Under the pieces are notes generated by a model, which was given only the letters and a program-made list of their open reading frames with translations, was not told the DNA's origin and ran no database searches. Both the position numbers and the translations under genes were made by a program. DNA of 64,000 nt from Bugula neritina (lineage: Eukaryota; Bryozoa; Gymnolaemata; Cheilostomatida; Bugulidae). Shown one piece after another: positions 1 to 64,000 of this stretch. Each line of letters starts with the position of its first letter. Within the stretch, counting starts at the first letter, position 1. The stretch spans positions 34,919,504-34,983,503 of the forward strand of contig OZ037765.1 of the NCBI GenBank assembly GCA_964035545.1, written 5' to 3'.

Positions 1-34
1 TTGCTGGAACTCCAACTAGATTGACAATCAGCAT

Positions 35-38
<4 letters not shown>

Positions 39-80
<42 letters not shown>
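39..80. repeat. (TA)n microsatellite
   Basis: Pure TA dinucleotide run directly abutting the outer end of the Penelope-like element. A second, longer TA run lies at the other end, so the element sits inside or captured a TA microsatellite. Confidence 0.95.
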
Positions 81-85
<5 letters not shown>

Positions 86-427
86 GTATACGAGAAACAT
101 TGTTATTTATTACTTTATTAGGTAAAGTAATTACACTGATATTTCGGGTACCACTGTACCCATCTTCAGAGTAGCAATGAATGAAATTCAAAAATTATTA
201 TGTTACGTTAGACGTTATGCATGACACAAAGAATAGAGAGTGACAGTTATTGTAAATTATTGAAACTTAAAGGAGATAATCTTATTTTATATATTACGCA
301 GGTCAAAAATTATACTGATTTTTTTTTTTTTTTGCATAAAAAATAAATTAGAGTTGACAAAAAAAATAGATATCCAAATATAAAAACAGCAAGAATTAGT
401 GAAACTATGTAAGAGTTGAGTAGTGTG
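80..427 (-). repeat. Pseudo-LTR, left inverted arm
   Basis: Reverse complement of 2574-2923 with few mismatches. It contains an apparently intact hammerhead core on the minus strand and a T-rich tract near 319-333. Confidence 0.9.
130..178 (-). ncRNA. Hammerhead ribozyme-like motif (intact core)
   Basis: Read on the minus strand: a stem I strand ATTGC-T-ACT, the core CTGAAGA (163-169), a 6-bp stem II GGGTAC/GTACCC with loop AGTG, GAAA (142-145), a one-base-pair helix III (A..U, two-nucleotide loop), then C and AGT-GTAAT closing stem I. This fits the consensus CUGANGA..GAAA. One extra U lies between the core and stem II. Minimal type I hammerheads with very short helix III are known from Penelope-like terminal repeats. 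Self-cleavage is inferred, not shown. Confidence 0.6.
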
Positions 428-636
428 AAAAAGAAAAAGAAGGTATACAACAATCTATCACTGAAGTCAAGCAATATCTTCAAAAGAAATTAAGTTTACT
501 TTTTTATCTAGTCCTTATAAGTAGAATAACCTCTCGTATTTCAAAGGAACGCAAATTTATTCATTGCAAACATGACCGAAAAATTAAACAACTTCGAAAC
601 TGCATTCAAGACCCTAAAGCTCAAGAATTAGACACT

Positions 637-2571
637 ATGAAAAGCCTACACAATTTCTCTTCAGTTCAACTTACAAATCAACAACAACAAGCTATTGCCA
701 GAGGATTAGATGTACACATTCCTACAAAAACCAACAATATTCATATTAAATCACAACTCGAATCTTTCTACCAACAAATTTCCTCAAATCAACATCAAGT
801 ATCTGAAGATAAGCTTGAAGTAATTAAAGGTAAACTCTTAGACACGTACTCCAAATTTATACAGATTAAGATGCCAAAATATTTTGATGATGCTCTAAAG
901 AAATTGAAAAATAATAAGGATATCTCATTAATTAAACAAGACAAAGGAAAAGGTACTGTTGTCATGAATAAGAAGGATTACATCAACAAATGTTTAGAAA
1001 TACTAAATACACCAAAATTTTCAATATGTTCCACAGATCCAACAAAAACTATTGAAAATCGAATACAATTAGAATTGCGTAGTATCAAAAAACATTTTTC
1101 TGACACTGACTATAAAAGGATATATCCAACAGGTTCAGCACCTGGGAAATTTTACGGGATGGCCAAAATACACAAACTCAAACAAGGAGATGGTATAGAG
1201 AAGCTACAAATGCGACCAATAATTTCTAACATAGGCACTGCATCATACCAACTTGCGAAATACCTGGCCAAAATGCTAAAACCACTTAGTGAATCTGAAA
1301 GTAATATCGAATCAACCGATAGTTTTCTTACATATATACGGCAACTTCATATTCCAGCAAACCATCAACTGATATCATTTGATGTTGTTTCCCTCTTTAC
1401 TTCTGTACCACTTGACTACACGATTTCAGCAATCATAAATGATATTTATGAGAAACAACGAATCCAAACAACTATGCCAAAGAAGAAAATGATAAACTTA
1501 CTCAACCTTTGTACAAAACAAGTTCACTTTACTTTCAACGACATCATTTATACACAGACGGATGGTGTTGCTATGGGATTTCCTCTAGGACCAATAATTG
1601 CGAATATATTCATGACAAAACTAGAACAGAAAGTAATACCAAAGTTGAATTCAATGTCACCTTGGGTGAGATACATAGATGACACATTTGCAACAATAGA
1701 CCCTGAGTATATTAACACAACACTCAACACACTTAATAATTTTCATCCTAACATAAAATTTACTCACGAACTAGAAACCAATAAATCACTTTCTTTTCTG
1801 GATGTTACTGTTTTGCGACACAATAGCTCAGTGGAAACCACAGTATTCCGCAAACCAACACATAACGATACATACTTACATTGGAACTCTTTCTCACTAA
1901 AAACATGGAAGCTAAGCACACTCAAGTCACTAGTATTAAGGGCTAACAAAATCTGTTCTACTCCAGCACTTAAGACCCAAGAACTAAACTATATTCGAAA
2001 TGTTTTTGAACATAAAAATGGTTACCCTAAATATGTAATAGAGAAAACTATTAACAACATTGGTGACGGACTACTCAGTGAAAAAGACAACAGGAAACAC
2101 ATTTTACTTCAGCTGCCTTATAAAGGAGTAACAGGAGAAAAACTAATCCGCTCCCTCAATAAATTAATTACAGACTCTTTTTCAAATGAACTCAATGCCC
2201 GTATTTTATTTAAAGGAACCCCCTTAAGTTCACATTTTAATCTCAAAGATAAAACCAATAAAGAACACATTCACAACCTAGTCTACAAAATAACCTGCCC
2301 TGAAGCTACCTGTCAACAAACATATGTAGGCGAAACCGGACGTCGCCTATCACACAGGATACATGAACACTGCAATGACATCAATTCCAAAATTTATCAA
2401 CACATCTCTACCACTAATCATGGAAACATATCAATAGACAATGTAACAGTTTTAAATCATTCATTTAAAGGAATCCACCATCGAAAAGTAGCCGAAGCTC
2501 TCTACATTAAACAAATAAAACCGCAACTCAATAAACAAAATTACTCCATACCACTAAAACTATATCAATAG
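637..2571 (+). CDS. Penelope-like reverse transcriptase with C-terminal GIY-YIG endonuclease
   Basis: 644 residues from the first in-frame ATG. The frame is open back to 424 without an ATG, and that stretch is lysine/arginine-rich like the N-terminus of the family, so the true protein may begin earlier or the start was lost. The RT has a conserved segment around GVAMGFPLGP and the catalytic YIDD at residues 346-349. A GIY-YIG-like nuclease lies near residues 545-580 (LVYKI, then TYVGETGRRLSHRIHEH), preceded by a CP-x4-C motif. The presence of GIY-YIG marks the endonuclease-positive Penelope lineage. The protein would copy its RNA at nicked target DNA. Nothing inside the frame is broken. Confidence 0.92.
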   Translation: MKSLHNFSSVQLTNQQQQAIARGLDVHIPTKTNNIHIKSQLESFYQQISSNQHQVSEDKLEVIKGKLLDTYSKFIQIKMPKYFDDALKKLKNNKDISLIKQDKGKGTVVMNKKDYINKCLEILNTPKFSICSTDPTKTIENRIQLELRSIKKHFSDTDYKRIYPTGSAPGKFYGMAKIHKLKQGDGIEKLQMRPIISNIGTASYQLAKYLAKMLKPLSESESNIESTDSFLTYIRQLHIPANHQLISFDVVSLFTSVPLDYTISAIINDIYEKQRIQTTMPKKKMINLLNLCTKQVHFTFNDIIYTQTDGVAMGFPLGPIIANIFMTKLEQKVIPKLNSMSPWVRYIDDTFATIDPEYINTTLNTLNNFHPNIKFTHELETNKSLSFLDVTVLRHNSSVETTVFRKPTHNDTYLHWNSFSLKTWKLSTLKSLVLRANKICSTPALKTQELNYIRNVFEHKNGYPKYVIEKTINNIGDGLLSEKDNRKHILLQLPYKGVTGEKLIRSLNKLITDSFSNELNARILFKGTPLSSHFNLKDKTNKEHIHNLVYKITCPEATCQQTYVGETGRRLSHRIHEHCNDINSKIYQHISTTNHGNISIDNVTVLNHSFKGIHHRKVAEALYIKQIKPQLNKQNYSIPLKLYQ

Positions 2572-2573
2572 CT

Positions 2574-2923
2574 CCACACTACTCAACTCTCACATAGTTT
2601 CACTAATTCTTGCTGTTTTTATATTTGGATATCTATTTTTTTTGTCAACTCTAATTTATTTTTTATGCAAAAAAAAAAAAAAATCAGTATAATTTTTGAC
2701 CTGCGTAATATATAAAATAAGATTATCTCCTTTAAGTTTCAATAATTTACAATAACTGTCACTCTCTATTCTTTGTGTCATGCATAACGTCTAACGTAAC
2801 ATAATAATTTTTGAATTTCATTCATTGCTACTCTGAAGATGGGTACAGTGGTACCCAAAATATCAGTGTAATTACTTTACCTAATAAAGTAATAAATAAC
2901 AATGTTTCTCGTATACCTATTTA
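2574..2923 (+). repeat. Pseudo-LTR, right inverted arm
   Basis: Inverted copy of 80-427, starting just after the RT stop codon. It contains an A-rich tract near 2670-2683 and the second, damaged hammerhead motif. Confidence 0.9.
2824..2872 (+). ncRNA. Hammerhead ribozyme-like motif (core mutated)
   Basis: Same fold as the minus-strand copy at 130-178, with CTGAAGA at 2833-2839 and the same stems. The base that should be the G of GAAA is A at 2857, which should abolish or greatly reduce cleavage. Confidence 0.55.
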
Positions 2924-2954
2924 TAATCAAATTACTAGCTCGTAAAGATATATT

Positions 2955-3071
<117 letters not shown>

Positions 3072-3089
3072 ACCTGGAGACCCCCAGAC

Positions 3090-3594
3090 TACTGCACTCA
3101 ATCACTAAGAGCTGCTTATACTTCTGTATTATATAGACTTCTGCCAGAATACATGTAAATAAAATCCTACTGCAGTAGAAGGCTATACATTTATGACTAT
3201 TGGTATTACAGTAGTTTATGTAATAAGAAAGTAATAATCTACCTGAGAGTTATAATACCTGTGAAACAACACTCTGAGTCATGGTTTCAACACGTGACTC
3301 AATACACTTCTATTCATAATACTGAGAATTCTCACAACACGGCTTTATTATCTTAGATATGATGACACGTGTTTACTGAGGAATAACATAAACAAAGTTG
3401 GACTAATATATCATAAAAACAAAATAATTATATATTCTGGGCTATATGACTTTAGTAGTAACTGTAATATACAGCATACAGGTCATCCAACATAGCTCAT
3501 AGTTACATAAATTCTTATTCTACTTCTATTGATTGCAATACTTTAGAATAATTATTTAAGAAATGAACACAAATTAAAGAAATATTATTGCTTA
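3090..3594 (+). repeat. Segmental-duplication flank (left part)
   Basis: No gene seen. About 3192-3410 is closely similar to 29170-29375 (shared text such as GAGAATTCTCACAACA). The homology resumes beyond the LTR element at 9097-9342, so 3090-3594 plus 9097-9342 is one ancestral segment split by the Gypsy I insertion. The intact counterpart is about 29.17-29.70 kb. Confidence 0.75.
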
Positions 3595-3835
3595 TGTTGC
3601 AAGTTATGAATTACCTGCTAGTTCCGTTGAATCTCATAGATATATTAAATTATTATCAATTGAATTGTACTTAGCTATAATGACTGGCCAGTCTATTACT
3701 AACACTTATTCGTTACTGTCGATGATCCTTCAGCGTACGTTGTTGTTCTGCTCTCTTGACTACAAGGTACAAATGCAATATATTAGCTACTAACAAGAGA
3801 GGGTGACTACCAATAACATAATATAAACTGCGACA
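3595..3835 (-). repeat. Gypsy I 3' LTR
   Basis: 241 bp, nearly identical to 8850-9091, with TG..CA termini. The adjacent inner sequence is polypurine on the minus strand, as expected upstream of a 3' LTR. Confidence 0.9.
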
Positions 3836-4292
3836 TCCTTCCCTTCTAGGGAGGCACAAACCAAAGAGATCTAATGGATTACACATAGACACACAAGAAA
3901 AAACGAGTAACTATATACAAGAAATCTCGATCTTCAGCGAGGGTTTAACTAAAGAATAATGACAGGGCCAAATATGCCTATAAAACAAAAAAAAAGAAAA
4001 CAACCAATTACTATGTTCATGGATATGGGAACTAACAGTTTGCTAGTTCATATCAAATTGAGCATATCTGCTGGGCAGAGTGCCACGAGTAGCCCGTGCA
4101 CTTCTTCTAGGGGTTGGTTCTAGGGTCCTTGGAAGTGTTGTTGGTTTTCCAACATCCACATGGCCTTCAGTAGCCACAGCTGTGGTGACTTCGGATTGTT
4201 CTTCATAAAAATCTGCATCAAGAACCAGATCGGAACTGAATAGAACAGGTTTTAGTTGAGTCCTATTCCTTCAAAGTTGGCTACCTTCAGAA

Positions 4293-4496
4293 TCAACAAT
4301 ATAGGATCGAGGTTGGGATGACCATTTCTAGCACAGTTGCTTCATTCCATACCTGTTGATCACCAGCCCTGACCAACATTTTATCGCCTCCCACCAATGC
4401 CTTCAAGTCTTTCGCTCTTTTATCATACATCTCCTTCTGATGACTTTGCCTCTGTTGGAGCAATGGCAATGCCGTGGGAACCTGTGGTTTTAGCAT
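4293..4496 (-). pseudogene. Gypsy I integrase C-terminal remnant
   Basis: Contains a segment of the form KEMYDKRAKDLKAL followed by GDKMLVRAG, the usual post-catalytic Gypsy integrase region. It is separated by a frame change from the upstream integrase core, which ends at 4490. Confidence 0.7.
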
Positions 4497-5845
4497 TTGT
4501 TCAGTATAGGGTAGCGGGCCTCTAACACAACGGCTAAAAAAATTTCTGCTGGGCTAAACGGCAAGCCAGCCACGGGCGTTTGGCGATATGCCAGCAGTGA
4601 CTGATAAATATCTGAGTTGGAATCGGCCGCCTTCTTCAGAAATTGTTTGACAGTCTGAACATATCTCTCGGCCATCCCATTCGATTGATGGTAATGGGGA
4701 CTAGATGTCGGGATCTTGAAGCCCCATTCCTGAGAAAAATGTTGCATAGCTCCACTGCCAAAAGGCATATTGTCAGCAATAACTTCAACTGGAACACCAT
4801 GAACCGCGAAAATAGATCTCAAAGCACCAATGACATCTTTAGCTGTTTTGCCCTTAATGAGTCTTAGTTCTAGAAAGTGAGAAAAGAAGTCAACAACAAC
4901 TAAGTAGGTTTGACCCTGAAACTCTAAGATGTCCATTCCTACCTTGTTCCAGGGAAGTGTTGGGATCTTATGTGGATGCAATGGCAGTCTTTGCTGCCTG
5001 TTCGAATACTTCAAGCAGGTCGCACACTCAGAAATCAGTCGCCTTATATCTCCATTAATTCCTTGCCAAAAAATACTTTGCTTCGCCCTTTCAATACACT
5101 TCTCCATACCAAGATGACCCATGTGCAGTCTTTTGAGGTAGGCACTGTGCTCCGACTGAGGAATAACAAGGCGTTCAGCCCTATAGACCAAATCCTCTTT
5201 CACAAACAGTTTATCTCGAAAACTCCAGAAAGGTTGAATTGACAATGGGACTTGTTTTTTAGTTGGCCAATTCCATCCGCCAGTTATCGCGAACTTGAGG
5301 CTGTGCATGGTATCATTTTGAGCATACGCCCTATTTAGCGCTAGTTTTGCTGAATCCTCCAGTTGTAGGCAGTGTACCATCACTACATCATCCTCTATCG
5401 CAAGCTCTGTAGTCGGCAGGTATGCTCTTGAAAGCGTATCAGCTAAGTATAAGAACTTTCCTGGAACATAGCTGATCTCTCTAACCTGGTAACGTTGCAT
5501 CCTAATCAGCAATTTCTGCAGTCTGGGAGACGCCATCCACAACGATTTTTTTACTATAGACACCAGTGGCGGATGATCAGTCTGAACATCTATGTCCCTA
5601 CCATATGTATAGGTATGAGATTTCTCACACCCATACACTATGGCTAGTAATTCTTTGTCAATCTGTGGATAGTTTTGTTCCGCTTCATTCAGAGCTCTTG
5701 ATGCATAGGCCACTGATCTCCCTTCCTGCAAAAGCACGGCTCCTAGCCCACCTTTTGAAGCATCGGTCTGTAACACAATGTCCTTGATCACATCAAAAAA
5801 TTGGAGAACAGGTTCACTCATGAGGATGGCTTTGACACGCCTCAT
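4490..5845 (-). pseudogene. Gypsy I RNase H and integrase fragment
   Basis: The RNase H domain opens with QTDASKGGLGAVLLQEG and continues with the KELLAIVYG helix. It is followed by an H2C2 zinc-binding integrase N-domain (HMGHLGMEKC, then CATC). The catalytic core has D in GMDILEF, D in IADNMP and E in NGMAERY, so the D,D-35-E triad is present. The frame is open for 451 codons but breaks at both ends: RT lies upstream in other frames and the integrase tail is shifted. It is probably inactive. Confidence 0.88.
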
Positions 5846-5882
5846 TGCTTCATGTTGGTCAGGTCCCCAAATCTATGTTGCA

Positions 5883-6375
5883 TCAGACTTCAATAGATCT
5901 CTTATTGGTTGACTTATCTTTGAGACATTTGGTATACATGTAACCTCGAAGAAAGTTCAGTGACCCCATAAGACACTGTATACCCTCTTTGTCAGTAGGA
6001 TCTTGCATCTGGTCAATGGCTTGAACCTTCTCGGAATCAGGTCTGAGTCCTTCTTTTGAAACTATGTGACCAAGGTAGCATACCTCAGATCGATTGTGCT
6101 GTATTTTCTCTTTGTTGAACCTCACATTGCATTGTCAGGCTCTTTGAAGCACCTTCTTAAGCTTACAGTCATGGTCTTCTTGATCTTTGCCTGCTATTAT
6201 GAGGTCATTAAAATAAATGCTTACATCTAGATCACCAAACATTTCCTCGACTTGTTTCTCAATGACTTCTGCGCTGGAGTTTATGCCAAACAGTAACCGT
6301 TTGTTGCAGTACCTTCCAAAGGGCGTGTTGACTGTGGTTTATAACTGCGATGGTCGATCAAGTTGGATATGCCAG
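5883..6375 (-). pseudogene. Gypsy I RT, second half
   Basis: The minus-strand translation shows TPFGRY, FNDLIIAGKD (the catalytic YxDD region degraded to FND) and CYLGHIVSKEGLRPD, the usual RT palm/thumb order. It carries stops and frameshifts and abuts the MITE at 6378. The text before the MITE (DMKSGY) and after it (WHIQLD) is continuous once the MITE is set aside. Confidence 0.8.
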
Positions 6376-6377
6376 TA

Positions 6378-7133
6378 CACAGGATAGTTAAGGGCATCCT
6401 CACTAAGAATATCATAAATTTCTCTCAAAATGTAGTTCAGGTTCTTGAATAATATTGCTCTGCGGGTGGCATGCGTGTTGCCTACTTGCAATTGTTTAGC
6501 CTAAGATTAAACTACAACCAATAAGCAGCAACCTTCATTAGGGCTGTGTTATCTATCAACATTCCATTATAGGCGCTACATAAACAAAGTACCAAGCAAG
6601 CTATTCATTGTAGTCTGTCGGCTAGCAAGCCTATAATTAGCATGTACGCGCCAATATCTTCTCATCCCTACGTGCTCATTGAAGCGTGAAGCACTGCGCG
6701 CTGCTAATTTACTATGAAAAAATATGGCAATTTCAGTGTATAAATCACCAATTTGTGGGCAATCTAGAAGAGTTATTGGAAAAAGAAAAAAACTTACCCT
6801 GGAGAAATATCTCAGGATTCCAGCAGTGCAATTTTTATTCAGATATCATGCTTTGCTGCTGAGATATTTTACTGGTACTGAAAAGTCAGCTTTTCAGGCA
6901 AAATTGGCCAAAATTGGGCAGTTTTTTGTCTATAAATTTGCAAAAAAAATGAAAATTGAAATTTCCAAAAAACTTACCCTGGAGAAAAAGAAGATCTACA
7001 GTATAGTTTTTAAATTTTGACTCTAGCACAATTAGGTGAGATTTTATTTTACTGGTACTGAATTCTTATATGATTACAATGCAAACCTCAGCAAGGTAGT
7101 TGCAGCTAAAAGGTTGCCCTTAACTATCCTGTG
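6378..7133. mobile_element. MITE with TA target duplication, nested in Gypsy I RT
   Basis: 756 bp with terminal inverted repeats CACAGGATAGTTAAGGGCA at both ends, flanked by TA on each side (6376-6377 and 7134-7135). Setting the insert and one TA aside leaves the host RT text continuous at S-G-Y-W. TA duplication and TIRs suit a Tc1/mariner-type non-autonomous element. No transposase is visible; the 98-codon open frame inside shows no recognisable domain. Confidence 0.88.
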
Positions 7134-7135
7134 TA

Positions 7136-8095
7136 GCCACTTTTCATGTCAACTATGGTAAACACTGTCATTCCACTGAAACTAAACAATATGTCTTCTA
7201 ATGTCGGAATGTGATGGTGTTCTCTCATCAAAGCCTTATTCGGTTCCTTGAGGTCCAAGCATATCCTGACACTACCATCACGCTTCTTTACCACAACCAT
7301 GCTGTTCACCCATTCCGTAGGTTGATATACTTTGACGATGATGCCATTTGCTTCCATTTTATCCAGTTTAGCCTTAACGTTTTCAACTCTGCTGAGGGGT
7401 ATATGTTTGGCTCTATTAATGACAGGCTTTACATTAGGGTAAACTCTCATAGTATGTTCACGGTCGAGGCAGCTGATCCCCTCAAAGCAGTCGGCAAATT
7501 CATCCAGGATGGCCTGAATGTTGAGATTGTCAATCCGTTTCACAATTCCTAGTTCAACGCAAGCAACCAACCCTAGAATTGGCACCACATTTGCATCGAC
7601 CAGTTCAAAGTCTAGTGTTGTCACACCATCCTTGTCTAGTCCTAGTGTAACCTTCTCACCGCTAAGTAAGATGTCACCTGAATAAGAGCAAAGTCTGGCC
7701 TCACTAGGGAGAATGTCTCCACAAAAATCTTTAGTCAGGCTTAATGGTAGTACATTAGCCTCAGCACCAGTATCTACCTTGAACCTGATATTCTTACAAT
7801 GCTGACCGCTGTACACATTATAGCTTTTAAACCAACCTTGTGGTGAATCTTCCTTATGGGAGATAAGCCTTATGAAGAGGTCATTCATCTTCATTGCTGA
7901 GTCAGATAAAATTAAATTCACTTCTTTCTTAGTACATTTACTGTGAAAGTGGTTTTTACCACCACATGCTCTACAGTCCTTTCCAAATGCTGGACATTTC
8001 CCTTTTATGTGATCAAAACCACAAAATCTGCAGTCTGTGACTTTTTTAGGTGCTGCATGGTACCGGAATTTGTCTCGGTGTAGGTCTTCCTTCAC
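7136..8095 (-). pseudogene. Gypsy I zinc knuckles, protease and RT N-part
   Basis: The minus-strand frame has two CCHC-like knuckles (CRFCGFDHIKGKC and CRACGGKNHFHSKC) and a retropepsin active site DTGAEAN. An RT N-terminal region follows with KRDGSVRICLDLKEPNK and the first catalytic aspartate in TIVDMKSGY. The MITE interrupts it at the last tyrosine. Confidence 0.85.
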
Positions 8096-8232
8096 TTTTC
8101 ACTATGGATACCAACCGCTCACCTGATATCTCTGCCAACTGACTCTTTGTAACCTCTGATGCTCGAATCAGATCTATAGCACCATTCAAACCTACAGTTT
8201 TATCTTGTAAAAGCTTCTATTTTAACCTTTGG

Positions 8233-8463
8233 TCATTGATACCAAATACACAGCGAACCAGAATCAGAATTTCCCTCAAACTCACATTTATTAGCTTGAG
8301 TTTTTAACTTCTTTACAAACATATCAATGGGCTCTCCATCACCTTGGTTCATTGACATAAAAACATACCATTCGTACAACAAATTCCTGTGGGGATTGAA
8401 ATAGCTATCAAATTTTACCAAAACATCAGGAGTACGATTCCCGTTCTCACCCATCAAATTCAA
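8233..8463 (-). pseudogene. Gypsy I gag fragment
   Basis: A short open stretch with a Gypsy gag-like motif around QGDGEPIDMFVKKLKTQA, broken before the knuckle region. About 390 bp lie between it and the 5' LTR, with a small A-rich stretch and the primer-binding-like site. Confidence 0.65.
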
Positions 8464-8849
8464 ACTGATCTAGAATTTCGACAGCTTCTTTCTCAATACA
8501 GTGCCGTATTCCTATCAGGCCAATTTCCGTCAGCGTCCTTCGGTTGAGCTACCAAATTGATCGCTTTCAAATAGTTTTCAAAATTCTTCTTCCACTTTCT
8601 TCAATTCTCAGCCAGGATTCCATCCAAACATAGTTCACTAAGGGGCGAAAAATGGAGCCCATCCATAGCCCAGGACAGGAGTGAGCAGCGCAACCAAATT
8701 GAAGCTCAGCCTAGAACCGAACTATAGTCAGAATCTTCAAAGTCAAGTGACACAATGAAAAAAAAGGAAAATTGACAAATTGACAAATTGACAAATTAAC
8801 TGACCACCAGCAAAAAAAAAGAAAAGTGAAGAAAAAACGGCTGCCACCA

Positions 8850-9091
8850 TGTTGCAAGTTATGAATTACCTGCTAGTTCCGTTGAATCTCATAGATATAT
8901 TAAATTATCAATTGAATTGTACTTAGCTATAATGACTGCATGGCCAGTCTATTACTAACACTTATTCGTTACTGTCGATGATCCTTCAGCGCACGTTGTT
9001 GTTCTGCTTTCTTGACTCCAAGGTACAAATGCCATATATTAGCTACAAACAAGAGAGGGTAACTACCAATAGCATAATATAAACTGCGACA
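8850..9091 (-). repeat. Gypsy I 5' LTR
   Basis: 242-bp partner of 3595-3835 with TG..CA ends, followed by GATTA (9092-9096). Confidence 0.9.
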
Positions 9092-9096
9092 GATTA

Positions 9097-9342
9097 GGAA
9101 AGAGGAAAGGACAAAATAAGTCTTATTTTAATTCAAAACACAAAAATTGACAGGCAAAATAAAATTATAAAATTAGTTAATTAACAAAATTAGAAACCTA
9201 TGATTACATAAAGTCGAAGGCATATGACAAGTCTGTTTATAGGTAATATAGCAGGTCTGTGTCTGCTGCGTCGTAGACACGTGACCTGCTGCAGACGTCG
9301 TTAGCTTGGGTGCTATCAAAAGGTGAAGACCGGATTTATGAG
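9097..9342 (+). promoter_or_regulatory. Duplicated upstream segment with candidate first exon of gene A
   Basis: Closely similar to 29450-29696. Both copies share a GC-richer stretch with CACGTGAC and, a few bases on, GACGTC (E-box/CRE-like). Both end in a strong 5' splice site (..GAG|GTGAGT; exon end 9342 here). The simplest reading is a duplicated promoter with a short untranslated first exon that splices to about 11788. Linkage to gene A is inferred from order and duplication only. Confidence 0.4.
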
Positions 9343-11787
9343 GTGAGTGAAGTTATGTTAGTACTGTAGTACTCTGTTGGAGTTGTGATTTCTCAGTCAG
9401 TAATGATATTGGTTCAAACTGACTGCAAGGAATGCTGCATTTCACTGCTTGACAACTGAATTCAACTTAAGGCATTAACTAACATTTACGTAATCTTGAG
9501 TGACACTGTGTCTACTTGAATATATAACTACTAAACTCTGTTATCTATGAGCTAATGTAAACATAGCTATACCATAAACTATGATAAGGTAGCCATGGTA
9601 TGCTATACATTATACATTCTGTAGGTAACAACACAGCAGGGTAGTTCAACTGTAGCTAATGCAAGGTACAGAGTAGACAGTGTGACAGACTCTGTATGTT
9701 AACAGGTATGTATAAATTATATCTCTAGTCTCTACGTAAGACATGTATATATTAGTATATCATATTAAGTTAGTACCTGCAGTAGCTGGGACTGAGTAAT
9801 GTTGACTCCAACACCTGCTCGCTCAATCACTGTTAGGGTCATCAATCTAGCGCATTGGATTGATTTCAATTCGTTTTTTTATCTAACGAATACTTTATAA
9901 ATTTTTCTTCTACTTTTATTACGTTTTACAATTGGCTACCCAGTGAATGTAAAGCTTTCATCTCATCCACAAAACCCAACAAAACTATCAGAGTTTTGCT
10001 ATATTTATTCAAACTCAGAATATGAATTGTCTAATTTATAATTATTTTGACATTATATAGTGAAAGTGTTGTCGTCTTCTTTTAGGAGATGAATATTTTA
10101 CTGAGTATTGTAATGCATTATAATGAAAGTCTTCTTCACAGTTTTGAGTTGTTTTATTGAGCATTAACTTGTCATGACTTGAATTATTTACTTCAGTGAC
10201 TTGATTTGAGAGTTTTTGTTGATTAAGCACAAAGTTTGAATATTTAAACAAGTCAAAGATATCTAAATTCACATACAATTTACTTTTAGAAAAATCAGCC
10301 ACTCTGAGTGTCTATTTATTGAATTGTAGTTCAAATAATATTAACCAGAAATAGCTGGTTAAACTAAATATAGGCTAAGATATAGGCTACAATGATATTT
10401 TAGCAAATAATAGTAAAGGCTAAATGAATATTTTATTTATACAGGAACAAAACTTGTAGAATTCAGGCTAAATATAGAAAGCTTGTTGATTCAACAACTC
10501 CAACTTATGTTCTCCAGCTGTTGAGGCCCCTTAAAGTTACTAGTTTGCCAAGGTTGCTGTTAGCGAGTTGAGTTTTAGTTATAAAGGGGATATTTTAGTT
10601 CAAGATTTGACTTACGCATCAATTATTGTTTTTGAAAAGAAGATTGTGTACTATTTACTATAGTTACAAAGTCCACTAGAAAAGAAAGTGGGGGGGGAGG
10701 TGGGGTAAACCTATAGTTTGAAACAGAACAGCTGTGGGCGTATTTGTTTATGTGAAGCTTGAAGTTGACACATATATATTATAATATATGATGCATATTG
10801 TCAAAAGTATCTCAACTTGGACTTTGCTTATTGACCAAGCTGTATAGTTTATCAGTGAATGTAAATATGGGTGGATCATAAACACTGATAAGGTAGCTAT
10901 GATATAATATTATATACCTGTATAACGCAGTCTTCGTGTTTATTTGTAGAGTTAACATCACCGTGTTGAATATTAACTTTGCTCTTTGAGCTACCAGCCT
11001 GTTCCCATAGCTTGGCTGTTAACATATATACTAAAAGTTATTTACAGCTCCAGTTCTGTAATAGTCTATATAATATAATATATTTGTTGTATATACTGTA
11101 TGTTTACAGAATCTATAACTTAAGTGATAGTTTTATATAACAATGTTATGGATTTCAGTGGTGTAATGTATGTTAGTATTAATCGAAAGGGGCCGACTCT
11201 ATATTATATACTATTTTGGAGTTCGACTACATCGACCTGTAGCTATGGACAGCAGTGGCACCACTAGTAACCACCAATCAGGACGGACACACTAATTAAT
11301 AGCAGGTGGAGCTAGCTACTCGTAGTTGCAGTGCGCTGAGTAGCTAGCCGGCAGAGCAGCTTGGGACTTCATTTAGAGTAGTTGTGTATAAAGCTCACTA
11401 ATTATGTAATCGTTTCTATTCATGTTAGCAGTGAATAAAACTTCTTGTATTTTGTAAATAATAAACTTGTCTTAGCGTAAACAACCTGGTGTAGCGGCTT
11501 TGTTTAAGTTGACCCACACGTAATATAGTGAACTGCGAAATTCACTACAATAACACTATAGCATTATATTAGAATATCATGTTGCAACTTTACACTATAG
11601 TATTATATTTTAGCATATTGTATTAAAATATCTTATAATAATTTTACATTATGTCGCCATATTAAAAGCCATATTATAATTTTATATGTTAGTATTGCAT
11701 CATAAAGTCGCCTAATTTTCTTCTATATGCTAAGCCTTTCCTTTGTAATTTATTTTCCTTTGTATTATATTGTAGCAGTTGTTACAG
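9343..11787 (+). other. Candidate intron 1 of gene A, no coding signal
   Basis: No credible ORF. An LTR-like stretch (11162-11549, TG..CA, with TATAAAG and two AATAAA signals) could be a solo LTR, but no TSD was found. Confidence 0.4.
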
Positions 11788-12092
11788 ATGAGAATGAAGA
11801 CTATTGAATACAACTAGAACTGTAATCAGTGACTATAGAATGGGTCAACGTAAATCTCTACCTCAGCCTACACCTGCACCTCGAACTCAGCCTACACCTC
11901 CACCTAGACCTGCACCTAGACCTACCCCTGCACCTCGAACTCAGCCTACACCTCCACCTAGACCTGCACCTAGACCTACCCCTGCACCTCGAACTCAGCC
12001 TACACCTCCACCTACCCCTGCACCTAGACCTACCCCTGCACCTCAACCTCCACGTACACCTCGAACTCTACCTACACCTCGACTTCCACCAA
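11788..12092 (+). CDS. Gene A exon 2: MGQRKS start and proline-rich tract
   Basis: The acceptor TTACAG at 11787 precedes a short upstream ORF that ends in TAG before the likely start ATG at 11840. From there 84 residues run MGQRKSLPQ and then (T/R)PxP repeats built from a 54-bp DNA repeat (about 2.5 copies). It ends at a GTTAGT donor (12093), phase 1. The apparent stop TAG lies inside that donor. Gene B keeps the same start, donor and phase. G2 and S6 fit the N-myristoylation consensus; the proline tract suits SH3/WW partners. Both roles are inference. Confidence 0.6.
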
Positions 12093-15000
12093 GTTAGTAA
12101 ATCAATAACTTATACACAGTGTGTCAAATTAGTTCTGTAAGAAGTTAGTAAACACTGAGTGAGTTTCGGTGATAAGCAAAGTTTTACAGGGATTTAGCAA
12201 TTAAAGTTTCTGTCATCTTGCAGACCATTGTCTTTAATCTTCAATCTACTCAAAGAATAATATTTATGGTCTTAGAGAACCTGAGTCTAGGATTATGTTA
12301 TGCCAAGCCAGTTATTATGTATAAAGTGGTGCACACTCTGTAGGGCTGAGAACATCTTGCTGGCTATTCTCTTGAGTGAATGTCTATAATATCTCATGTC
12401 CAACCAATCAGCTTGCTTATTAGCCGCTTTCGGCCAATCACAAACTGACTTCTATAACTCAGCTTTCATTAGGAGTTGCGCTACTTTGTGTGAAAATATT
12501 ACATTCATATATATAAACTAAGATTAAAATATTATAACATGTTTTACTGGCAAGTGGTACTACATATAATCAGTTGAAATAACAAATGCATTTGAAATGT
12601 ATTTTGGAGTTATATACTCTCTCTTGTTTACTTAAACACTGTTTATAGTGTTGAGACACTCTGTTATTTTGATGTCAAAGTTATTATTTATAAAATAATG
12701 AATATTTTGTAGAGAAGTACGAGGTGTGGTTCAACACATCCAGTATAGATGGAGCTGATGATAAGTGGATGAAGAATAGGACTACATACTACACTGTAGA
12801 AGAGATCAAGAATAAAAGTAGACATCATACAGTGACTCATGTTATACTGAAGCATGACATTCCTCCAAATATCAACACACTGTTTCCTCATATCACACAT
12901 CTAGTGGTATTTGAAGTATACAGCAATGCTGACTGGACCAGGTATGATATTGTGTCTAACACATGCCGTATAAGAGAAGAAAATGAGAATTTCTTGTCAA
13001 TAGTGACTATTCATATACTGCTAGCTAGTATTTAGTGACTATTCATACTGCTAGCTAGTATTTAGTGACTATTCATACTGCTAGCTAATATTTAGTGACT
13101 ATTCATACTACTAGCTAGTATTTAGTGACTATTCATACTGTTAGCTAGTATTTAGTGACTATTCATACTGCTAGCTAGTATTTAGTGACTATTCATACTG
13201 CTAGCTAGTATTTAGTGACTATTCATACTGCTAGCTAGTATTTAGTGACTATTCATACTGCTAGCTAGTATTGAGGTTATCTTTAGAGTTATATTTGTTT
13301 TTATATCTGTATGTTATGTTACAGCATATCTTTACTGAAGAATCTTGAGGTATTGAATATATCAGATAATAACCTATCTGAAGGTCTACCTGACAATATA
13401 TTCACATCCTTACTATCATTGACAGAGTTGAACATGGAGTACTGTGTACTGTTAACTCTACCAAACAGGTGTGTATTATATTATAGTGTAGAATGATACT
13501 GTAATATATATATATAATATCTCATCAGTAACTAAGCAACTGTCTGCATACATAGCAAAGGTTTCTACAGTTACACTCAGGTTGAGGATATTCTGTTGAG
13601 ACTAGAGCTAAGCAGTCAGCGTGTAGGAATTTAAGCATTTTCCATGATATTTTTTTAATTGCATTTTTGTTGGGTAGAAGGGATAGGATTTCTACTTGAT
13701 AGCTTACCATGTGTACAGTACTATTTCCTGTGTACTCCGAAGGGTGGTTTGCCTTCTTCCATCTATAAGTACAACATGTAATTGGTTGTTAAATGCAAAC
13801 AAGTCTGACCGTTCTACCTGTCAGGGGCATGAAGTGAATATCTTTCAACCATTGGCTGGTGAGTAATATATCTGTGCATAACACAGATGTTGCAGGATTT
13901 AATTAACTTAGCCATATCTCTACACAGGGCTGTCCACCAGAAGTGGTGCTGAGCCCTCACTCTACACTCATATACCCCCTGATGGCCCTTGTGGCACATT
14001 TCTAAATATCCTGACCGTATAAAGACTAGGGAATATACACCCTGGACTTGTACATTAGCATATTATTATAAGCTGGTAAATAATGTAGGACTGTATAAAG
14101 TTGTGTTAGCCCACCTGTCAAACTCCTACCAATTTTTGGCTGTGGAAATTCTAATATACTTCTATACTGAAAGGGTCTGAGTTTGTAGTTTTTAGTCCTG
14201 TTTCTAATATTTATTATCATAGCACTCACTCTAGCACTCAATACCAACCATATAGATCTCAGGCAGATTAGAATGTTGCTGTCCTCACCATGTAACAGAT
14301 CTTTCATATCTGTATGTTATGTTACAGCATATCTTCACTGAAGAATCTTGAGGTATTGAATATATCAGGGAATAACCTATCTGAAGGTCTACCTGACAAT
14401 ATATTCGCATCCTTACTATCATTGAGAAATTTGAACATGAATCAATGTAGACTACCAACTCTACCAAACAGGTGTGTATTATATTATAGTGTAGAATGAT
14501 ACTGTAATATATATAATATCTCATCAGTAACTCAGCAACTGCATGTCTGCATACATAGCAAAAGTTTCTACAGTTACACTCAGGTTGAGGATAATCTGTT
14601 GAGACTAGAGCTAAGCTGTCAGCTTGTCAGCATTTAAGCATTTTCCATGATAATTTTTTAATTCTGTGTATTTCCCGCCTGCTTTTAGCTGTTAGTCATC
14701 AATGAAAGTGACTTGCATTTGTGTTGGTTAGAAGGGATAGGATTTCTACTTGATAGCTTACCATCTGTACAGTACTACTAATTCCTGTGTACTCTGAAAC
14801 TAGGATATTTCAGATCAGCTATCAGATTTACAAATTGTTAGTTGCTACAGAATTTGGGGTTTAGAGTTCAGACAATAGTTTGTATACAAACACTGCACCC
14901 CACGACCCCAAGCTTTGTGCTGCATTCATCAATTCCCATCAGATTTTATCCTATGCAGTTGGTGGTTGTTGAGTGCTGATTGGCTGATTTGTTCTACTTG

Positions 15001-18000
15001 TATCAAGTGCTGCAAGCCTGAATGTTTTCTCTTTTACTGGAAGATCATTTATTCAGTTTAAAAAGTTACGATTATATAAACATGAAGGCTGGTTGCCTTC
15101 TTCCATGTATAAGTACAACATATAATTGGTGGTGGAATGCAAACAAGTCTGACCCTCCCACCTGTCAGGGGCTTGAAGTGAATTTTTCAACCAATGGTTG
15201 GTGAGTAATAGCTCTGTGCATAACACGGATGTTGCAGGATTTAATTAACTTAGCCATATCTCTATACAGAGCTGGCCACTAGAAGTGGTGCTGAGCCCTC
15301 ACTCTATAACATTCATATACCCCCTGATGGCCCTTGTGACACATTTCTAAATATCCTGACTGTATAAAGACTATGGAATGTACACCCTGGGCTTGTACAT
15401 TAGCATATTATTATAAGCTGGTAAATAATGTAGGACTGTAGAAAGCTGTGTTAGCCCACCTGTCAAACTGCTACCATTTTTTGGTCGTGCAAAATCTAAT
15501 ACTTTGATACTGATAGAGTCTGAGTTTGTAGCTTTTAGTCTCGTTTCTAATATTTATTATCATAGCACTCACTCTAGCACTCAATACCAACCATATGAAA
15601 CTCAGGCAGGTTAGAATGTTGCTGTCCTCACCATGTAACAGATCTTTCATATCTGTATGTTATGTTACAGCATATCTTCACTGGAGAATCTTGAGGTATT
15701 GAATATATCAAGGAATAACCTCTCTAAAGGACTACCTGACAATATATTCACATCCTTACTATCATTGAAAGAGTTGAATATGATGAGGTGTAAACTGTCA
15801 ACTCTACCAAACAGGTGTGTATTATATTATAGTGTAGAATGGTACAGTAATATATATATATATAATAACTCATCAGTAACTCAGCAACTGTCTGCATACA
15901 TAGCAAAGGTTTCTACAGTTACACTCAAGTTGAGGATATTCTGTTGAGACTAGAGCTAAGCTATCAGCATGTCAGCATTTAAGCATTTTCCATGATAATT
16001 TTTTAATTATACATGTATTTTTACCTGCTTTTAGCATTTAGTCATTTAGGGAGACGAATGGTATTTGTGTTTGTTAGAAGGGATAGGATTTTTACTTGAT
16101 AGCTTACCATGTGTACAGTACTAATTCCTGTGTACTCTGAAGCTAGGATATTTCAGATCAGCTATCAGATTTACAAGTTGTTAGATGTTACAGAATTTGG
16201 GGTTCAGAGTTCAGTCAATATAGTTTGTATACAGACACTGCACCCCACGACCCCAAGCTTTGTGCTGCATTCATCAATTCCCATTAGATTTTATCCCATG
16301 CAGTTGGTGGTTGTTGAGTGCTGATTGGCTGAGTTGTTCCACTTGTATCACGTGCTGCAAGGCCGAATGTTTTCTCTTTTACTGGGAGTTCATCTATTCA
16401 GTTTAAAAAATTACAATTATAAACATGAAGGATGGTTTGCTTTCTTCCATCTATAAGTACAACATATATTTGGTTTTTGAATGCAAACAAGTCTGACCCT
16501 TCTACCTGTCAGGGGCTTGAAGTGAATATCTTTCAACCATTGGTTGGTGAGTAATTTCTCTGTGCATAACACAGATGTTGCAGGATTTAATTAACTTAGC
16601 CATATCTCTACACAGGACTAGCCACCAAAAATGGTGCTGAGTCCTCACTCTACACTCATGTACCCCCTGATGGCCTTTGTGACACATTTCTAAATATCCT
16701 GACTGTAAAGACTAGGGAATATACACCCTGGACTTGTACATCAGCATATTAAAAGCTGCTAAATAATGCTGGACTGTATAAAGCTGTGTTAGCCCACCTG
16801 TCAAACTGCTACCACTTTTGGTCGTGCAAAGTCTATTACGCGGTCTGAGTTTGTAGTTTTTAGTCTTGTTTCTAATGGAACTCAGGCATATTAGAATGTT
16901 GTTGCCCTCACCATGTAACAGATATTTCATACCTGTATGTTGTGTTACAGCATGTCTTCACTGAAGACTCTTGAGGTATTGAATATATCTGAAGGTCTAC
17001 CTGAAAATATATTCACATCCTTACCATCATTGAAAAGGTTGTATATGATGGACTATAAACTGTCAACTCTACCAAACAGGTGTGTATTATATTATAGTGT
17101 AGAATGATACTGTGATATATATAATATCTCATCAGTAACTCAGTTGCGTTTATACCTCTGCTGAAAAAATTTCCGAGTTTCAGTTAATAACCCTTGTCTG
17201 GGTACCCCTTTATAGTCAAACTGAAAATCGTTGAATTCATATTGATGCGGAAGCACACTTTCTAAAATTGAAATCTGACTATTTGATGCCCTTTGTAAAT
17301 ATTCTGACGGTAAAGACTAGGGAATATACACCCTGGACTTGTACATTAGCATATTATTTTAAGCTGGTAAATAATGTAGGACTGTATAAAGCTGTGTTAG
17401 CCAACCTATCAAACTGCTACCATTTTCGGCTGTGCAAATTCTATTACTTTTGTACTGATAGGGTCTGAGTTGGTAGTTTTTAGTCCCGTTTCTAATATTT
17501 ATTATCATAGCACTCACTCTAGCACTCCATACTAACCATATGAAAGTCAGGCAGATTAGAATGTTGCTGTCCTCACCATGTAACAGATATTTCATACCTG
17601 TATGTTATGTTACAGCATGTCTTCCCTGAAGAATCTTGAGGTATTGGATATATCAGGGAATAACCTATCTGAAGGTCTACCTGACAATATATTCACATCC
17701 TTACTATCATTGAGAGAGTTGTACATGAGATACTGTGAACTGTCAACTCTACCAAACAGGTATGTATTATATTATAGTGTAGAATGATGCTGTAATATAT
17801 ATAATATCTCATCAGTAACTCAGCAACTGTCTGCATACATAGCAAAGGTTACTACAGTTACACTCAGGTTGAGGATATTCTGTCAACATTTAAAATTATT
17901 CAAAGTTATTCTATAAAACTCATTTGTTAACTGGCATTTTGTAACTTAACCAGTTCTCGGTCTATGATTTGTCTATACAAGAAACTGCTTTCTTTGTTTA

Positions 18001-21000
18001 TTAGAGTTATCTTCCCTCTAATATAACCAACTTTGTCACTCACACTTCTGTTATGTCATATTGGACCTCTGCAGCTCAAACCAAACTGTCACACAACTTA
18101 TTTAAAGTTTCTCCAAATTCTCATTTACTACTTGACTACTAACTGACTCCGTTAGTTCTCAGTCTATGATTTACCAGATCTTAGGCTATAGAATGAGTTC
18201 ATACCTGTATGTTATGTTACAGCATGTCTTCACTGAAGAATCTTGAGGTATTTAATATATCAGGGAATAACCTATCTGAAGGTCTACCTGACAATATATT
18301 CACATCCTTACTATCATTGAGAGAGTTGTACATGGAGAGCTGTAAACTGCCAACTCTACCAAACAGGTGTGTATTATATTATAGTGTAGAATGATACTGT
18401 AACATATATAGTATCTCATCAGTAACTCAGCAACTGTCTGTATACATAGCAAAGGTTACTACAGTTACCCTCAGGTTGCGGATATTCTGTTAAGACTAGA
18501 GCTAAACTGTCAGCATTTAAGCCATTTTCCATGATAATTTTATATTTCTGTGTATTTTCCGCCTGCTTTTAACTGTCAGTCATCAATGAAAGCGACTTGC
18601 ATTTTTGTTGGTTAGAAGGGATAGGATTTCTACTTGATAGCTTACCATGTGTACAGTACTAATCCCTGTGTACTCTGAAGCTAGGATATTTCAGATCAGC
18701 TATCAGATTTACAAGTTGTTAGAAGCTACAGAATTTGGGGTTTAGAGTTCAGACAATAGTTTGTATACAAACACTGCACCCCACGACCCCAAGCTTTGTG
18801 CTGCATTCATCAATTCCCATCAGATTTTATCCCATGCAGTTGTTGGTTGTTGAGTGCTGATTGGCTGAGTTGTTCCACTTGCATCACGTGCTGCAAGGCC
18901 GAATGTTTTCTCTTTTACTGGAAGTTCATCTATTCAGTTTAAAAAATTACAATTATAAACACGAAAGGTGATTTGCCTTCTTCCATCTATAAGTACAACG
19001 TATAATTGGTTGTTGAATGCAAACAAGTCTAACCCTCCTACCCGTCAGGGGCTTGAAGTGAATATCTTTCAACCATTGGTTGGTGAGTAATACCTCTGTG
19101 CATAACACAGATGTTGCAGGATTGAATTAACTTAGCCATCTCTCTACACAGGACTAGCCACCAGAAGTGGTGCTGAGCCCTCACTCTACATTCATGTACC
19201 CCCTGATGGCCCTTGTAGCACATATCTAAATATCCTGACTGTAAAGATTAGGAAATGTACACCCTGGACTTGTACATTAGCATATTAATATAAGCTGGTA
19301 AATAATGTAGGACTATATAAAGCTGTGTTAGCCCACCTGTCAAACCGCTACCATTTTTCGGTCGTGCAAATTCTAGTGCTTTTTTACTGAAAGGGTCTGA
19401 GTTTGTAGTTTTTAGTCTCGTTTCTAATATTTATTATCATAGCACTCACTCTAGCACTCAATACCAACCATATGAAACTCAGGCAGGTTAGAATGTTGCT
19501 GTCCTCACCATGTAACAGATCTTTCATACCTGTATGTTATGTTACAGCATGTCTTCACTGAAGAATCTTGAGGTATTGAATATATCATGGAGTAGACTAT
19601 CTAAAGGTCTACCTGACACTATATTCATATCCTTACTATCATTGAGAGAGTTGAACATGAGGAACTGTAGACTGCCAACTCTACCAAACAGGTGTGTATT
19701 ATATTATAGTGTAGAATAATACTGTAATATATATAGTATCTCATCAGTAACTCAGCAACTGTCTGCATACATAGCAAAGGTTTCTACAGTTACACTCAAT
19801 TTGAGGATATTCTGTTGAGACTAGAGCTAAGCTGTCAGTAATTTCTATGACGTCACAGCTGCCATAAGGCTTTGGTTTACTGGTCATAAAATAATTTAAG
19901 CTTCATCAGTTTATATATTTGAATTTTTAAAAAATTGGCTCAAAGTTTGGGTATCTAACAAATTTTATCTAGCAAAAATAGAAGCAGAATAGGTGGTAGT
20001 GAAATTATCATTGGACGTCAACAATGACTCAACCATGATTTTTTACACTTTCATTCAGCTGGTAGAATTGAAAATAAAATTGTTTTCTTTTATGTTCAAG
20101 ACAAGACAACTGCATAGAAAGGAGTAGTTTTTTAGTCAATTCCATGGAAGAGTAGTGATTTGCACATTTGACAAAGTTACGTTAGCAGATTTAACTGAAT
20201 ACTGGTATTCATTTTCACCCTTACTTTTGCAAGTTATGTAGATAATACCAAATCTACTTCTAATTAGTCAAGTATTAGATACTATCCCCAGCTGCAGGCT
20301 AGCTATACAATAACTATTTGCAGTGTGCAGCAATATATATATCATTTGGTATAAACAGAAATGATTAGTAAGGTATGATTATTAGATTGTGTAAACAATG
20401 CATAGAATATACTGTGATATCTGGTAACAACATTTACCAGATGACAACTAAATATATATTTCTATATCAACAAACCCTGCCTTTGTTTGAACTCTCTATT
20501 ATTTGTGATGTTTACCAAAGCAGTTCATTCAAAGGTCAAGGACACATTGTTTAACTATAATATATAACTATTTTATAACTTTCTATATTACCCAATAATG
20601 TAATGAATATATTTGCAATGTTAACTTCTAGACATTATCATTCAACAAAGAGGGTGCTCTTATTTCTGCATGAAGTCAAATTTTTGATATAAAAGTTATC
20701 ATGTGATAGTAAAGATGCTTCAACTTGTACTGACAGTGTATAGTGTTCTGTTTACTAGCATACAGAGTCTACAGAAGTTAGAGGAGCTGGACATATCAGG
20801 TAATACCTTCACGAGTTTACCATCTCCTGTGTGCACACTGAGTAGTCTGCAGAAACTGGATATATCCTTCAACCACTCCCTGACATCCTTAAATCCTGAG
20901 ATACTACAGCTAACTCAACTTCATACACTGTATTTAGATCATTGTAATGCTCTCACATCTCCTCCACTAGAAGTATGTAAGAGAGGAGTAGATGATGTGA

Positions 21001-24000
21001 GACAATACTACACAGACTTGGCTAAAGGTGCTGGTAGAAGTCTTCCATTTGCTACTATAGCTGTACTGGGTAATATGATGGCTGGGAAGACCAGTCTAAT
21101 CAGAACATTACAGAATGCTGACAGAAAGAGAGTTCTGACCAACAGAGGGCCAGATGCTGTGAGAGATGAGACAACAAAGGTGTTTAATGTTGAAGAAGTG
21201 GAGGTGGATGGTACAGTACTCCGTGTCATCGATATGGGAGGCCAGGAGGTCTACCATATCACCTATCAACTGACACTGAGACAGAATTGTATTCCAGTCA
21301 TAGTAGTCAACATGGAACAGTATGAGGAGATCTCAAGTGATTCAACACACAGAGAAGCTGTTAGAAGATTAGCCTTTGATTACATGTCTCACCTCTACCT
21401 GGCTAACCCAACTCTTGGTGCCCCAAAACTTATCTTCACACATAAAGATAAGTTTCAAAGTGCAGAATTCCAAAAGCTTCAAAAAAATTTCCTTGGAACT
21501 TCAAATCAACTGTGTGAGGAGATGATCAGGGAAGAGAAAGCATTGGGTGGACAATTTGCTCAAATCAAACATTTCAGTGAATCAACTGAAAGAGTCTTTC
21601 TTGATGAGGACATTTATGAGGTGGGGAAAGATGATAGGTATGAAGTGTTTGACCAGATCAAGGAGTCTCTTCTTCAAACCAGTCAACATTTTGTGAAATC
21701 TTTACCTCTGGTTTGGGAGGAAGTGAATGAAAAAGTGCTGTCTATTCCCTCTGTGTACAGCACCTTTGATGAGATACTGAAATACTTACAAACCGAACTT
21801 CAAACCATTGAGTCAAGTCAGCTGGACATCATCCTCACATACATGCATGACTGTGGCAAAGTCTTGTGGTATAAAGATATCAGCTCTCTCCAGCCATACG
21901 TATTCCATAAGATTTCACAAGTCACCAAACTTCTCTGTGTTTTGTATCATCATGATCCTAACATATGGCAGAGTAGAGTTGACAAGTTCCAGCCATATTT
22001 TTCAGAGGATGGGATGTCTGTTGAAAAAGAAGACTTTGAGAGATTTGTTAATCATTTCACTGAGACTGGTTTGATGATGCAATGCCTTCTCACTCATCTG
22101 GTTAAACAAGAAACATCATTTACCAGTCTGGAAGACGTAGAAGTTGCTGTGTGCTTGCTTCGCACATTCCGTCTGTTATATGGTCCTTTACCTGGTGATT
22201 CCAAGGAGCCCTGTTTTATTGTTCCCCAGTTTGCTAACGACTTCTTTGATACCTCTTACTCTTCGCCAAAGAATATGCTCCTTCGAGTTGAAACTAAATT
22301 CAATGGTCTAGCCCTGCCACACTATGTCTATCAGCAGATGAGTGTTGGTTTGTTGGAGTTGTTTCCAGACGAGTTTGCTGTGGTTAAAGTGAGAAGAAAT
22401 GGAGCCAATGTCTATCAAGATGGTATCTACACACAGCTGGTACACGACTTTACATCTAGAAAAGTGTCACTCCACGTGTCATCTACTGCTGCCAACATCA
22501 GCAGAATGTGGGAGAGACTCATCACCACCAACAACAACATCCTCAGACATGTCCTAGAAACTTGGACAGCAAGTAGACCAGTCACTACATGCTACTGTGC
22601 TCACTGTCTTCTGCTAGGACTTCCTTGTCCTAAGAAGGTGATCAATCCTCCGTGGTGTCTTCGCTCTTTGAAACATTCCACACCACGTCCCGGACTGTGT
22701 AGTGGATCTTCAACAACTCTGTGTGGTTATGAGGAGATACCGAGTGCTCTTCTCTATCCATGTATGTTTGCATTCAGTTTGAAGTGAATATCTAGTTTTG
22801 CTCGCTTTCATCAGTCTTTCTACTATTTATGTTCTGATAGTAATAAACATATAACTTCCATGTGGTAACTGACAATGTTTTATTCTCCAGGCAGCCCTCT
22901 TTCTTCAGAAGAAGCTGATAACATAAAAAAACGCGTCACCAAACTGAGATCTGCAAGAGAAGAGACTGCTTCAACTGTCCCTGGTATGATCAGTTTTCTA
23001 TCATAAACTGTTACTGTTAGAAGTGACATCCTCTGCCTGAGCTCAGTCATATGTAAACAGCAATAGACAAGAACTCATTACACTCAGTTATATAGGACAA
23101 AATCACTCAGCTTCAATTATTAAATTTGATCTATATAATTACTGATTAAAAGTGGAAAATATGATTCTGTTCCTTGTTTACAGTTATTTGGATAATTAGT
23201 ATCTGTTACTTAGCACTGAACATATCTCCTTTTTTGTTTATTTTAGGAATAGGTGAAGATGATAACCTCAGTGAATGCTCTGATGTAGAAGAGGAAGGAT
23301 ATGCTGATTTTACTAAAGATGACCTTGAACCTTTTATATTTATGGTTGATGGCATGCAACTGAAACCTACCAACAGTGAAAGAGTTAAACAGAAGTTTGA
23401 CAACTACCAGCAGGTAAAACAAATAATATTGTCTCTGACTATTTCCTAAATCATTGAATATTTTTTCAAAAATATTGGGTTACATCACATAATTTCTAAA
23501 AATGTGATTGTTATTCTATTTATCCACTTTTAGTAAGATAAAATTGATTGGTTTACAGGTTTATGCAATGAGTGACCCTGTGAGAGGTCGTGTCATGATC
23601 ATAAACAATGAGAGATTCTTTAGAGATGATGGCAGTGAATTGACTGAGGCAACCCGAGATGGTTCATACATCGACTATGTTAACATCAAAACTCTGTTGA
23701 AAGACATGGGATTTGTTGTAGCCAATGAAGATGATCCTCTGTTTGACCTGAGTAAACAGGTTACTGTATCAACCTCTTATCTTTTTGTGTAGTTCCTTCT
23801 CCCTAGGGCCTATAGACTGTCACTAGCTATCAAATACTATCCAGTACAGAGATGTATTGTAGTCCAAGAAGTCTACACCGTGTTTACCATGGTGTTCAAA
23901 TTAATAGTTTTATAATTTTACAATTATAGTGCGTGGGTTTTATTGTGCGTAGCAGGTATCCTCTTCTAGTTAAGCAATCACTCGGGTAGTAGCCGGATAA

Positions 24001-25632
24001 TAGTCTTAATTATTTAACTCAAACACAATACAAAACATCACTCTAAATTACAATACAACAATAGCCATATAATACATGCATTCAATCTGAGTCCTCGCTC
24101 ACGACAGCCTAACTATACGCGGGAACTCTCACTTGCCAAGAGCCCGCCTTCAAGTCCTTCTCACTGGATGGTTTGCCGTGACCTTTCCCCTATAAATGTG
24201 TCCTTTAGTATTCCCCAAACAGAGGGAAGATAATTATACATTATTATATTATGCAAATCCACCACAATAGTTTTTGTCAGTGTTGATTTTTAGTTTAGCA
24301 CTACTTAATATTTTACCTTTGTGATAAATATTTCAATATAACTTTGAAGCAGCTTTGGCTTTGGCGTAGACACATTTACTTATTCAAACTTGTTTATACA
24401 CACCATTATATACCTTTATTTTGCCAGGAGATATTATCAGAAGTGATGAAGGAGACCACCCACAAAGACCACAAGGATCTTGGCATGTTCATTCTAGTCA
24501 TCATGTCACACGGAACTTCTGGAAACATCTTCCATGACAGACACTGTAAGCCTGTCAACTTGTCAGAAGTCAAAGATCTACTCTCAGCTAGTAAATTTCC
24601 TGCCATGAGAGGAAAACCCAAACTCATCATCTTCCATGCCTGTTCTGGCAGTGAGTAGTGCAGAGTTGTTCCTCATGTTACTAGAACTAGCAGTTAGATT
24701 ACATTAATTCATGTAACTGTCTCATCAAAATCCTGCAATCTTTTTGACACTGAATCAATGAATATTTGAATGGGTTTATTTAAGGTAGGCTCCACCTCAA
24801 AACCATGTTTTTTGTACATTTTAGTTTTTTGTTTAACTTGGAATTGATTAGTAGTGCTGGTGGTTTCTCCCCACCTTATTGCAGAGTACATTATATGTAT
24901 TTTATATACAGGCAGAGCTGACTTTGGTAATGCTGCACAGTCACAAAGCCTAGACACCGTCTCACCACCAACACCAACCCCTCTACCCTCATCTTCTGCA
25001 ACAGCTGGGAGTGAGTCTTCTGCAGGTCAACATGTGTCTCCAAATATTCACTTTGACAGATTCACTCACCTAGATGCTGATGACTTCTACATTGTGAAGC
25101 CAAGTACAGAAAGTTAGTGAGAAGAAAATTATATTTGAGTCGATTTACGCTTTTACAATTTGAATAAATTAAAATATTTGTTGCATGTCAATAAAATTGT
25201 TGCAAGTTTTGAATATAAAATAATTTACATAATAATTTGACATTCGTATTTAACTGCTCATTTTCATGTGTTGCAGCTTACAAGGCTGGTAGGAATGAGA
25301 ATTATGGTACCTGGTTTATCAGAATACTGGTGGCTACATTCTACAGACACAGCTGTCACAGAGATGTTACTGAGCTGTTTAGGATAGTAAGTAATTCAGT
25401 ATTACTCTTTGTATGATACTGTGGAGTGTGTTGAGTCATCAGCTTTATATTTCTCTTATATTTATACTTACAGATACAAGACAGAGTTAGACGAGTCAGT
25501 ATTGCATATTGTAAGAAGACAGGAGATGAAGCAGCTGGTGGTAATGTACCTAATTGTCAGGAATGTACTTTCACTCACCTCAGAAAACTTTTCTTTTTTC
25601 CAAAGTTCCATGGCAGACAACTCCCACAGTGA
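11840..25632 (+). CDS. Gene A: LRR-Roc-COR-caspase fusion protein (complete, 15 coding exons)
   Basis: Predicted coding exons: 11840-12092, 12713-12941, seven LRR exons (13325-13468, 14328-14471, 15671-15814, 16951-17079, 17616-17759, 18223-18366, 19548-19691), 20759-22761, 22891-22983, 23247-23413, 23559-23759, 24428-24650, 24912-25112, 25277-25386 and 25474-25632. All junctions are GT-AG, phases agree throughout, and the sum is 1544 codons including stop. Order: MG-x3-S N-terminus and proline-rich tract (1-84), unknown segment (85-160), LRRs (161 to about 570), Roc GTPase (P-loop near 596-604), COR, cysteine cluster, acidic linker (about 1190-1230), caspase (about 1240-1543). ROCO proteins are GTP-regulated switches; caspases are Asp-directed cysteine proteases. 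The protein plausibly couples ligand sensing to proteolysis in the cytosol. No signal peptide or transmembrane segment was seen. Confidence 0.85.
12713..12941 (+). CDS. Gene A exon 3: conserved pre-LRR segment
   Basis: 229 bp, entering in phase 1 and leaving in phase 2 (CCAG|GTATGA). The product has a conserved [14 protein letters not shown] block and a [24 protein letters not shown] stretch with the leucine spacing of an LRR-type repeat, so it probably caps the array. Gene B has the same length and about 85% of the residues. I do not recognise the domain. Confidence 0.75.
13004..13272 (+). repeat. 30-bp minisatellite, about 9 copies
   Basis: Unit begins AGTGACTATTCATACTGCTA and continues GCTAGTATTT. 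It lies in the intron just before the first LRR exon. The same unit is expanded to about 33 copies at the equivalent place in gene B. Confidence 0.95.
13325..13468 (+). CDS. Gene A LRR exon 1
   Basis: 144 bp, phase 2-2, encoding two 24-residue LRRs (LKNLEVLNISDNNLS.. and SLTELNMEYC..). Flanked by TATGTTACAG and AACAG|GTGTGT. Confidence 0.85.
13814..13999 (-). pseudogene. Integrase H2C2 fossil in LRR intron (copy 1)
   Basis: The minus-strand frame shows CHKGHQGV, then HHFWW and CNIC, the H2C2 zinc-binding fold and WW motif of retroelement integrases. It recurs in other LRR introns, so it travelled with the exon duplications. Confidence 0.7.
14328..14471 (+). CDS. Gene A LRR exon 2
   Basis: 144 bp, phase 2-2, two LRRs (LEVLNISGNNLSEGLP and LRNLNMNQCRLPTLP). 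Confidence 0.85.
14472..15670 (+). other. LRR intron with duplicated repeat block
   Basis: Non-coding. Contains the recurring block around 14880-14990 (CCCCACGACCCCAAGC) and a decayed antisense integrase H2C2 copy near 15165-15345. The same blocks recur in the introns around 16.2-16.7 and 18.7-19.25 kb. Confidence 0.75.
15671..15814 (+). CDS. Gene A LRR exon 3
   Basis: 144 bp, phase 2-2, two LRRs (LEVLNISRNNLSKGLP and LKELNMMRCKLSTLP). Confidence 0.85.
16502..16687 (-). pseudogene. Integrase H2C2 fossil in LRR intron (copy 2)
   Basis: Same fragment as 13814-13999, with [16 protein letters not shown] and CNIC, uninterrupted over 61 codons. Confidence 0.7.
16951..17079 (+). CDS. Gene A LRR exon 4 (15-bp in-frame deletion)
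   Basis: 129 bp instead of 144, still phase 2-2 with both splice sites. Five residues of the first LRR (the GNNLS region) are missing, so that repeat would be short. It could be skipped without a frame change. Confidence 0.7.
17616..17759 (+). CDS. Gene A LRR exon 5
   Basis: 144 bp, phase 2-2, two LRRs ([16 protein letters not shown] and [15 protein letters not shown]). The following short intron (about 460 bp) is shared with gene B LRR exons 1-2. Confidence 0.85.
18223..18366 (+). CDS. Gene A LRR exon 6
   Basis: 144 bp, phase 2-2, two LRRs (LEVFNISGNNLSEGLP and LRELYMESCKLPTLP). Confidence 0.85.
19038..19223 (-). pseudogene. Integrase H2C2 fossil in LRR intron (copy 3)
   Basis: Same antisense fragment as the copies at 13.8 and 16.5 kb, open over 61 codons ([11 protein letters not shown] .. 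CNIC). Confidence 0.7.
19548..19691 (+). CDS. Gene A LRR exon 7
   Basis: 144 bp, phase 2-2, two LRRs (LEVLNISWSRLSKGLP and LRELNMRNCRLPTLP). Confidence 0.85.
19692..20758 (+). other. Intron before the Roc-COR exon
   Basis: About 1.07 kb without coding signal. Strongly similar along its length to the equivalent gene B intron (54458-55523), including CCAAAGCAGTTCATTCAAAG. Confidence 0.8.
20759..22761 (+). CDS. Gene A Roc-COR exon (2003 bp)
   Basis: Acceptor TTTACTAG, phase 2; donor CCAT|GTATGT, phase 1. It opens with about three LRRs (LQKLEELDIS.., LQKLDIS.., LTQLHTLYL..), then the linker ..[15 protein letters not shown]. The Roc GTPase follows: G1 GNMMAGKTS, a DETTKVF threonine as candidate G2, G3 DMGGQE, G4 THKD. 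The COR domain then occupies the rest (for example [11 protein letters not shown] and LTHLVKQE). A cysteine cluster [14 protein letters not shown] lies near the end. All GTP-binding motifs are intact, so GTP binding is expected. Confidence 0.92.
22891..22983 (+). CDS. Gene A exon 9: short linker
   Basis: 93 bp, phase 1 in and out. Product contains CSPLSSEEADNIKKRV, matching ..[12 protein letters not shown] in gene B. A charged helix-like linker between COR and the caspase part. Confidence 0.7.
23247..23413 (+). CDS. Gene A exon 10: acidic linker into caspase
   Basis: 167 bp, phase 1 to 0. Starts GIGEDDNLSECSDVEEEGY, an Asp/Glu-rich stretch, and continues to LKPTNSERVKQKFDNYQQ, a caspase-entry-like segment. 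Such acidic spacers often hold caspase processing sites. Confidence 0.7.
23559..23759 (+). CDS. Gene A exon 11: caspase large-subunit N-part
   Basis: 201 bp, phase 0-0. RGRVMIINNERF is the first core beta strand of caspases (compare G-x-ALIINN-x-F), followed by the helix containing DYVNIKTLLKDMGF. Confidence 0.85.
23930..24266 (-). repeat. Solo LTR in caspase intron
   Basis: 337 bp with TG..CA ends (TGCGTGGG..CCACCACA), flanked by the 4-bp duplication ATAG (23926-23929 and 24267-24270). It shares the end CCACCACA and a block around CGGGAACTCTCA with the Gypsy II LTR, so it is a diverged relative left by LTR recombination. It lies in the intron between two large-subunit exons. Confidence 0.8.
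24428..24650 (+). CDS. Gene A exon 12: caspase catalytic exon (His and Cys)
   Basis: 223 bp, phase 0 to 1. Catalytic histidine in VIMSHG (codon 24509-24511, residue about 1341) and catalytic cysteine in IFHACSG (codon 24641-24643, residue about 1385), 44 residues apart, within caspase range. The canonical QACRG is HACSG here, so both flanking specificity residues differ. Confidence 0.9.
24912..25112 (+). CDS. Gene A exon 13: inter-subunit linker
   Basis: 201 bp, phase 1-1. A Ser/Thr/Pro-rich linker (PPTPTPLPSSSATAG) followed by HLDADDFYIVKPST, the usual segment before the small subunit. LDAD is a plausible cleavage point. The apparent stop TAG lies in the GTTAGT donor. Confidence 0.75.
25277..25632 (+). 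CDS. Gene A exons 14-15: caspase small subunit
   Basis: Exon 25277-25386 encodes YGTWFIRILVATF, matching the GSWFIQ start of the caspase small subunit. Exon 25474-25632 ends with FTHLRKLFFFPKF and a TGA stop at 25630-25632, matching the usual LxKKLYFFP end. Confidence 0.85.
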
Positions 25633-26565
25633 ATGACGTCTGCAGCACATCACGTGTTCACATGCAGCAGACACAGACCTGCCATATTAGCTAGATACTT
25701 GCAGCTGCTAGACAGACCTGTCATGTCTTTGATTTTATACAATCATTTCTAATTTTATTAGTTTATATATTTTTCATGTACCTGTGATTTAAGAAGAAAT
25801 GTGAGTTACCACATCCACTTTTTATTCATTTTGCATGCTAAACAACATAACTTCTTTGTGTGTTTTTGCCCATTTGCTTTCACTGAATTTATAGACACTT
25901 TCACATATTATGTGCATAGAAGTTTATTCAGCTGTAAAACCTGATTGAAATCTGTTGAATTAATTTAAACATGTTTATGGGGTTTCATGCTTAGCCCCAA
26001 TTATCTATGTTATTTCTGCACTTTTATCTCATTACCATCTATTCAACATATTATTCTTAGGATGTAGAGAAACCATTGCATATGCCTTAGTAAATATAAT
26101 TGATTTGAAGAATTGTCTCTACTTGAGATTAGATGATTCAGTAACCAGTGAGTAAGCTAAGTAGTAAAGAAGAGCAAGTGTATCTTTGTTTACTGGTTGC
26201 TAAGTGATATACTAGTAGTTGGATTCCATCATGGGAAGGTTGGGGAGGGAATAACTCTAAAATACTCCAAATCTGTAATATAAGTCATTTAGTCAGTCTG
26301 TTAATAGCCATATCACTGAATGAATCTAGAAGTTTCCATAAAGTTGATTGAAGCAGAATAAAGTACGAGTGTATTGCTAGGATGAGGTGACTTCCCAAGG
26401 AGTAGGACTTTAATAAATATATTTTATAAAATTAACTAATTTAATAGAAAACAACAAAGGAGATGAAGCAAATAATATTGAAACAGTAACTTAGCAGTAT
26501 AATAGTGTATGCAGGCTATATTGTTAGTAGAGTAACTTGACACACAGAACACGGGTGGTCTGCCA
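25633..26565 (+). other. 3' flank of gene A
   Basis: No coding signal. The first 350 bp (3' UTR) are matched in diverged form at 29.95-30.09 kb. Confidence 0.5.
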
Positions 26566-26820
26566 CTAGTCCCTAGAGTCACTGTGAATATGAGACAGGG
26601 CTAGGAACTTCACATTCTCACACTCTGCTCTGAGACACTCGGCTCTCACCAACTGACTACTCAACTCTCTCTGCTGCCTACGTAATGTGTCCTTCACCTT
26701 CTTATTTATTGTGTCATACTTTTCCACGGCGGTCTTCAACTTTGCAACTCTCTTTTCTTCCTCCAATTCGTACTTCTTCTTAGACTCTGCTGTCACCGAC
26801 TCCAATTTATTCACATCCTC
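26566..26820 (-). CDS. Terminal exon of a coiled-coil protein, unidentified
   Basis: The minus-strand exon begins after a TTCAATTCAG acceptor (exon starts at 26820) and runs 84 codons plus stop (TAG, 26566-26568). Heptad-rich, highly charged sequence (KKKYELEEEKRVAKLKTAVE) predicts a coiled coil. An upstream candidate exon ends at the GTGAGT donor near 26908. The gene converges on gene A. I do not recognise the family. Confidence 0.5.
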   Translation of the reverse strand, partial: EDVNKLESVTAESKKKYELEEEKRVAKLKTAVEKYDTINKKVKDTLRRQQRELSSQLVRAECLRAECENVKFLALSHIHSDSRD

Positions 26821-27019
26821 CTGAATTGAAAGTTTTTGCACTGATATAATACATGCAGCATTCAATATGTCAGTGTTGAGGCTGTAATGTTTGTGTTATT
26901 ACTCACGGAAAGTTGCCAGATCTCTAGGTGGTAGGAGTTGTGCTACCCATGACGTAACTGGCCAGTAAATAACTTTATGCTTATACAAAACACTTCTTCG
27001 CTTCAACAGAAAGGGGAAC

Positions 27020-29160
27020 CTAAAAACTTTGAAATCTTACGGAAAAAATTCTTGAAATGTATAACACTTAAAAACTACTAGCACTTATATTTGTACATAT
27101 TACAGTTGTTTGTATATCGCTAGAAGCAGCACAATGTCTGGGGTCAGTGCATCATCGCAGGGCCCCTCCTCAAAACTACTGTTCCCAGTGACCCCGAGTG
27201 TTGTGCTGCATCAAATGATTTTCTCACGGGTGGGGGTGGGAGGGGCCCATAACTATTGCATAATGTTTGAATAGTTGTAAGAAATACAACAAATCTCTGG
27301 ATAATATTACAGTCAGAGTGACAATATTGAAATAACTATTGAATATAAAAGAGAGCCAGTATGTGTGAGATAAAGGGGAAGGTGATAGACTGAGGGATTA
27401 TAGATACAGAGTTTGAGTAGATACTGCACTTACAGAACGTGTGTATACTGAGATATTGTGGACATCTCTGGCTTGCAAGCAAGTGTGCTACCATTACACT
27501 ACAGAGTAAACCCAACACTACAGGTTCAAGTTTGGAGTTGGGGGCAATAAACTGGAAAATATTTCTAGTTCAGTGGTTGTGGGTTTCAATAAGTATAAAC
27601 CCGAACTCCTAACTCGAAAGCTGCAATCAGTTGCACTCAGTCACCTCAACTCAGAGCTGCTTATATAACCCTTCTAGACAGATACCAAACCCCTAACCCT
27701 ACATAATATTAGGACTAGAGCTGGCCATAATGAACAATGAACTCCTATGGCAAACAACCAAGCAACCCGTTCCAATACAGCGACCCCTAGCTTATAGCCC
27801 GAAGGCTAGGGTATAATACTATTTAGCCAGCTAAGTAAATAACTTAAAATTCTCGGTTCCGTAAGAACAAATGCAATATTTTTAGTTATAATTATTATAC
27901 TTTATACTTATGGCTGAGTTATTGGATTACTATTGTTATTACTATGATCACTATTAGTATTATATTATCTACAATTCTGATTAGGCAACTAGTGGCAATT
28001 ATCCAATTGTGTATATTATTATATAGCCATGCAGTAATACACACAAATAACTGCACTGTAGATACAGTAGAGATGTACTATTCATTGAATATGTCTTCTA
28101 AAGATATTGTTTATTAAAGTCACACCAGAAGTCTATGTATAATAGTAAGTAACCTCACAGCTATCAGTAAATTATATTGAAAAGTAGGAGAATAAAATAA
28201 TGCAGTTTTGGTAAGAGCGCTACCAACTGATTTTAATAAACTTATCAAAAGTTTATACACTGTGGTTGTTGTTACTCAACCATGCAAAAATATGTAGAAT
28301 AAACACAATTGTTCTTAAAGATACCACAATGATTGTGTCCCAAAACATAGCAATCACTCACTGGGTAGCCTCAGAGTATCAACATAGCCTAGTAGAAGTA
28401 GGGCATGAATGATGGTCACCCTAACCACAACAGCATAACCACAGATCTAATAGTCAGCACAAGGCAGACATGAGTAATGTCTTTGTATTATAGACTTCTG
28501 CTAGAGTGTATTAAACTAAAATCATGTACTGAGGAAGGCGTAGTAATAAAAATTAAACTACACACAATATTTAAGCTCTATCACTAACCATACAGTGTTT
28601 CTCGGTTTTGGAATTATTCTCTCAAGATGGCTCTACACATTATTTATATGAACAGTTTCACTGTAAAGTAGGTATAACGTATTGCTGTACAGGAGGTGAT
28701 AACTCCAACTTATTCACTGACACGGATCTCTCAAGGGAACAAACCCTTGTAATATATAAAAGGAGATGTTGAAGTACACAATGCTGTAGCTGTCAGAGAA
28801 AGCTACCATAACACTCCTTAACCAAATTATAGAACATACAAGTATACTAGGCACACTAGTTTTAATTTATTTAAAAAACTTTGTATTTATGATAGGAGGC
28901 TAAGAATTGTCACCTAGCAACCAGTAAACAAATATGCAATGGATAGTATCCTACATTAACACAACTTAGATGACATTTGCTCTTCCTGACATGCTCAATG
29001 GTCCTACCAGACCTGGCACACACTGGCACAGTGCTCTAACCAATAGACTACAGCTGCTCCCTGCTACACTAATTAAATTAAATATTATGGAACTTAGGCT
29101 ATACAAGAGACTTTTTAGACAGCTGGTCTGTTTGTATGCAGCATGCTTGCTATCTTCAGA
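27020..29160. other. Intergenic stretch with two tRNA-like relics
   Basis: No protein-coding signal. Minus-strand tRNA A-box-like text occurs near 27463-27505 (TAGTGTAATGGTAGCAC) and near 29010-29055 (TAGTCTATTGGTTAGAGCAC), each without a convincing B box, so decayed tRNA or SINE heads. Parts of 27.5-28.5 kb resemble 3.07-3.2 kb. Confidence 0.4.
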
Positions 29161-29164
29161 CTAT

Positions 29165-29696
29165 ATCTATGATTATTGGTATTACAGTAGCTTATGTAAT
29201 AAGAAAGTAATACTCTACCTGAGAGTTATAATACCAGTGGAACAACACTCTGAGTCATGGTTTCAACGTGTGACTCAACACACTTCTATTCATAATACTG
29301 AGAATTCTCACAACAAGACTTTATTATCTTAGATATGATGACCCGTGTTTACTGAGGAATAACATAAACAAAGCTAGCTTCATAAATTGTCTTATTCTAG
29401 TTCTATTGATTGTAATACTTTGAGACTGCTAGAGAAATAAACATAAACAAAAGAAATCATATTGATTAAGAAACAAAATGGAATAAATACTTTTTCTATT
29501 CAAATCACGGAAATGATTAGAAACAATATAAAAAAGCAACAAATTTAGAAACTATATAAAGTTATAGACATGTGACAAGTCTGTTTATAGTTAATATGAC
29601 AAGTCTGTCTGCTGCGTTGTAGACACGTGACGTGCTGCAGACGTCACCCTCCATAGAAGCTTCCTGCTATGAGAAAGTGAAGACATGATTTCTGAG
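29165..29696 (+). repeat. Intact copy of duplicated upstream segment (gene B side)
   Basis: Counterpart of 3192-3594 plus 9097-9342. Ends in TCTGAG|GTGAGT (exon end 29696). The shared CACGTGAC and GACGTC motifs are present. If it is the first exon of gene B, intron 1 would be about 15 kb and contain Gypsy II. Confidence 0.5.
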
Positions 29697-31150
29697 GTGA
29701 GTGAGGTTATGTTAGTACTTTTATAGTTTGCTACACGATAAATGTAAAACTTTCAACTTACCAAAAGCAACCCTTCAGAGTTTGCAGAATTTCGTCATTT
29801 ATTTGAAATTGAAATATGAACTATTTAGTTTGCAATAATTTTGATATTATATAATATGCAGAAAATCAATGAAGTCATTTAGTTTTTCTTTTTGGACTTT
29901 TTAATTAGGAATATCTAAGAAATATATAATTGAATTATATAGCAGACAACTCCCACAGTGAGTGCCATATTAGCTAAACACTTGCAGTTGCTAACAAGCC
30001 TATAGGCAGTTATTTCACATATTTGTACATAGTAGCTTGTGTACACTGCAAAATAATTGAAATCTGTTGAACTTGTTTTTTAAATAAAATTTAACAAAAA
30101 CATCCTAGCTTTAGATAATAGAATAAAATAGCTGTCCATTTACTTAAATATAATTCACCAAACTTGGTCACTGCAACTTAAAAGTAAATATGCAGTGTAA
30201 AATGATGGCCTAGCCAATTTCATGTTATAGACATGGCCAATCCAGGTGGATGGTAGTTCAGTATAGGCAGGTAACAATATGAGTCTATCTAATGGTTATG
30301 ACATACTATGACAGCTATAACCAAATTATTCTCATGTATAAATTCATGTATTGTTTATAGACACTGCCACTGCATCTAAATTACTGGCTATTATATTCAC
30401 TAGTAAGCAGTAGCTTGGCAACCGCAAGTTTTCTGTTGGCTGATTGCCAAGTGTAATTCATAAACTAGAATATCGACTGAGACCAAAGAGTATAATAGTT
30501 TGAATAAACATGATTATAATTGAACAGTCAATAACAAAGAACATGAAATCGTTTAACTCCGCTTAACCTGTCACGTGATCATGTAAACTTGTGTTTAGTC
30601 CTTGTAGCTGGAGCATTAAACTAGCTGTCTAAGGAATGCATTGAATACAAATTATTGAGAAAATCTATTAGCTTGTACCTTTCTCATCATAGTGAGAAGT
30701 TAGTGAAGTAAGTTTACTGAGGATATTACATAACATGCAGGTAGTGAAGAATATCGCCTGAGGTTGATGATTTCATTCTACTTCACTGCAGGTACAGGTT
30801 ATTTTAAAATGTGACTCCAACTAACAGTAACACTAGCAGTAACTGACAGTGACTAACAAGTTAGTTCAGTTGTTGAGTTAGGTCCAGTAATGGAGAAATT
30901 GAGAAAAGCCTGTGTTCTAAATTAAAAATGTAGCAAAAGAAGTGATGTTTTCGTGAGAATTTCAACCCGCACCCCAAACCAAAATTTTATAATAAAATAA
31001 AAAAAACTTGAGCTATCTCAATTTCTCCACTACTGCTCCTAAATGCATTTGTTGTAAAGAAGATGAAATAAAGTCTAGGTGTCAAAGGTCACAGAATATG
31101 AGTGTGCTGTTAGCTTATAGTGGAAGCTACTGACTCTGATCATGTTGAAA
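29697..31150 (+). other. Non-coding stretch downstream of the duplicated segment
   Basis: No ORF. Contains the caspase 3'-end relic (29940-30090) and otherwise AT-rich unique sequence. Confidence 0.4.
29940..30090 (+). pseudogene. Relic of a third caspase-gene 3' end
   Basis: CAGACAACTCCCACAGTGA, the last codons and stop of gene A, reappears here followed by diverged gene A 3' UTR text (GCCATATTAGCTA..CTTGCAG..GCT and AAATCTGTTGAA). Only the extreme 3' end is present. Confidence 0.65.
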
Positions 31151-31151
31151 C

Positions 31152-31403
31152 AGGTGATTGTGAGGAACAGGTGGTTGTGAGGGACAGGTGGTTGAGAAAA
31201 ATAGGTGGTTGAGAGGAACAGGTGGTTGAGAGGAACAGGTGGTTGTGAGGAACAGGTGGTTGAGAGGAACAGGTGGTTGTGAGGAACCGGTGGTTGAGAG
31301 GAACAGGTGGTTGTGAGGAACCGGTGGTTGAGAGGAACCGGTGGTTGAGAGGAACAGGTGGTTGTGAGGAACAGGTGGTTGAGAGGAACAGGTGGTTGTG
31401 AGC
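31152..31403 (+). repeat. 17-bp minisatellite, about 15 copies
   Basis: Unit about AGGTGGTTGTGAGGAAC with GAG/GTG variants. The same unit recurs at 43921-44052 on the other side of Gypsy II. Confidence 0.95.
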
Positions 31404-31875
31404 GTAATGGATTATTCTTTATATGTATTTTAGTTACCTTTTATAGTTTTCTTTATGTAAATGTAGAATTTAGATTAAATAATATTTGCTGTCACTTTGA
31501 TTTTTACAATTTATATTTATTAATTTTGTTTAGAGGCTAACTGGGCAAAGGTTAGCTTCAAGCCTGCCCAGGGAATTTAGTTAGAGTTTCTAGTTTGAGT
31601 TAGTTGAGTGTGGTCACGTTTTTAATTACTTAGAATAAAATACTCAGAAACATATCCAAGTAAGTTCTGTTTTTATATAATAATAACATGCAATTGTAAA
31701 TTGATTGTAATAACTCAGAAATACAATCTACCTGCAGTAATATTCAGGCTACTAGGAGATTGTCTAATTATAATTGCTCATCGCTTTTATAATTAGTCTA
31801 AGGTTGACAATAATTTACACTGTTAATCCCAGTATAGTTATTGGTTGCAACTAATTAATTATTCACTAGTTCTTG
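31404..31875. other. Unannotated spacer before Gypsy II
   Basis: AT-rich, no gene or repeat recognised. The host sequence reads GCTTT|element|CTTTTGCCTG across the Gypsy II insertion. Confidence 0.4.
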
Positions 31876-31879
31876 CTTT

Positions 31880-32263
31880 TGTTGCAGTTTTGAACTTGTG
31901 GGGTTTACCAGTGTGTATTGTCAATTAGCACATTAGCTCCAATCTAATCAATCTCACAAAGTAGTAGCCGAGTATTAGAACATTATATTTATAAAGTTAA
32001 GTACAAAAGAAAAACATTACAATTATTATCAATTTACAGTAGTACACATTCACGATACGTGCTTTCAACTCGATTCCTTGCTCACAACAACAACTAGTCG
32101 CAGGAACTCTCACTAATTGTTATCCTGACCTCAAACTGTTCCTATTGGATAGTTCATCTTGATCAGATCACCTCCACGTGCATGATGATTGCAGAATTCT
32201 TTAGAACGGGGAAACAACACTTTCCCCTTTTATATTATATAGGTGACGTCACAAACCACCACA
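31880..32263 (-). repeat. Gypsy II 3' LTR
   Basis: 384 bp, closely matching 43302-43684. Holds a perfect CRE-type palindrome TGACGTCA at 32244-32251, near its transcriptional 5' side. Confidence 0.92.
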
Positions 32264-32535
32264 TCGCCCCCCACCAGCAGAAAGCCCACTATCTGATATA
32301 GCAAAAGGATAATATTATGATAATATAAAAAGAAAGTCATAACATATAACACACACACGAGACAGCCATATTAAAAAATAACCATAATTTAGAAAAAGAA
32401 GGGCTTACAAGGCCAGATATAAAGAGAGAAGTAGTGTCACATATAAAATAATGTAGACGAATAAACAGTGTCAACGATTATCATAACGTCGCCCACAGAG
32501 ATCTGAAGCCGAGAAGGGAAGAGAGGGGTGGCTAA

Positions 32536-33120
32536 TTACTGGTTCTGAGAGCGGTATTTAGCCTGCCGGGCTCGAAGCCGTCCTTTGATTTGTCCCACCG
32601 AATCCTTTAACTGATATAGCCCGGTAGTTTTATTGAGCAAGTCGGGCGCCAGTTGGGTGAAGTCTGCCTGCAGTCGCAGAAGCCATTCCTCGACGGTGGC
32701 TACTGGCTAGTCTGGTGGGCCTCTCAGGAGGTGGAGTTGCAGCCCGGAGGACAGGCACTACCTCTTCTTTAACTCCTTCCGGTTCTTTTGGGACAAGAAT
32801 GGGGTCGGGTTTGTTAGACACCATGGGAGACTGTTGTCTGGCATACTTTAGTATCGTCTGGAAGCCGGATGTCAGGGCGGCTAGTGTCAATGCCTTCTTA
32901 ACTAGCGGCCTTATAATGGCAAAATATTCTAGGAATGTATCCTCATCCACAACGTGGTTCTCTCCTGCGTAACAGTTCATCTTATGTACAGTAACCGGGT
33001 AGAGGTATACATCATGATACCCGCATAGACAAAAGTTCAATAAGAAATGGGCGTTCACATGTAGCCTTAGTGAACGGTGTGACGGGCGCTCCCCTTTACA
33101 GATCTAGCACCTTTTGGTCC
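32536..33120 (-). pseudogene. Gypsy II extra ORF (zinc-finger protein) remnant
   Basis: Lies between integrase and the 3' LTR. Finger 1 has C-x2-C-x12-H-x3-H spacing but an in-frame TAG (33104-33106) sits between its two cysteines. Finger 2 starts CLCG and is followed by ..VDEDTFLEYFAIIRPLV, matching the Gypsy III ORF in arrangement. A later frame change leads to a charged helical tail ending ..AKYRSQNQ and TAA (32536-32538). Confidence 0.65.
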
Positions 33121-33882
33121 CCAGGCGGCCTCTATTTTTCTCTCCGTTGTCGGCGAGACTCACCGCGAACGTCGGCAGAGTATTAAGGGTAGTCCTCACT
33201 CCATCTCTGGTTCTTCCTCCATGGGTAAAGGAGGCAGCTGTCCTTGTGGCCTGGTGGCGGCCATTCGAGTGTTACCTGAAAGAGTTCAACAGTGTTAGTT
33301 ACCCTACACTGAAGTACCGCCGGCATTAAGCAGCCTGACAGATTCTCTGTTCAGTTAGACACTCACGAGATCTAGACTAATGAATAGTTGGTTGAGAACA
33401 CACACTACAATTGAGGATCGCTAGGATCTCTAAGTCAGTCTGTGCCCCCACCACTGATTCTCACTAGTTCGTATCTCCAGCTCGTTTAACTAGCTGAGTT
33501 AGAGCTGATTGATGCAATCTAGTTTCCGTACCAGAATAATATAATTAACTCACCCTTTGATCCGGTATAGTAAGACATACTGAATGCTATTGAATGATTA
33601 TTATTAGTGACTACTGGCATGTCTGCTCTTAACTGCATCAGTGTAAGAAAAGACTGGGCAACATGGTTGCGATGTATGACTAGGGCACTGTGCTCCCGGC
33701 GGATGAATCTTATTTACGATTCCGTCCGTGTTAAAGTTAGTTTTTCCGTGTTGTCCACGACTCCCATTACTAACCGGTGGTTTGCCCGCACGGCACCCCG
33801 CTGGACTCTCATATCTGCCGCTTTCCACGCAGTCACATATGAAGTCTTTTAAATATGCTGGGGGTTGTCTGGTATGCTGTCC

Positions 33883-35517
33883 TCATTCCAGGGAAGGCGG
33901 TGTGCTCACTGGTGGACTATTAAGTTCCACAGGTGGTGTTACAGGTCTGCTAGTGACTGGTATTTCTTTGTTTTGCTTTTTCCTGATTTCTCCGGATGGA
34001 GCCCCTCCCCTGGGGGGGTTTTGCACTTCTGGACCCGGCTCGAGTTTGGGAAGTGATGTCGTCAGACCTGGCGTTGGAGACGGCGGACGCACTTCCGTTA
34101 ATGGAAGTGGTCTTTCATTCCTTGCCAAATATTCTGCCCGCAGCATGACCACCTCATACTCGGGTCCATGCCGCTGCCGCCCGTGTGTTGTTGTTTGCCT
34201 CCGGAGCTCTAACAATGGGGGGGGGGCTTCTCCCACTGCATCTGGGCTAGCCCAATACGGTTTCAAGCAAGCCTCATTCTGGATAGACACCTGTCCTGAG
34301 CGCTCTATCATATACGTATGGTTGGGCATCACCTCAACTACCACGTAGGGTCCCACAAACTTAAGCTGTAATTTAGTCGCCTGTCCGCGATGCCTACCGT
34401 AGTTGACCATCCACACCCAGTCTCCAACTTGGTAGAGGGGTGGTTCTTCAGAGTCCTCACGCCACACCTGCCACTGCTTCTCCCGCAGCATTTCGTGTGC
34501 AGTCTTCATCTGCTCCACTAGTTCACTGGCGTATTCATGGACCAAGCAGTCTTGCTCAGAAACATGGTAGGTGAGGAGGTCGGGCACCCGGGTCTCTCTA
34601 CCGAGCATCAGGAGGTTGGGAGTCCCACCAGTACTGATGTGTGGCGTGCTACCGTATGTGCGCATGATCTGCGGCAGCACTGCATCCTATTCCTCTTGAC
34701 TACGCCCGAGGAGCAGACTCCGGAGTGCATCACCCAACACCCGGTTATTGTGCTCCACCACTCCATTCCCTTGCGGGTGGTACGGAGTGGTCCTGCTCTG
34801 ATTTACTCCCCAGAGGCGGCAGAGGTCGCTCATCAGCTGAGACTGAAATTGAGCCCCCTGATCCGAATGTATTCGTTCTGACAAGCCGAAGTAACAGAAT
34901 ACATTTTGATTCAGCGCCCTGGCCACCGTCAGAGCCGACGCGTCTGGAATAGCCAGGGCGTCGGCCCACCTAGTAAAGTGGTCGGTTAATACTAGGATCC
35001 GGCTGTTTCCTCTGGGGGTTGGGGGTATGGGTCCGACTAGGTCAACAGCTACCACTTGCCACGGCCATCCAGCATATAACCTCCGCCGTCCCGCTTCACC
35101 AGGGAGACAACCATGCTTACTGGCCTGGCATATTTCACACTGTCTCACTCTGAGTTGTACGTCACGCAGTATCCTAGGCCAATACCACCGGAGCTGTAAT
35201 TTGGCGAGCACCCTTTGGACCCCTGCGTGAGCCTGTTTGTAGGTGTCCCATATCAACTCCCGGCAGATGGCAGCAGGGCAGATCACCCTCTTTCTCTCTG
35301 GGTGTCTGCCATTTGCGGCTAAAGTAATGGTCAGCAGACCATCTTGCCCAATTCTCAGTGAGTCCCAACGTTGACAGTATAGCCGGAACTCGGCGCACCC
35401 CTGTCTCAGTTGCTCCTCGCTGGGTCGCCGTCCTTCCGTTTTGGCCCGATACACGTCGGCTACCACCCCAGGAAGGTTTTCTTGGAGTTTCCTTAGCTCT
35501 CGGACATTACCGGTCAA
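33883..35517 (-). pseudogene. Gypsy II integrase
   Basis: The H2C2 domain (HAGVQRVL .. CEICQASKHG) precedes a core with D in AVDLVGP, D in HSDQGAQF and a C-terminal PQGNGVVEHNN glutamate. A frame change at about 34683 separates the core from the tail, whose GDWVWMVNYGRHRGQATKLQ segment matches the Gypsy integrase GPY/F region. Confidence 0.88.
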
Positions 35518-35706
35518 AACAGGGTTGGCGCGTAGGTTTTTTACTACCTCTGGAGGTTTGTCAGCCTTCTACTTGAGCTGACCCTGGTCCCAGCCATACT
35601 CAACTCTTGGATGGACCAGTGCCTCCAACTTGGACTGTGGAGGACCTATGTCTCTCCTCTTGATGTTGAGACACTGTCTACATCCCCCGTCTGGTCGTCG
35701 ACTCAG

Positions 35707-36268
35707 TCAATCTGCATTGGCGTGCTTCTTACCGGGTCGGTGCTCGATCCGGTAAGAGAACTTGGCTAGGATCTTGAGCCACTTGGCGACCTGGCTAAAC
35801 GGTTCTGCTCTCTTACAGAACCAAATCAAAGAGGCGTGGTCCGTACGCAGCCCGAACCGTCTGCCATACAAATAAGGTCGGAAAGGCTTCACCGACTTGA
35901 TTACTGCCAGCAACTCCTTGCGGGTCGTGCAGTAATTCCGTTCAGCGGGTGAGAGAGACTTACTATAGTAAGCTACTACTACTTCTCGGCCTTCCTGCAC
36001 TTGTGACAGCACAGCGCCAACATTCTGGTCACTGGCGTTCGTATCAAGGATATACTCCAGAGCCGGTTCTGGGTATGCCAAAATGGGCGCCGCTAGCAGG
36101 TAACCCTTGAGGCAGTCGAACGCCCTTTGTTTGATTGGAGACCACTGCCATGTTACTCCCTTTGCGGTGAGCCGATTCAACGACTGTGCTATCCCCTCAA
36201 AGTCTGGTATGTATTGCCGGTAATACCCTACCAGACCCAGGAATGTCCGGAGTCTGGTCAAATCCTGG
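35707..36268 (-). pseudogene. Gypsy II RT thumb and RNase H
   Basis: Begins LRTFLGLVGYYRQYIPDF, then RNase H ([35 protein letters not shown]). Ends in a stop after KKHANAD. It is separated from the RT palm by the 4.2-kb insertion. Confidence 0.88.
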
Positions 36269-36494
36269 GGGGTAACCCTTTCGCGATCAACTTTAAAGTT
36301 ACGTAGTTTTATGCCTCGTTTGAGTTTATCGCGAAATTTGTTAACAAATTTTGCATAACTTTCAATTTCATTATTAAAAAGTTACACTTGATTTTGGCCT
36401 TAAATAAACTGGGTAATATAATTTTTTAGGAGTATTTTCTATTATAAAAAGCTTCGTAAAGTGACGGGAGACCTTAATTCTAGCTAAAATCAGT

Positions 36495-37371
36495 CATTTC
36501 AATAGACCATGTAAAACTCAGCCAATCAGCGAAGTGTACCAGGTCAATGTCTTACCATTGTAACTGATATAAAATTCTGCAAGTTCAATTGCAAAATGCA
36601 TGCTTCTAAAAGCTAGTTGTGCAACTTTTTTTTCATGCATTATTTAATTTCATATCTTAAATTGATGACTCTTGAAATGATTTTTTAAAATGTCTAAATT
36701 AAGTGTTTATAAAACGCAAATAAAAATTGCATGTCTAGAAAAATGACCTGGTACACTTTTGCAACTTAAAGCCAATTATTACATAACTGCCAGCTTAGTA
36801 GTTATTTGTTGTTGCAGCTTGAATGGGTTATTGTTTAGCATTGGAAGCTTGCAGTAAACATCTGTGAACTTGGTACATGACTTTGATTGGCTGGTTTTTG
36901 AATGGCCCTTTAGTATATGCATCTGGATGGCTGGGTAGTGTAGACTCCGCCTACATCTAGCTAATGTACAGTAGCCAATCCACAGTAGTATTACAAAATT
37001 TCTGTTTAACAAATGAAATATTCTGGTCATTTGTTTTGTACTTTACAATAGTAAATATTCTATTCAACTAGAATTTTATTGTATGTAAGCCAAGGGAACT
37101 ACTAAGAGGTTAAATCAACCACCCATGCTGGTAATATTGTTGCTCGCAGTAATAGCAAGTCCACACCGTATAAATATACACAAAAGCTAGTATGTGCAGC
37201 TTATGAATGCTGAAATGACCCCATTTCTTACTTTCAATTTGAAAAAAATTGTATTACATTTTCTGCCACTTCTGCACCAGGAACTTGTTTTCCTTTTAAA
37301 TTTTGAAAATAGTAGTCAGTTTCTATAGCAGTCAACATCCACAACGTAAGCTTTCAAATAAACTATAAATA
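36495..37371 (+). repeat. Long inverted arm, left
   Basis: About 880 bp, nearly identical to the reverse complement of 39110-40000; one shared 83-codon open frame differs at a single residue. No known domain; that ORF is probably not a gene. Confidence 0.9.
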
Positions 37372-38473
37372 TATAGTAGCATATTGGCTTTGAAAGCTCA
37401 GAGGGATGTTCAGCTTCTCTCTTGTTGGAAAAACTATTAGATTGTTCAGTTCTCTTGCTAAAATATCTAATGTGTTTTTGAAGGTTTTGCTTGCTAGCAA
37501 TCTAGAGATATAAAAAAGGCCAGCAAGTATTTGAAACAGTAAACCTTGACGCAGCTTCATCAAAGCCAATAAAAGTTCATCTTGTCTTGTTAACTTTTTT
37601 TGGAGAATAAGAACTTTCATTTTCGGACATATAAATCTAAATATAGAAAATAAAGAATGAAAATTAAATTATGATTCAAATTATATTGTATGTGCTAAAT
37701 AAATTTTGTGCTTAGTTTGTATTCATTCAGCAGTTTTTACACTCTGGTAAGTAGCTTCAGTTATATTTTGCAACAACTATGAAGTTCAAGAACTGCTAGC
37801 TGAAGGCTTGACTCAATATATCACCATCCAAACAGAATGTAATGTGTGTCAACATGTGTTACATAATACTGTAACAGTACATGGTAAGCTAGTTGTATGA
37901 ATACATGCTTTGAATGAAGTTATGAGTTTAAACAAATACTGTGGACAAACAATTATTACTTCATTTTATAATTATACTATAACTAATTCAAACCCATATT
38001 ATTTCTAGAATAGCATTTAATAATGTTTCTGAATAAGTGAAACTAGTAACAAGTGTAAACCATTTTAGTTTTAAACACTGAGTTAGTTTCAGCTAAAAAT
38101 TAAATTAGGAGGCCACTTTTGATAGGCTTTAAAATAACCAAGGAAAATTTAAGTCAAAACAATTTACTTTTCCTAAAGAAAGTGAGTCAATTTGTCCTCA
38201 AATAAAATACTGCTGCTTGTTTAAATAAAACCCTAAACTAAATAAGTCAAAGCATACAGATGACCACTGTGGTATTTATGAATATCTTACATAAAACAAC
38301 ATCTTTAATAAAAAATGTATGAATGATGTACTCACACTGCAACAAATTTAATTAAAATTACAGTTTTACTACACATCAAACTTAATCAATGTAGAAATTT
38401 TAGCATAGTGAGACTTGCATTGTTTATTTGTAATAAACCATAGTTTATCTTTGCAATAAGAAAATCATAATTT

Positions 38474-38866
38474 TCACCTTGCTAAAAAATAGTATAGAGA
38501 ACGTGTAGGTATTCCAGTATAGAATTTAGTTTGCTCATCTGTAGTGGTGAAAGTTTTAAAAACTTTTACTTTTTCAATAGCTGCTTTTAGTTTAAACGTG
38601 GATCTTTTTGAGCCTTTTCTTCCAACTTTTGATTTTCGTCTATCAATAGAATGTGCAGATCTTTTTTTTTGAGTAGTTGATGATTCTGGTAACTCAGTTA
38701 CTTCTGATGAAGTCTGACTATGAGGATGGCTGTCAGATGAGTTCTGTTGCTCTATATCAGCTGACTCTGTTGATAACGTTTTCTGTTCGCTTCCTTCACA
38801 TGTTTCATTAAAACCACTGTTTTTTGTTCGTCTTACATTATATGCTTTAGTGCGTTGGTAACCCAA
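38474..38866 (-). CDS. Possible transposase N-terminal exon
   Basis: 130 codons in the 1.7-kb spacer between the arms. Ser/Lys-rich, then FKTFTTTDEQTKFYTGIPTR, which resembles the segment before the helix-turn-helix of DDE_Tnp_4-type transposases (compare KFYTGLP). No DDE core follows in the window, so this is a truncated source or a spliced exon. Assignment is tentative. Confidence 0.35.
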   Translation of the reverse strand: MGYQRTKAYNVRRTKNSGFNETCEGSEQKTLSTESADIEQQNSSDSHPHSQTSSEVTELPESSTTQKKRSAHSIDRRKSKVGRKGSKRSTFKLKAAIEKVKVFKTFTTTDEQTKFYTGIPTRSLYYFLAR

Positions 38867-39109
38867 ATGAAAGGTTGGAGTTGTATTTTGCTCAGTGGGC
38901 TGACCATGCTTATGATTATGATAGTCTGCTGTGCTCTCTGTAATCTACAGCCACCATTGGTGACTGATGAAATTTAGAATTTGAAGTAAAATGTGTTATT
39001 TTTACCTGTGCCATTTTATAGAAATCTATATCTAGTTTTTATAATATAACATTCTTGTAATTTTTCATCATAGCAAGAACTAAATTTCATTGTTTCTACA
39101 CTAATATTT

Positions 39110-40000
39110 CATATATTTATAGTTTATTTGAAAGCTTACGTTGTTTATTGTGGATGCAGTTGACTGCTGCAGAAACTGACTACTATTTTCAAAATTTAAA
39201 AGGAAAACAAATTCTTGGTGCAGAAGTGGCAGAATATGTAATACAATTTTTTTCAAATTGAAAGTAAGAAATGGGGTTATTTCAGCATTTATAAGCTGCA
39301 CATAATAGCTTATGTGTATATTTATACGGTGTGGACTTGCTATTACTGCGAGCAACAATATTACCAGCATGGGTGGTTGATTTAACCTCTTAGTAGTTCC
39401 CATGGCTTACATACAATAAAATTCTAGTTGAATAGAATATTTACTATTGTAAAGTACAAAACAAATGACCAGAATATTTCATTTGTTAAACAGAAATTTT
39501 GTAATACTACTGTGGATTGGCTACTGTACATTAGCTAGATGTAGGCGGAGTCTACACTACCCAGCCATCCAGATGCATATACTAAAGGGCCATTCAAAAA
39601 CCGGCCAATCGAAGTCATGTACCAAATTCACAGATGTTTACTGCAAGCTTCCAATGCTAAACAATAACCCATTCAAGCTGCAACAACAAATAACTACTAA
39701 GCTGGCAGTTATGTGATAATTGGCCTTAAGTTGCAAAAGTGTACCAGGTCATTTTTCTAGACATGCAATTTTTAATTGCGTTTTATAAACACTTAATTTA
39801 GACATTTTAAAAAATCATTTCAAGAGTCATCAATTTAAGATATGAAATTAAATAATGCATGAAAAAAAAGTTGCACAACTAGCTTTTAGAAGCATTCATT
39901 TTGCAATTGAACTTGCAGAATTTTATATCAGTTACAATGGTAAGACATTGACCTGGTACACTTCGCTGATTGGCTGAGTTTTACATGGTCTATTTGACCT
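39110..40000 (-). repeat. Long inverted arm, right
   Basis: Partner of 36495-37371. The arms plus spacer would form a very large hairpin in single-stranded DNA or RNA. Confidence 0.9.
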
Positions 40001-40464
40001 CTCAGAACCGCCATTTCAAAATTGAAAACTCAAAATGATGAAATTAATTTATAATATGATTCAAAATATAGTGACTTCAACATTTCAGTTTATTTAAATG
40101 TTCTTCTAAATGTAATCTGAATAAAATAAACTGGCTCTATATAATTTGACAGCAGTTTCTTGAATTTGAAAGTAACGTTAAAATTTACCGATGATTTTGA
40201 AATTTAGGGATTAAATTGAAAAGCAAATAGCTGACTTGGTAGCTCTTCATTTCATTAAACTTAATGGCTATAATTATCCCAAAATTATTAAGCTGCACCA
40301 TCAACATTATTTACAAAAACTTTTAGGCTATTCGGTTGAAAACTGGAAGTTTGAAGTAAGCGCTATCGTTTATATACGTAAAAGACCATATATGGTCCAT
40401 TGATCTGTGGATAGTGTCGCTTTTAGGGACATATATGGTCCATTGACCGCGTAAGGGGTAACCC

Positions 40465-41639
40465 AGTCCGCTATAGCCCGTACCTTTTCAGGATCAGTCG
40501 CCACGCCGTTTTGGCCGACGACGTGCCCAAGGAACTTAACCTCCGGCTGCAAGAGAGCGCACTTGGAAGGTTTCAGCTTCAGACCGGCACCCCTGAGTCT
40601 TTCGAAAACCTCTCTCAGACGGCTGACATGTGTCTTGAAGTCTGGGGAGATCACGATGATGTCATCGAGGTAGATCAGCAGTGTCTTCCAGTGGAGTCGG
40701 CTGAGGACTTGTTCCATAAGTCTCTGGAAGATGGCCGGGGCGGAGGTCAACCCAAACGGCAACACCTTCCACTTCCATTGTCCGTCCCGCCTGATGAACG
40801 CCGCCTTCTCCTGGGTGTTGGGACTCAGGGGGGGGGGCTTGCCAATATCTGCTCAACAAGTCTAAAGTACTGAAGTACTTGCTGCCGGCTAAGGCGTCCA
40901 GGGATTCATCAATCCGAGGTAAAGGGTAGGCGTCCTGTATGGTTACGCTATTTAGTTTGCGGTAATCCACACAGAAGCGCTAACTGCCGTCTATCTTCTG
41001 GACCAAGACGACCGGCGAGCTCCATGCACTATGAGCTGGCTCTATGAGGCCGCGGTTCAGAAGATGTCGGACTTGTCGGCTGACCTCCTTCTTCTTCTCC
41101 GGCCCTAACCTGCGCGTGGGTTGCCGGCTAGGAACTGTTCCCCCAGCCAGCGGTATCTCATCACGGACAGCTCGGGTCAGGCCCATGTCATGGTCCCCGC
41201 TGCTGAACACGTCGTTGTACTCGCGTAGCAACTTCGCCATGTCCTGGTGTTCCTTGTTGCTCGCGCAGCCACCACAGGCTGCCTCATACAACTCCTTGAC
41301 ATGAGGTGGGACAGTTCCCCGCCCTTTAGACGGGAGCTGCCGGGGACTCTTCGTCGTGTCTCCCAGCGGCGGTCCCACATCTTCTTCTTGAACAGAATGG
41401 AAGCGGCCCAGCATGGACCCTGCCGGTAGCTTTACTGACTCCGTGAATGGGTTGACGCACTGCACCAAGATCTCTCCTCGTGCAGTCAGCCGATTGAGGC
41501 TGCTGGCGAGTTGGATTCTATCGTGCGCACCTTCCACCACCCCCAACCCGGAGATCTGGCTACTGTTCACCGTACAGTGGATAGTAGCCCGGGAGCGGCC
41601 TGGTATCGTACAGTTCCGTACTACCTGCACGCCTCCCAA
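40465..41639 (-). pseudogene. Gypsy II RT N-part and palm
   Basis: RT opens around RPTRRLGPEKKKEVSRQV, reaches PVVLVQKIDGS and, after a stop and frame changes, [18 protein letters not shown] and the catalytic [11 protein letters not shown]. Both aspartates are intact, but several frameshifts break the ORF. It runs into the 4.2-kb insertion after VRAIADWVTP. Confidence 0.88.
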
Positions 41640-41839
41640 TAGGGGACGACCAAACTTATCAACACAGGTGAGTTCCCTGCCATCGCAGATTTATTGAAAA
41701 CAATGCGACACCCGTGACGTTTCAAGAATGGCATCCCAAGGATAGCATCTTCCTTAAGCTAACTGACGATGAACGTCTCCTGGATGGCCTGGTCTCTAAC
41801 ACGTCCGGTCAGTTCTATTATGCCATAGAAGGGAATGTT

Positions 41840-43266
41840 CTACCCATCTGCCAGGGTGCCATACTCCCCGTCATATGGCTCTAGCTCACTCCTGACCTTA
41901 GCACTGAGAGTGTCGAAAAGTTGGCGGCTTATGAGGTTCGTGGTGCAGCCAGAGTCGAGTAGGAAAGTGGCAGCTTTACCTGCTATTTTGCCGGGTAAGA
42001 AGTAGCTGTTCCCATGAGGCTGTGTCCGTACCCTCTGTAGCTGCACCCTGATAGGGGACACCTCTCTCGCTGTAGGTCGGGGAGGTGGTAACCGGTGACG
42101 GTTGCAGACTGTTCGCGGAGGGAGGAACGGCACGCCTCTCGGCGTCTGCGCCGATTCCCGCTTGGACTCTAAGATCGGCAACCCGTCAAATGTGTTGCGG
42201 AGTGGCATGGAAAAGGTATTCGGTGAGTGGCCTTGATAGCCTACCCGCCGTGGATGTTGCCATTCTTGTGTGTCAGCATGTGGCACCCTGCGGGGTGGTA
42301 TGCGTTTCTTCTTCCCTGTATGGTTAATCGCCGGCCCGCAGTTGGCGGGAACATCTGCGGGCCGCGGTAGTTTAACCCTTGGAGCACAAGGGGGCAGTAT
42401 CTCTGGAAGTGTCCAGGTCTTCCGCATTCCCAGCAGAGGTTGTTTATGGTGACTGGTGATTGCGCCAGCGGCCCTAGAGGCTCGCAGGCGGTATCTACCG
42501 GGTCTCTGGGGGTCAATACTGACACTAGCTTGGCTAGCATGTTGGTCAGTTGTGCGACCTTCGATGCGGCCGTTAGCTGTCCCACATTGGCAGGCGCGGG
42601 GTCCCGCATTTGAATCGGTTTGAGCAGCAAACAGCTCTATGTCCACTTGGCGAGAGATCCCGTAATTTTTATGCATGTGGTTCGCCAGAAGACATGTTTC
42701 CCCTTCAGTGAGGGAACTTTCGACCGTGGTAACTCCTCTCGCCAGAAACTGGTGATGGAGTCCTAGGTCATTGACGGACTGCACAAAGGCATCATAGGTA
42801 TACCTTTCACGGTTCGCTTGGAGCAGGTCGTTGTATGCAATCTGTGCCAGTTTCATCACCGTGGCAGCATGCTCTTGTAGCGAGGTGTGAGGATCACGCC
42901 GCAATCTTTGTATCCGGGCCCGAGCGTCGATGGCGGAGATGCCAAAACGGCCCGCAGGGAAGCAAAGATACTGTTAATGTCAGGTCCCAACCCGTAGGGT
43001 TTGGCCTTATCCACCAACGACATTCTAAGCTTCAGCAGGGCCACCCTAGGCGGCCACTGTGCGACTTCCATCACATCATTAAACTTTTGGATAAACTGTT
43101 CCACTTCTTCTTCGCCCATAAAAGTGGGTGCCTTCAATCGGTATCTATCGTCATTCAGCTTCCTAGGAGCTCTCCTCTCTTCTATTACAAGGTTTACAGG
43201 AACAACATTATCGTCATGCTCACCTTCTGCCTTTTGGGTGGGTAGTTCAGCACTAGCCGTTGCCAT
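41840..43266 (-). pseudogene. Gypsy II gag, zinc knuckle and protease
   Basis: Gag starts at ATG 43264-43266 (MATASAEL) and contains a retrotransposon gag core (PTFMGEEEVEQFIQKFNDV). Frame changes follow. A CCHC knuckle CWECGRPGHFQRYCP lies in about 42241-42630, and a retropepsin-like site FLLDSGCTTN near 41900-42000. Confidence 0.82.
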
Positions 43267-43301
43267 CTCTGATGTGCACACAATCCCACCGCTGCCACCA
43301 C

Positions 43302-43684
43302 TGTTGTAGTTTTGAACTTGTGGAGTTTACCAGTGTGTATTATCAATTAGCACATTAGCTCCAATCTAATAAATCTCACAAAGTAGTAGCTGAGTAATTG
43401 AACATTATATTTATAAAGTTAAGTACAAAAGAAAAACATTACAATTATTATCTATTTACAGTAGTACACATTCACGATAAGTGCTTTCAACTCGCGTCCT
43501 TGCTCACAACAACAACTAGCCGCGGGAACTCTCATTAATTGTTATCCTGACCCCAAACTGTTCCTATTGGATAGTTCATTGTGATCAGGTCACCACCACG
43601 TGCATGATGATTGCAGCATCTTCAGAACGGGGGAACAGCACTTTCCCCTTTTCTATTATACAGGTGACGTCACAAACCACCACA
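43302..43684 (-). repeat. Gypsy II 5' LTR
   Basis: 383 bp; CRE palindrome TGACGTCA at 43665-43672. Followed by the TSD CTTT (43685-43688). Confidence 0.92.
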
Positions 43685-43920
43685 CTTTTGCCTGATTTAT
43701 AACTGCTTGTCCCAGTCATAGCCAGTTTTATATTGTAGGCTGCAATAAGTAAGGGCAGGTTGTGGCAGCAAGAGAATAATCTTTTCTTGTTGTCTCCAGT
43801 TGATACTGTATTTGGCAGGTTATCCCTGTTAAAACAGTAGTCATACACTTATCACAATAACCCCCACAAGTAGTTGTGTAGAGGCAACGTTAGATCACTC
43901 GCATTACCGCGAAAAAATTC

Positions 43921-44052
43921 TCTATATGAGGAACAGGTGGCTGTGAGATGATGGTGGTTGTGAGGAGCAGGTGGTTGTGAGGAACAGGTGGTTGTGAGAA
44001 ACAGGTGGTAATTGTGAGAAACAGGTGGTTGTGAGGAACAGGTGGTTGTTAA
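43921..44052 (+). repeat. 17-bp minisatellite, about 8 copies
   Basis: Same AGGTGGTTGTGAGGAAC unit as 31152-31403. Confidence 0.92.
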
Positions 44053-44752
44053 GAAAGAGTTGCGTTCATAGCAGATAAAGTATTTACAGTATTTAATTAT
44101 ATCTCATAACTAACATTTCATTACTTGTAGATGTTTGTGTTATGATAACTTACCTACAGGGAAGTGCAGAATAATATATAATGACTCTGCTTTATATCAT
44201 CTGAAGCTGTGCGGTATATATTTATTTATTTATTTACTTTTTTTTTCTTTTTTTTTTTTTTTCTCTCCTGGCAGTAGCTAGCTATTGAGCTTCGAATCAA
44301 AGCATAATTAACTATATTCTTATCTCGTAGACAAAATGGTTTTCTTACTTACTACTGATAATCTAAACAATTGTTCATACACCACTGCATCTCGATAAAG
44401 GAGCCAAAGCGCTCCGAGTGAGATTAATTAGATGAGATGAGATAAGATTATATTATACATTACTTAGAACTATTTCAGAGTATATAGAATATTGTGATTG
44501 ATTGTTACTCTCTACTATACAGTAACTTGGTGAGTAAATCAATATGATTATTATTATATTATACATATTCTACACTTTAATGTATTGTTACTAACTACTG
44601 TAGTTGTCTCACCATGATCTTATACACTCCTATGTTGATTAATAACTCATATACCTATAGTTAGGATTCGAATAAAGACTAGTATGGTATTTAAATATTA
44701 GTAAAAGAAAGTTGACTCATTATTTAGTAGATCTGGTTTAAAATACATTGTC
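44053..44752. other. Non-coding upstream of gene B exon 2
   Basis: AT-rich, with a T/C-rich tract at about 44238-44266. The 3' end (TGGTTGTTACAG) is the acceptor of the exon carrying the gene B start. Confidence 0.5.
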
Positions 44753-44817
44753 ATGGTTGTTACAGATGAGAACGAAGAGTATTGAATACAACTAGAGCTG
44801 TAACCTGTGACTACAGA

Positions 44818-44968
44818 ATGGGTCAACGTAAATCTCTACCTCAGCCTACACCTACACTTAGACATAGTCCTAGACCTACCCCTGCACCTCGAACTCTACC
44901 AACACCTACACCTAGATCTCGACCTCCACCTCCACCTCCACCTCCACCTCCACCTCCACCCCCACTAA
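44818..44968 (+). CDS. Gene B exon 2: MGQRKS start and proline tract
   Basis: 50 codons plus one base, phase 1, donor GTTAGT. Same [12 protein letters not shown] start as gene A, then a run of about 14 prolines from a CCTCCA repeat. The proline part has diverged by repeat turnover while the first ten residues are unchanged. Confidence 0.6.
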
Positions 44969-47900
44969 GTTAGTAAATCAATAACTTATACACAGTGTGT
45001 CAAATTAATTCTGTAAGAAGTTAGTAAACACTGAGTGAGTTTCAGTGATAAGGAAAGTTTTACTGGTTGTGTTCAGTAACCAAAGTTTCTGTCATCTCAC
45101 AGCTACAGTACATCTTCTGTATATAAAATAGTGAACAGCTTGTGGTGTGAGTTTGTGTTGTAAACAATAATATCTCATGTCCAACCAATCAGCTTGCTTA
45201 TTAGGTGCTTTCAGCCAATCACAAACTGACTTCTATAACTCAGCTTCCATTAGGAGATGCGCTACTTTGTGTGAAAATTAGTATTACATTCATCTATATA
45301 AACTAAGATTGAAATATTATAACACGTTTTACTGGCAAGTGGTACTATATATAATCAGTTGAAGTTTCAACTGCATTTGAAATGTATTTTGGAGTTATAA
45401 ACTCTCCACGTTTACTTCAATACTGTTTATAGTGTTGAGACACTCTGTTATTTGATGTCAAAGTTATTATTTATAAAGTGGTGAATATTTTATAGAGGAG
45501 TACTGGATGTGGTTCAACACATCCAGTATAGATGGAGCTGATGATAAGTGGATAAAGAATGATACTACATCCTACACTATAGAAGAGATCAAGAAGAAAA
45601 GTAGACATCACACAGTGACTCATGTTGTACTGAAGCATGACATTCCTCCAAATATCAACACACTGTTTCCTCATCTCACACATCTAAGGTTATCTGAAGT
45701 ATACAGCAATGCTGACTGGACCAGGTATGATATTGTGTCTAACACATCCAGTATAAGAGAAAAAACTGAGAATTTTTTGTTAGTGGTGGAGTTTGAACCT
45801 TTACAGTAGTAAATACCCCCCTATCCACTTTACCAGCAGACTATACTTAAATATTAAGTGAATACACACTACACAGAGTACTCCCACCTATTCACACTGC
45901 TAGCTAGTATTTAGTGACTATTCATACTGCTAGCTAGTATTTAGTGACTATTCATACTGTTAGCTAGTATTTAGTGACTATTCATACTGCTAACTAGTAT
46001 TTAGTGACTATTCATACTGCTAGCTAGTATTTAGTGACTATTCATACTGCTAGCTAGTATTTAGTGACTATTCATACTGTTAGCTAGTATTTAGTGACTA
46101 TTCATACTGCTAACTAGTATTTAGTGACTATTCATACTGCTAGCTAGTATTTAGTGACTATTCATACTGCTAGCTAGTATTTAGTGACTATTCATACTGC
46201 TAGCTAGTATTTAGTGACTATTCATACTGCTAGCTAGTATTTAGTGACTATTCATACTGCTAACTAGTATTTAGTGACTATTCATACTGCTAGCTAGTAT
46301 TTAGTGACTATTCATACTGCCAGCTAGTATTTAGTGACTATTCATACTGCCAACTAGTATTTAGTGACTATTCATACTGCCAGCTAGTATTTAGTGACTA
46401 TTCATACTGCCAACTAGTATTTAGTGACTATTCATACTGCTAGCTAGTGTTTAGTGACTATTCATACTGTTAGCTAGTATTTAGTGACTATTCATACTGC
46501 TAGCTAGTATTTAGTGACTATTCATACTGCTAGCTAGTAATTAGTGACTATTCATACTGCTAGCTAGTATTTAGTGACTATTCACACTGCTAGCTTGTAT
46601 TTAATGACTATTCATACTGTTAGCTAGTATTTAGTGACTATTCATACTGATAGCTAGTATTTAGTGACTTTTTTTACTGCTAGCTAGTATTTAGTGACTA
46701 TTCATACTGCTAGCTGGTGTTTAGTGACTATTCATACTGTTAGCTAGTATTTAGTGACTATTCATACTGCTAGCTAGTATTTAGTGACTATTCATACTGC
46801 TAGCTAGTATTTAGTGACTATTCATACTGCTAGCTAGTATTTAGTGACTATTCATACTGCTAGCTAGTATTTAGTGACTATGTAAACTGTGAATTCTACC
46901 AAACAGGTATGTATTATATTATAGTGTAGAATGATACTGTAATATATAATTATTGTGATAGTTTTGTGGGTTATGAATGAAACTAGTGCTTTACATGCTT
47001 GTTATGAGAAACAAGGCGAGAAATAAGGTAAAAGGTAAGGTAGCTTTATTGTAGTCCGAATGATCCAGTAGTCTGTGTCCAGCGAGCTCCAGTAGTAGAC
47101 TGAATCTACACTGAAACTCGCTGGCTTTTATATACACACAGGACAAAGACACTCCTTTGTTTGCCGAGATCGGAGGCCCGAAATGCCGAATATCGGCACT
47201 TCGGGAATCCGAAATGCCGAATTGGCATCTCGGCACTTCGGTAGTCCGATATGCCGAAAATCGGCATATCGGTGTTTCGGAGGACCGAAGTGCCGATCTC
47301 GGCAACCAAGGACACACACACAACATAAATTTACCACACACACCCCCATCGGAAAGCATGCTTTCTGATAAAGAGACGTACACAAACATCAATCACACAA
47401 ACAGAATATGACACGACAATAAAACACACAGTTGACAAGTAACACACAAAAAAAAACAATATACGGTAGCCATGCAGTGATACCAAAAAAAAAACAAAGA
47501 GAATTGTGCACACATAAAAATAACAGAGCAACGGATAAGTACATAACACTACATGAAAGAATTTACACACACATAAAAAGAGCAAAGAAAATAAGATCAA
47601 GAAAAAAAACAAATATACAAACAGTCTCATCGGCGGTCTCCAGATCGGCCCCGCTACAGGCAGCTCACACGTCTCCTGAGTTGTCCCAACTCCTCCTCGT
47701 ACCTGCGGAGCCGCCTGCGTAAGTGTTGTACCTTTTCCTCCAACTGGGCCGATGTCTGGTGTCTGGGGCGGTCGGTGGTACTGTGGCTGGTACGTCGCCT
47801 CTGCTTCTCGCCGGCCGCCGAGGGCCGGGGGCCCAGGTCCGATGAATCGGTCCTGGCGCCTGATCCGACCCGTGCCAGCACGACCCGAAGTGGTTGGGTG

Positions 47901-50900
47901 GCTGCCGGTTGGGGTGTCGCGGCAGGCTCCCCTTCTTCTTCACGAACAGGCCTACACACGGGGAATCCCAGGGCGAGAGCAGCCCGTTTATGGGGATCGG
48001 CCACGTGTGGCAGTACCAGATCCCAAAATTCGGGAAAGGAGGCCTGGTCTACAGCGAACGTGTAGCTCGTGTGGCAGTGAGCTATGCGCTGATGCCTCAG
48101 CACATAGTCCCTCTGGTAAGAGATTTTGCCACATGGGCAAAGCAGGTTGATGTAGTGCTGTGGGGCGTGTACACGCAACCGCCGTGCAGAGGAGAACTTC
48201 CTCTGGCACTGGTGGCAGATGCGGTTGCCCGGCTCACCGCAAGCTTCACCAATCCTAAGATTGGTGGGTCCAGTCACCCAATACTGGCGGGCGACCAGGA
48301 CCCGAGGCAGGGCCAGTATTGGGGAGTCATCTTCTTCGGCTGCGAGGTGGTCGCCGTGTAGGATGCCCTGCTCCTTCCCGGCCGTGAGCTGAAGCTCGAC
48401 CGGTTTGGGGTCAGGGCCACTAACGATGGCGGAACACACCTCTGTGGAGGAGGTGACGTCCTGCTGGCTGTGAGAAGCCGAAGCAGGAGCCGGTGGGAAA
48501 GGGGAGTCGGACTGACTGGCCTCCTCGGTGTCCATACGCTCCTCTAGAACAGATAGTAGAGGCTGTGATAAGCCGGTCTCACTATCGCCGAAATTCGGCA
48601 TAGGTGTGTATGGGGCCAAATTAAAAACCGGGGGCCAAGGGGTATCGCAGAAATTGACTGAGCCCACGTCATGATTCAATAAAGTATCAATGACACAGTC
48701 ATCTCCGAGATCCATCTCGGCCTCCGGTTCTAAGTAATCAGACCCAAGTAAGTCTAATAAAGACCAGTCTACACTAGTTTGACTAGACTCCGTAACTGGA
48801 GGATCTAATCTAAATGAAATACCTGATTGCGTGTCTGGTAAAGTAATTCTCATAGCTGCTGATAGCGTCTGGAGAACAGTATTTAAATCAAACTTGGGGG
48901 TATCAGGATCAGAATTCAACTTAAGCTGTAACTGACGTGCTAGCTGGGTGAAATCAGAACTAGAAATGGCCGAACCTCGTGCTTCAGAATTATTACCTGC
49001 CAAAGCCCGAGTCGCGTGGCCCGTGGGAATTTCCACCGGATTTCGAAAAGACAACTCGCGTGATCGAATGTCTTCCAAAATTCGGTCGGCCATTTCTTCT
49101 TCTTGGTGGAATTCTCCAGGGTGATGGAGGGAATTTCCAACCAAGATTAGGTGGTCGTCAGTACGGGGGGGTTGTCCTCATGAGGGGGCCACTCTAGGTG
49201 CCCTACAGCATAGTCTGCCAGATACCTGGGGGGTCTTCTTGATCGCTGGCTCCTCTCAATTGGAGCAGGCACCGGTGGTGTTCGTGGCTCCTGAGCTACC
49301 CTAGTAGGGGGATCTCCGCCTTCACCCAACACGGGGGTGGGGGTGTCCTCCTTCAGGGAGGGTGGTGGTCCTAGGGCTTGCTGCTGTTCCTGTTCCCGCT
49401 CCTCTCTCTGCTGTCGCTCTAGCTGCTCTATCAAGGCGGCCTGCTCCTGGTCTGCCTCTCTAGGAACCATAATTTCCACCTCTCGGGGCTGGGTGGCCCG
49501 TCCTCGACGGTTGGGCTGGCGGTGGGGCTCCAGGAGGGGTGGAGCCTGACCCACCGCGTCTGGGCTAGCATGATAAGGTTTCAGGCGCTGCTCGCTCTAG
49601 ACGGAGATTTGTCCAGAGCGCTCCACACGGTACGTGTGGTTGGGCAGCACCTTCACTACGCAGTAGGGACCGACGAACTTGGGCTGAAGCTTAGCCGACT
49701 GTCCGCCTCGCCTACGGTAGCTCACCATCCAGACCCAGTCTCCCACCTGGTACAACGGGGGCTCTTTTGAGTCCTCTGTGCAGGTCTGCCACTGCTGGGT
49801 ACGCAGCGCACCGTGAGCTTTGCCCATGATGTCTATCAGACCCTCCACATATTCGTGTACCGGTGACTCGGGGGCAGGAACATGGTATGTCAGGTGTTCC
49901 GGGACCCGCGTCTCTCGGCCTAGCATCAAGAAGTTTGGAGTCTCCTGCGTGGCGGAGTGTGGTGTGCCACGGTAAGCCCGCATGATTTGCGGCAGCACCA
50001 CGTCCCATTTTTCCTGACCTCGACCAAGGAGCAGGCTCCTGAGCGCGTCACCCAACATCCTGTTGTTCCGCTCGACGACTTCGTTCCCTTGCGGGTGATA
50101 TGGGGTGGTCCGACTCTGGTTCACCCCCCATATCCGGCAGAGGTCTCCCATGAGCTGGGACTGGAACTGGGCACCCTGGTCCGTATGTATCTGCTTGGGC
50201 AAACCAAGGTAACAGAAAACATGTTGGTCCAGGGTCCGGGGCAACGTGGGGGCGGTTGCGTCTGAAATAGCCAGAGCATCCGCCCACCGGGTAAAGTGGT
50301 CCGTGAGCACCAGTATTCAGGTGTTCCCTCTGGCGGATAACGGCATAGGCCTGACGAGGTCTACCGCCACTACTTGCCACGGTCGTTCAGCGTACAGCCG
50401 GCGTCGACCAGTGGTTTCCGTGGGGCGGCCATGCTTGCTAGCTTGGCAGACCTCGCATTGCCGTACCCGCAGTCGTACGTCCCGAGTCATTCCAGGCCAA
50501 TACCAACGCAGCCGCAGACACCTGATGACTCGACTGACTCCAGAATGAGCCTGCTTATGGGTGTCCCAGATCAGTTCCCGCCGGAGGGCGCGTGGACAGA
50601 CGACGCGGTCCCGCTCCTGCTGACGGTTGTCCGCTGCTAACGTTATCATCAGGAGGCCATCAGGACTGACCTTGAGGGCATCCCAGCGACGACAGAGGAG
50701 TTGGAACTCAACACCTCCCTGCCGCTGCTGTTCCTTGCTAGGTCGTCGGCCCTCCTTCTTGGCCCGGAAGATGTCCGCTACCGCGCCGGGTAGCGTCTCC
50801 TGGAGTCGGCACAGCTCCTTGACGCTCTGGTGCAGAGTGGGGTTGGCGTGGAGCGCCTGGACACCGTCCTGGTGGGTTTCGGTCCGAAGATGGACGTGCT

Positions 50901-53900
50901 CCCACCAGTAGACGGTGCCCTCCACTAACTCCGCTTCCACGTCAAGGCGAGCGGGTCCCCCGTTCCGCTGCTCAATGTGTAGGCATTGCTTACAGTCCTC
51001 TACCGGCCGGCGGCTCATACCGTCGGCGTTCCCATGCTTCCAGCCTGCACGGTGCTCTATCCGGTGAGAGGACTCAACAAGAATCTCTAGCCAACGAGCT
51101 ACTCGGCTCGAGGGCTCTGCACGTTTACACAGCCATATCAGTGATGCATGGTCTGTTCGCAAACGGAACGTTCTCCCATACAGATATGGTCGAAAGTGCT
51201 TGACCGCCTTGACTACTGCTAGGAGTTCCTTCCTAGTGGTGCAGTAGTTCTTCTCGGCGGCCGCGAGAGTCTTGCTGTAGTAAGCCACGACCACCTCACT
51301 TCCACCCTGGACTTGAGACAGGACAGCTTCCACGCTGTGGTCGCTGGCGTCGGTGTCCAGGATGTACTCCTTGGCTGGATCAGGATACGCCAGAATTGGC
51401 GCCTCCATTAGCCGTTGCTTGAGGTGGTCGAATGCCTGCTGCTCCTTCTGCGTCCACTGCCACCGGACCCCCTTTGCGGTCAGGTTACCCTCCTAGGCCC
51501 AGGAATGCACGCAACTCAGGGAGGTCACGGGGGACAGTCCACTCCTTCACAGCCTGTACCTTCTCTGGATCGGTAGCGACCCCATCACGGCCAACCACAT
51601 GGCCCAGGTACGTGACTTCCGGCTGCAGGAGTGCACACTTAGAGGGCTTCAGCTTCAGTCCAGCTGCCCGGAGACGGTCAAAGACCTCCCGCAGATGACT
51701 GACATGAGTCGAAAAGTCTGGGGAAATGACAATGACGTTGTCCAGATAGATGAGGAGGGTCTTCCAGTGTAACCCACTGAGGACCTGCTCCATGAGCCGT
51801 TGGAAAGTTGCCGGGGCGGACGTTAGTCCAAATGGCAGTACTTTCCACTTCCAGAGCCCGTCGCGAGTAATGAATGCTGCTTTGTCCTGGGCATCAGGAC
51901 TGAGGGGCACTTGCTAGTACCCGCTAAGCAGATCCAAAGTACTGAAGTACTTGCTACCCGCGAGGGCATCCAGAGACTCATCTATCCGTGGGAGAGGGTA
52001 GGCGTCCTGGATGGTAACGCTGTTGAGTCTGCGGTAGTCCACGCAGAATCTCCAGCTACCATCCTTCTTCTTGACCAGGACTACTGGGGAGCTCCACGCA
52101 CCGTGGGCAGGCTCAATCATATCCCGGTCGAGAAGATCCTGTACCTGTCGGCTCACCTCCTTCTCCTTCTCCAGGCCTAGACGCCAGGTAGGCTGCCTGA
52201 TGGGAGTGGTGCCAGTTGCCAGGGGTATCTCGTGGGAGATAACCTTAGTCAGCCCCATGTTTCCATCGCCACAACTGAAGACATCACTGTACTTCGCGAG
52301 TAGTTGAGCCAGTACTTGGCGTTCAGTACTACTCGTACAGTTTCCGCATGCTCCACCATACAAGTTTGACCCTCCTATACCTGTCAGAGGCTTGAAGTGA
52401 ATATCTTTCAACCATTGGTTTGTGAGTAATATCTCTGTGCATAACACGGTTGTTGTAGGATTGAATTATCTTAGCCATATCTCTATACGCAGGGCTGGCC
52501 ACCAAAAGTGGTGCTGAGCCCTCACTCTACACTCATGTACCCCCTGATGGCCCTTGTGACACATTTCTAAATGTCCTGACCGTATAAAGACTAGGGAATA
52601 TACACCCCGGATTTGTACATTAGCATATTATTATAAGCTGGTAAATAATGTAGGACTGTATAAAGCCGTGTTAGCCCACCTGTCAAAGTGCTACCATTTT
52701 TGGTTGTGCAAATTCTATTACTTTGATACTGATATGGTCTGAGTTTGTAGTTTTTAGCCTCGTTTCTAATATATATTATCATAACACTCACTCTAGCACT
52801 CAATACCAACCATATGGAGCTCAGGCAGATTAGAACGTTGCTGTGCTCACCATGTAACAGATCTTTCATACCTGTATGTTATGTTACAGCATCTCTTCAC
52901 TGAAGAATCTTGAGGTATTGGATATATCATGGAATAACCTACCTGAAGGTCTACCTGACAATATATTTACATCCTTACTATCATTGAGAAAGTTGTACAT
53001 GAGGAACTGTAAACTGTCATCTCTACCAAACAGGTGTGTATTATATTATAGTGTAGAATGATACTGTAATATATATAATATCTCATCAGTAACTCAGCAA
53101 CTGTCTGCATACATAGCAAAGGTTTCTACAGTTACACTCAAGTTGAGGATATTCTGTCAATATTTAAAATTATTCAAAGTTATTCTATAAAACTCATTTG
53201 TTAACTGGCATTTTAACTTGAACAGTTCTCAGTCTATAATTTGTCTATAGAAGAAACTGCTTTCTCTGTTTATCAAAGTTATCTTCCCTCTAATATAACC
53301 AACTCTGTCACTCACACTTCTGTTATTTCATATTGGACCTCTGCAGCTCAAACCGAGCTGTCACACAACTTATTTAAAGTCTCTCCAAATTCTCATTTAC
53401 TACTTGACTGCTAACTGACTCCGTTAGTTCTCAGTCTATGATTTGCCAAATCCTAGGCTACAGAATGAGTTCATACCTGTATGTTATGTTACAGCATTTC
53501 TTCACTGAAAAATCTTGAGGTATTGGATATATCAGGGAATAAACTATCCGAAGGTCTACCTGACAATATATTCACATCCTTACTATCATTGAGAGTGTTG
53601 GACATGAGTTACTGTGAACTGTCAATTCTACCAAACAGGTGTGTATTATATTATAGTGTAAAATGATACTGTAATGTATATAATATCTCATCAGTAACTC
53701 AGCAACTGTCTGCATACATAGCAAAGGTTTCTACAGTTACACTCAGGTTGAGGATATTCTGTTGAGACTAGAGCTAAGCTGTCACATTTCTAAATATCCT
53801 GACCTTGTAAAGACTAGGGAATATGCACCTCGGACTTGTACATTAGCATATTATTATAAGCTGGTAAATAATGTAGGACTGTATAAAGCTGTGTTAGCCC

Positions 53901-56900
53901 ACCTGTCAAACTGCTACCATTTTTTGGTCGTGCAAATTCTATTACTTTGATACTGATAGGGTCTGAGTTGGTAGTTTTTAGTCTCGTTTCTAATATTTCT
54001 TATCATAGAGGTTAGTAGTCTCTCTGATAGAACTTACATATGACTCAATGTCACCATTTGATTCCTCACACTGCTTGCAATGTGGGTAGACCTACTCAGT
54101 GTCTCAGCTATGAACATGTCTTTGCCATTTCTTCACCTTTATCAGTGTCCTCCTCTCCCTAGATAATATCTCTTGGTTCTCACAGTGAATATATATCTCT
54201 GTTTCTTGAGCTCACTCTAGCACTCAATACCAACCATATGAAACTCAGGCAGAGTAGAATGTTGCTGTCCTCACCATGTAACAGATCTTTCATACCTGTA
54301 TGTTGTGTTACAGCATATCTTCACTGAAGAATCTTGAGGTATTGGATATATCATTGAATAAGCTATCTGAAGGTCTCCCGGACAATATATTCACATCCCT
54401 ACTATCATTGAGAGAGTTATACATGTGGTACTGTGAACTGTCAACTCTACCAAACAGGTGTGTATTATATTATAGTGTAGAATAATACTGTAATAAATAT
54501 AATATCTCATCAGTAACTCAGCAACTGTCTGCATACATAGCAAAGGTTTCTACAGTTACACTCAAGTTGAGGATATTCTGTTGAGACTAGAGCTAAGCTG
54601 TCAGCAATTTCTATGGCATCACAGCTGCCATAAGGCTTTGGTTTACTGGTCATAAAATAATTTAAGCTTTCGTTAGTTTCTGTATTTGAATTTTTTAAAA
54701 ATTAGCTCAAAGTTTGGGTATCTAATGAATTTAATCTAGCAAGAAGAGAAGCAGAATAAGTGGTAGTTAAATTATCATTGGGCGTCAACACTGACTTAAC
54801 CATGTTTTTTTACACTTTCATTCAGCTGGTAGAATTGAAAACACAATTGTTTTTTTTTGTTCAAGGCAAGACAACTTTGCATAGAAAGGAGTAGATTTTT
54901 AGTCAATTTCATGGAAGAGTAGTGATTTACACATTTGACAAAGTTATGTTAGCAGATTTAACTAAATACTGGTATTCATTTCACCCTTACTATTGTAAGT
55001 TATGTAGATAATACCAAATCTAATTCTAATTAGTCGAGTATTAGATATACTACCCAGCTGCAGGCTAGGATAGCTATACAATAACTATTTGCAGTGTGCA
55101 GCTATATGTATGTGGTGTAAACAGAAATGATTATTAAGATATGATTATTAGATTTTGTGAACAATGCATAGAGTACTGTGATATCTAGTGACAACATTTA
55201 CCAGACGACAACAAAATATATAATTTTTATATCAACAAACCCTGCCTTTATTTGAACTCTCTATTTTTTGTGATGTTTACCAAAGCAGTTCATTCAAAGG
55301 TCAAGGATACATTCTTTAACTATAATATATAGTCATTTTATAACTTTCTATATTACCCATTAATGTAATGAATATATTTGCAATGTTAACTTCTAGACAT
55401 TATCACTCAACAAAGAAGGTGCTCTTATTTCTGCATAAAATCAAATTTTTGATATAAAAGTTATCATGTGATAATAAAGATGCTTCAACTTGTACTGACA
55501 GTGTATAGTGTTCTATTTACTAGCATACAGAGTCTACAGAAGTTGGAACAACTGAGCATATCAGATAATAACTTCACCAATTTACCATCTCCTGTGTACA
55601 CACTGAGTAGTCTGCAGAAACTGGATATATCTCATAATGTGTTCCTGACATCCTTAGATCCTGAGATACTACAGCTAACTCAACTTCATAGACTGAATGT
55701 TGATTTTTGTATAGCTCTCACATCTCCTCCACTAGAAATATGTAAGAGAGGAGTGGATGCTGTGAGACAATACTACACAGACTTGGCTAAAGGAGCTGGT
55801 AGAAGTCTACCATTTGCTACTATAGCTGTGCTGGGTAATACGATGGCTGGGAAGACCAGTCTAATCAAAACATTACAGAATGCTGACAGAAAGAGAGTTC
55901 TGACTAACAGAGGGCCAAATGCTGTGAAAGATGAAACAACAAAGGTGTTTAATGTTGAAGAAGTGGAGGTGGACAGTACAGTACTCCGTGTCATTGATAT
56001 GGGAGGCCAGGAGGTCTACCATATCACCTATCAACTGACACTGAGACAGAATTGTATTCCAGTCATAGTGGTCAACATGGAACAGTATGAGGAGATTTCA
56101 AGTAAATCAACACACAGAGAAGCTGTTAGAAGATTAGCCTTTGATTACATGTCTCACCTCTATCTGGCTAACCCAGCTCTGGGTGCTCCAAAACTTATCT
56201 TCACACATAAAGATAAGTTTCAAAATGGGGAATTTCAGAAGCTCCGAAAGAACTTTCTAGAAACTTCCAATCAGCTGTGTGAGGAGATGATTAAAGAAGA
56301 GAAAGCATTGGGAGGAGAATTTGCTCAAATCAAATATTTCAGTGAATCAACTGAAGGAGTCTTTCATGGTGAGGACATTTATGAGGTGGGGAAAGATGAT
56401 AAGTATGAAGTGTTTGACCTGATCAAGGAGTGTCTTCTTCGAAGCAGTCAACATTTTGTGAAACCTTTACCTCTGGTCTGGGAGGAAGTGAATGAAAAAG
56501 TGCTGTCTATTCCCTCTGTTTACAGCACCTTTGATGAGATACTGAAATACGTGCAAACAGAACATCAACACATTGAGTCAAGTCAGCTGGACATAATCCT
56601 CACATATATGCATGACTGCGGCAAAGTCTTGTGGTATAAAGATATCAGCTCTCTCCGGCCATACATATTTCACAAAATTTCACAAGTCACCAAACTTCTT
56701 TGTGTCTTGTATCATCATGATCCTAACATATGGCAGAGTAGAGTTGACAAGTTCCAGCCATACTTTTCAAATGATGGGATGCCTGTTGAAAAAGAAGACT
56801 TTGAGAGATTTGTTAATCATTTCACCAAGACTGGTTTGATGATGCAATGCCTTCTCACTCATCTGGTTAAACAAGAAACACCATTTACTGGTCTGGAAGA

Positions 56901-58786
56901 CGTAGAAGTTGCTGTTTGCTTGCTCCTCACATTCCGTTTGTTATATGGTCCTTTACCTGGTGATTCCAAGGAGCCCTGTTTTATTGTTCCTCAGTTTGCT
57001 AGCGACCTCTTTGATACCTCTCACTCCTCACCAAAAAAAATGCTCCTTCGAGTTGAAACTACATTCAATGGTCTAGCCCTGCCACACTATGCCTACCACC
57101 AGATGAGTGTTGGTTTGTTAGAGTTGTTTCCTGATGAGTTTGCTGTGATTAAAGTGAGAAGAAATGGAGCCAATGTATATCAAGATGGAATCTACACACA
57201 GCTGGTACACGACTACAAATCTAGAAAGGTGTCACTCTACGTATCATCTAATGTCGCGAACATCAGCAGAATGTGGGAGAGACTCATCACCAACAACAAC
57301 AATATCCTTAGACATGTTCTACAAACTTGGACAGCAAGTAGACCAGTCACTACATGCTACTGTGCTCACTGTCTTCTGCTAGGACTTCCTTGCCCTAAGA
57401 AAGTGCAACGACCTCCTTGGTGTCTTCGTTCTTTGAAACTTTCCACACCAAGTACCAGACTGTGTAGTGGATCTTCAACAACTCTGTGTGGTGATGAGGA
57501 GGTTCCAAGTGCTCTGCTCTACCCATGTATGTTTATTTGCATTGTGGTGTGGTGCCTGTAAAATTATATTTTACTGCAATTCACCAAATGTGTGCATTTA
57601 TTTGGAAAGGAATTATTCATTGATATAACTAGGATAATAGTGTGATTTCACGACACCCGACTGTATTTACAAGCAATTCATTGTTTCAGGTGAACCACTG
57701 TCTGAACGAGAAGCTGATAAGTTGGAAATGTTTGTGAAGGAACTGAATATTCGAGGAGCTCAAGAAAGATCAGCTAATTCTGGTGAATACAATGTTACCA
57801 GTCTTTACAAGCTTGTGTTCCTTAAAAGTTTTATTTTAATAAAAATTCTTCTCGCAAGAAATTCCTGCATTGCATCTAAATACCAAACTGCTAGCTATCA
57901 TAGTACTATGTTTTTTACTTATTCCCTGTGTTGCTAAGTATTGTAGTCAGTTTATACTTTATAGTCGCCAACAGTAGCCAATCAGATCTCCTGACCACCA
58001 CAATAACAGCCAATGACGATCTCAGTGATCTCTCTGATGATGAGGAGAATCTGTACCCTGATGGAAAGGAAGTTGAAGATATGAAGTTTATAAGACTCAG
58101 ACTGAATCCCACCAGTAACCCAAAGATAAGACAGCTGTTCTCAAACACTGACAAGGTGATCACTTCTCATGTCTATGTCTATTCTTGCCAGTTGTTTAGT
58201 TCAGTAGTAACAAATATTTCTCTGTTACATCCAGGTGTTTACCATGACTAGAAAAAGAGGAAGAGCTCTGATAATAAACAACATGAACTTTGATAAGAGA
58301 CCAGACTTGTATAGGAAAGGTTCAGATGTGGATGTTGAGAATATGTCTGCCATGTTGAAATCTCTCAAGTTTGATGTTGTGACACACACAGACTTGAAGG
58401 CTGAGGTATGTTTTATTAGGAATATTAAATACAATATTTCATTTTGATTTACTGTTTAAAAGTTATCTAAAAACAGTTAAATTCCTAAAAGCACTTTTAT
58501 TAGTTGTAGCAACTTTTCCAAATTTTGATAAAACTTCTGCCATGTGATCTACAATATTTGTAGGAAATGATGTCTGCTGTAAAATCTGAGGTGACAAAAG
58601 AGGAACACGGAGATCTGGGGTGTCATGTGTTGGTTATCATGACTCATGGAGGGCTAAACAACCACATCTATGGTACAGACCTGAAACGAGTGAAACTAAC
58701 AGATGTGTATGACCTTCTGACCCCTTTGAACTTCCCAGGAATGGCTGGTAAACCAAAGGTTGTTATACTGGAAGTCTGTAGTGGAG
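44818..58786 (+). CDS. Gene B: LRR-Roc-COR-caspase fusion (C-terminus not in window)
   Basis: Predicted exons: 44818-44968, 45496-45724, LRR exons 52890-53033, 53495-53638 and 54314-54457, then 55524-57526, 57690-57782, 57965-58155, 58235-58405 and 58564-58786. Phases match gene A at every junction. The 2003-, 93- and 223-bp exons are identical in length to those of A. About 1164 codons are present, ending just after the catalytic cysteine. The linker and small-subunit exons are missing; about 4 kb of LTR elements follow, so they may lie beyond 64000 or be lost. It is a paralogue, not an allele: LRR number, proline tract and many residues differ. Confidence 0.8.
45496..45724 (+). CDS. Gene B exon 3: conserved pre-LRR segment
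   Basis: 229 bp, phase 1 to 2, acceptor [21 protein letters not shown] and [19 protein letters not shown] are shared with gene A. Confidence 0.75.
45893..46880 (+). repeat. 30-bp minisatellite, about 33 copies
   Basis: Same unit and place as 13004-13272. Most units are near-identical; alternating GCTAGCTAG and GCTAACTAG or GCCAGCTAG variants suggest higher-order amplification. Confidence 0.97.
46882..46906 (+). pseudogene. 3' stub of an LRR exon
   Basis: The last bases of an LRR exon (AAACTGTGAATTCTACCAAAC) and its donor AG|GTATGT follow directly on the minisatellite; the rest of the exon and its acceptor are gone. Repeat expansion or an unequal exchange removed it. Confidence 0.75.
46954..47338 (-). 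repeat. Gypsy III 3' LTR
   Basis: 385 bp with TG..CA termini (TGTGATAG..TTACCACA), a G-rich purine tract on the minus strand just inside, and a dense palindromic block at 47161-47305. Confidence 0.75.
47161..47305. repeat. Palindromic TGCCGA/TCGGCA cluster inside LTR
   Basis: 145 bp opening TTGCCGAGATCGG and closing CCGATCTCGGCAA, with many internal TGCCGA and TCGGCA half-sites such as ATGCCGAATATCGGCA. It could fold into nested hairpins. Confidence 0.85.
47654..49093 (-). CDS. Gypsy III extra ORF: two-zinc-finger protein with coiled-coil tail
   Basis: 479 residues from the first ATG (49091-49093), 54 bp after the integrase stop at 49147. An acidic Ser/Pro-rich N-terminal half is followed by a classic C-x2-C-x12-H-x3-H finger (residues about 293-313), then C-x-C-x12-H-x4-H (about 319-338). 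The C-terminus is an Arg-rich leucine heptad region ([20 protein letters not shown]). The frame is intact although pol beside it is broken. No env-like signal peptide or membrane span. DNA or RNA binding is likely by fold; the role in the element is unknown. Confidence 0.75.
   Translation of the reverse strand: MADRILEDIRSRELSFRNPVEIPTGHATRALAGNNSEARGSAISSSDFTQLARQLQLKLNSDPDTPKFDLNTVLQTLSAAMRITLPDTQSGISFRLDPPVTESSQTSVDWSLLDLLGSDYLEPEAEMDLGDDCVIDTLLNHDVGSVNFCDTPWPPVFNLAPYTPMPNFGDSETGLSQPLLSVLEERMDTEEASQSDSPFPPAPASASHSQQDVTSSTEVCSAIVSGPDPKPVELQLTAGKEQGILHGDHLAAEEDDSPILALPRVLVARQYWVTGPTNLRIGEACGEPGNRICHQCQRKFSSARRLRVHAPQHYINLLCPCGKISYQRDYVLRHQRIAHCHTSYTFAVDQASFPEFWDLVLPHVADPHKRAALALGFPVCRPVREEEGEPAATPQPAATQPLRVVLARVGSGARTDSSDLGPRPSAAGEKQRRRTSHSTTDRPRHQTSAQLEEKVQHLRRRLRRYEEELGQLRRRVSCL
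49147..52360 (-). pseudogene. Gypsy III pol (RT, RNase H, integrase), broken
   Basis: RT N-part at 51914-52360 ([20 protein letters not shown]). Palm at 51485-51910, where the YxDD box reads YLDN, removing a catalytic aspartate. RNase H and integrase N-domain at 50317-51408 ([26 protein letters not shown] .. [10 protein letters not shown]). Integrase core at 49597-50310 ([19 protein letters not shown]). A Pro/Gln/Arg-rich tail at 49147-49554. At least four stops or frame changes. Confidence 0.88.
52361..52889 (+). other. LRR intron block with decayed integrase fossil
   Basis: Same duplicated intron block as in gene A (compare 16.5-16.95 kb), including the antisense H2C2 fragment near 52380-52560, here broken. 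Confidence 0.7.
52890..53033 (+). CDS. Gene B LRR exon 1
   Basis: 144 bp, phase 2-2, two LRRs ([16 protein letters not shown] and [15 protein letters not shown]). Together with exon 2 and the 461-bp intron it corresponds to gene A LRR exons 5-6. Confidence 0.85.
53495..53638 (+). CDS. Gene B LRR exon 2
   Basis: 144 bp, phase 2-2, two LRRs ([16 protein letters not shown] and [15 protein letters not shown]). Confidence 0.85.
54314..54457 (+). CDS. Gene B LRR exon 3
   Basis: 144 bp, phase 2-2, two LRRs ([16 protein letters not shown] and [15 protein letters not shown]). Confidence 0.85.
55524..57526 (+). CDS. Gene B Roc-COR exon (2003 bp)
   Basis: Same length and phases as in gene A. LRRs, then G1 GNTMAGKTS, the same DETTKVF threonine, G3 DMGGQE, G4 THKD, a COR domain and the cysteine cluster [14 protein letters not shown]. 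Only scattered substitutions from A, mostly conservative, and no stop: both copies appear under constraint. Confidence 0.92.
57690..58155 (+). CDS. Gene B exons 9-10: linker and acidic segment
   Basis: Exon 57690-57782 (..[12 protein letters not shown]..) and exon 57965-58155, which contains [18 protein letters not shown], an acidic run with DLSD matching the DxxD pattern cut by effector caspases. Exon 10 is 24 bp longer than in A. Confidence 0.7.
58235..58786 (+). CDS. Gene B exons 11-12: caspase large subunit
   Basis: Exon 58235-58405 carries [13 protein letters not shown]; exon 58564-58786 carries the catalytic His in VIMTHG (58645-58647) and the Cys in ILEVCSG (58777-58779). The His-Cys spacing is the same as in A. 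QACRG is EVCSG here. Confidence 0.85.
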
Positions 58787-59074
58787 GTAATTATTTGCTA
58801 CAGGAAAATGAATACTGTTCTTGTTTACACAGTCTCGTTTTAGATGACATTATTCAGATATTTATATAGTACATCAAGTGAAATTACTATTGTAGTAGAA
58901 ATTTAGGTAAATATTATCCTTTAGCACTGTTGGTGGTAGATTGTCCCCTCCTGTATTCTATGTTATATTCCATCGATATATATATTTTATATTATACTAA
59001 TATTTTAACACTATAATTAGAAGTTAGTTTATAACCGTGATATAAGATATTAGTTGATCTCCAAAGGGTAGTAT
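58787..59074. other. Intron-like AT-rich stretch after gene B exon 12
   Basis: Nothing recognised. No small-subunit exon found here or elsewhere up to 64000. Confidence 0.5.
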
Positions 59075-59496
59075 TGTTGTGAAATTATGCTTCACTGCAA
59101 TCAATGGGTCTATTTAATGAAAGCCACTACACCAGGTTTTACTAATTGCTAAGAGTGTATTTACTTCAAATTACGGCATAAAAGAATAACAAGTCCAACA
59201 TAAAACGATTACATAATTGAGAGCTCACTACACACAACTGTACATTAACAAGTCCAAGTCCTCTCTGCCGGTTACACTGCCTAACCGGCTTCCACTACAG
59301 TTTGCAGCTACGCCCACTAATTAGCATGTCAGTCCTCCTTGATTGGCCAAGACAATCAGGCCATTCTAGTAGCATGACACCAGCAGCATCCTCAACTGTC
59401 GGGGAGAAGTATCCTTTCGATACAAATACAAAATACTAATAATCTACTAATAATACAATTAATAATACAATTACCACACTATGAAAAACCCTTACA
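59075..59496 (-). repeat. Gypsy V LTR
   Basis: 422 bp, TG..CA (TGTTGTGAAA..CCCTTACA), followed by a minus-strand purine tract (59497-59510), so the 3' LTR of a minus-strand element. TSD not found; the partner LTR was not seen. Confidence 0.55.
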
Positions 59497-61137
59497 CTCT
59501 CCCTTCCTATCGAAAGGTACTTTACAAAAAAAACAAGTAAAAAGAAATATAAAACAATACAAGGGTAACACAATCAGAATAAATATCACGTACACTTTAA
59601 AACATCGAGAGCAATTAACAGCTCGCCAGCAGGGTTTGATGTGTCTCTTCGCCAGATCATGTAGGGGAACACGAATATAGGAAAAGGGGTTGTGCGTTCA
59701 CACATCTGGTCCTGTAGTCCTGGATGCAACCACACGAAGGGGGGTTTAGGAACACGCTCATATAGTCAGAGCCAAGCACGCATCTCGCCGACGCCGGTGG
59801 TCCAGAAGTACAAGCATGGCAAAGGAAAATTCCCCTAAGAAAAGGGGGGGGATCGTCACTATTTCTTTCCTCATAGGGTAGTGTCGAGCGCCAGCAGTCC
59901 ATGCTGATTAGTCGGTCGAAATACCGAAGGGGGGGGGTATGGAGTTCGTCCTCAGGCTATTTTTCTTCCGTCTATTATTATGATTGTTATTATTATAGTC
60001 CATCCTTGTATCGAGATGTAGTTACTTTCATGCAGTATTATATATTGTTGAGCAAGGTCTCGCCACAAAAATGGTTTTGGTACCGACTGAGAAGAAGTTT
60101 TAACAAATCTCTCACTTTTATTAATTTTCTTCTAAATCGTAAAAACTACAAGTAACATAAAGAATACATATAGGTGTGCTAAAACTCATACAATACAGTT
60201 GTTCAAATACCAGCAAACATCACGATATAATATTAAAATATAACAGCAATAAAAATTGTAATAAAAGACATAAAGCATTATCAAGTTAAAAATAGCAAAG
60301 AATAATAATAAAATACCTTTATTCTCTTGACGAGCTTGCTATAATATCTTCAAAATTTAGCTCTTTGTCACTTAACTTAACAAAATAAGTAGCTCAGCTT
60401 AGGCTACATGAGTGACTGTCTTTTTGGAGTTTCAATGCTGCCTTAAATACCAGGGCAATCACAAAGAAAAGGTAATTACATCTAAATTTAGCTATAATTA
60501 GGGTCAGCTAACTATGGGGCACATGTAATGACCTCATAAAGGAAGATGGATCAGTTCCTGTCAAACCCTAAAAGCTGACTTCAACAAAGGTGGCGGTTAG
60601 GCTTTACCTATTATTAGGCAGCTGACTGCTGCACAGGAGAATGAACTATCTAATAATAACAAATATCACCATTAAAAGCTAAAAATAAAAGTTCTAGTGG
60701 TATTTGTAACAAGGGCTATCATGCTTCTTTGTTAGATCCTTTACATATATTACTAATAAATTATTCTATTAATTTACGGTTATGTTTATTACTGTCATTA
60801 CGATTACGATTCGCCTCCTTCAGTACCAATGTAACGTGATCGAGCCACGGGCGAGAAAAGGGAAGAACTCCTATTGTCTTTTGTTGGTTACTACTGCTCA
60901 TCATGGGGGTCGTAGGGCACCATCCGCCACGACAGTCACCAAGTCTGCTGTGCAGTCAAGCCAAGCAGTCAAGTCAAGCTAAGCAGCCGTAGTGTGAGTC
61001 AGCACCATGAGCACACGAATGCCAAGAGTCAGTGAACATGCAGATGAGAATGATGGGTGACTGCGTGACGGTGGTGCCAGGAGAAAGAAGTGCCCGCTCC
61101 ACTATTAAAGTCTCACCTGCAACAGAATGCCGGAAAC
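59497..61137. other. Repeat debris between LTRs
   Basis: No coding signal. Another LTR may begin at 60046 (TGTTGAGCAAGG) but its end was not resolved. A small AAGCAGTCAAGTC-type tandem lies near 60950-60985. Confidence 0.35.
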
Positions 61138-61492
61138 TGTTGAAGGGGTTTCACCTGGTCAGTACGACATCTCGACTGAGTCTCGCAATCTGGCAACCCA
61201 CTGATTCTTAACAAATCACGCGGGCGACTGCCTCACTCAAAGTCGTCAGTGAAATTACCTGACTTAGAAAACCAGCCTTGTCGTTATGATAAAGCTAGAC
61301 TGATTTTAAGCTACCAGCTTGAATTTTATTTAAATAATAGAATTATACTAGTAGACTTACCATAGGGCAGCCACGACGTTAGTCTGCTGCCCACTTAGAC
61401 CTCGTAGTTTGCCAGCTTGCCAAGTGCGTGCTCGCACGTTGGCAGTTGAAATAGAAGAGAACGCTCTTTGCAGTGAAAGTGATTACATCACA
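61138..61492 (-). repeat. Gypsy IV 3' LTR
   Basis: 355 bp, TGTTGAAGG..GATTACATCACA, followed by a minus-strand purine tract GTGGAAGGGGG. Belongs to the integrase remnant at 61755-63252. Confidence 0.65.
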
Positions 61493-61754
61493 CCCCCTTC
61501 CACTAGCAAGCTGGCTTCGCTCTTTTCTATACCCCCAGTAATGTTATTATGATATATATTTACACCACTGGGTAGGCAACTCACAGTTGTGTCTCCTTGT
61601 ACTTCGGAAATGCAACTCTCAGTTGCTTATCTCCCCAGATTTTTTTTTATTATAGCTGATGGATGTTTTTCCACTGCATCACACAATAAATCTTTTAAAT
61701 AAGATGGAGGCGCCCTAGTGCGTTGCTCAAACTGCCCTGGGGAATTTGCTGCTG

Positions 61755-63252
61755 CTAGTGACTCTTCCACCACGGGTGGTGTCGCCAGTACGGGGGGTCC
61801 ACCAGTACGGGTGGTCCCCTCTCAGCTGCCTCTTCCTCATGAATTTGAGGAAATGCCATCTCATCCGGGACGACAGGGGTGTTGGCTGGCTCCACTGGTG
61901 GTGGGGCCGGCTCGGACCGGACTTCCGGTGTGTCGGCCTCCCCCTCCTGGGGTGGAGGTGGCCGGGGCGGGTCGGGCGGCGCGTCGGTAGCCCCCTCCTG
62001 ACCTGGCAGTATCTCCTCTATCTCTCTGTATGCCATGCCTCGCCCCCTCATAGGAGGGCGTCTAGCGGGCTCTAAGAGAGGAGGTGCTTGACCTGCTGCA
62101 TCAGGGCTCGTCCAGTAAGGTTTCAGCCGTGCTTCGTTCTGGACCGACACTTGTCCAGACCGTTCCACTTTGTAGGTGTGATTGGGCATCACCTCAATCA
62201 CGCAATAAGGACCCACGAAATTCGGCTGCAACTTAGCCGCCTGTCCGCGCCGCTGGCAATGACTGGTCATCAAGACCCAGTCTCCCACCTTGTACAAAGG
62301 GGGAGTCGTCAGAGTCACCACTCCTGACCTGCCACTGCTGCTCACGTAGCACTTCGTGAGCCGTCCTCATGCGTTTTACGAGCTCATCCACATAATCATG
62401 GACGCTGCTTTCTGGAGCCGGAACGTGGTAAGTTACGTGCTCAGAAACCCTCGTTTCTCTCCCCAACATGAGAAATTTAGAGGTCTCCAGTGTACTGGAG
62501 TGAGGTGTACTATGGTACGCTCGCATGATTTGCGGCAGTACCAAGTCCCACTCTTCCTGGCTCTTACCGATAAGCATGCTTCTCAGTGAGACCCTAGCAT
62601 TCGGTTGTTCCTCTCCACAACCCCATTCCCTTGCGGGTGATACGGAGTTGTCCGACTCTGGTTTACCCCCCACGTTTGACAAAGATCGCTCATAAGTTGT
62701 GACTGAAACTGGGTGCCTTGATCAGAGCTTTTTTTCGGCAAGCCAAAATAACAGAACACCTGCTGATCCAAGGCTCTGGCCACCGTGGGGGCCGACGCGT
62801 CTGGAATAGCCAGCGCATCAGCCCACCGCGTGAAATGGTCAGTTAACACCAGTATCCAGTTATTACCTCTCACTGTCGTGGGCATGGGGCCTACCAGATC
62901 TACAGCGACTACCTGCCACAAACGACCGGCATAGAGGCGGTGCCTCCCTGCGGTCTCAGTGGAGCGGCCATGCTTGCTAGCTTGGCATATCTCACACTTC
63001 CGCACCCGGAGTCGGACATCCCGGGTCATACCGGGCCAAAACCACTGGAGTTGAAGACGCCCAGTCACCCGCCCAGCTCCTGCATGAGCCTGCTTATGGG
63101 TGTCCCAGATCAACTCCAGCTTCAGAGCAGACGGACAGACTACCCTCTCTCGTTCTTGGCCATTGATGCCGGCTGCTAACGTTATCGTTAACAAACCATC
63201 ATCATTAAACCGGAGGGAGTCCCAGCGGTCATAGAAATATTTAAACTCCGCA
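61755..63252 (-). pseudogene. Gypsy IV integrase, 5'-truncated element
   Basis: The H2C2 domain (HKQAHAGAGRV .. CEICQASKHG), core (VAVDLVGPMP; SDQGTQF; PQGNGVVERNN) and tail (LGRETRV; GQAAKLQPNFVGPY) lie in three shifted frames. Homology stops near 63252 and unrelated sequence begins, so the element is truncated. No zinc-finger ORF fits in the 260 bp between it and the LTR. Confidence 0.85.
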
Positions 63253-63374
63253 AACTTAACACTATTTTATTATTGTAGTAACTGTTTCATGTTGGGATGA
63301 GGCAGTTTTAAACTAACTACTGTTGTGTTACAATAGATATAAACTAACGTTAGCATTGGATATAGATTGAGTAT

Positions 63375-64000
63375 GAATAGGACCTGTTTTATGTTACAGA
63401 GAGGAGGAGTATAGGACTAGTTTTATGTTACAGAAAAGAGTATAGTATAGGGCTAGTTTTATGTTACAGAGAGTAGTATAGGGCTAGTTTTATGTTACAG
63501 AGAGGAGTATAGTATAGGGATAGTTTTATGTTACAGAGAGGTGTAGTATAGGGCTAGTTTTATGTTACAGAGAAGTGTAGTATAGGGCTAGTTTTATGTT
63601 ACAGAGAGTAGTAGTACAGGACTAGTTTTATGTTACAGAGAGTAGTAGTACAGGACTAGTTTTATGTTACAGAGAGTAGTATAGGGCTAGTTTTATGTTA
63701 CAGAGAGGAGTATAGTATAGGGATAGTTTTATGTTACAGAGAGGTGTAGTATAGGGCTAGTTTTATGTTACAGAGAAGTGTAGTATAGGGCTAGTTTTAT
63801 GTTACAGAGAGTAGTAGTACAGGACTAGTTTTATGTTACAGAGAGGAGTATAGGGCTAGTTTTATGTTACAGAGAGTAGTATAGTATAGGACTAGTTTTA
63901 TGTTACAGAGAGGAGTATAGTATAGGGCTAGTTTTATGTTACAGAGAGTAGTATAGGGATAGTTTTATGTTACAGAGAGTAGTATAGTATAGGACTAGTT
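63375..64000 (+). repeat. Minisatellite of TAGTTTTATGTTACAGAGAG units
   Basis: Irregular 30-40 bp units sharing TAGTTTTATGTTACAGAGAG with variable GTAGTATAGG spacers; about 18 copies, cut by the window end. Each unit contains TTTATGTTACAG, like the acceptor of the LRR exons. Confidence 0.95.

Follow-up and report, generated by a model that had tools for sequence, protein, structure and literature searches.

A gene in the analysed window, the whole 64,000-nucleotide stretch of Bugula neritina DNA, joins a leucine-rich repeat (LRR) region, a Roc-COR GTPase module and a complete caspase. On sequence grounds it probably belongs to a large family of one-chain receptors that unite sensor, switch and protease and would serve immunity or allorecognition. 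The gene reads as a single 17-exon frame on the plus strand, window positions 11840–25632, with a stop codon ending at 25632 and a product of 1543 amino acid residues. Each of its introns has GT-AG borders and keeps phase. The order of parts is N-terminal tail, LRR exons, Roc-COR GTPase, an 86-residue linker and the caspase (Table 1). A purpose-written spliced aligner, given the linker and caspase protein of the window gene as query, returned identical internal exon borders. The coordinates and motifs of the original prediction (GNMMAGKTS, DMGGQ, THKD, SHG, HACSG, GTWFIR and LRKLFFFP) were all confirmed.

Table 1. Exons of the window gene and extent of the second family gene, in window positions.
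Feature	Position	Strand	Description
Exon 1	11840–12092	+	ATG, MGQRKS N-terminus, proline-rich tail
Exon 2	12713–12941	+	N-terminal part ahead of LRRs
LRR exon 1	13325–13468	+	144 nt, phase 2 at both ends
LRR exon 2	14328–14471	+	144 nt, phase 2-2
LRR exon 3	15671–15814	+	144 nt, phase 2-2
LRR exon 4	16951–17079	+	129 nt, phase 2-2
LRR exon 5	17616–17759	+	144 nt, phase 2-2
LRR exon 6	18223–18366	+	144 nt, phase 2-2
LRR exon 7	19548–19691	+	144 nt, phase 2-2
Large exon	20759–22761	+	last LRRs, Roc GTPase, COR; phase-1 intron at end
Linker exon 1	22891–22983	+	
Linker exon 2	23247–23413	+	acidic ECSDVEEEGY motif
Caspase exon 1	23559–23759	+	large-subunit start; TRDGSYIDY with first S1-pocket arginine
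Caspase exon 2	24428–24650	+	SHG histidine, HACSG cysteine
Caspase exon 3	24912–25112	+	intersubunit loop, small-subunit start
Caspase exon 4	25277–25386	+	GRNENYGTWFIR, second S1-pocket arginine
Caspase exon 5	25474–25632	+	end of small subunit, LRKLFFFP, stop
Second family gene	44818–58786	+	N-terminus from 44818, exon about 45495–45722

The start of the protein presumably fits the N-myristoylation consensus. Exon 2 gave no clear match in a Pfam scan; it matches itself at 98.7% and the second window gene at 82%. Being phase-symmetric, the LRR cassettes could be spliced in any number. The second gene has at least three LRR exons (52890, 53495 and 54314), a Roc-COR exon at about 55524–57526 that is 89% identical to that of the first gene, and linker and caspase large-subunit exons up to the end of its tabulated extent. 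Its caspase (locus L038) is of another type, 45% over the catalytic exon, with small-subunit exons that fall beyond the end of the window.

These two genes are part of a much larger set, which includes a cluster at 32.5–35.6 Mb of C1. Across the 216-Mb genome, 66 Roc-COR exons were scored among 176 candidates, and all but two of the 66 are free of in-frame stops. The original prediction, correct on the anatomy, described one gene where there is a large family. For 56 of the 66, the closest caspase exon in the list is downstream and on the same strand, at a median distance of 1.4 kb; none shows any other arrangement of its nearest listed caspase exon, and ten are without one, although the two of these ten that were examined do have caspase exons. 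Viewed from the caspase side, Roc-COR precedes the caspase on the same strand at 26 of 28 loci with several kb of upstream sequence, that is, at all 20 loci picked as resembling the window caspase or lying close to it and at six of eight from other contigs, the remaining two having ankyrin repeats instead of Roc-COR. Eight further caspase loci had flanks of just 1.5 kb, too short to decide, with a Roc-COR piece in three and none in five. One locus, L001, looks like a free-standing caspase, with the whole domain in one open frame and no Roc-COR in its 1.5-kb flank. An in-frame stop occurs in one of 20 models (L009). An exon-by-exon profile search of the genome gave one partial match to NACHT, none to NB-ARC and four to CARD.

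The family carries contrasting marks of selection. Median dN/dS values over 11 loci with type-A caspases are 0.15 for Roc, 0.19 for COR, 0.31 for the linker, 0.17 for p20 and 0.08 for p10; a single type-C pair gives 0.32, 0.25 and 0.39 for Roc, p20 and p10. These ratios indicate that purifying selection acts on Roc, COR, linker and caspase. At concave-face sites of 32 LRR exons, pN/pS is 2.35, versus 0.51 at other sites. In type A, the dS of the caspase is lower than that of Roc-COR, which suggests gene conversion, so the copies are less countable as independent. The evolutionary pattern suggests an immune role. The excess of amino-acid change at concave LRR sites, the tens of copies and the exchange of caspase types between copies appear to fit recognition better than a developmental or housekeeping role of a true fusion, such as polypide turnover or metamorphosis, with no part in recognition of pathogens or non-self. 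Caspases function in development across animals, and it is from sequence that we infer immunity; even so, we judge the developmental role unlikely.

The Roc domain of the window gene matches PF08477 at 30.5 bits (cut-off 27) and contains the G1, G3 and G4 motifs GNMMAGKTS, DMGGQ and THKD. The COR-A score, 17.1 bits, is below the Pfam cut-off of 35.3. Modelled with AlphaFold2 (mean pLDDT 70.2), the Roc-COR exon resembles LRRK1, LRRK2 and the Roco protein of C. tepidum in structure, and the matches cover both Roc and COR. Judged by profile and model, the gene is a ROCO member, with Roc followed directly by COR, and its GTPase function is predicted. Among the window exons scanned, there was no Pfam match to NACHT or NB-ARC, as expected of an NLR, and none to a protein kinase, as expected of an LRRK or DAPK protein; the linker-caspase part likewise had no kinase match. 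Single-domain small GTPases score close to Roco chains in the structure search, as expected for a G domain.

The joined linker and caspase match Peptidase_C14 (PF00656) with an E-value of 3.1e-27 and 96.2 bits, over profile positions 1–227 of 233, a span that takes in both p20 and p10. The solved chains in the PDB that score best against the window caspase are of caspase-3, and CED-3 is also among the matches listed. SHG and HACSG align with the catalytic His and Cys of caspase-3. Both S1-pocket arginines, which we take to accept Asp at P1, are present; the second is Lys in sequences P0001 and P0002. With p20, p10, His, Cys and the S1 arginines in place, the domain is a C14 caspase of predicted activity. 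Of 30 sequences scanned, 29 have the His and Cys motifs; the other one, L017, is cut short. Type-B caspases have EVCSG in place of QACxG, and at the three type-B loci with p10 in hand the second S1 arginine is missing, as judged by eye; it follows that some type-B copies may be weak or altered proteases. It might be proposed from these copies, and from the inactive caspase domains of bacterial conflict systems described in available sections of PMC7159879, that the caspase of a true fusion is a structural or dominant-negative pseudo-protease that signals by scaffolding. That reading is improbable for the family, given the near-universal His and Cys motifs and the position of p20 and p10 among the parts most strongly constrained in type A.

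Linker and junction bear on whether the two halves form one gene, as the original prediction held. The linker exons are conserved (dN/dS 0.31), and all 19 spliced models, which come from the aligner fitted to the same query, place a phase-1 intron behind the Roc-COR exon. Together with the 56 of 66 Roc-COR exons followed by a caspase and the proteins of another bryozoan, these findings uphold the prediction. The named relatives with a caspase are eight predicted proteins of Watersipora subatra. The closest such named relatives are all bryozoan, on which ground a sponge origin was dropped. All eight C14 proteins have all or part of Roc-COR upstream and intact His and Cys motifs. Two of the eight models start with MG-x-x-x-S; six begin otherwise, several seemingly within LRRs. 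Several Watersipora relatives are named MFHAS1-like at source. Scoring in the protein search covered the 7992 candidates with the most words in common, so more distant animals may have escaped it; P0003 is the only PF00656 carrier among the best 120 of 151 matches listed. Metagenome matches, at up to 87% identity, consist of the Roc-COR exon alone, as intron-blind gene prediction would be expected to yield. The 86-residue linker has no Pfam match to a death-fold prodomain; the model of a Watersipora fusion that spans the linker (P0126) has a mean pLDDT of 45.8.

A rival to the one-transcript model would be a neighbouring ROCO gene and caspase gene that were duplicated as a pair, perhaps co-regulated, and transcribed separately. 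When the donor of the window Roc-COR exon is read through, a stop is met 26 nt on, and the intron 3′ of that exon contains an AATAAA, so a Roc-COR-only transcript is possible at the window copy; Watersipora models P0036 and P0040 also have Roc-COR and no caspase. As a conserved feature, polyadenylation within this intron was rejected, AATAAA being found at just 5 of 21 loci. Separate transcripts are highly improbable in view of the conserved linker, the constant phase-1 junction, the single Watersipora proteins with both halves (prediction method not stated) and a first Met in the linker-caspase frame at linker residue 63, from which a separate caspase start would lose most of the conserved linker unless extra exons exist.

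For the fused gene we infer a sensor-switch-protease logic, as follows. The receptor would consist of a possibly lipid-anchored N-terminal tail, a variable LRR sensor, a Roc-COR switch and dimerisation module, the linker, and a caspase with no recognised CARD, DED or death-domain prodomain. Binding of a ligand, either a pathogen product or non-self tissue, to the LRRs would shift Roc-COR to another nucleotide or dimer state. This shift would bring two caspase domains together, and proximity would activate both. The activated caspases may release themselves at a conserved [DE]xSD site in the linker and would then cleave host substrates, leading to cell killing or inflammation. It is tempting to extend the proposal: the bryozoan intracellular recognition repertoire may be built on LRR-Roc-COR-caspase receptors instead of NACHT NLRs, with at least 66 scored Roc-COR exons among 176 candidates, LRR cassettes diversifying at the concave face and caspase types swapped by recombination. 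We regard this extension as evenly balanced. If true, animals would have a receptor class with detection, switching and killing in a single chain. The one-chain receptor by itself would already do away with the adaptors on which inflammasomes and apoptosomes rely, and would be a case of a caspase driven by an LRRK2-type Roc-COR switch. As protease and switch would share a chain, cleavage would serve as a simple readout of Roc-COR state. The genes are candidates for bryozoan immunity and colony allorecognition.

The NLR inflammasome with caspase-1 has, like the window gene, an LRR sensor, a nucleotide switch and a caspase output, but its switch is a STAND ATPase rather than Roc-COR, and its caspase is a separate protein recruited through CARD or PYD. 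A limited search of open-licence literature on bryozoans, or on Roc-COR with caspase, found no description of the LRR-Roc-COR-caspase family; the word roco is absent from PMC8260672, and bryozoa from PMC11508797. For sponge NLR architectures, a figure key names CASc and COR, and roco is absent from the available text (PMC12909245). MFHAS1, a group 1 Roco protein of LRR-Roc-COR layout, and LRRK1 and LRRK2 share the LRR-Roc-COR core with the window gene but have no caspase, LRRK1/2 having a kinase; the accessible sections of the review do not contain the word caspase (PMC6337361). The ROCO-TIR proteins of Aplysia, also a marine invertebrate, likewise couple Roc-COR with a domain of immune signalling, though with TIR rather than caspase and in few genes, as far as the sections at hand describe them (PMC9334734). 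The candidate immune receptors of brown algae, LRR-ROC-COR proteins, resemble the bryozoan family in phase-2 LRR exons, exon shuffling and diversifying selection, and splice variants are documented for them; their LRR exons are 72 nt, versus mostly 144 nt in the window gene, and, in the portions available, most members are without an effector and three have a C-terminal peptidase domain (IPR009003) that is not a caspase (PMC11378527).

The original prediction also placed a caspase fusion outside the standard architectures. This part needs correction, since the layout is published in bacteria (PMC8195603) and LRRs-caspase hybrids in amphioxus (PMC2575513). The amphioxus LRRs-caspase and TNFR-caspase hybrids (Zhang et al. 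2008) join the receptor part straight to the caspase with no adaptor, as in the window gene; Roc-COR, present in the window gene, is not mentioned in the accessible text (PMC2575513). In bacteria, LRR-AP-GTPase(Roc)-COR proteins carry C-terminal effectors, of which a caspase is one possibility (Kaur et al. 2021, PMC8195603). According to the available sections, the order LRR, Roc, COR, effector is common to both, a likeness of layout alone, and the bacterial system further resembles the window family in rapidly evolving LRRs, several paralogues per genome and a proposed counter-invader role. Bacterial transfer of the whole fusion was set aside: for the caspase part the top PDB scores are to caspase-3, and five exons encode it. 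The bacterial effector slot accepts at least 24 different domains (PMC8195603), whereas the window family retains one order across tens of copies, and, unlike the bacterial system, the window gene has a multi-exon protease that matches caspase-3 and CED-3.

The original prediction placed an LRR-Roc-COR GTPase and a caspase in one gene at 11840–25632 (+), and the exon structure bears this out: 17 exons share one frame, the introns are GT-AG, and the internal exon borders of the linker and caspase part are reproduced by a spliced aligner. The joined exons encode 1543 residues, and the stop ends at 25632. The protein begins with MGQRKS and a proline-rich tail, followed by a second N-terminal exon. 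Next come seven LRR exons, all with phase 2 at both ends; six measure 144 nt and the other 129 nt. The last LRRs, Roc, and COR sit in a single 2003-nt exon, after which come two linker exons (86 aa) and five caspase exons. With the linker and caspase protein as query, the internal exon borders of this segment were recovered identically by a purpose-written spliced aligner. By eye, a 30-nt unit is seen in tandem copies at about 13007–13273, in the intron preceding the first LRR exon. Retroelement-like frames are also present in the window, some within the introns of a second gene of the family (44818–58786, +). In the C-terminal part and end of the Roc-COR exon, C613, C616, C655, and C668 (a C-x-x-C and two single cysteines) are invariant in both alignments and could bind metal.

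The window gene belongs to a family. In a first sample of 20 caspase loci, chosen for similarity or nearness to the window caspase, 19 have an upstream Roc-COR exon on the same strand; the fetched DNA of the remaining locus, L017, ended before Roc-COR, which is found in the adjoining piece (L037). The 20 spliced models contain no frameshift, and an in-frame stop occurs in one, L009. Seventeen cover Roc-COR through to the small-subunit end (L022 only from query residue 44), the incomplete ones being L017 (without Roc-COR), L020 (small subunit not in the fetched DNA), and L021 (34 query residues short). A phase-1 intron follows the Roc-COR exon in all 19 models that contain this junction. Such models are guided by the aligner's query, and for caspase types B and C their intersubunit loop is unreliable.

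Genome-wide, there are at least 66 Roc-COR matches (66 scored of 176 candidates), all near-full-length and open; 64 of the scored exons lack an in-frame stop. These exons were compared, within 10 kb, with the listed caspase exons (150 matches of one search and part of another). Among the matches listed, the nearest caspase exon is downstream on the same strand for 56 of 66, at 728–7243 bases (median 1.4 kb), and upstream or on the opposite strand for none. The other ten have no caspase exon among the matches listed; in both of the two examined, caspase exons were found downstream. Clustering of the listed caspase exons gives at least about 125 caspase loci.

Eight further caspase loci, hand-picked from contigs C2 and C4–C9, comprise six with Roc-COR and two with long ankyrin-repeat frames upstream of the caspase exons, which likely represent, from their sequence, a second kind of sensor–caspase fusion. 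Among eight loci from the initial caspase search, with 1.5-kb flanks only, a Roc-COR piece is present in three (L004, L007, L008) and none is seen within the flanks of the other five. Therefore, not every caspase in the genome need carry a Roc-COR fusion. L001 is perhaps a free-standing caspase.

Positions of retroelement-like frames in the window and of caspase loci of probably other architecture
Feature	Position	Strand	Remark
Retroelement-like frames (reverse transcriptase, integrase-like)	window 424-2571	+	by eye from ORF list
Retroelement-like frames (reverse transcriptase, integrase-like)	window 4490-8098, 33883-36381, 40980-42973, 49597-52465, 61755-63266	-	by eye from ORF list
Ankyrin-repeat frame (1008 aa); caspase exons	L029 481-3504; 4119-4322, 4531-4785 (C2:30531000-30536500)	same strand	frames unjoined
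Ankyrin-repeat frames; caspase exons	L035 1259-2368, 2287-2910; 3927-4124, 4617-5366 (C9:9353000-9358500)	same strand	frames unjoined
Whole caspase domain in single open frame (L001)	C4:5000994-5001812	-	1.5-kb flanks without Roc-COR

Searches of 5.8 billion protein sequences with query region 580–1543 gave three matches, all from Watersipora subatra, and the linker and caspase query, among proteins of 849–2700 aa, gave six, all Watersipora. With a profile built from five fusions there were 151 matches; the best 120 include one Watersipora fusion, Roc-COR-exon frames from metagenome contigs (up to 87% identity), and two MFHAS1-like proteins of Watersipora, followed by LRR proteins, bacterial and others. 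Taken together, the matches make it most likely that the source genome is that of a bryozoan. Roc-COR, whole or partial, lies upstream of C14 in all eight predicted Watersipora proteins with C14; the count is biased, since every query included linker or Roc-COR sequence and long proteins were preferred. P0036 and P0040 contain Roc-COR but lack a caspase.

Motifs were scanned in 30 sequences (the 20 loci, the two window genes, and the eight Watersipora proteins). The caspase His and Cys motifs are present in 29, the exception being L017, incomplete in the fetched DNA. Type B reads EVCSG at the catalytic Cys and, by eye, VHPVYG where type A has RNENYG, in the three type-B loci with the small subunit in hand. 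The linker pattern occurs in 26 of 30, although the P0002 match falls in the LRRs and its linker reads ELSDV. A linker S-x-x-S-D, invariant in the alignment of the eight Watersipora proteins, could be a self-cleavage or a phosphorylation site. The starts of both window genes (MGQRKS), of P0001 (MGCSLS), and of P0123 (MGAKSS) fit the N-myristoylation consensus; the remaining six of the eight Watersipora models begin differently.

For 11 type-A loci, each module was compared in 51–55 of the 55 possible pairs, those with dS ≤0.02 or undefined being dropped. The median dN/dS values are Roc 0.15, COR 0.19, linker 0.31, p20 0.17, and p10 0.08; the intersubunit loop (0.59) and last LRRs (0.50) are looser. 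Type-B values (three pairs) are higher, at 0.31, 0.37, 0.50, 0.22, and 0.14, respectively, with the order of constraint unchanged; type C is represented by one pair, whose COR and linker values are unusable. A pattern matched 35 LRR exons in the window and L009–L028, of which 32 of 144 nt were compared and three of other lengths dropped; exons outside the pattern, e.g., 13325–13468, were left out. Eight positions of the two LRR units of an exon, which we take to be the concave face from the general LRR pattern, were chosen after the sequences had been viewed. Across the 32 exons, whose pairs are not independent, pN/pS is 2.35 at these eight positions, 0.51 at the other 39, and 1.21 at all 47; the framework value is lowered by the pattern's demand for conserved ends, while the eight sites were left unconstrained.

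Modules also appear to have been exchanged. In the second window gene (small-subunit exons beyond the window end, in L038) and in L020, COR residues 400–560 are 88–91% identical to three type-A genes and 69–71% to three type-B genes, whereas the caspase is 92–97% identical to type B and 37–47% to type A. By sequence identity, both are chimeras of a type-A COR and a type-B caspase. The closing stretch of the Roc-COR exon (residues 560–668) does not separate the types; since the linker of the second window gene is already type B, the switch in this gene falls after residue 560 and before the linker. The first linker piece of L020 has diverged from both types. The pattern fits recombination at or near the Roc-COR/linker intron.

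Exon-wise searches of the genome gave one NACHT match, above cut-off but covering 45 of 167 positions, no NB-ARC, and 4 CARD, 11 Death, and 9 partial TIR matches. We call these domains few rather than absent, because intron-split domains may escape and no animal genome served as control. They stand beside the at least about 125 caspase loci.

The anatomy, conservation, and selection pattern of this family are observed directly; its action may be sketched as follows. Initiator caspases are activated by proximity. A ligand on the LRRs would change the Roc-COR state, the changed state would allow caspase domains to pair, and the caspases, possibly released at the linker, would cleave host substrates. 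The Roco protein of C. tepidum is described as chiefly a monomer in the presence of GTP and a dimer in another state (PMC6337361).

What is noteworthy in the family is its scale, its selection pattern, and the few NLR domains beside it. The three groups of the Roco family include none with a caspase in the available text of PMC6337361. Related designs are described elsewhere: bacterial LRR-AP-GTPase-COR proteins can carry a caspase as their C-terminal effector (Kaur et al. 2021, PMC8195603); hybrids of the LRRs-caspase and TNFR-caspase kind occur in amphioxus (PMC2575513), and ROCO-TIR proteins in Aplysia (PMC9334734); and brown algal LRR-ROC-COR genes show diversifying selection and have phase-2 LRR exons that are shuffled (PMC11378527).
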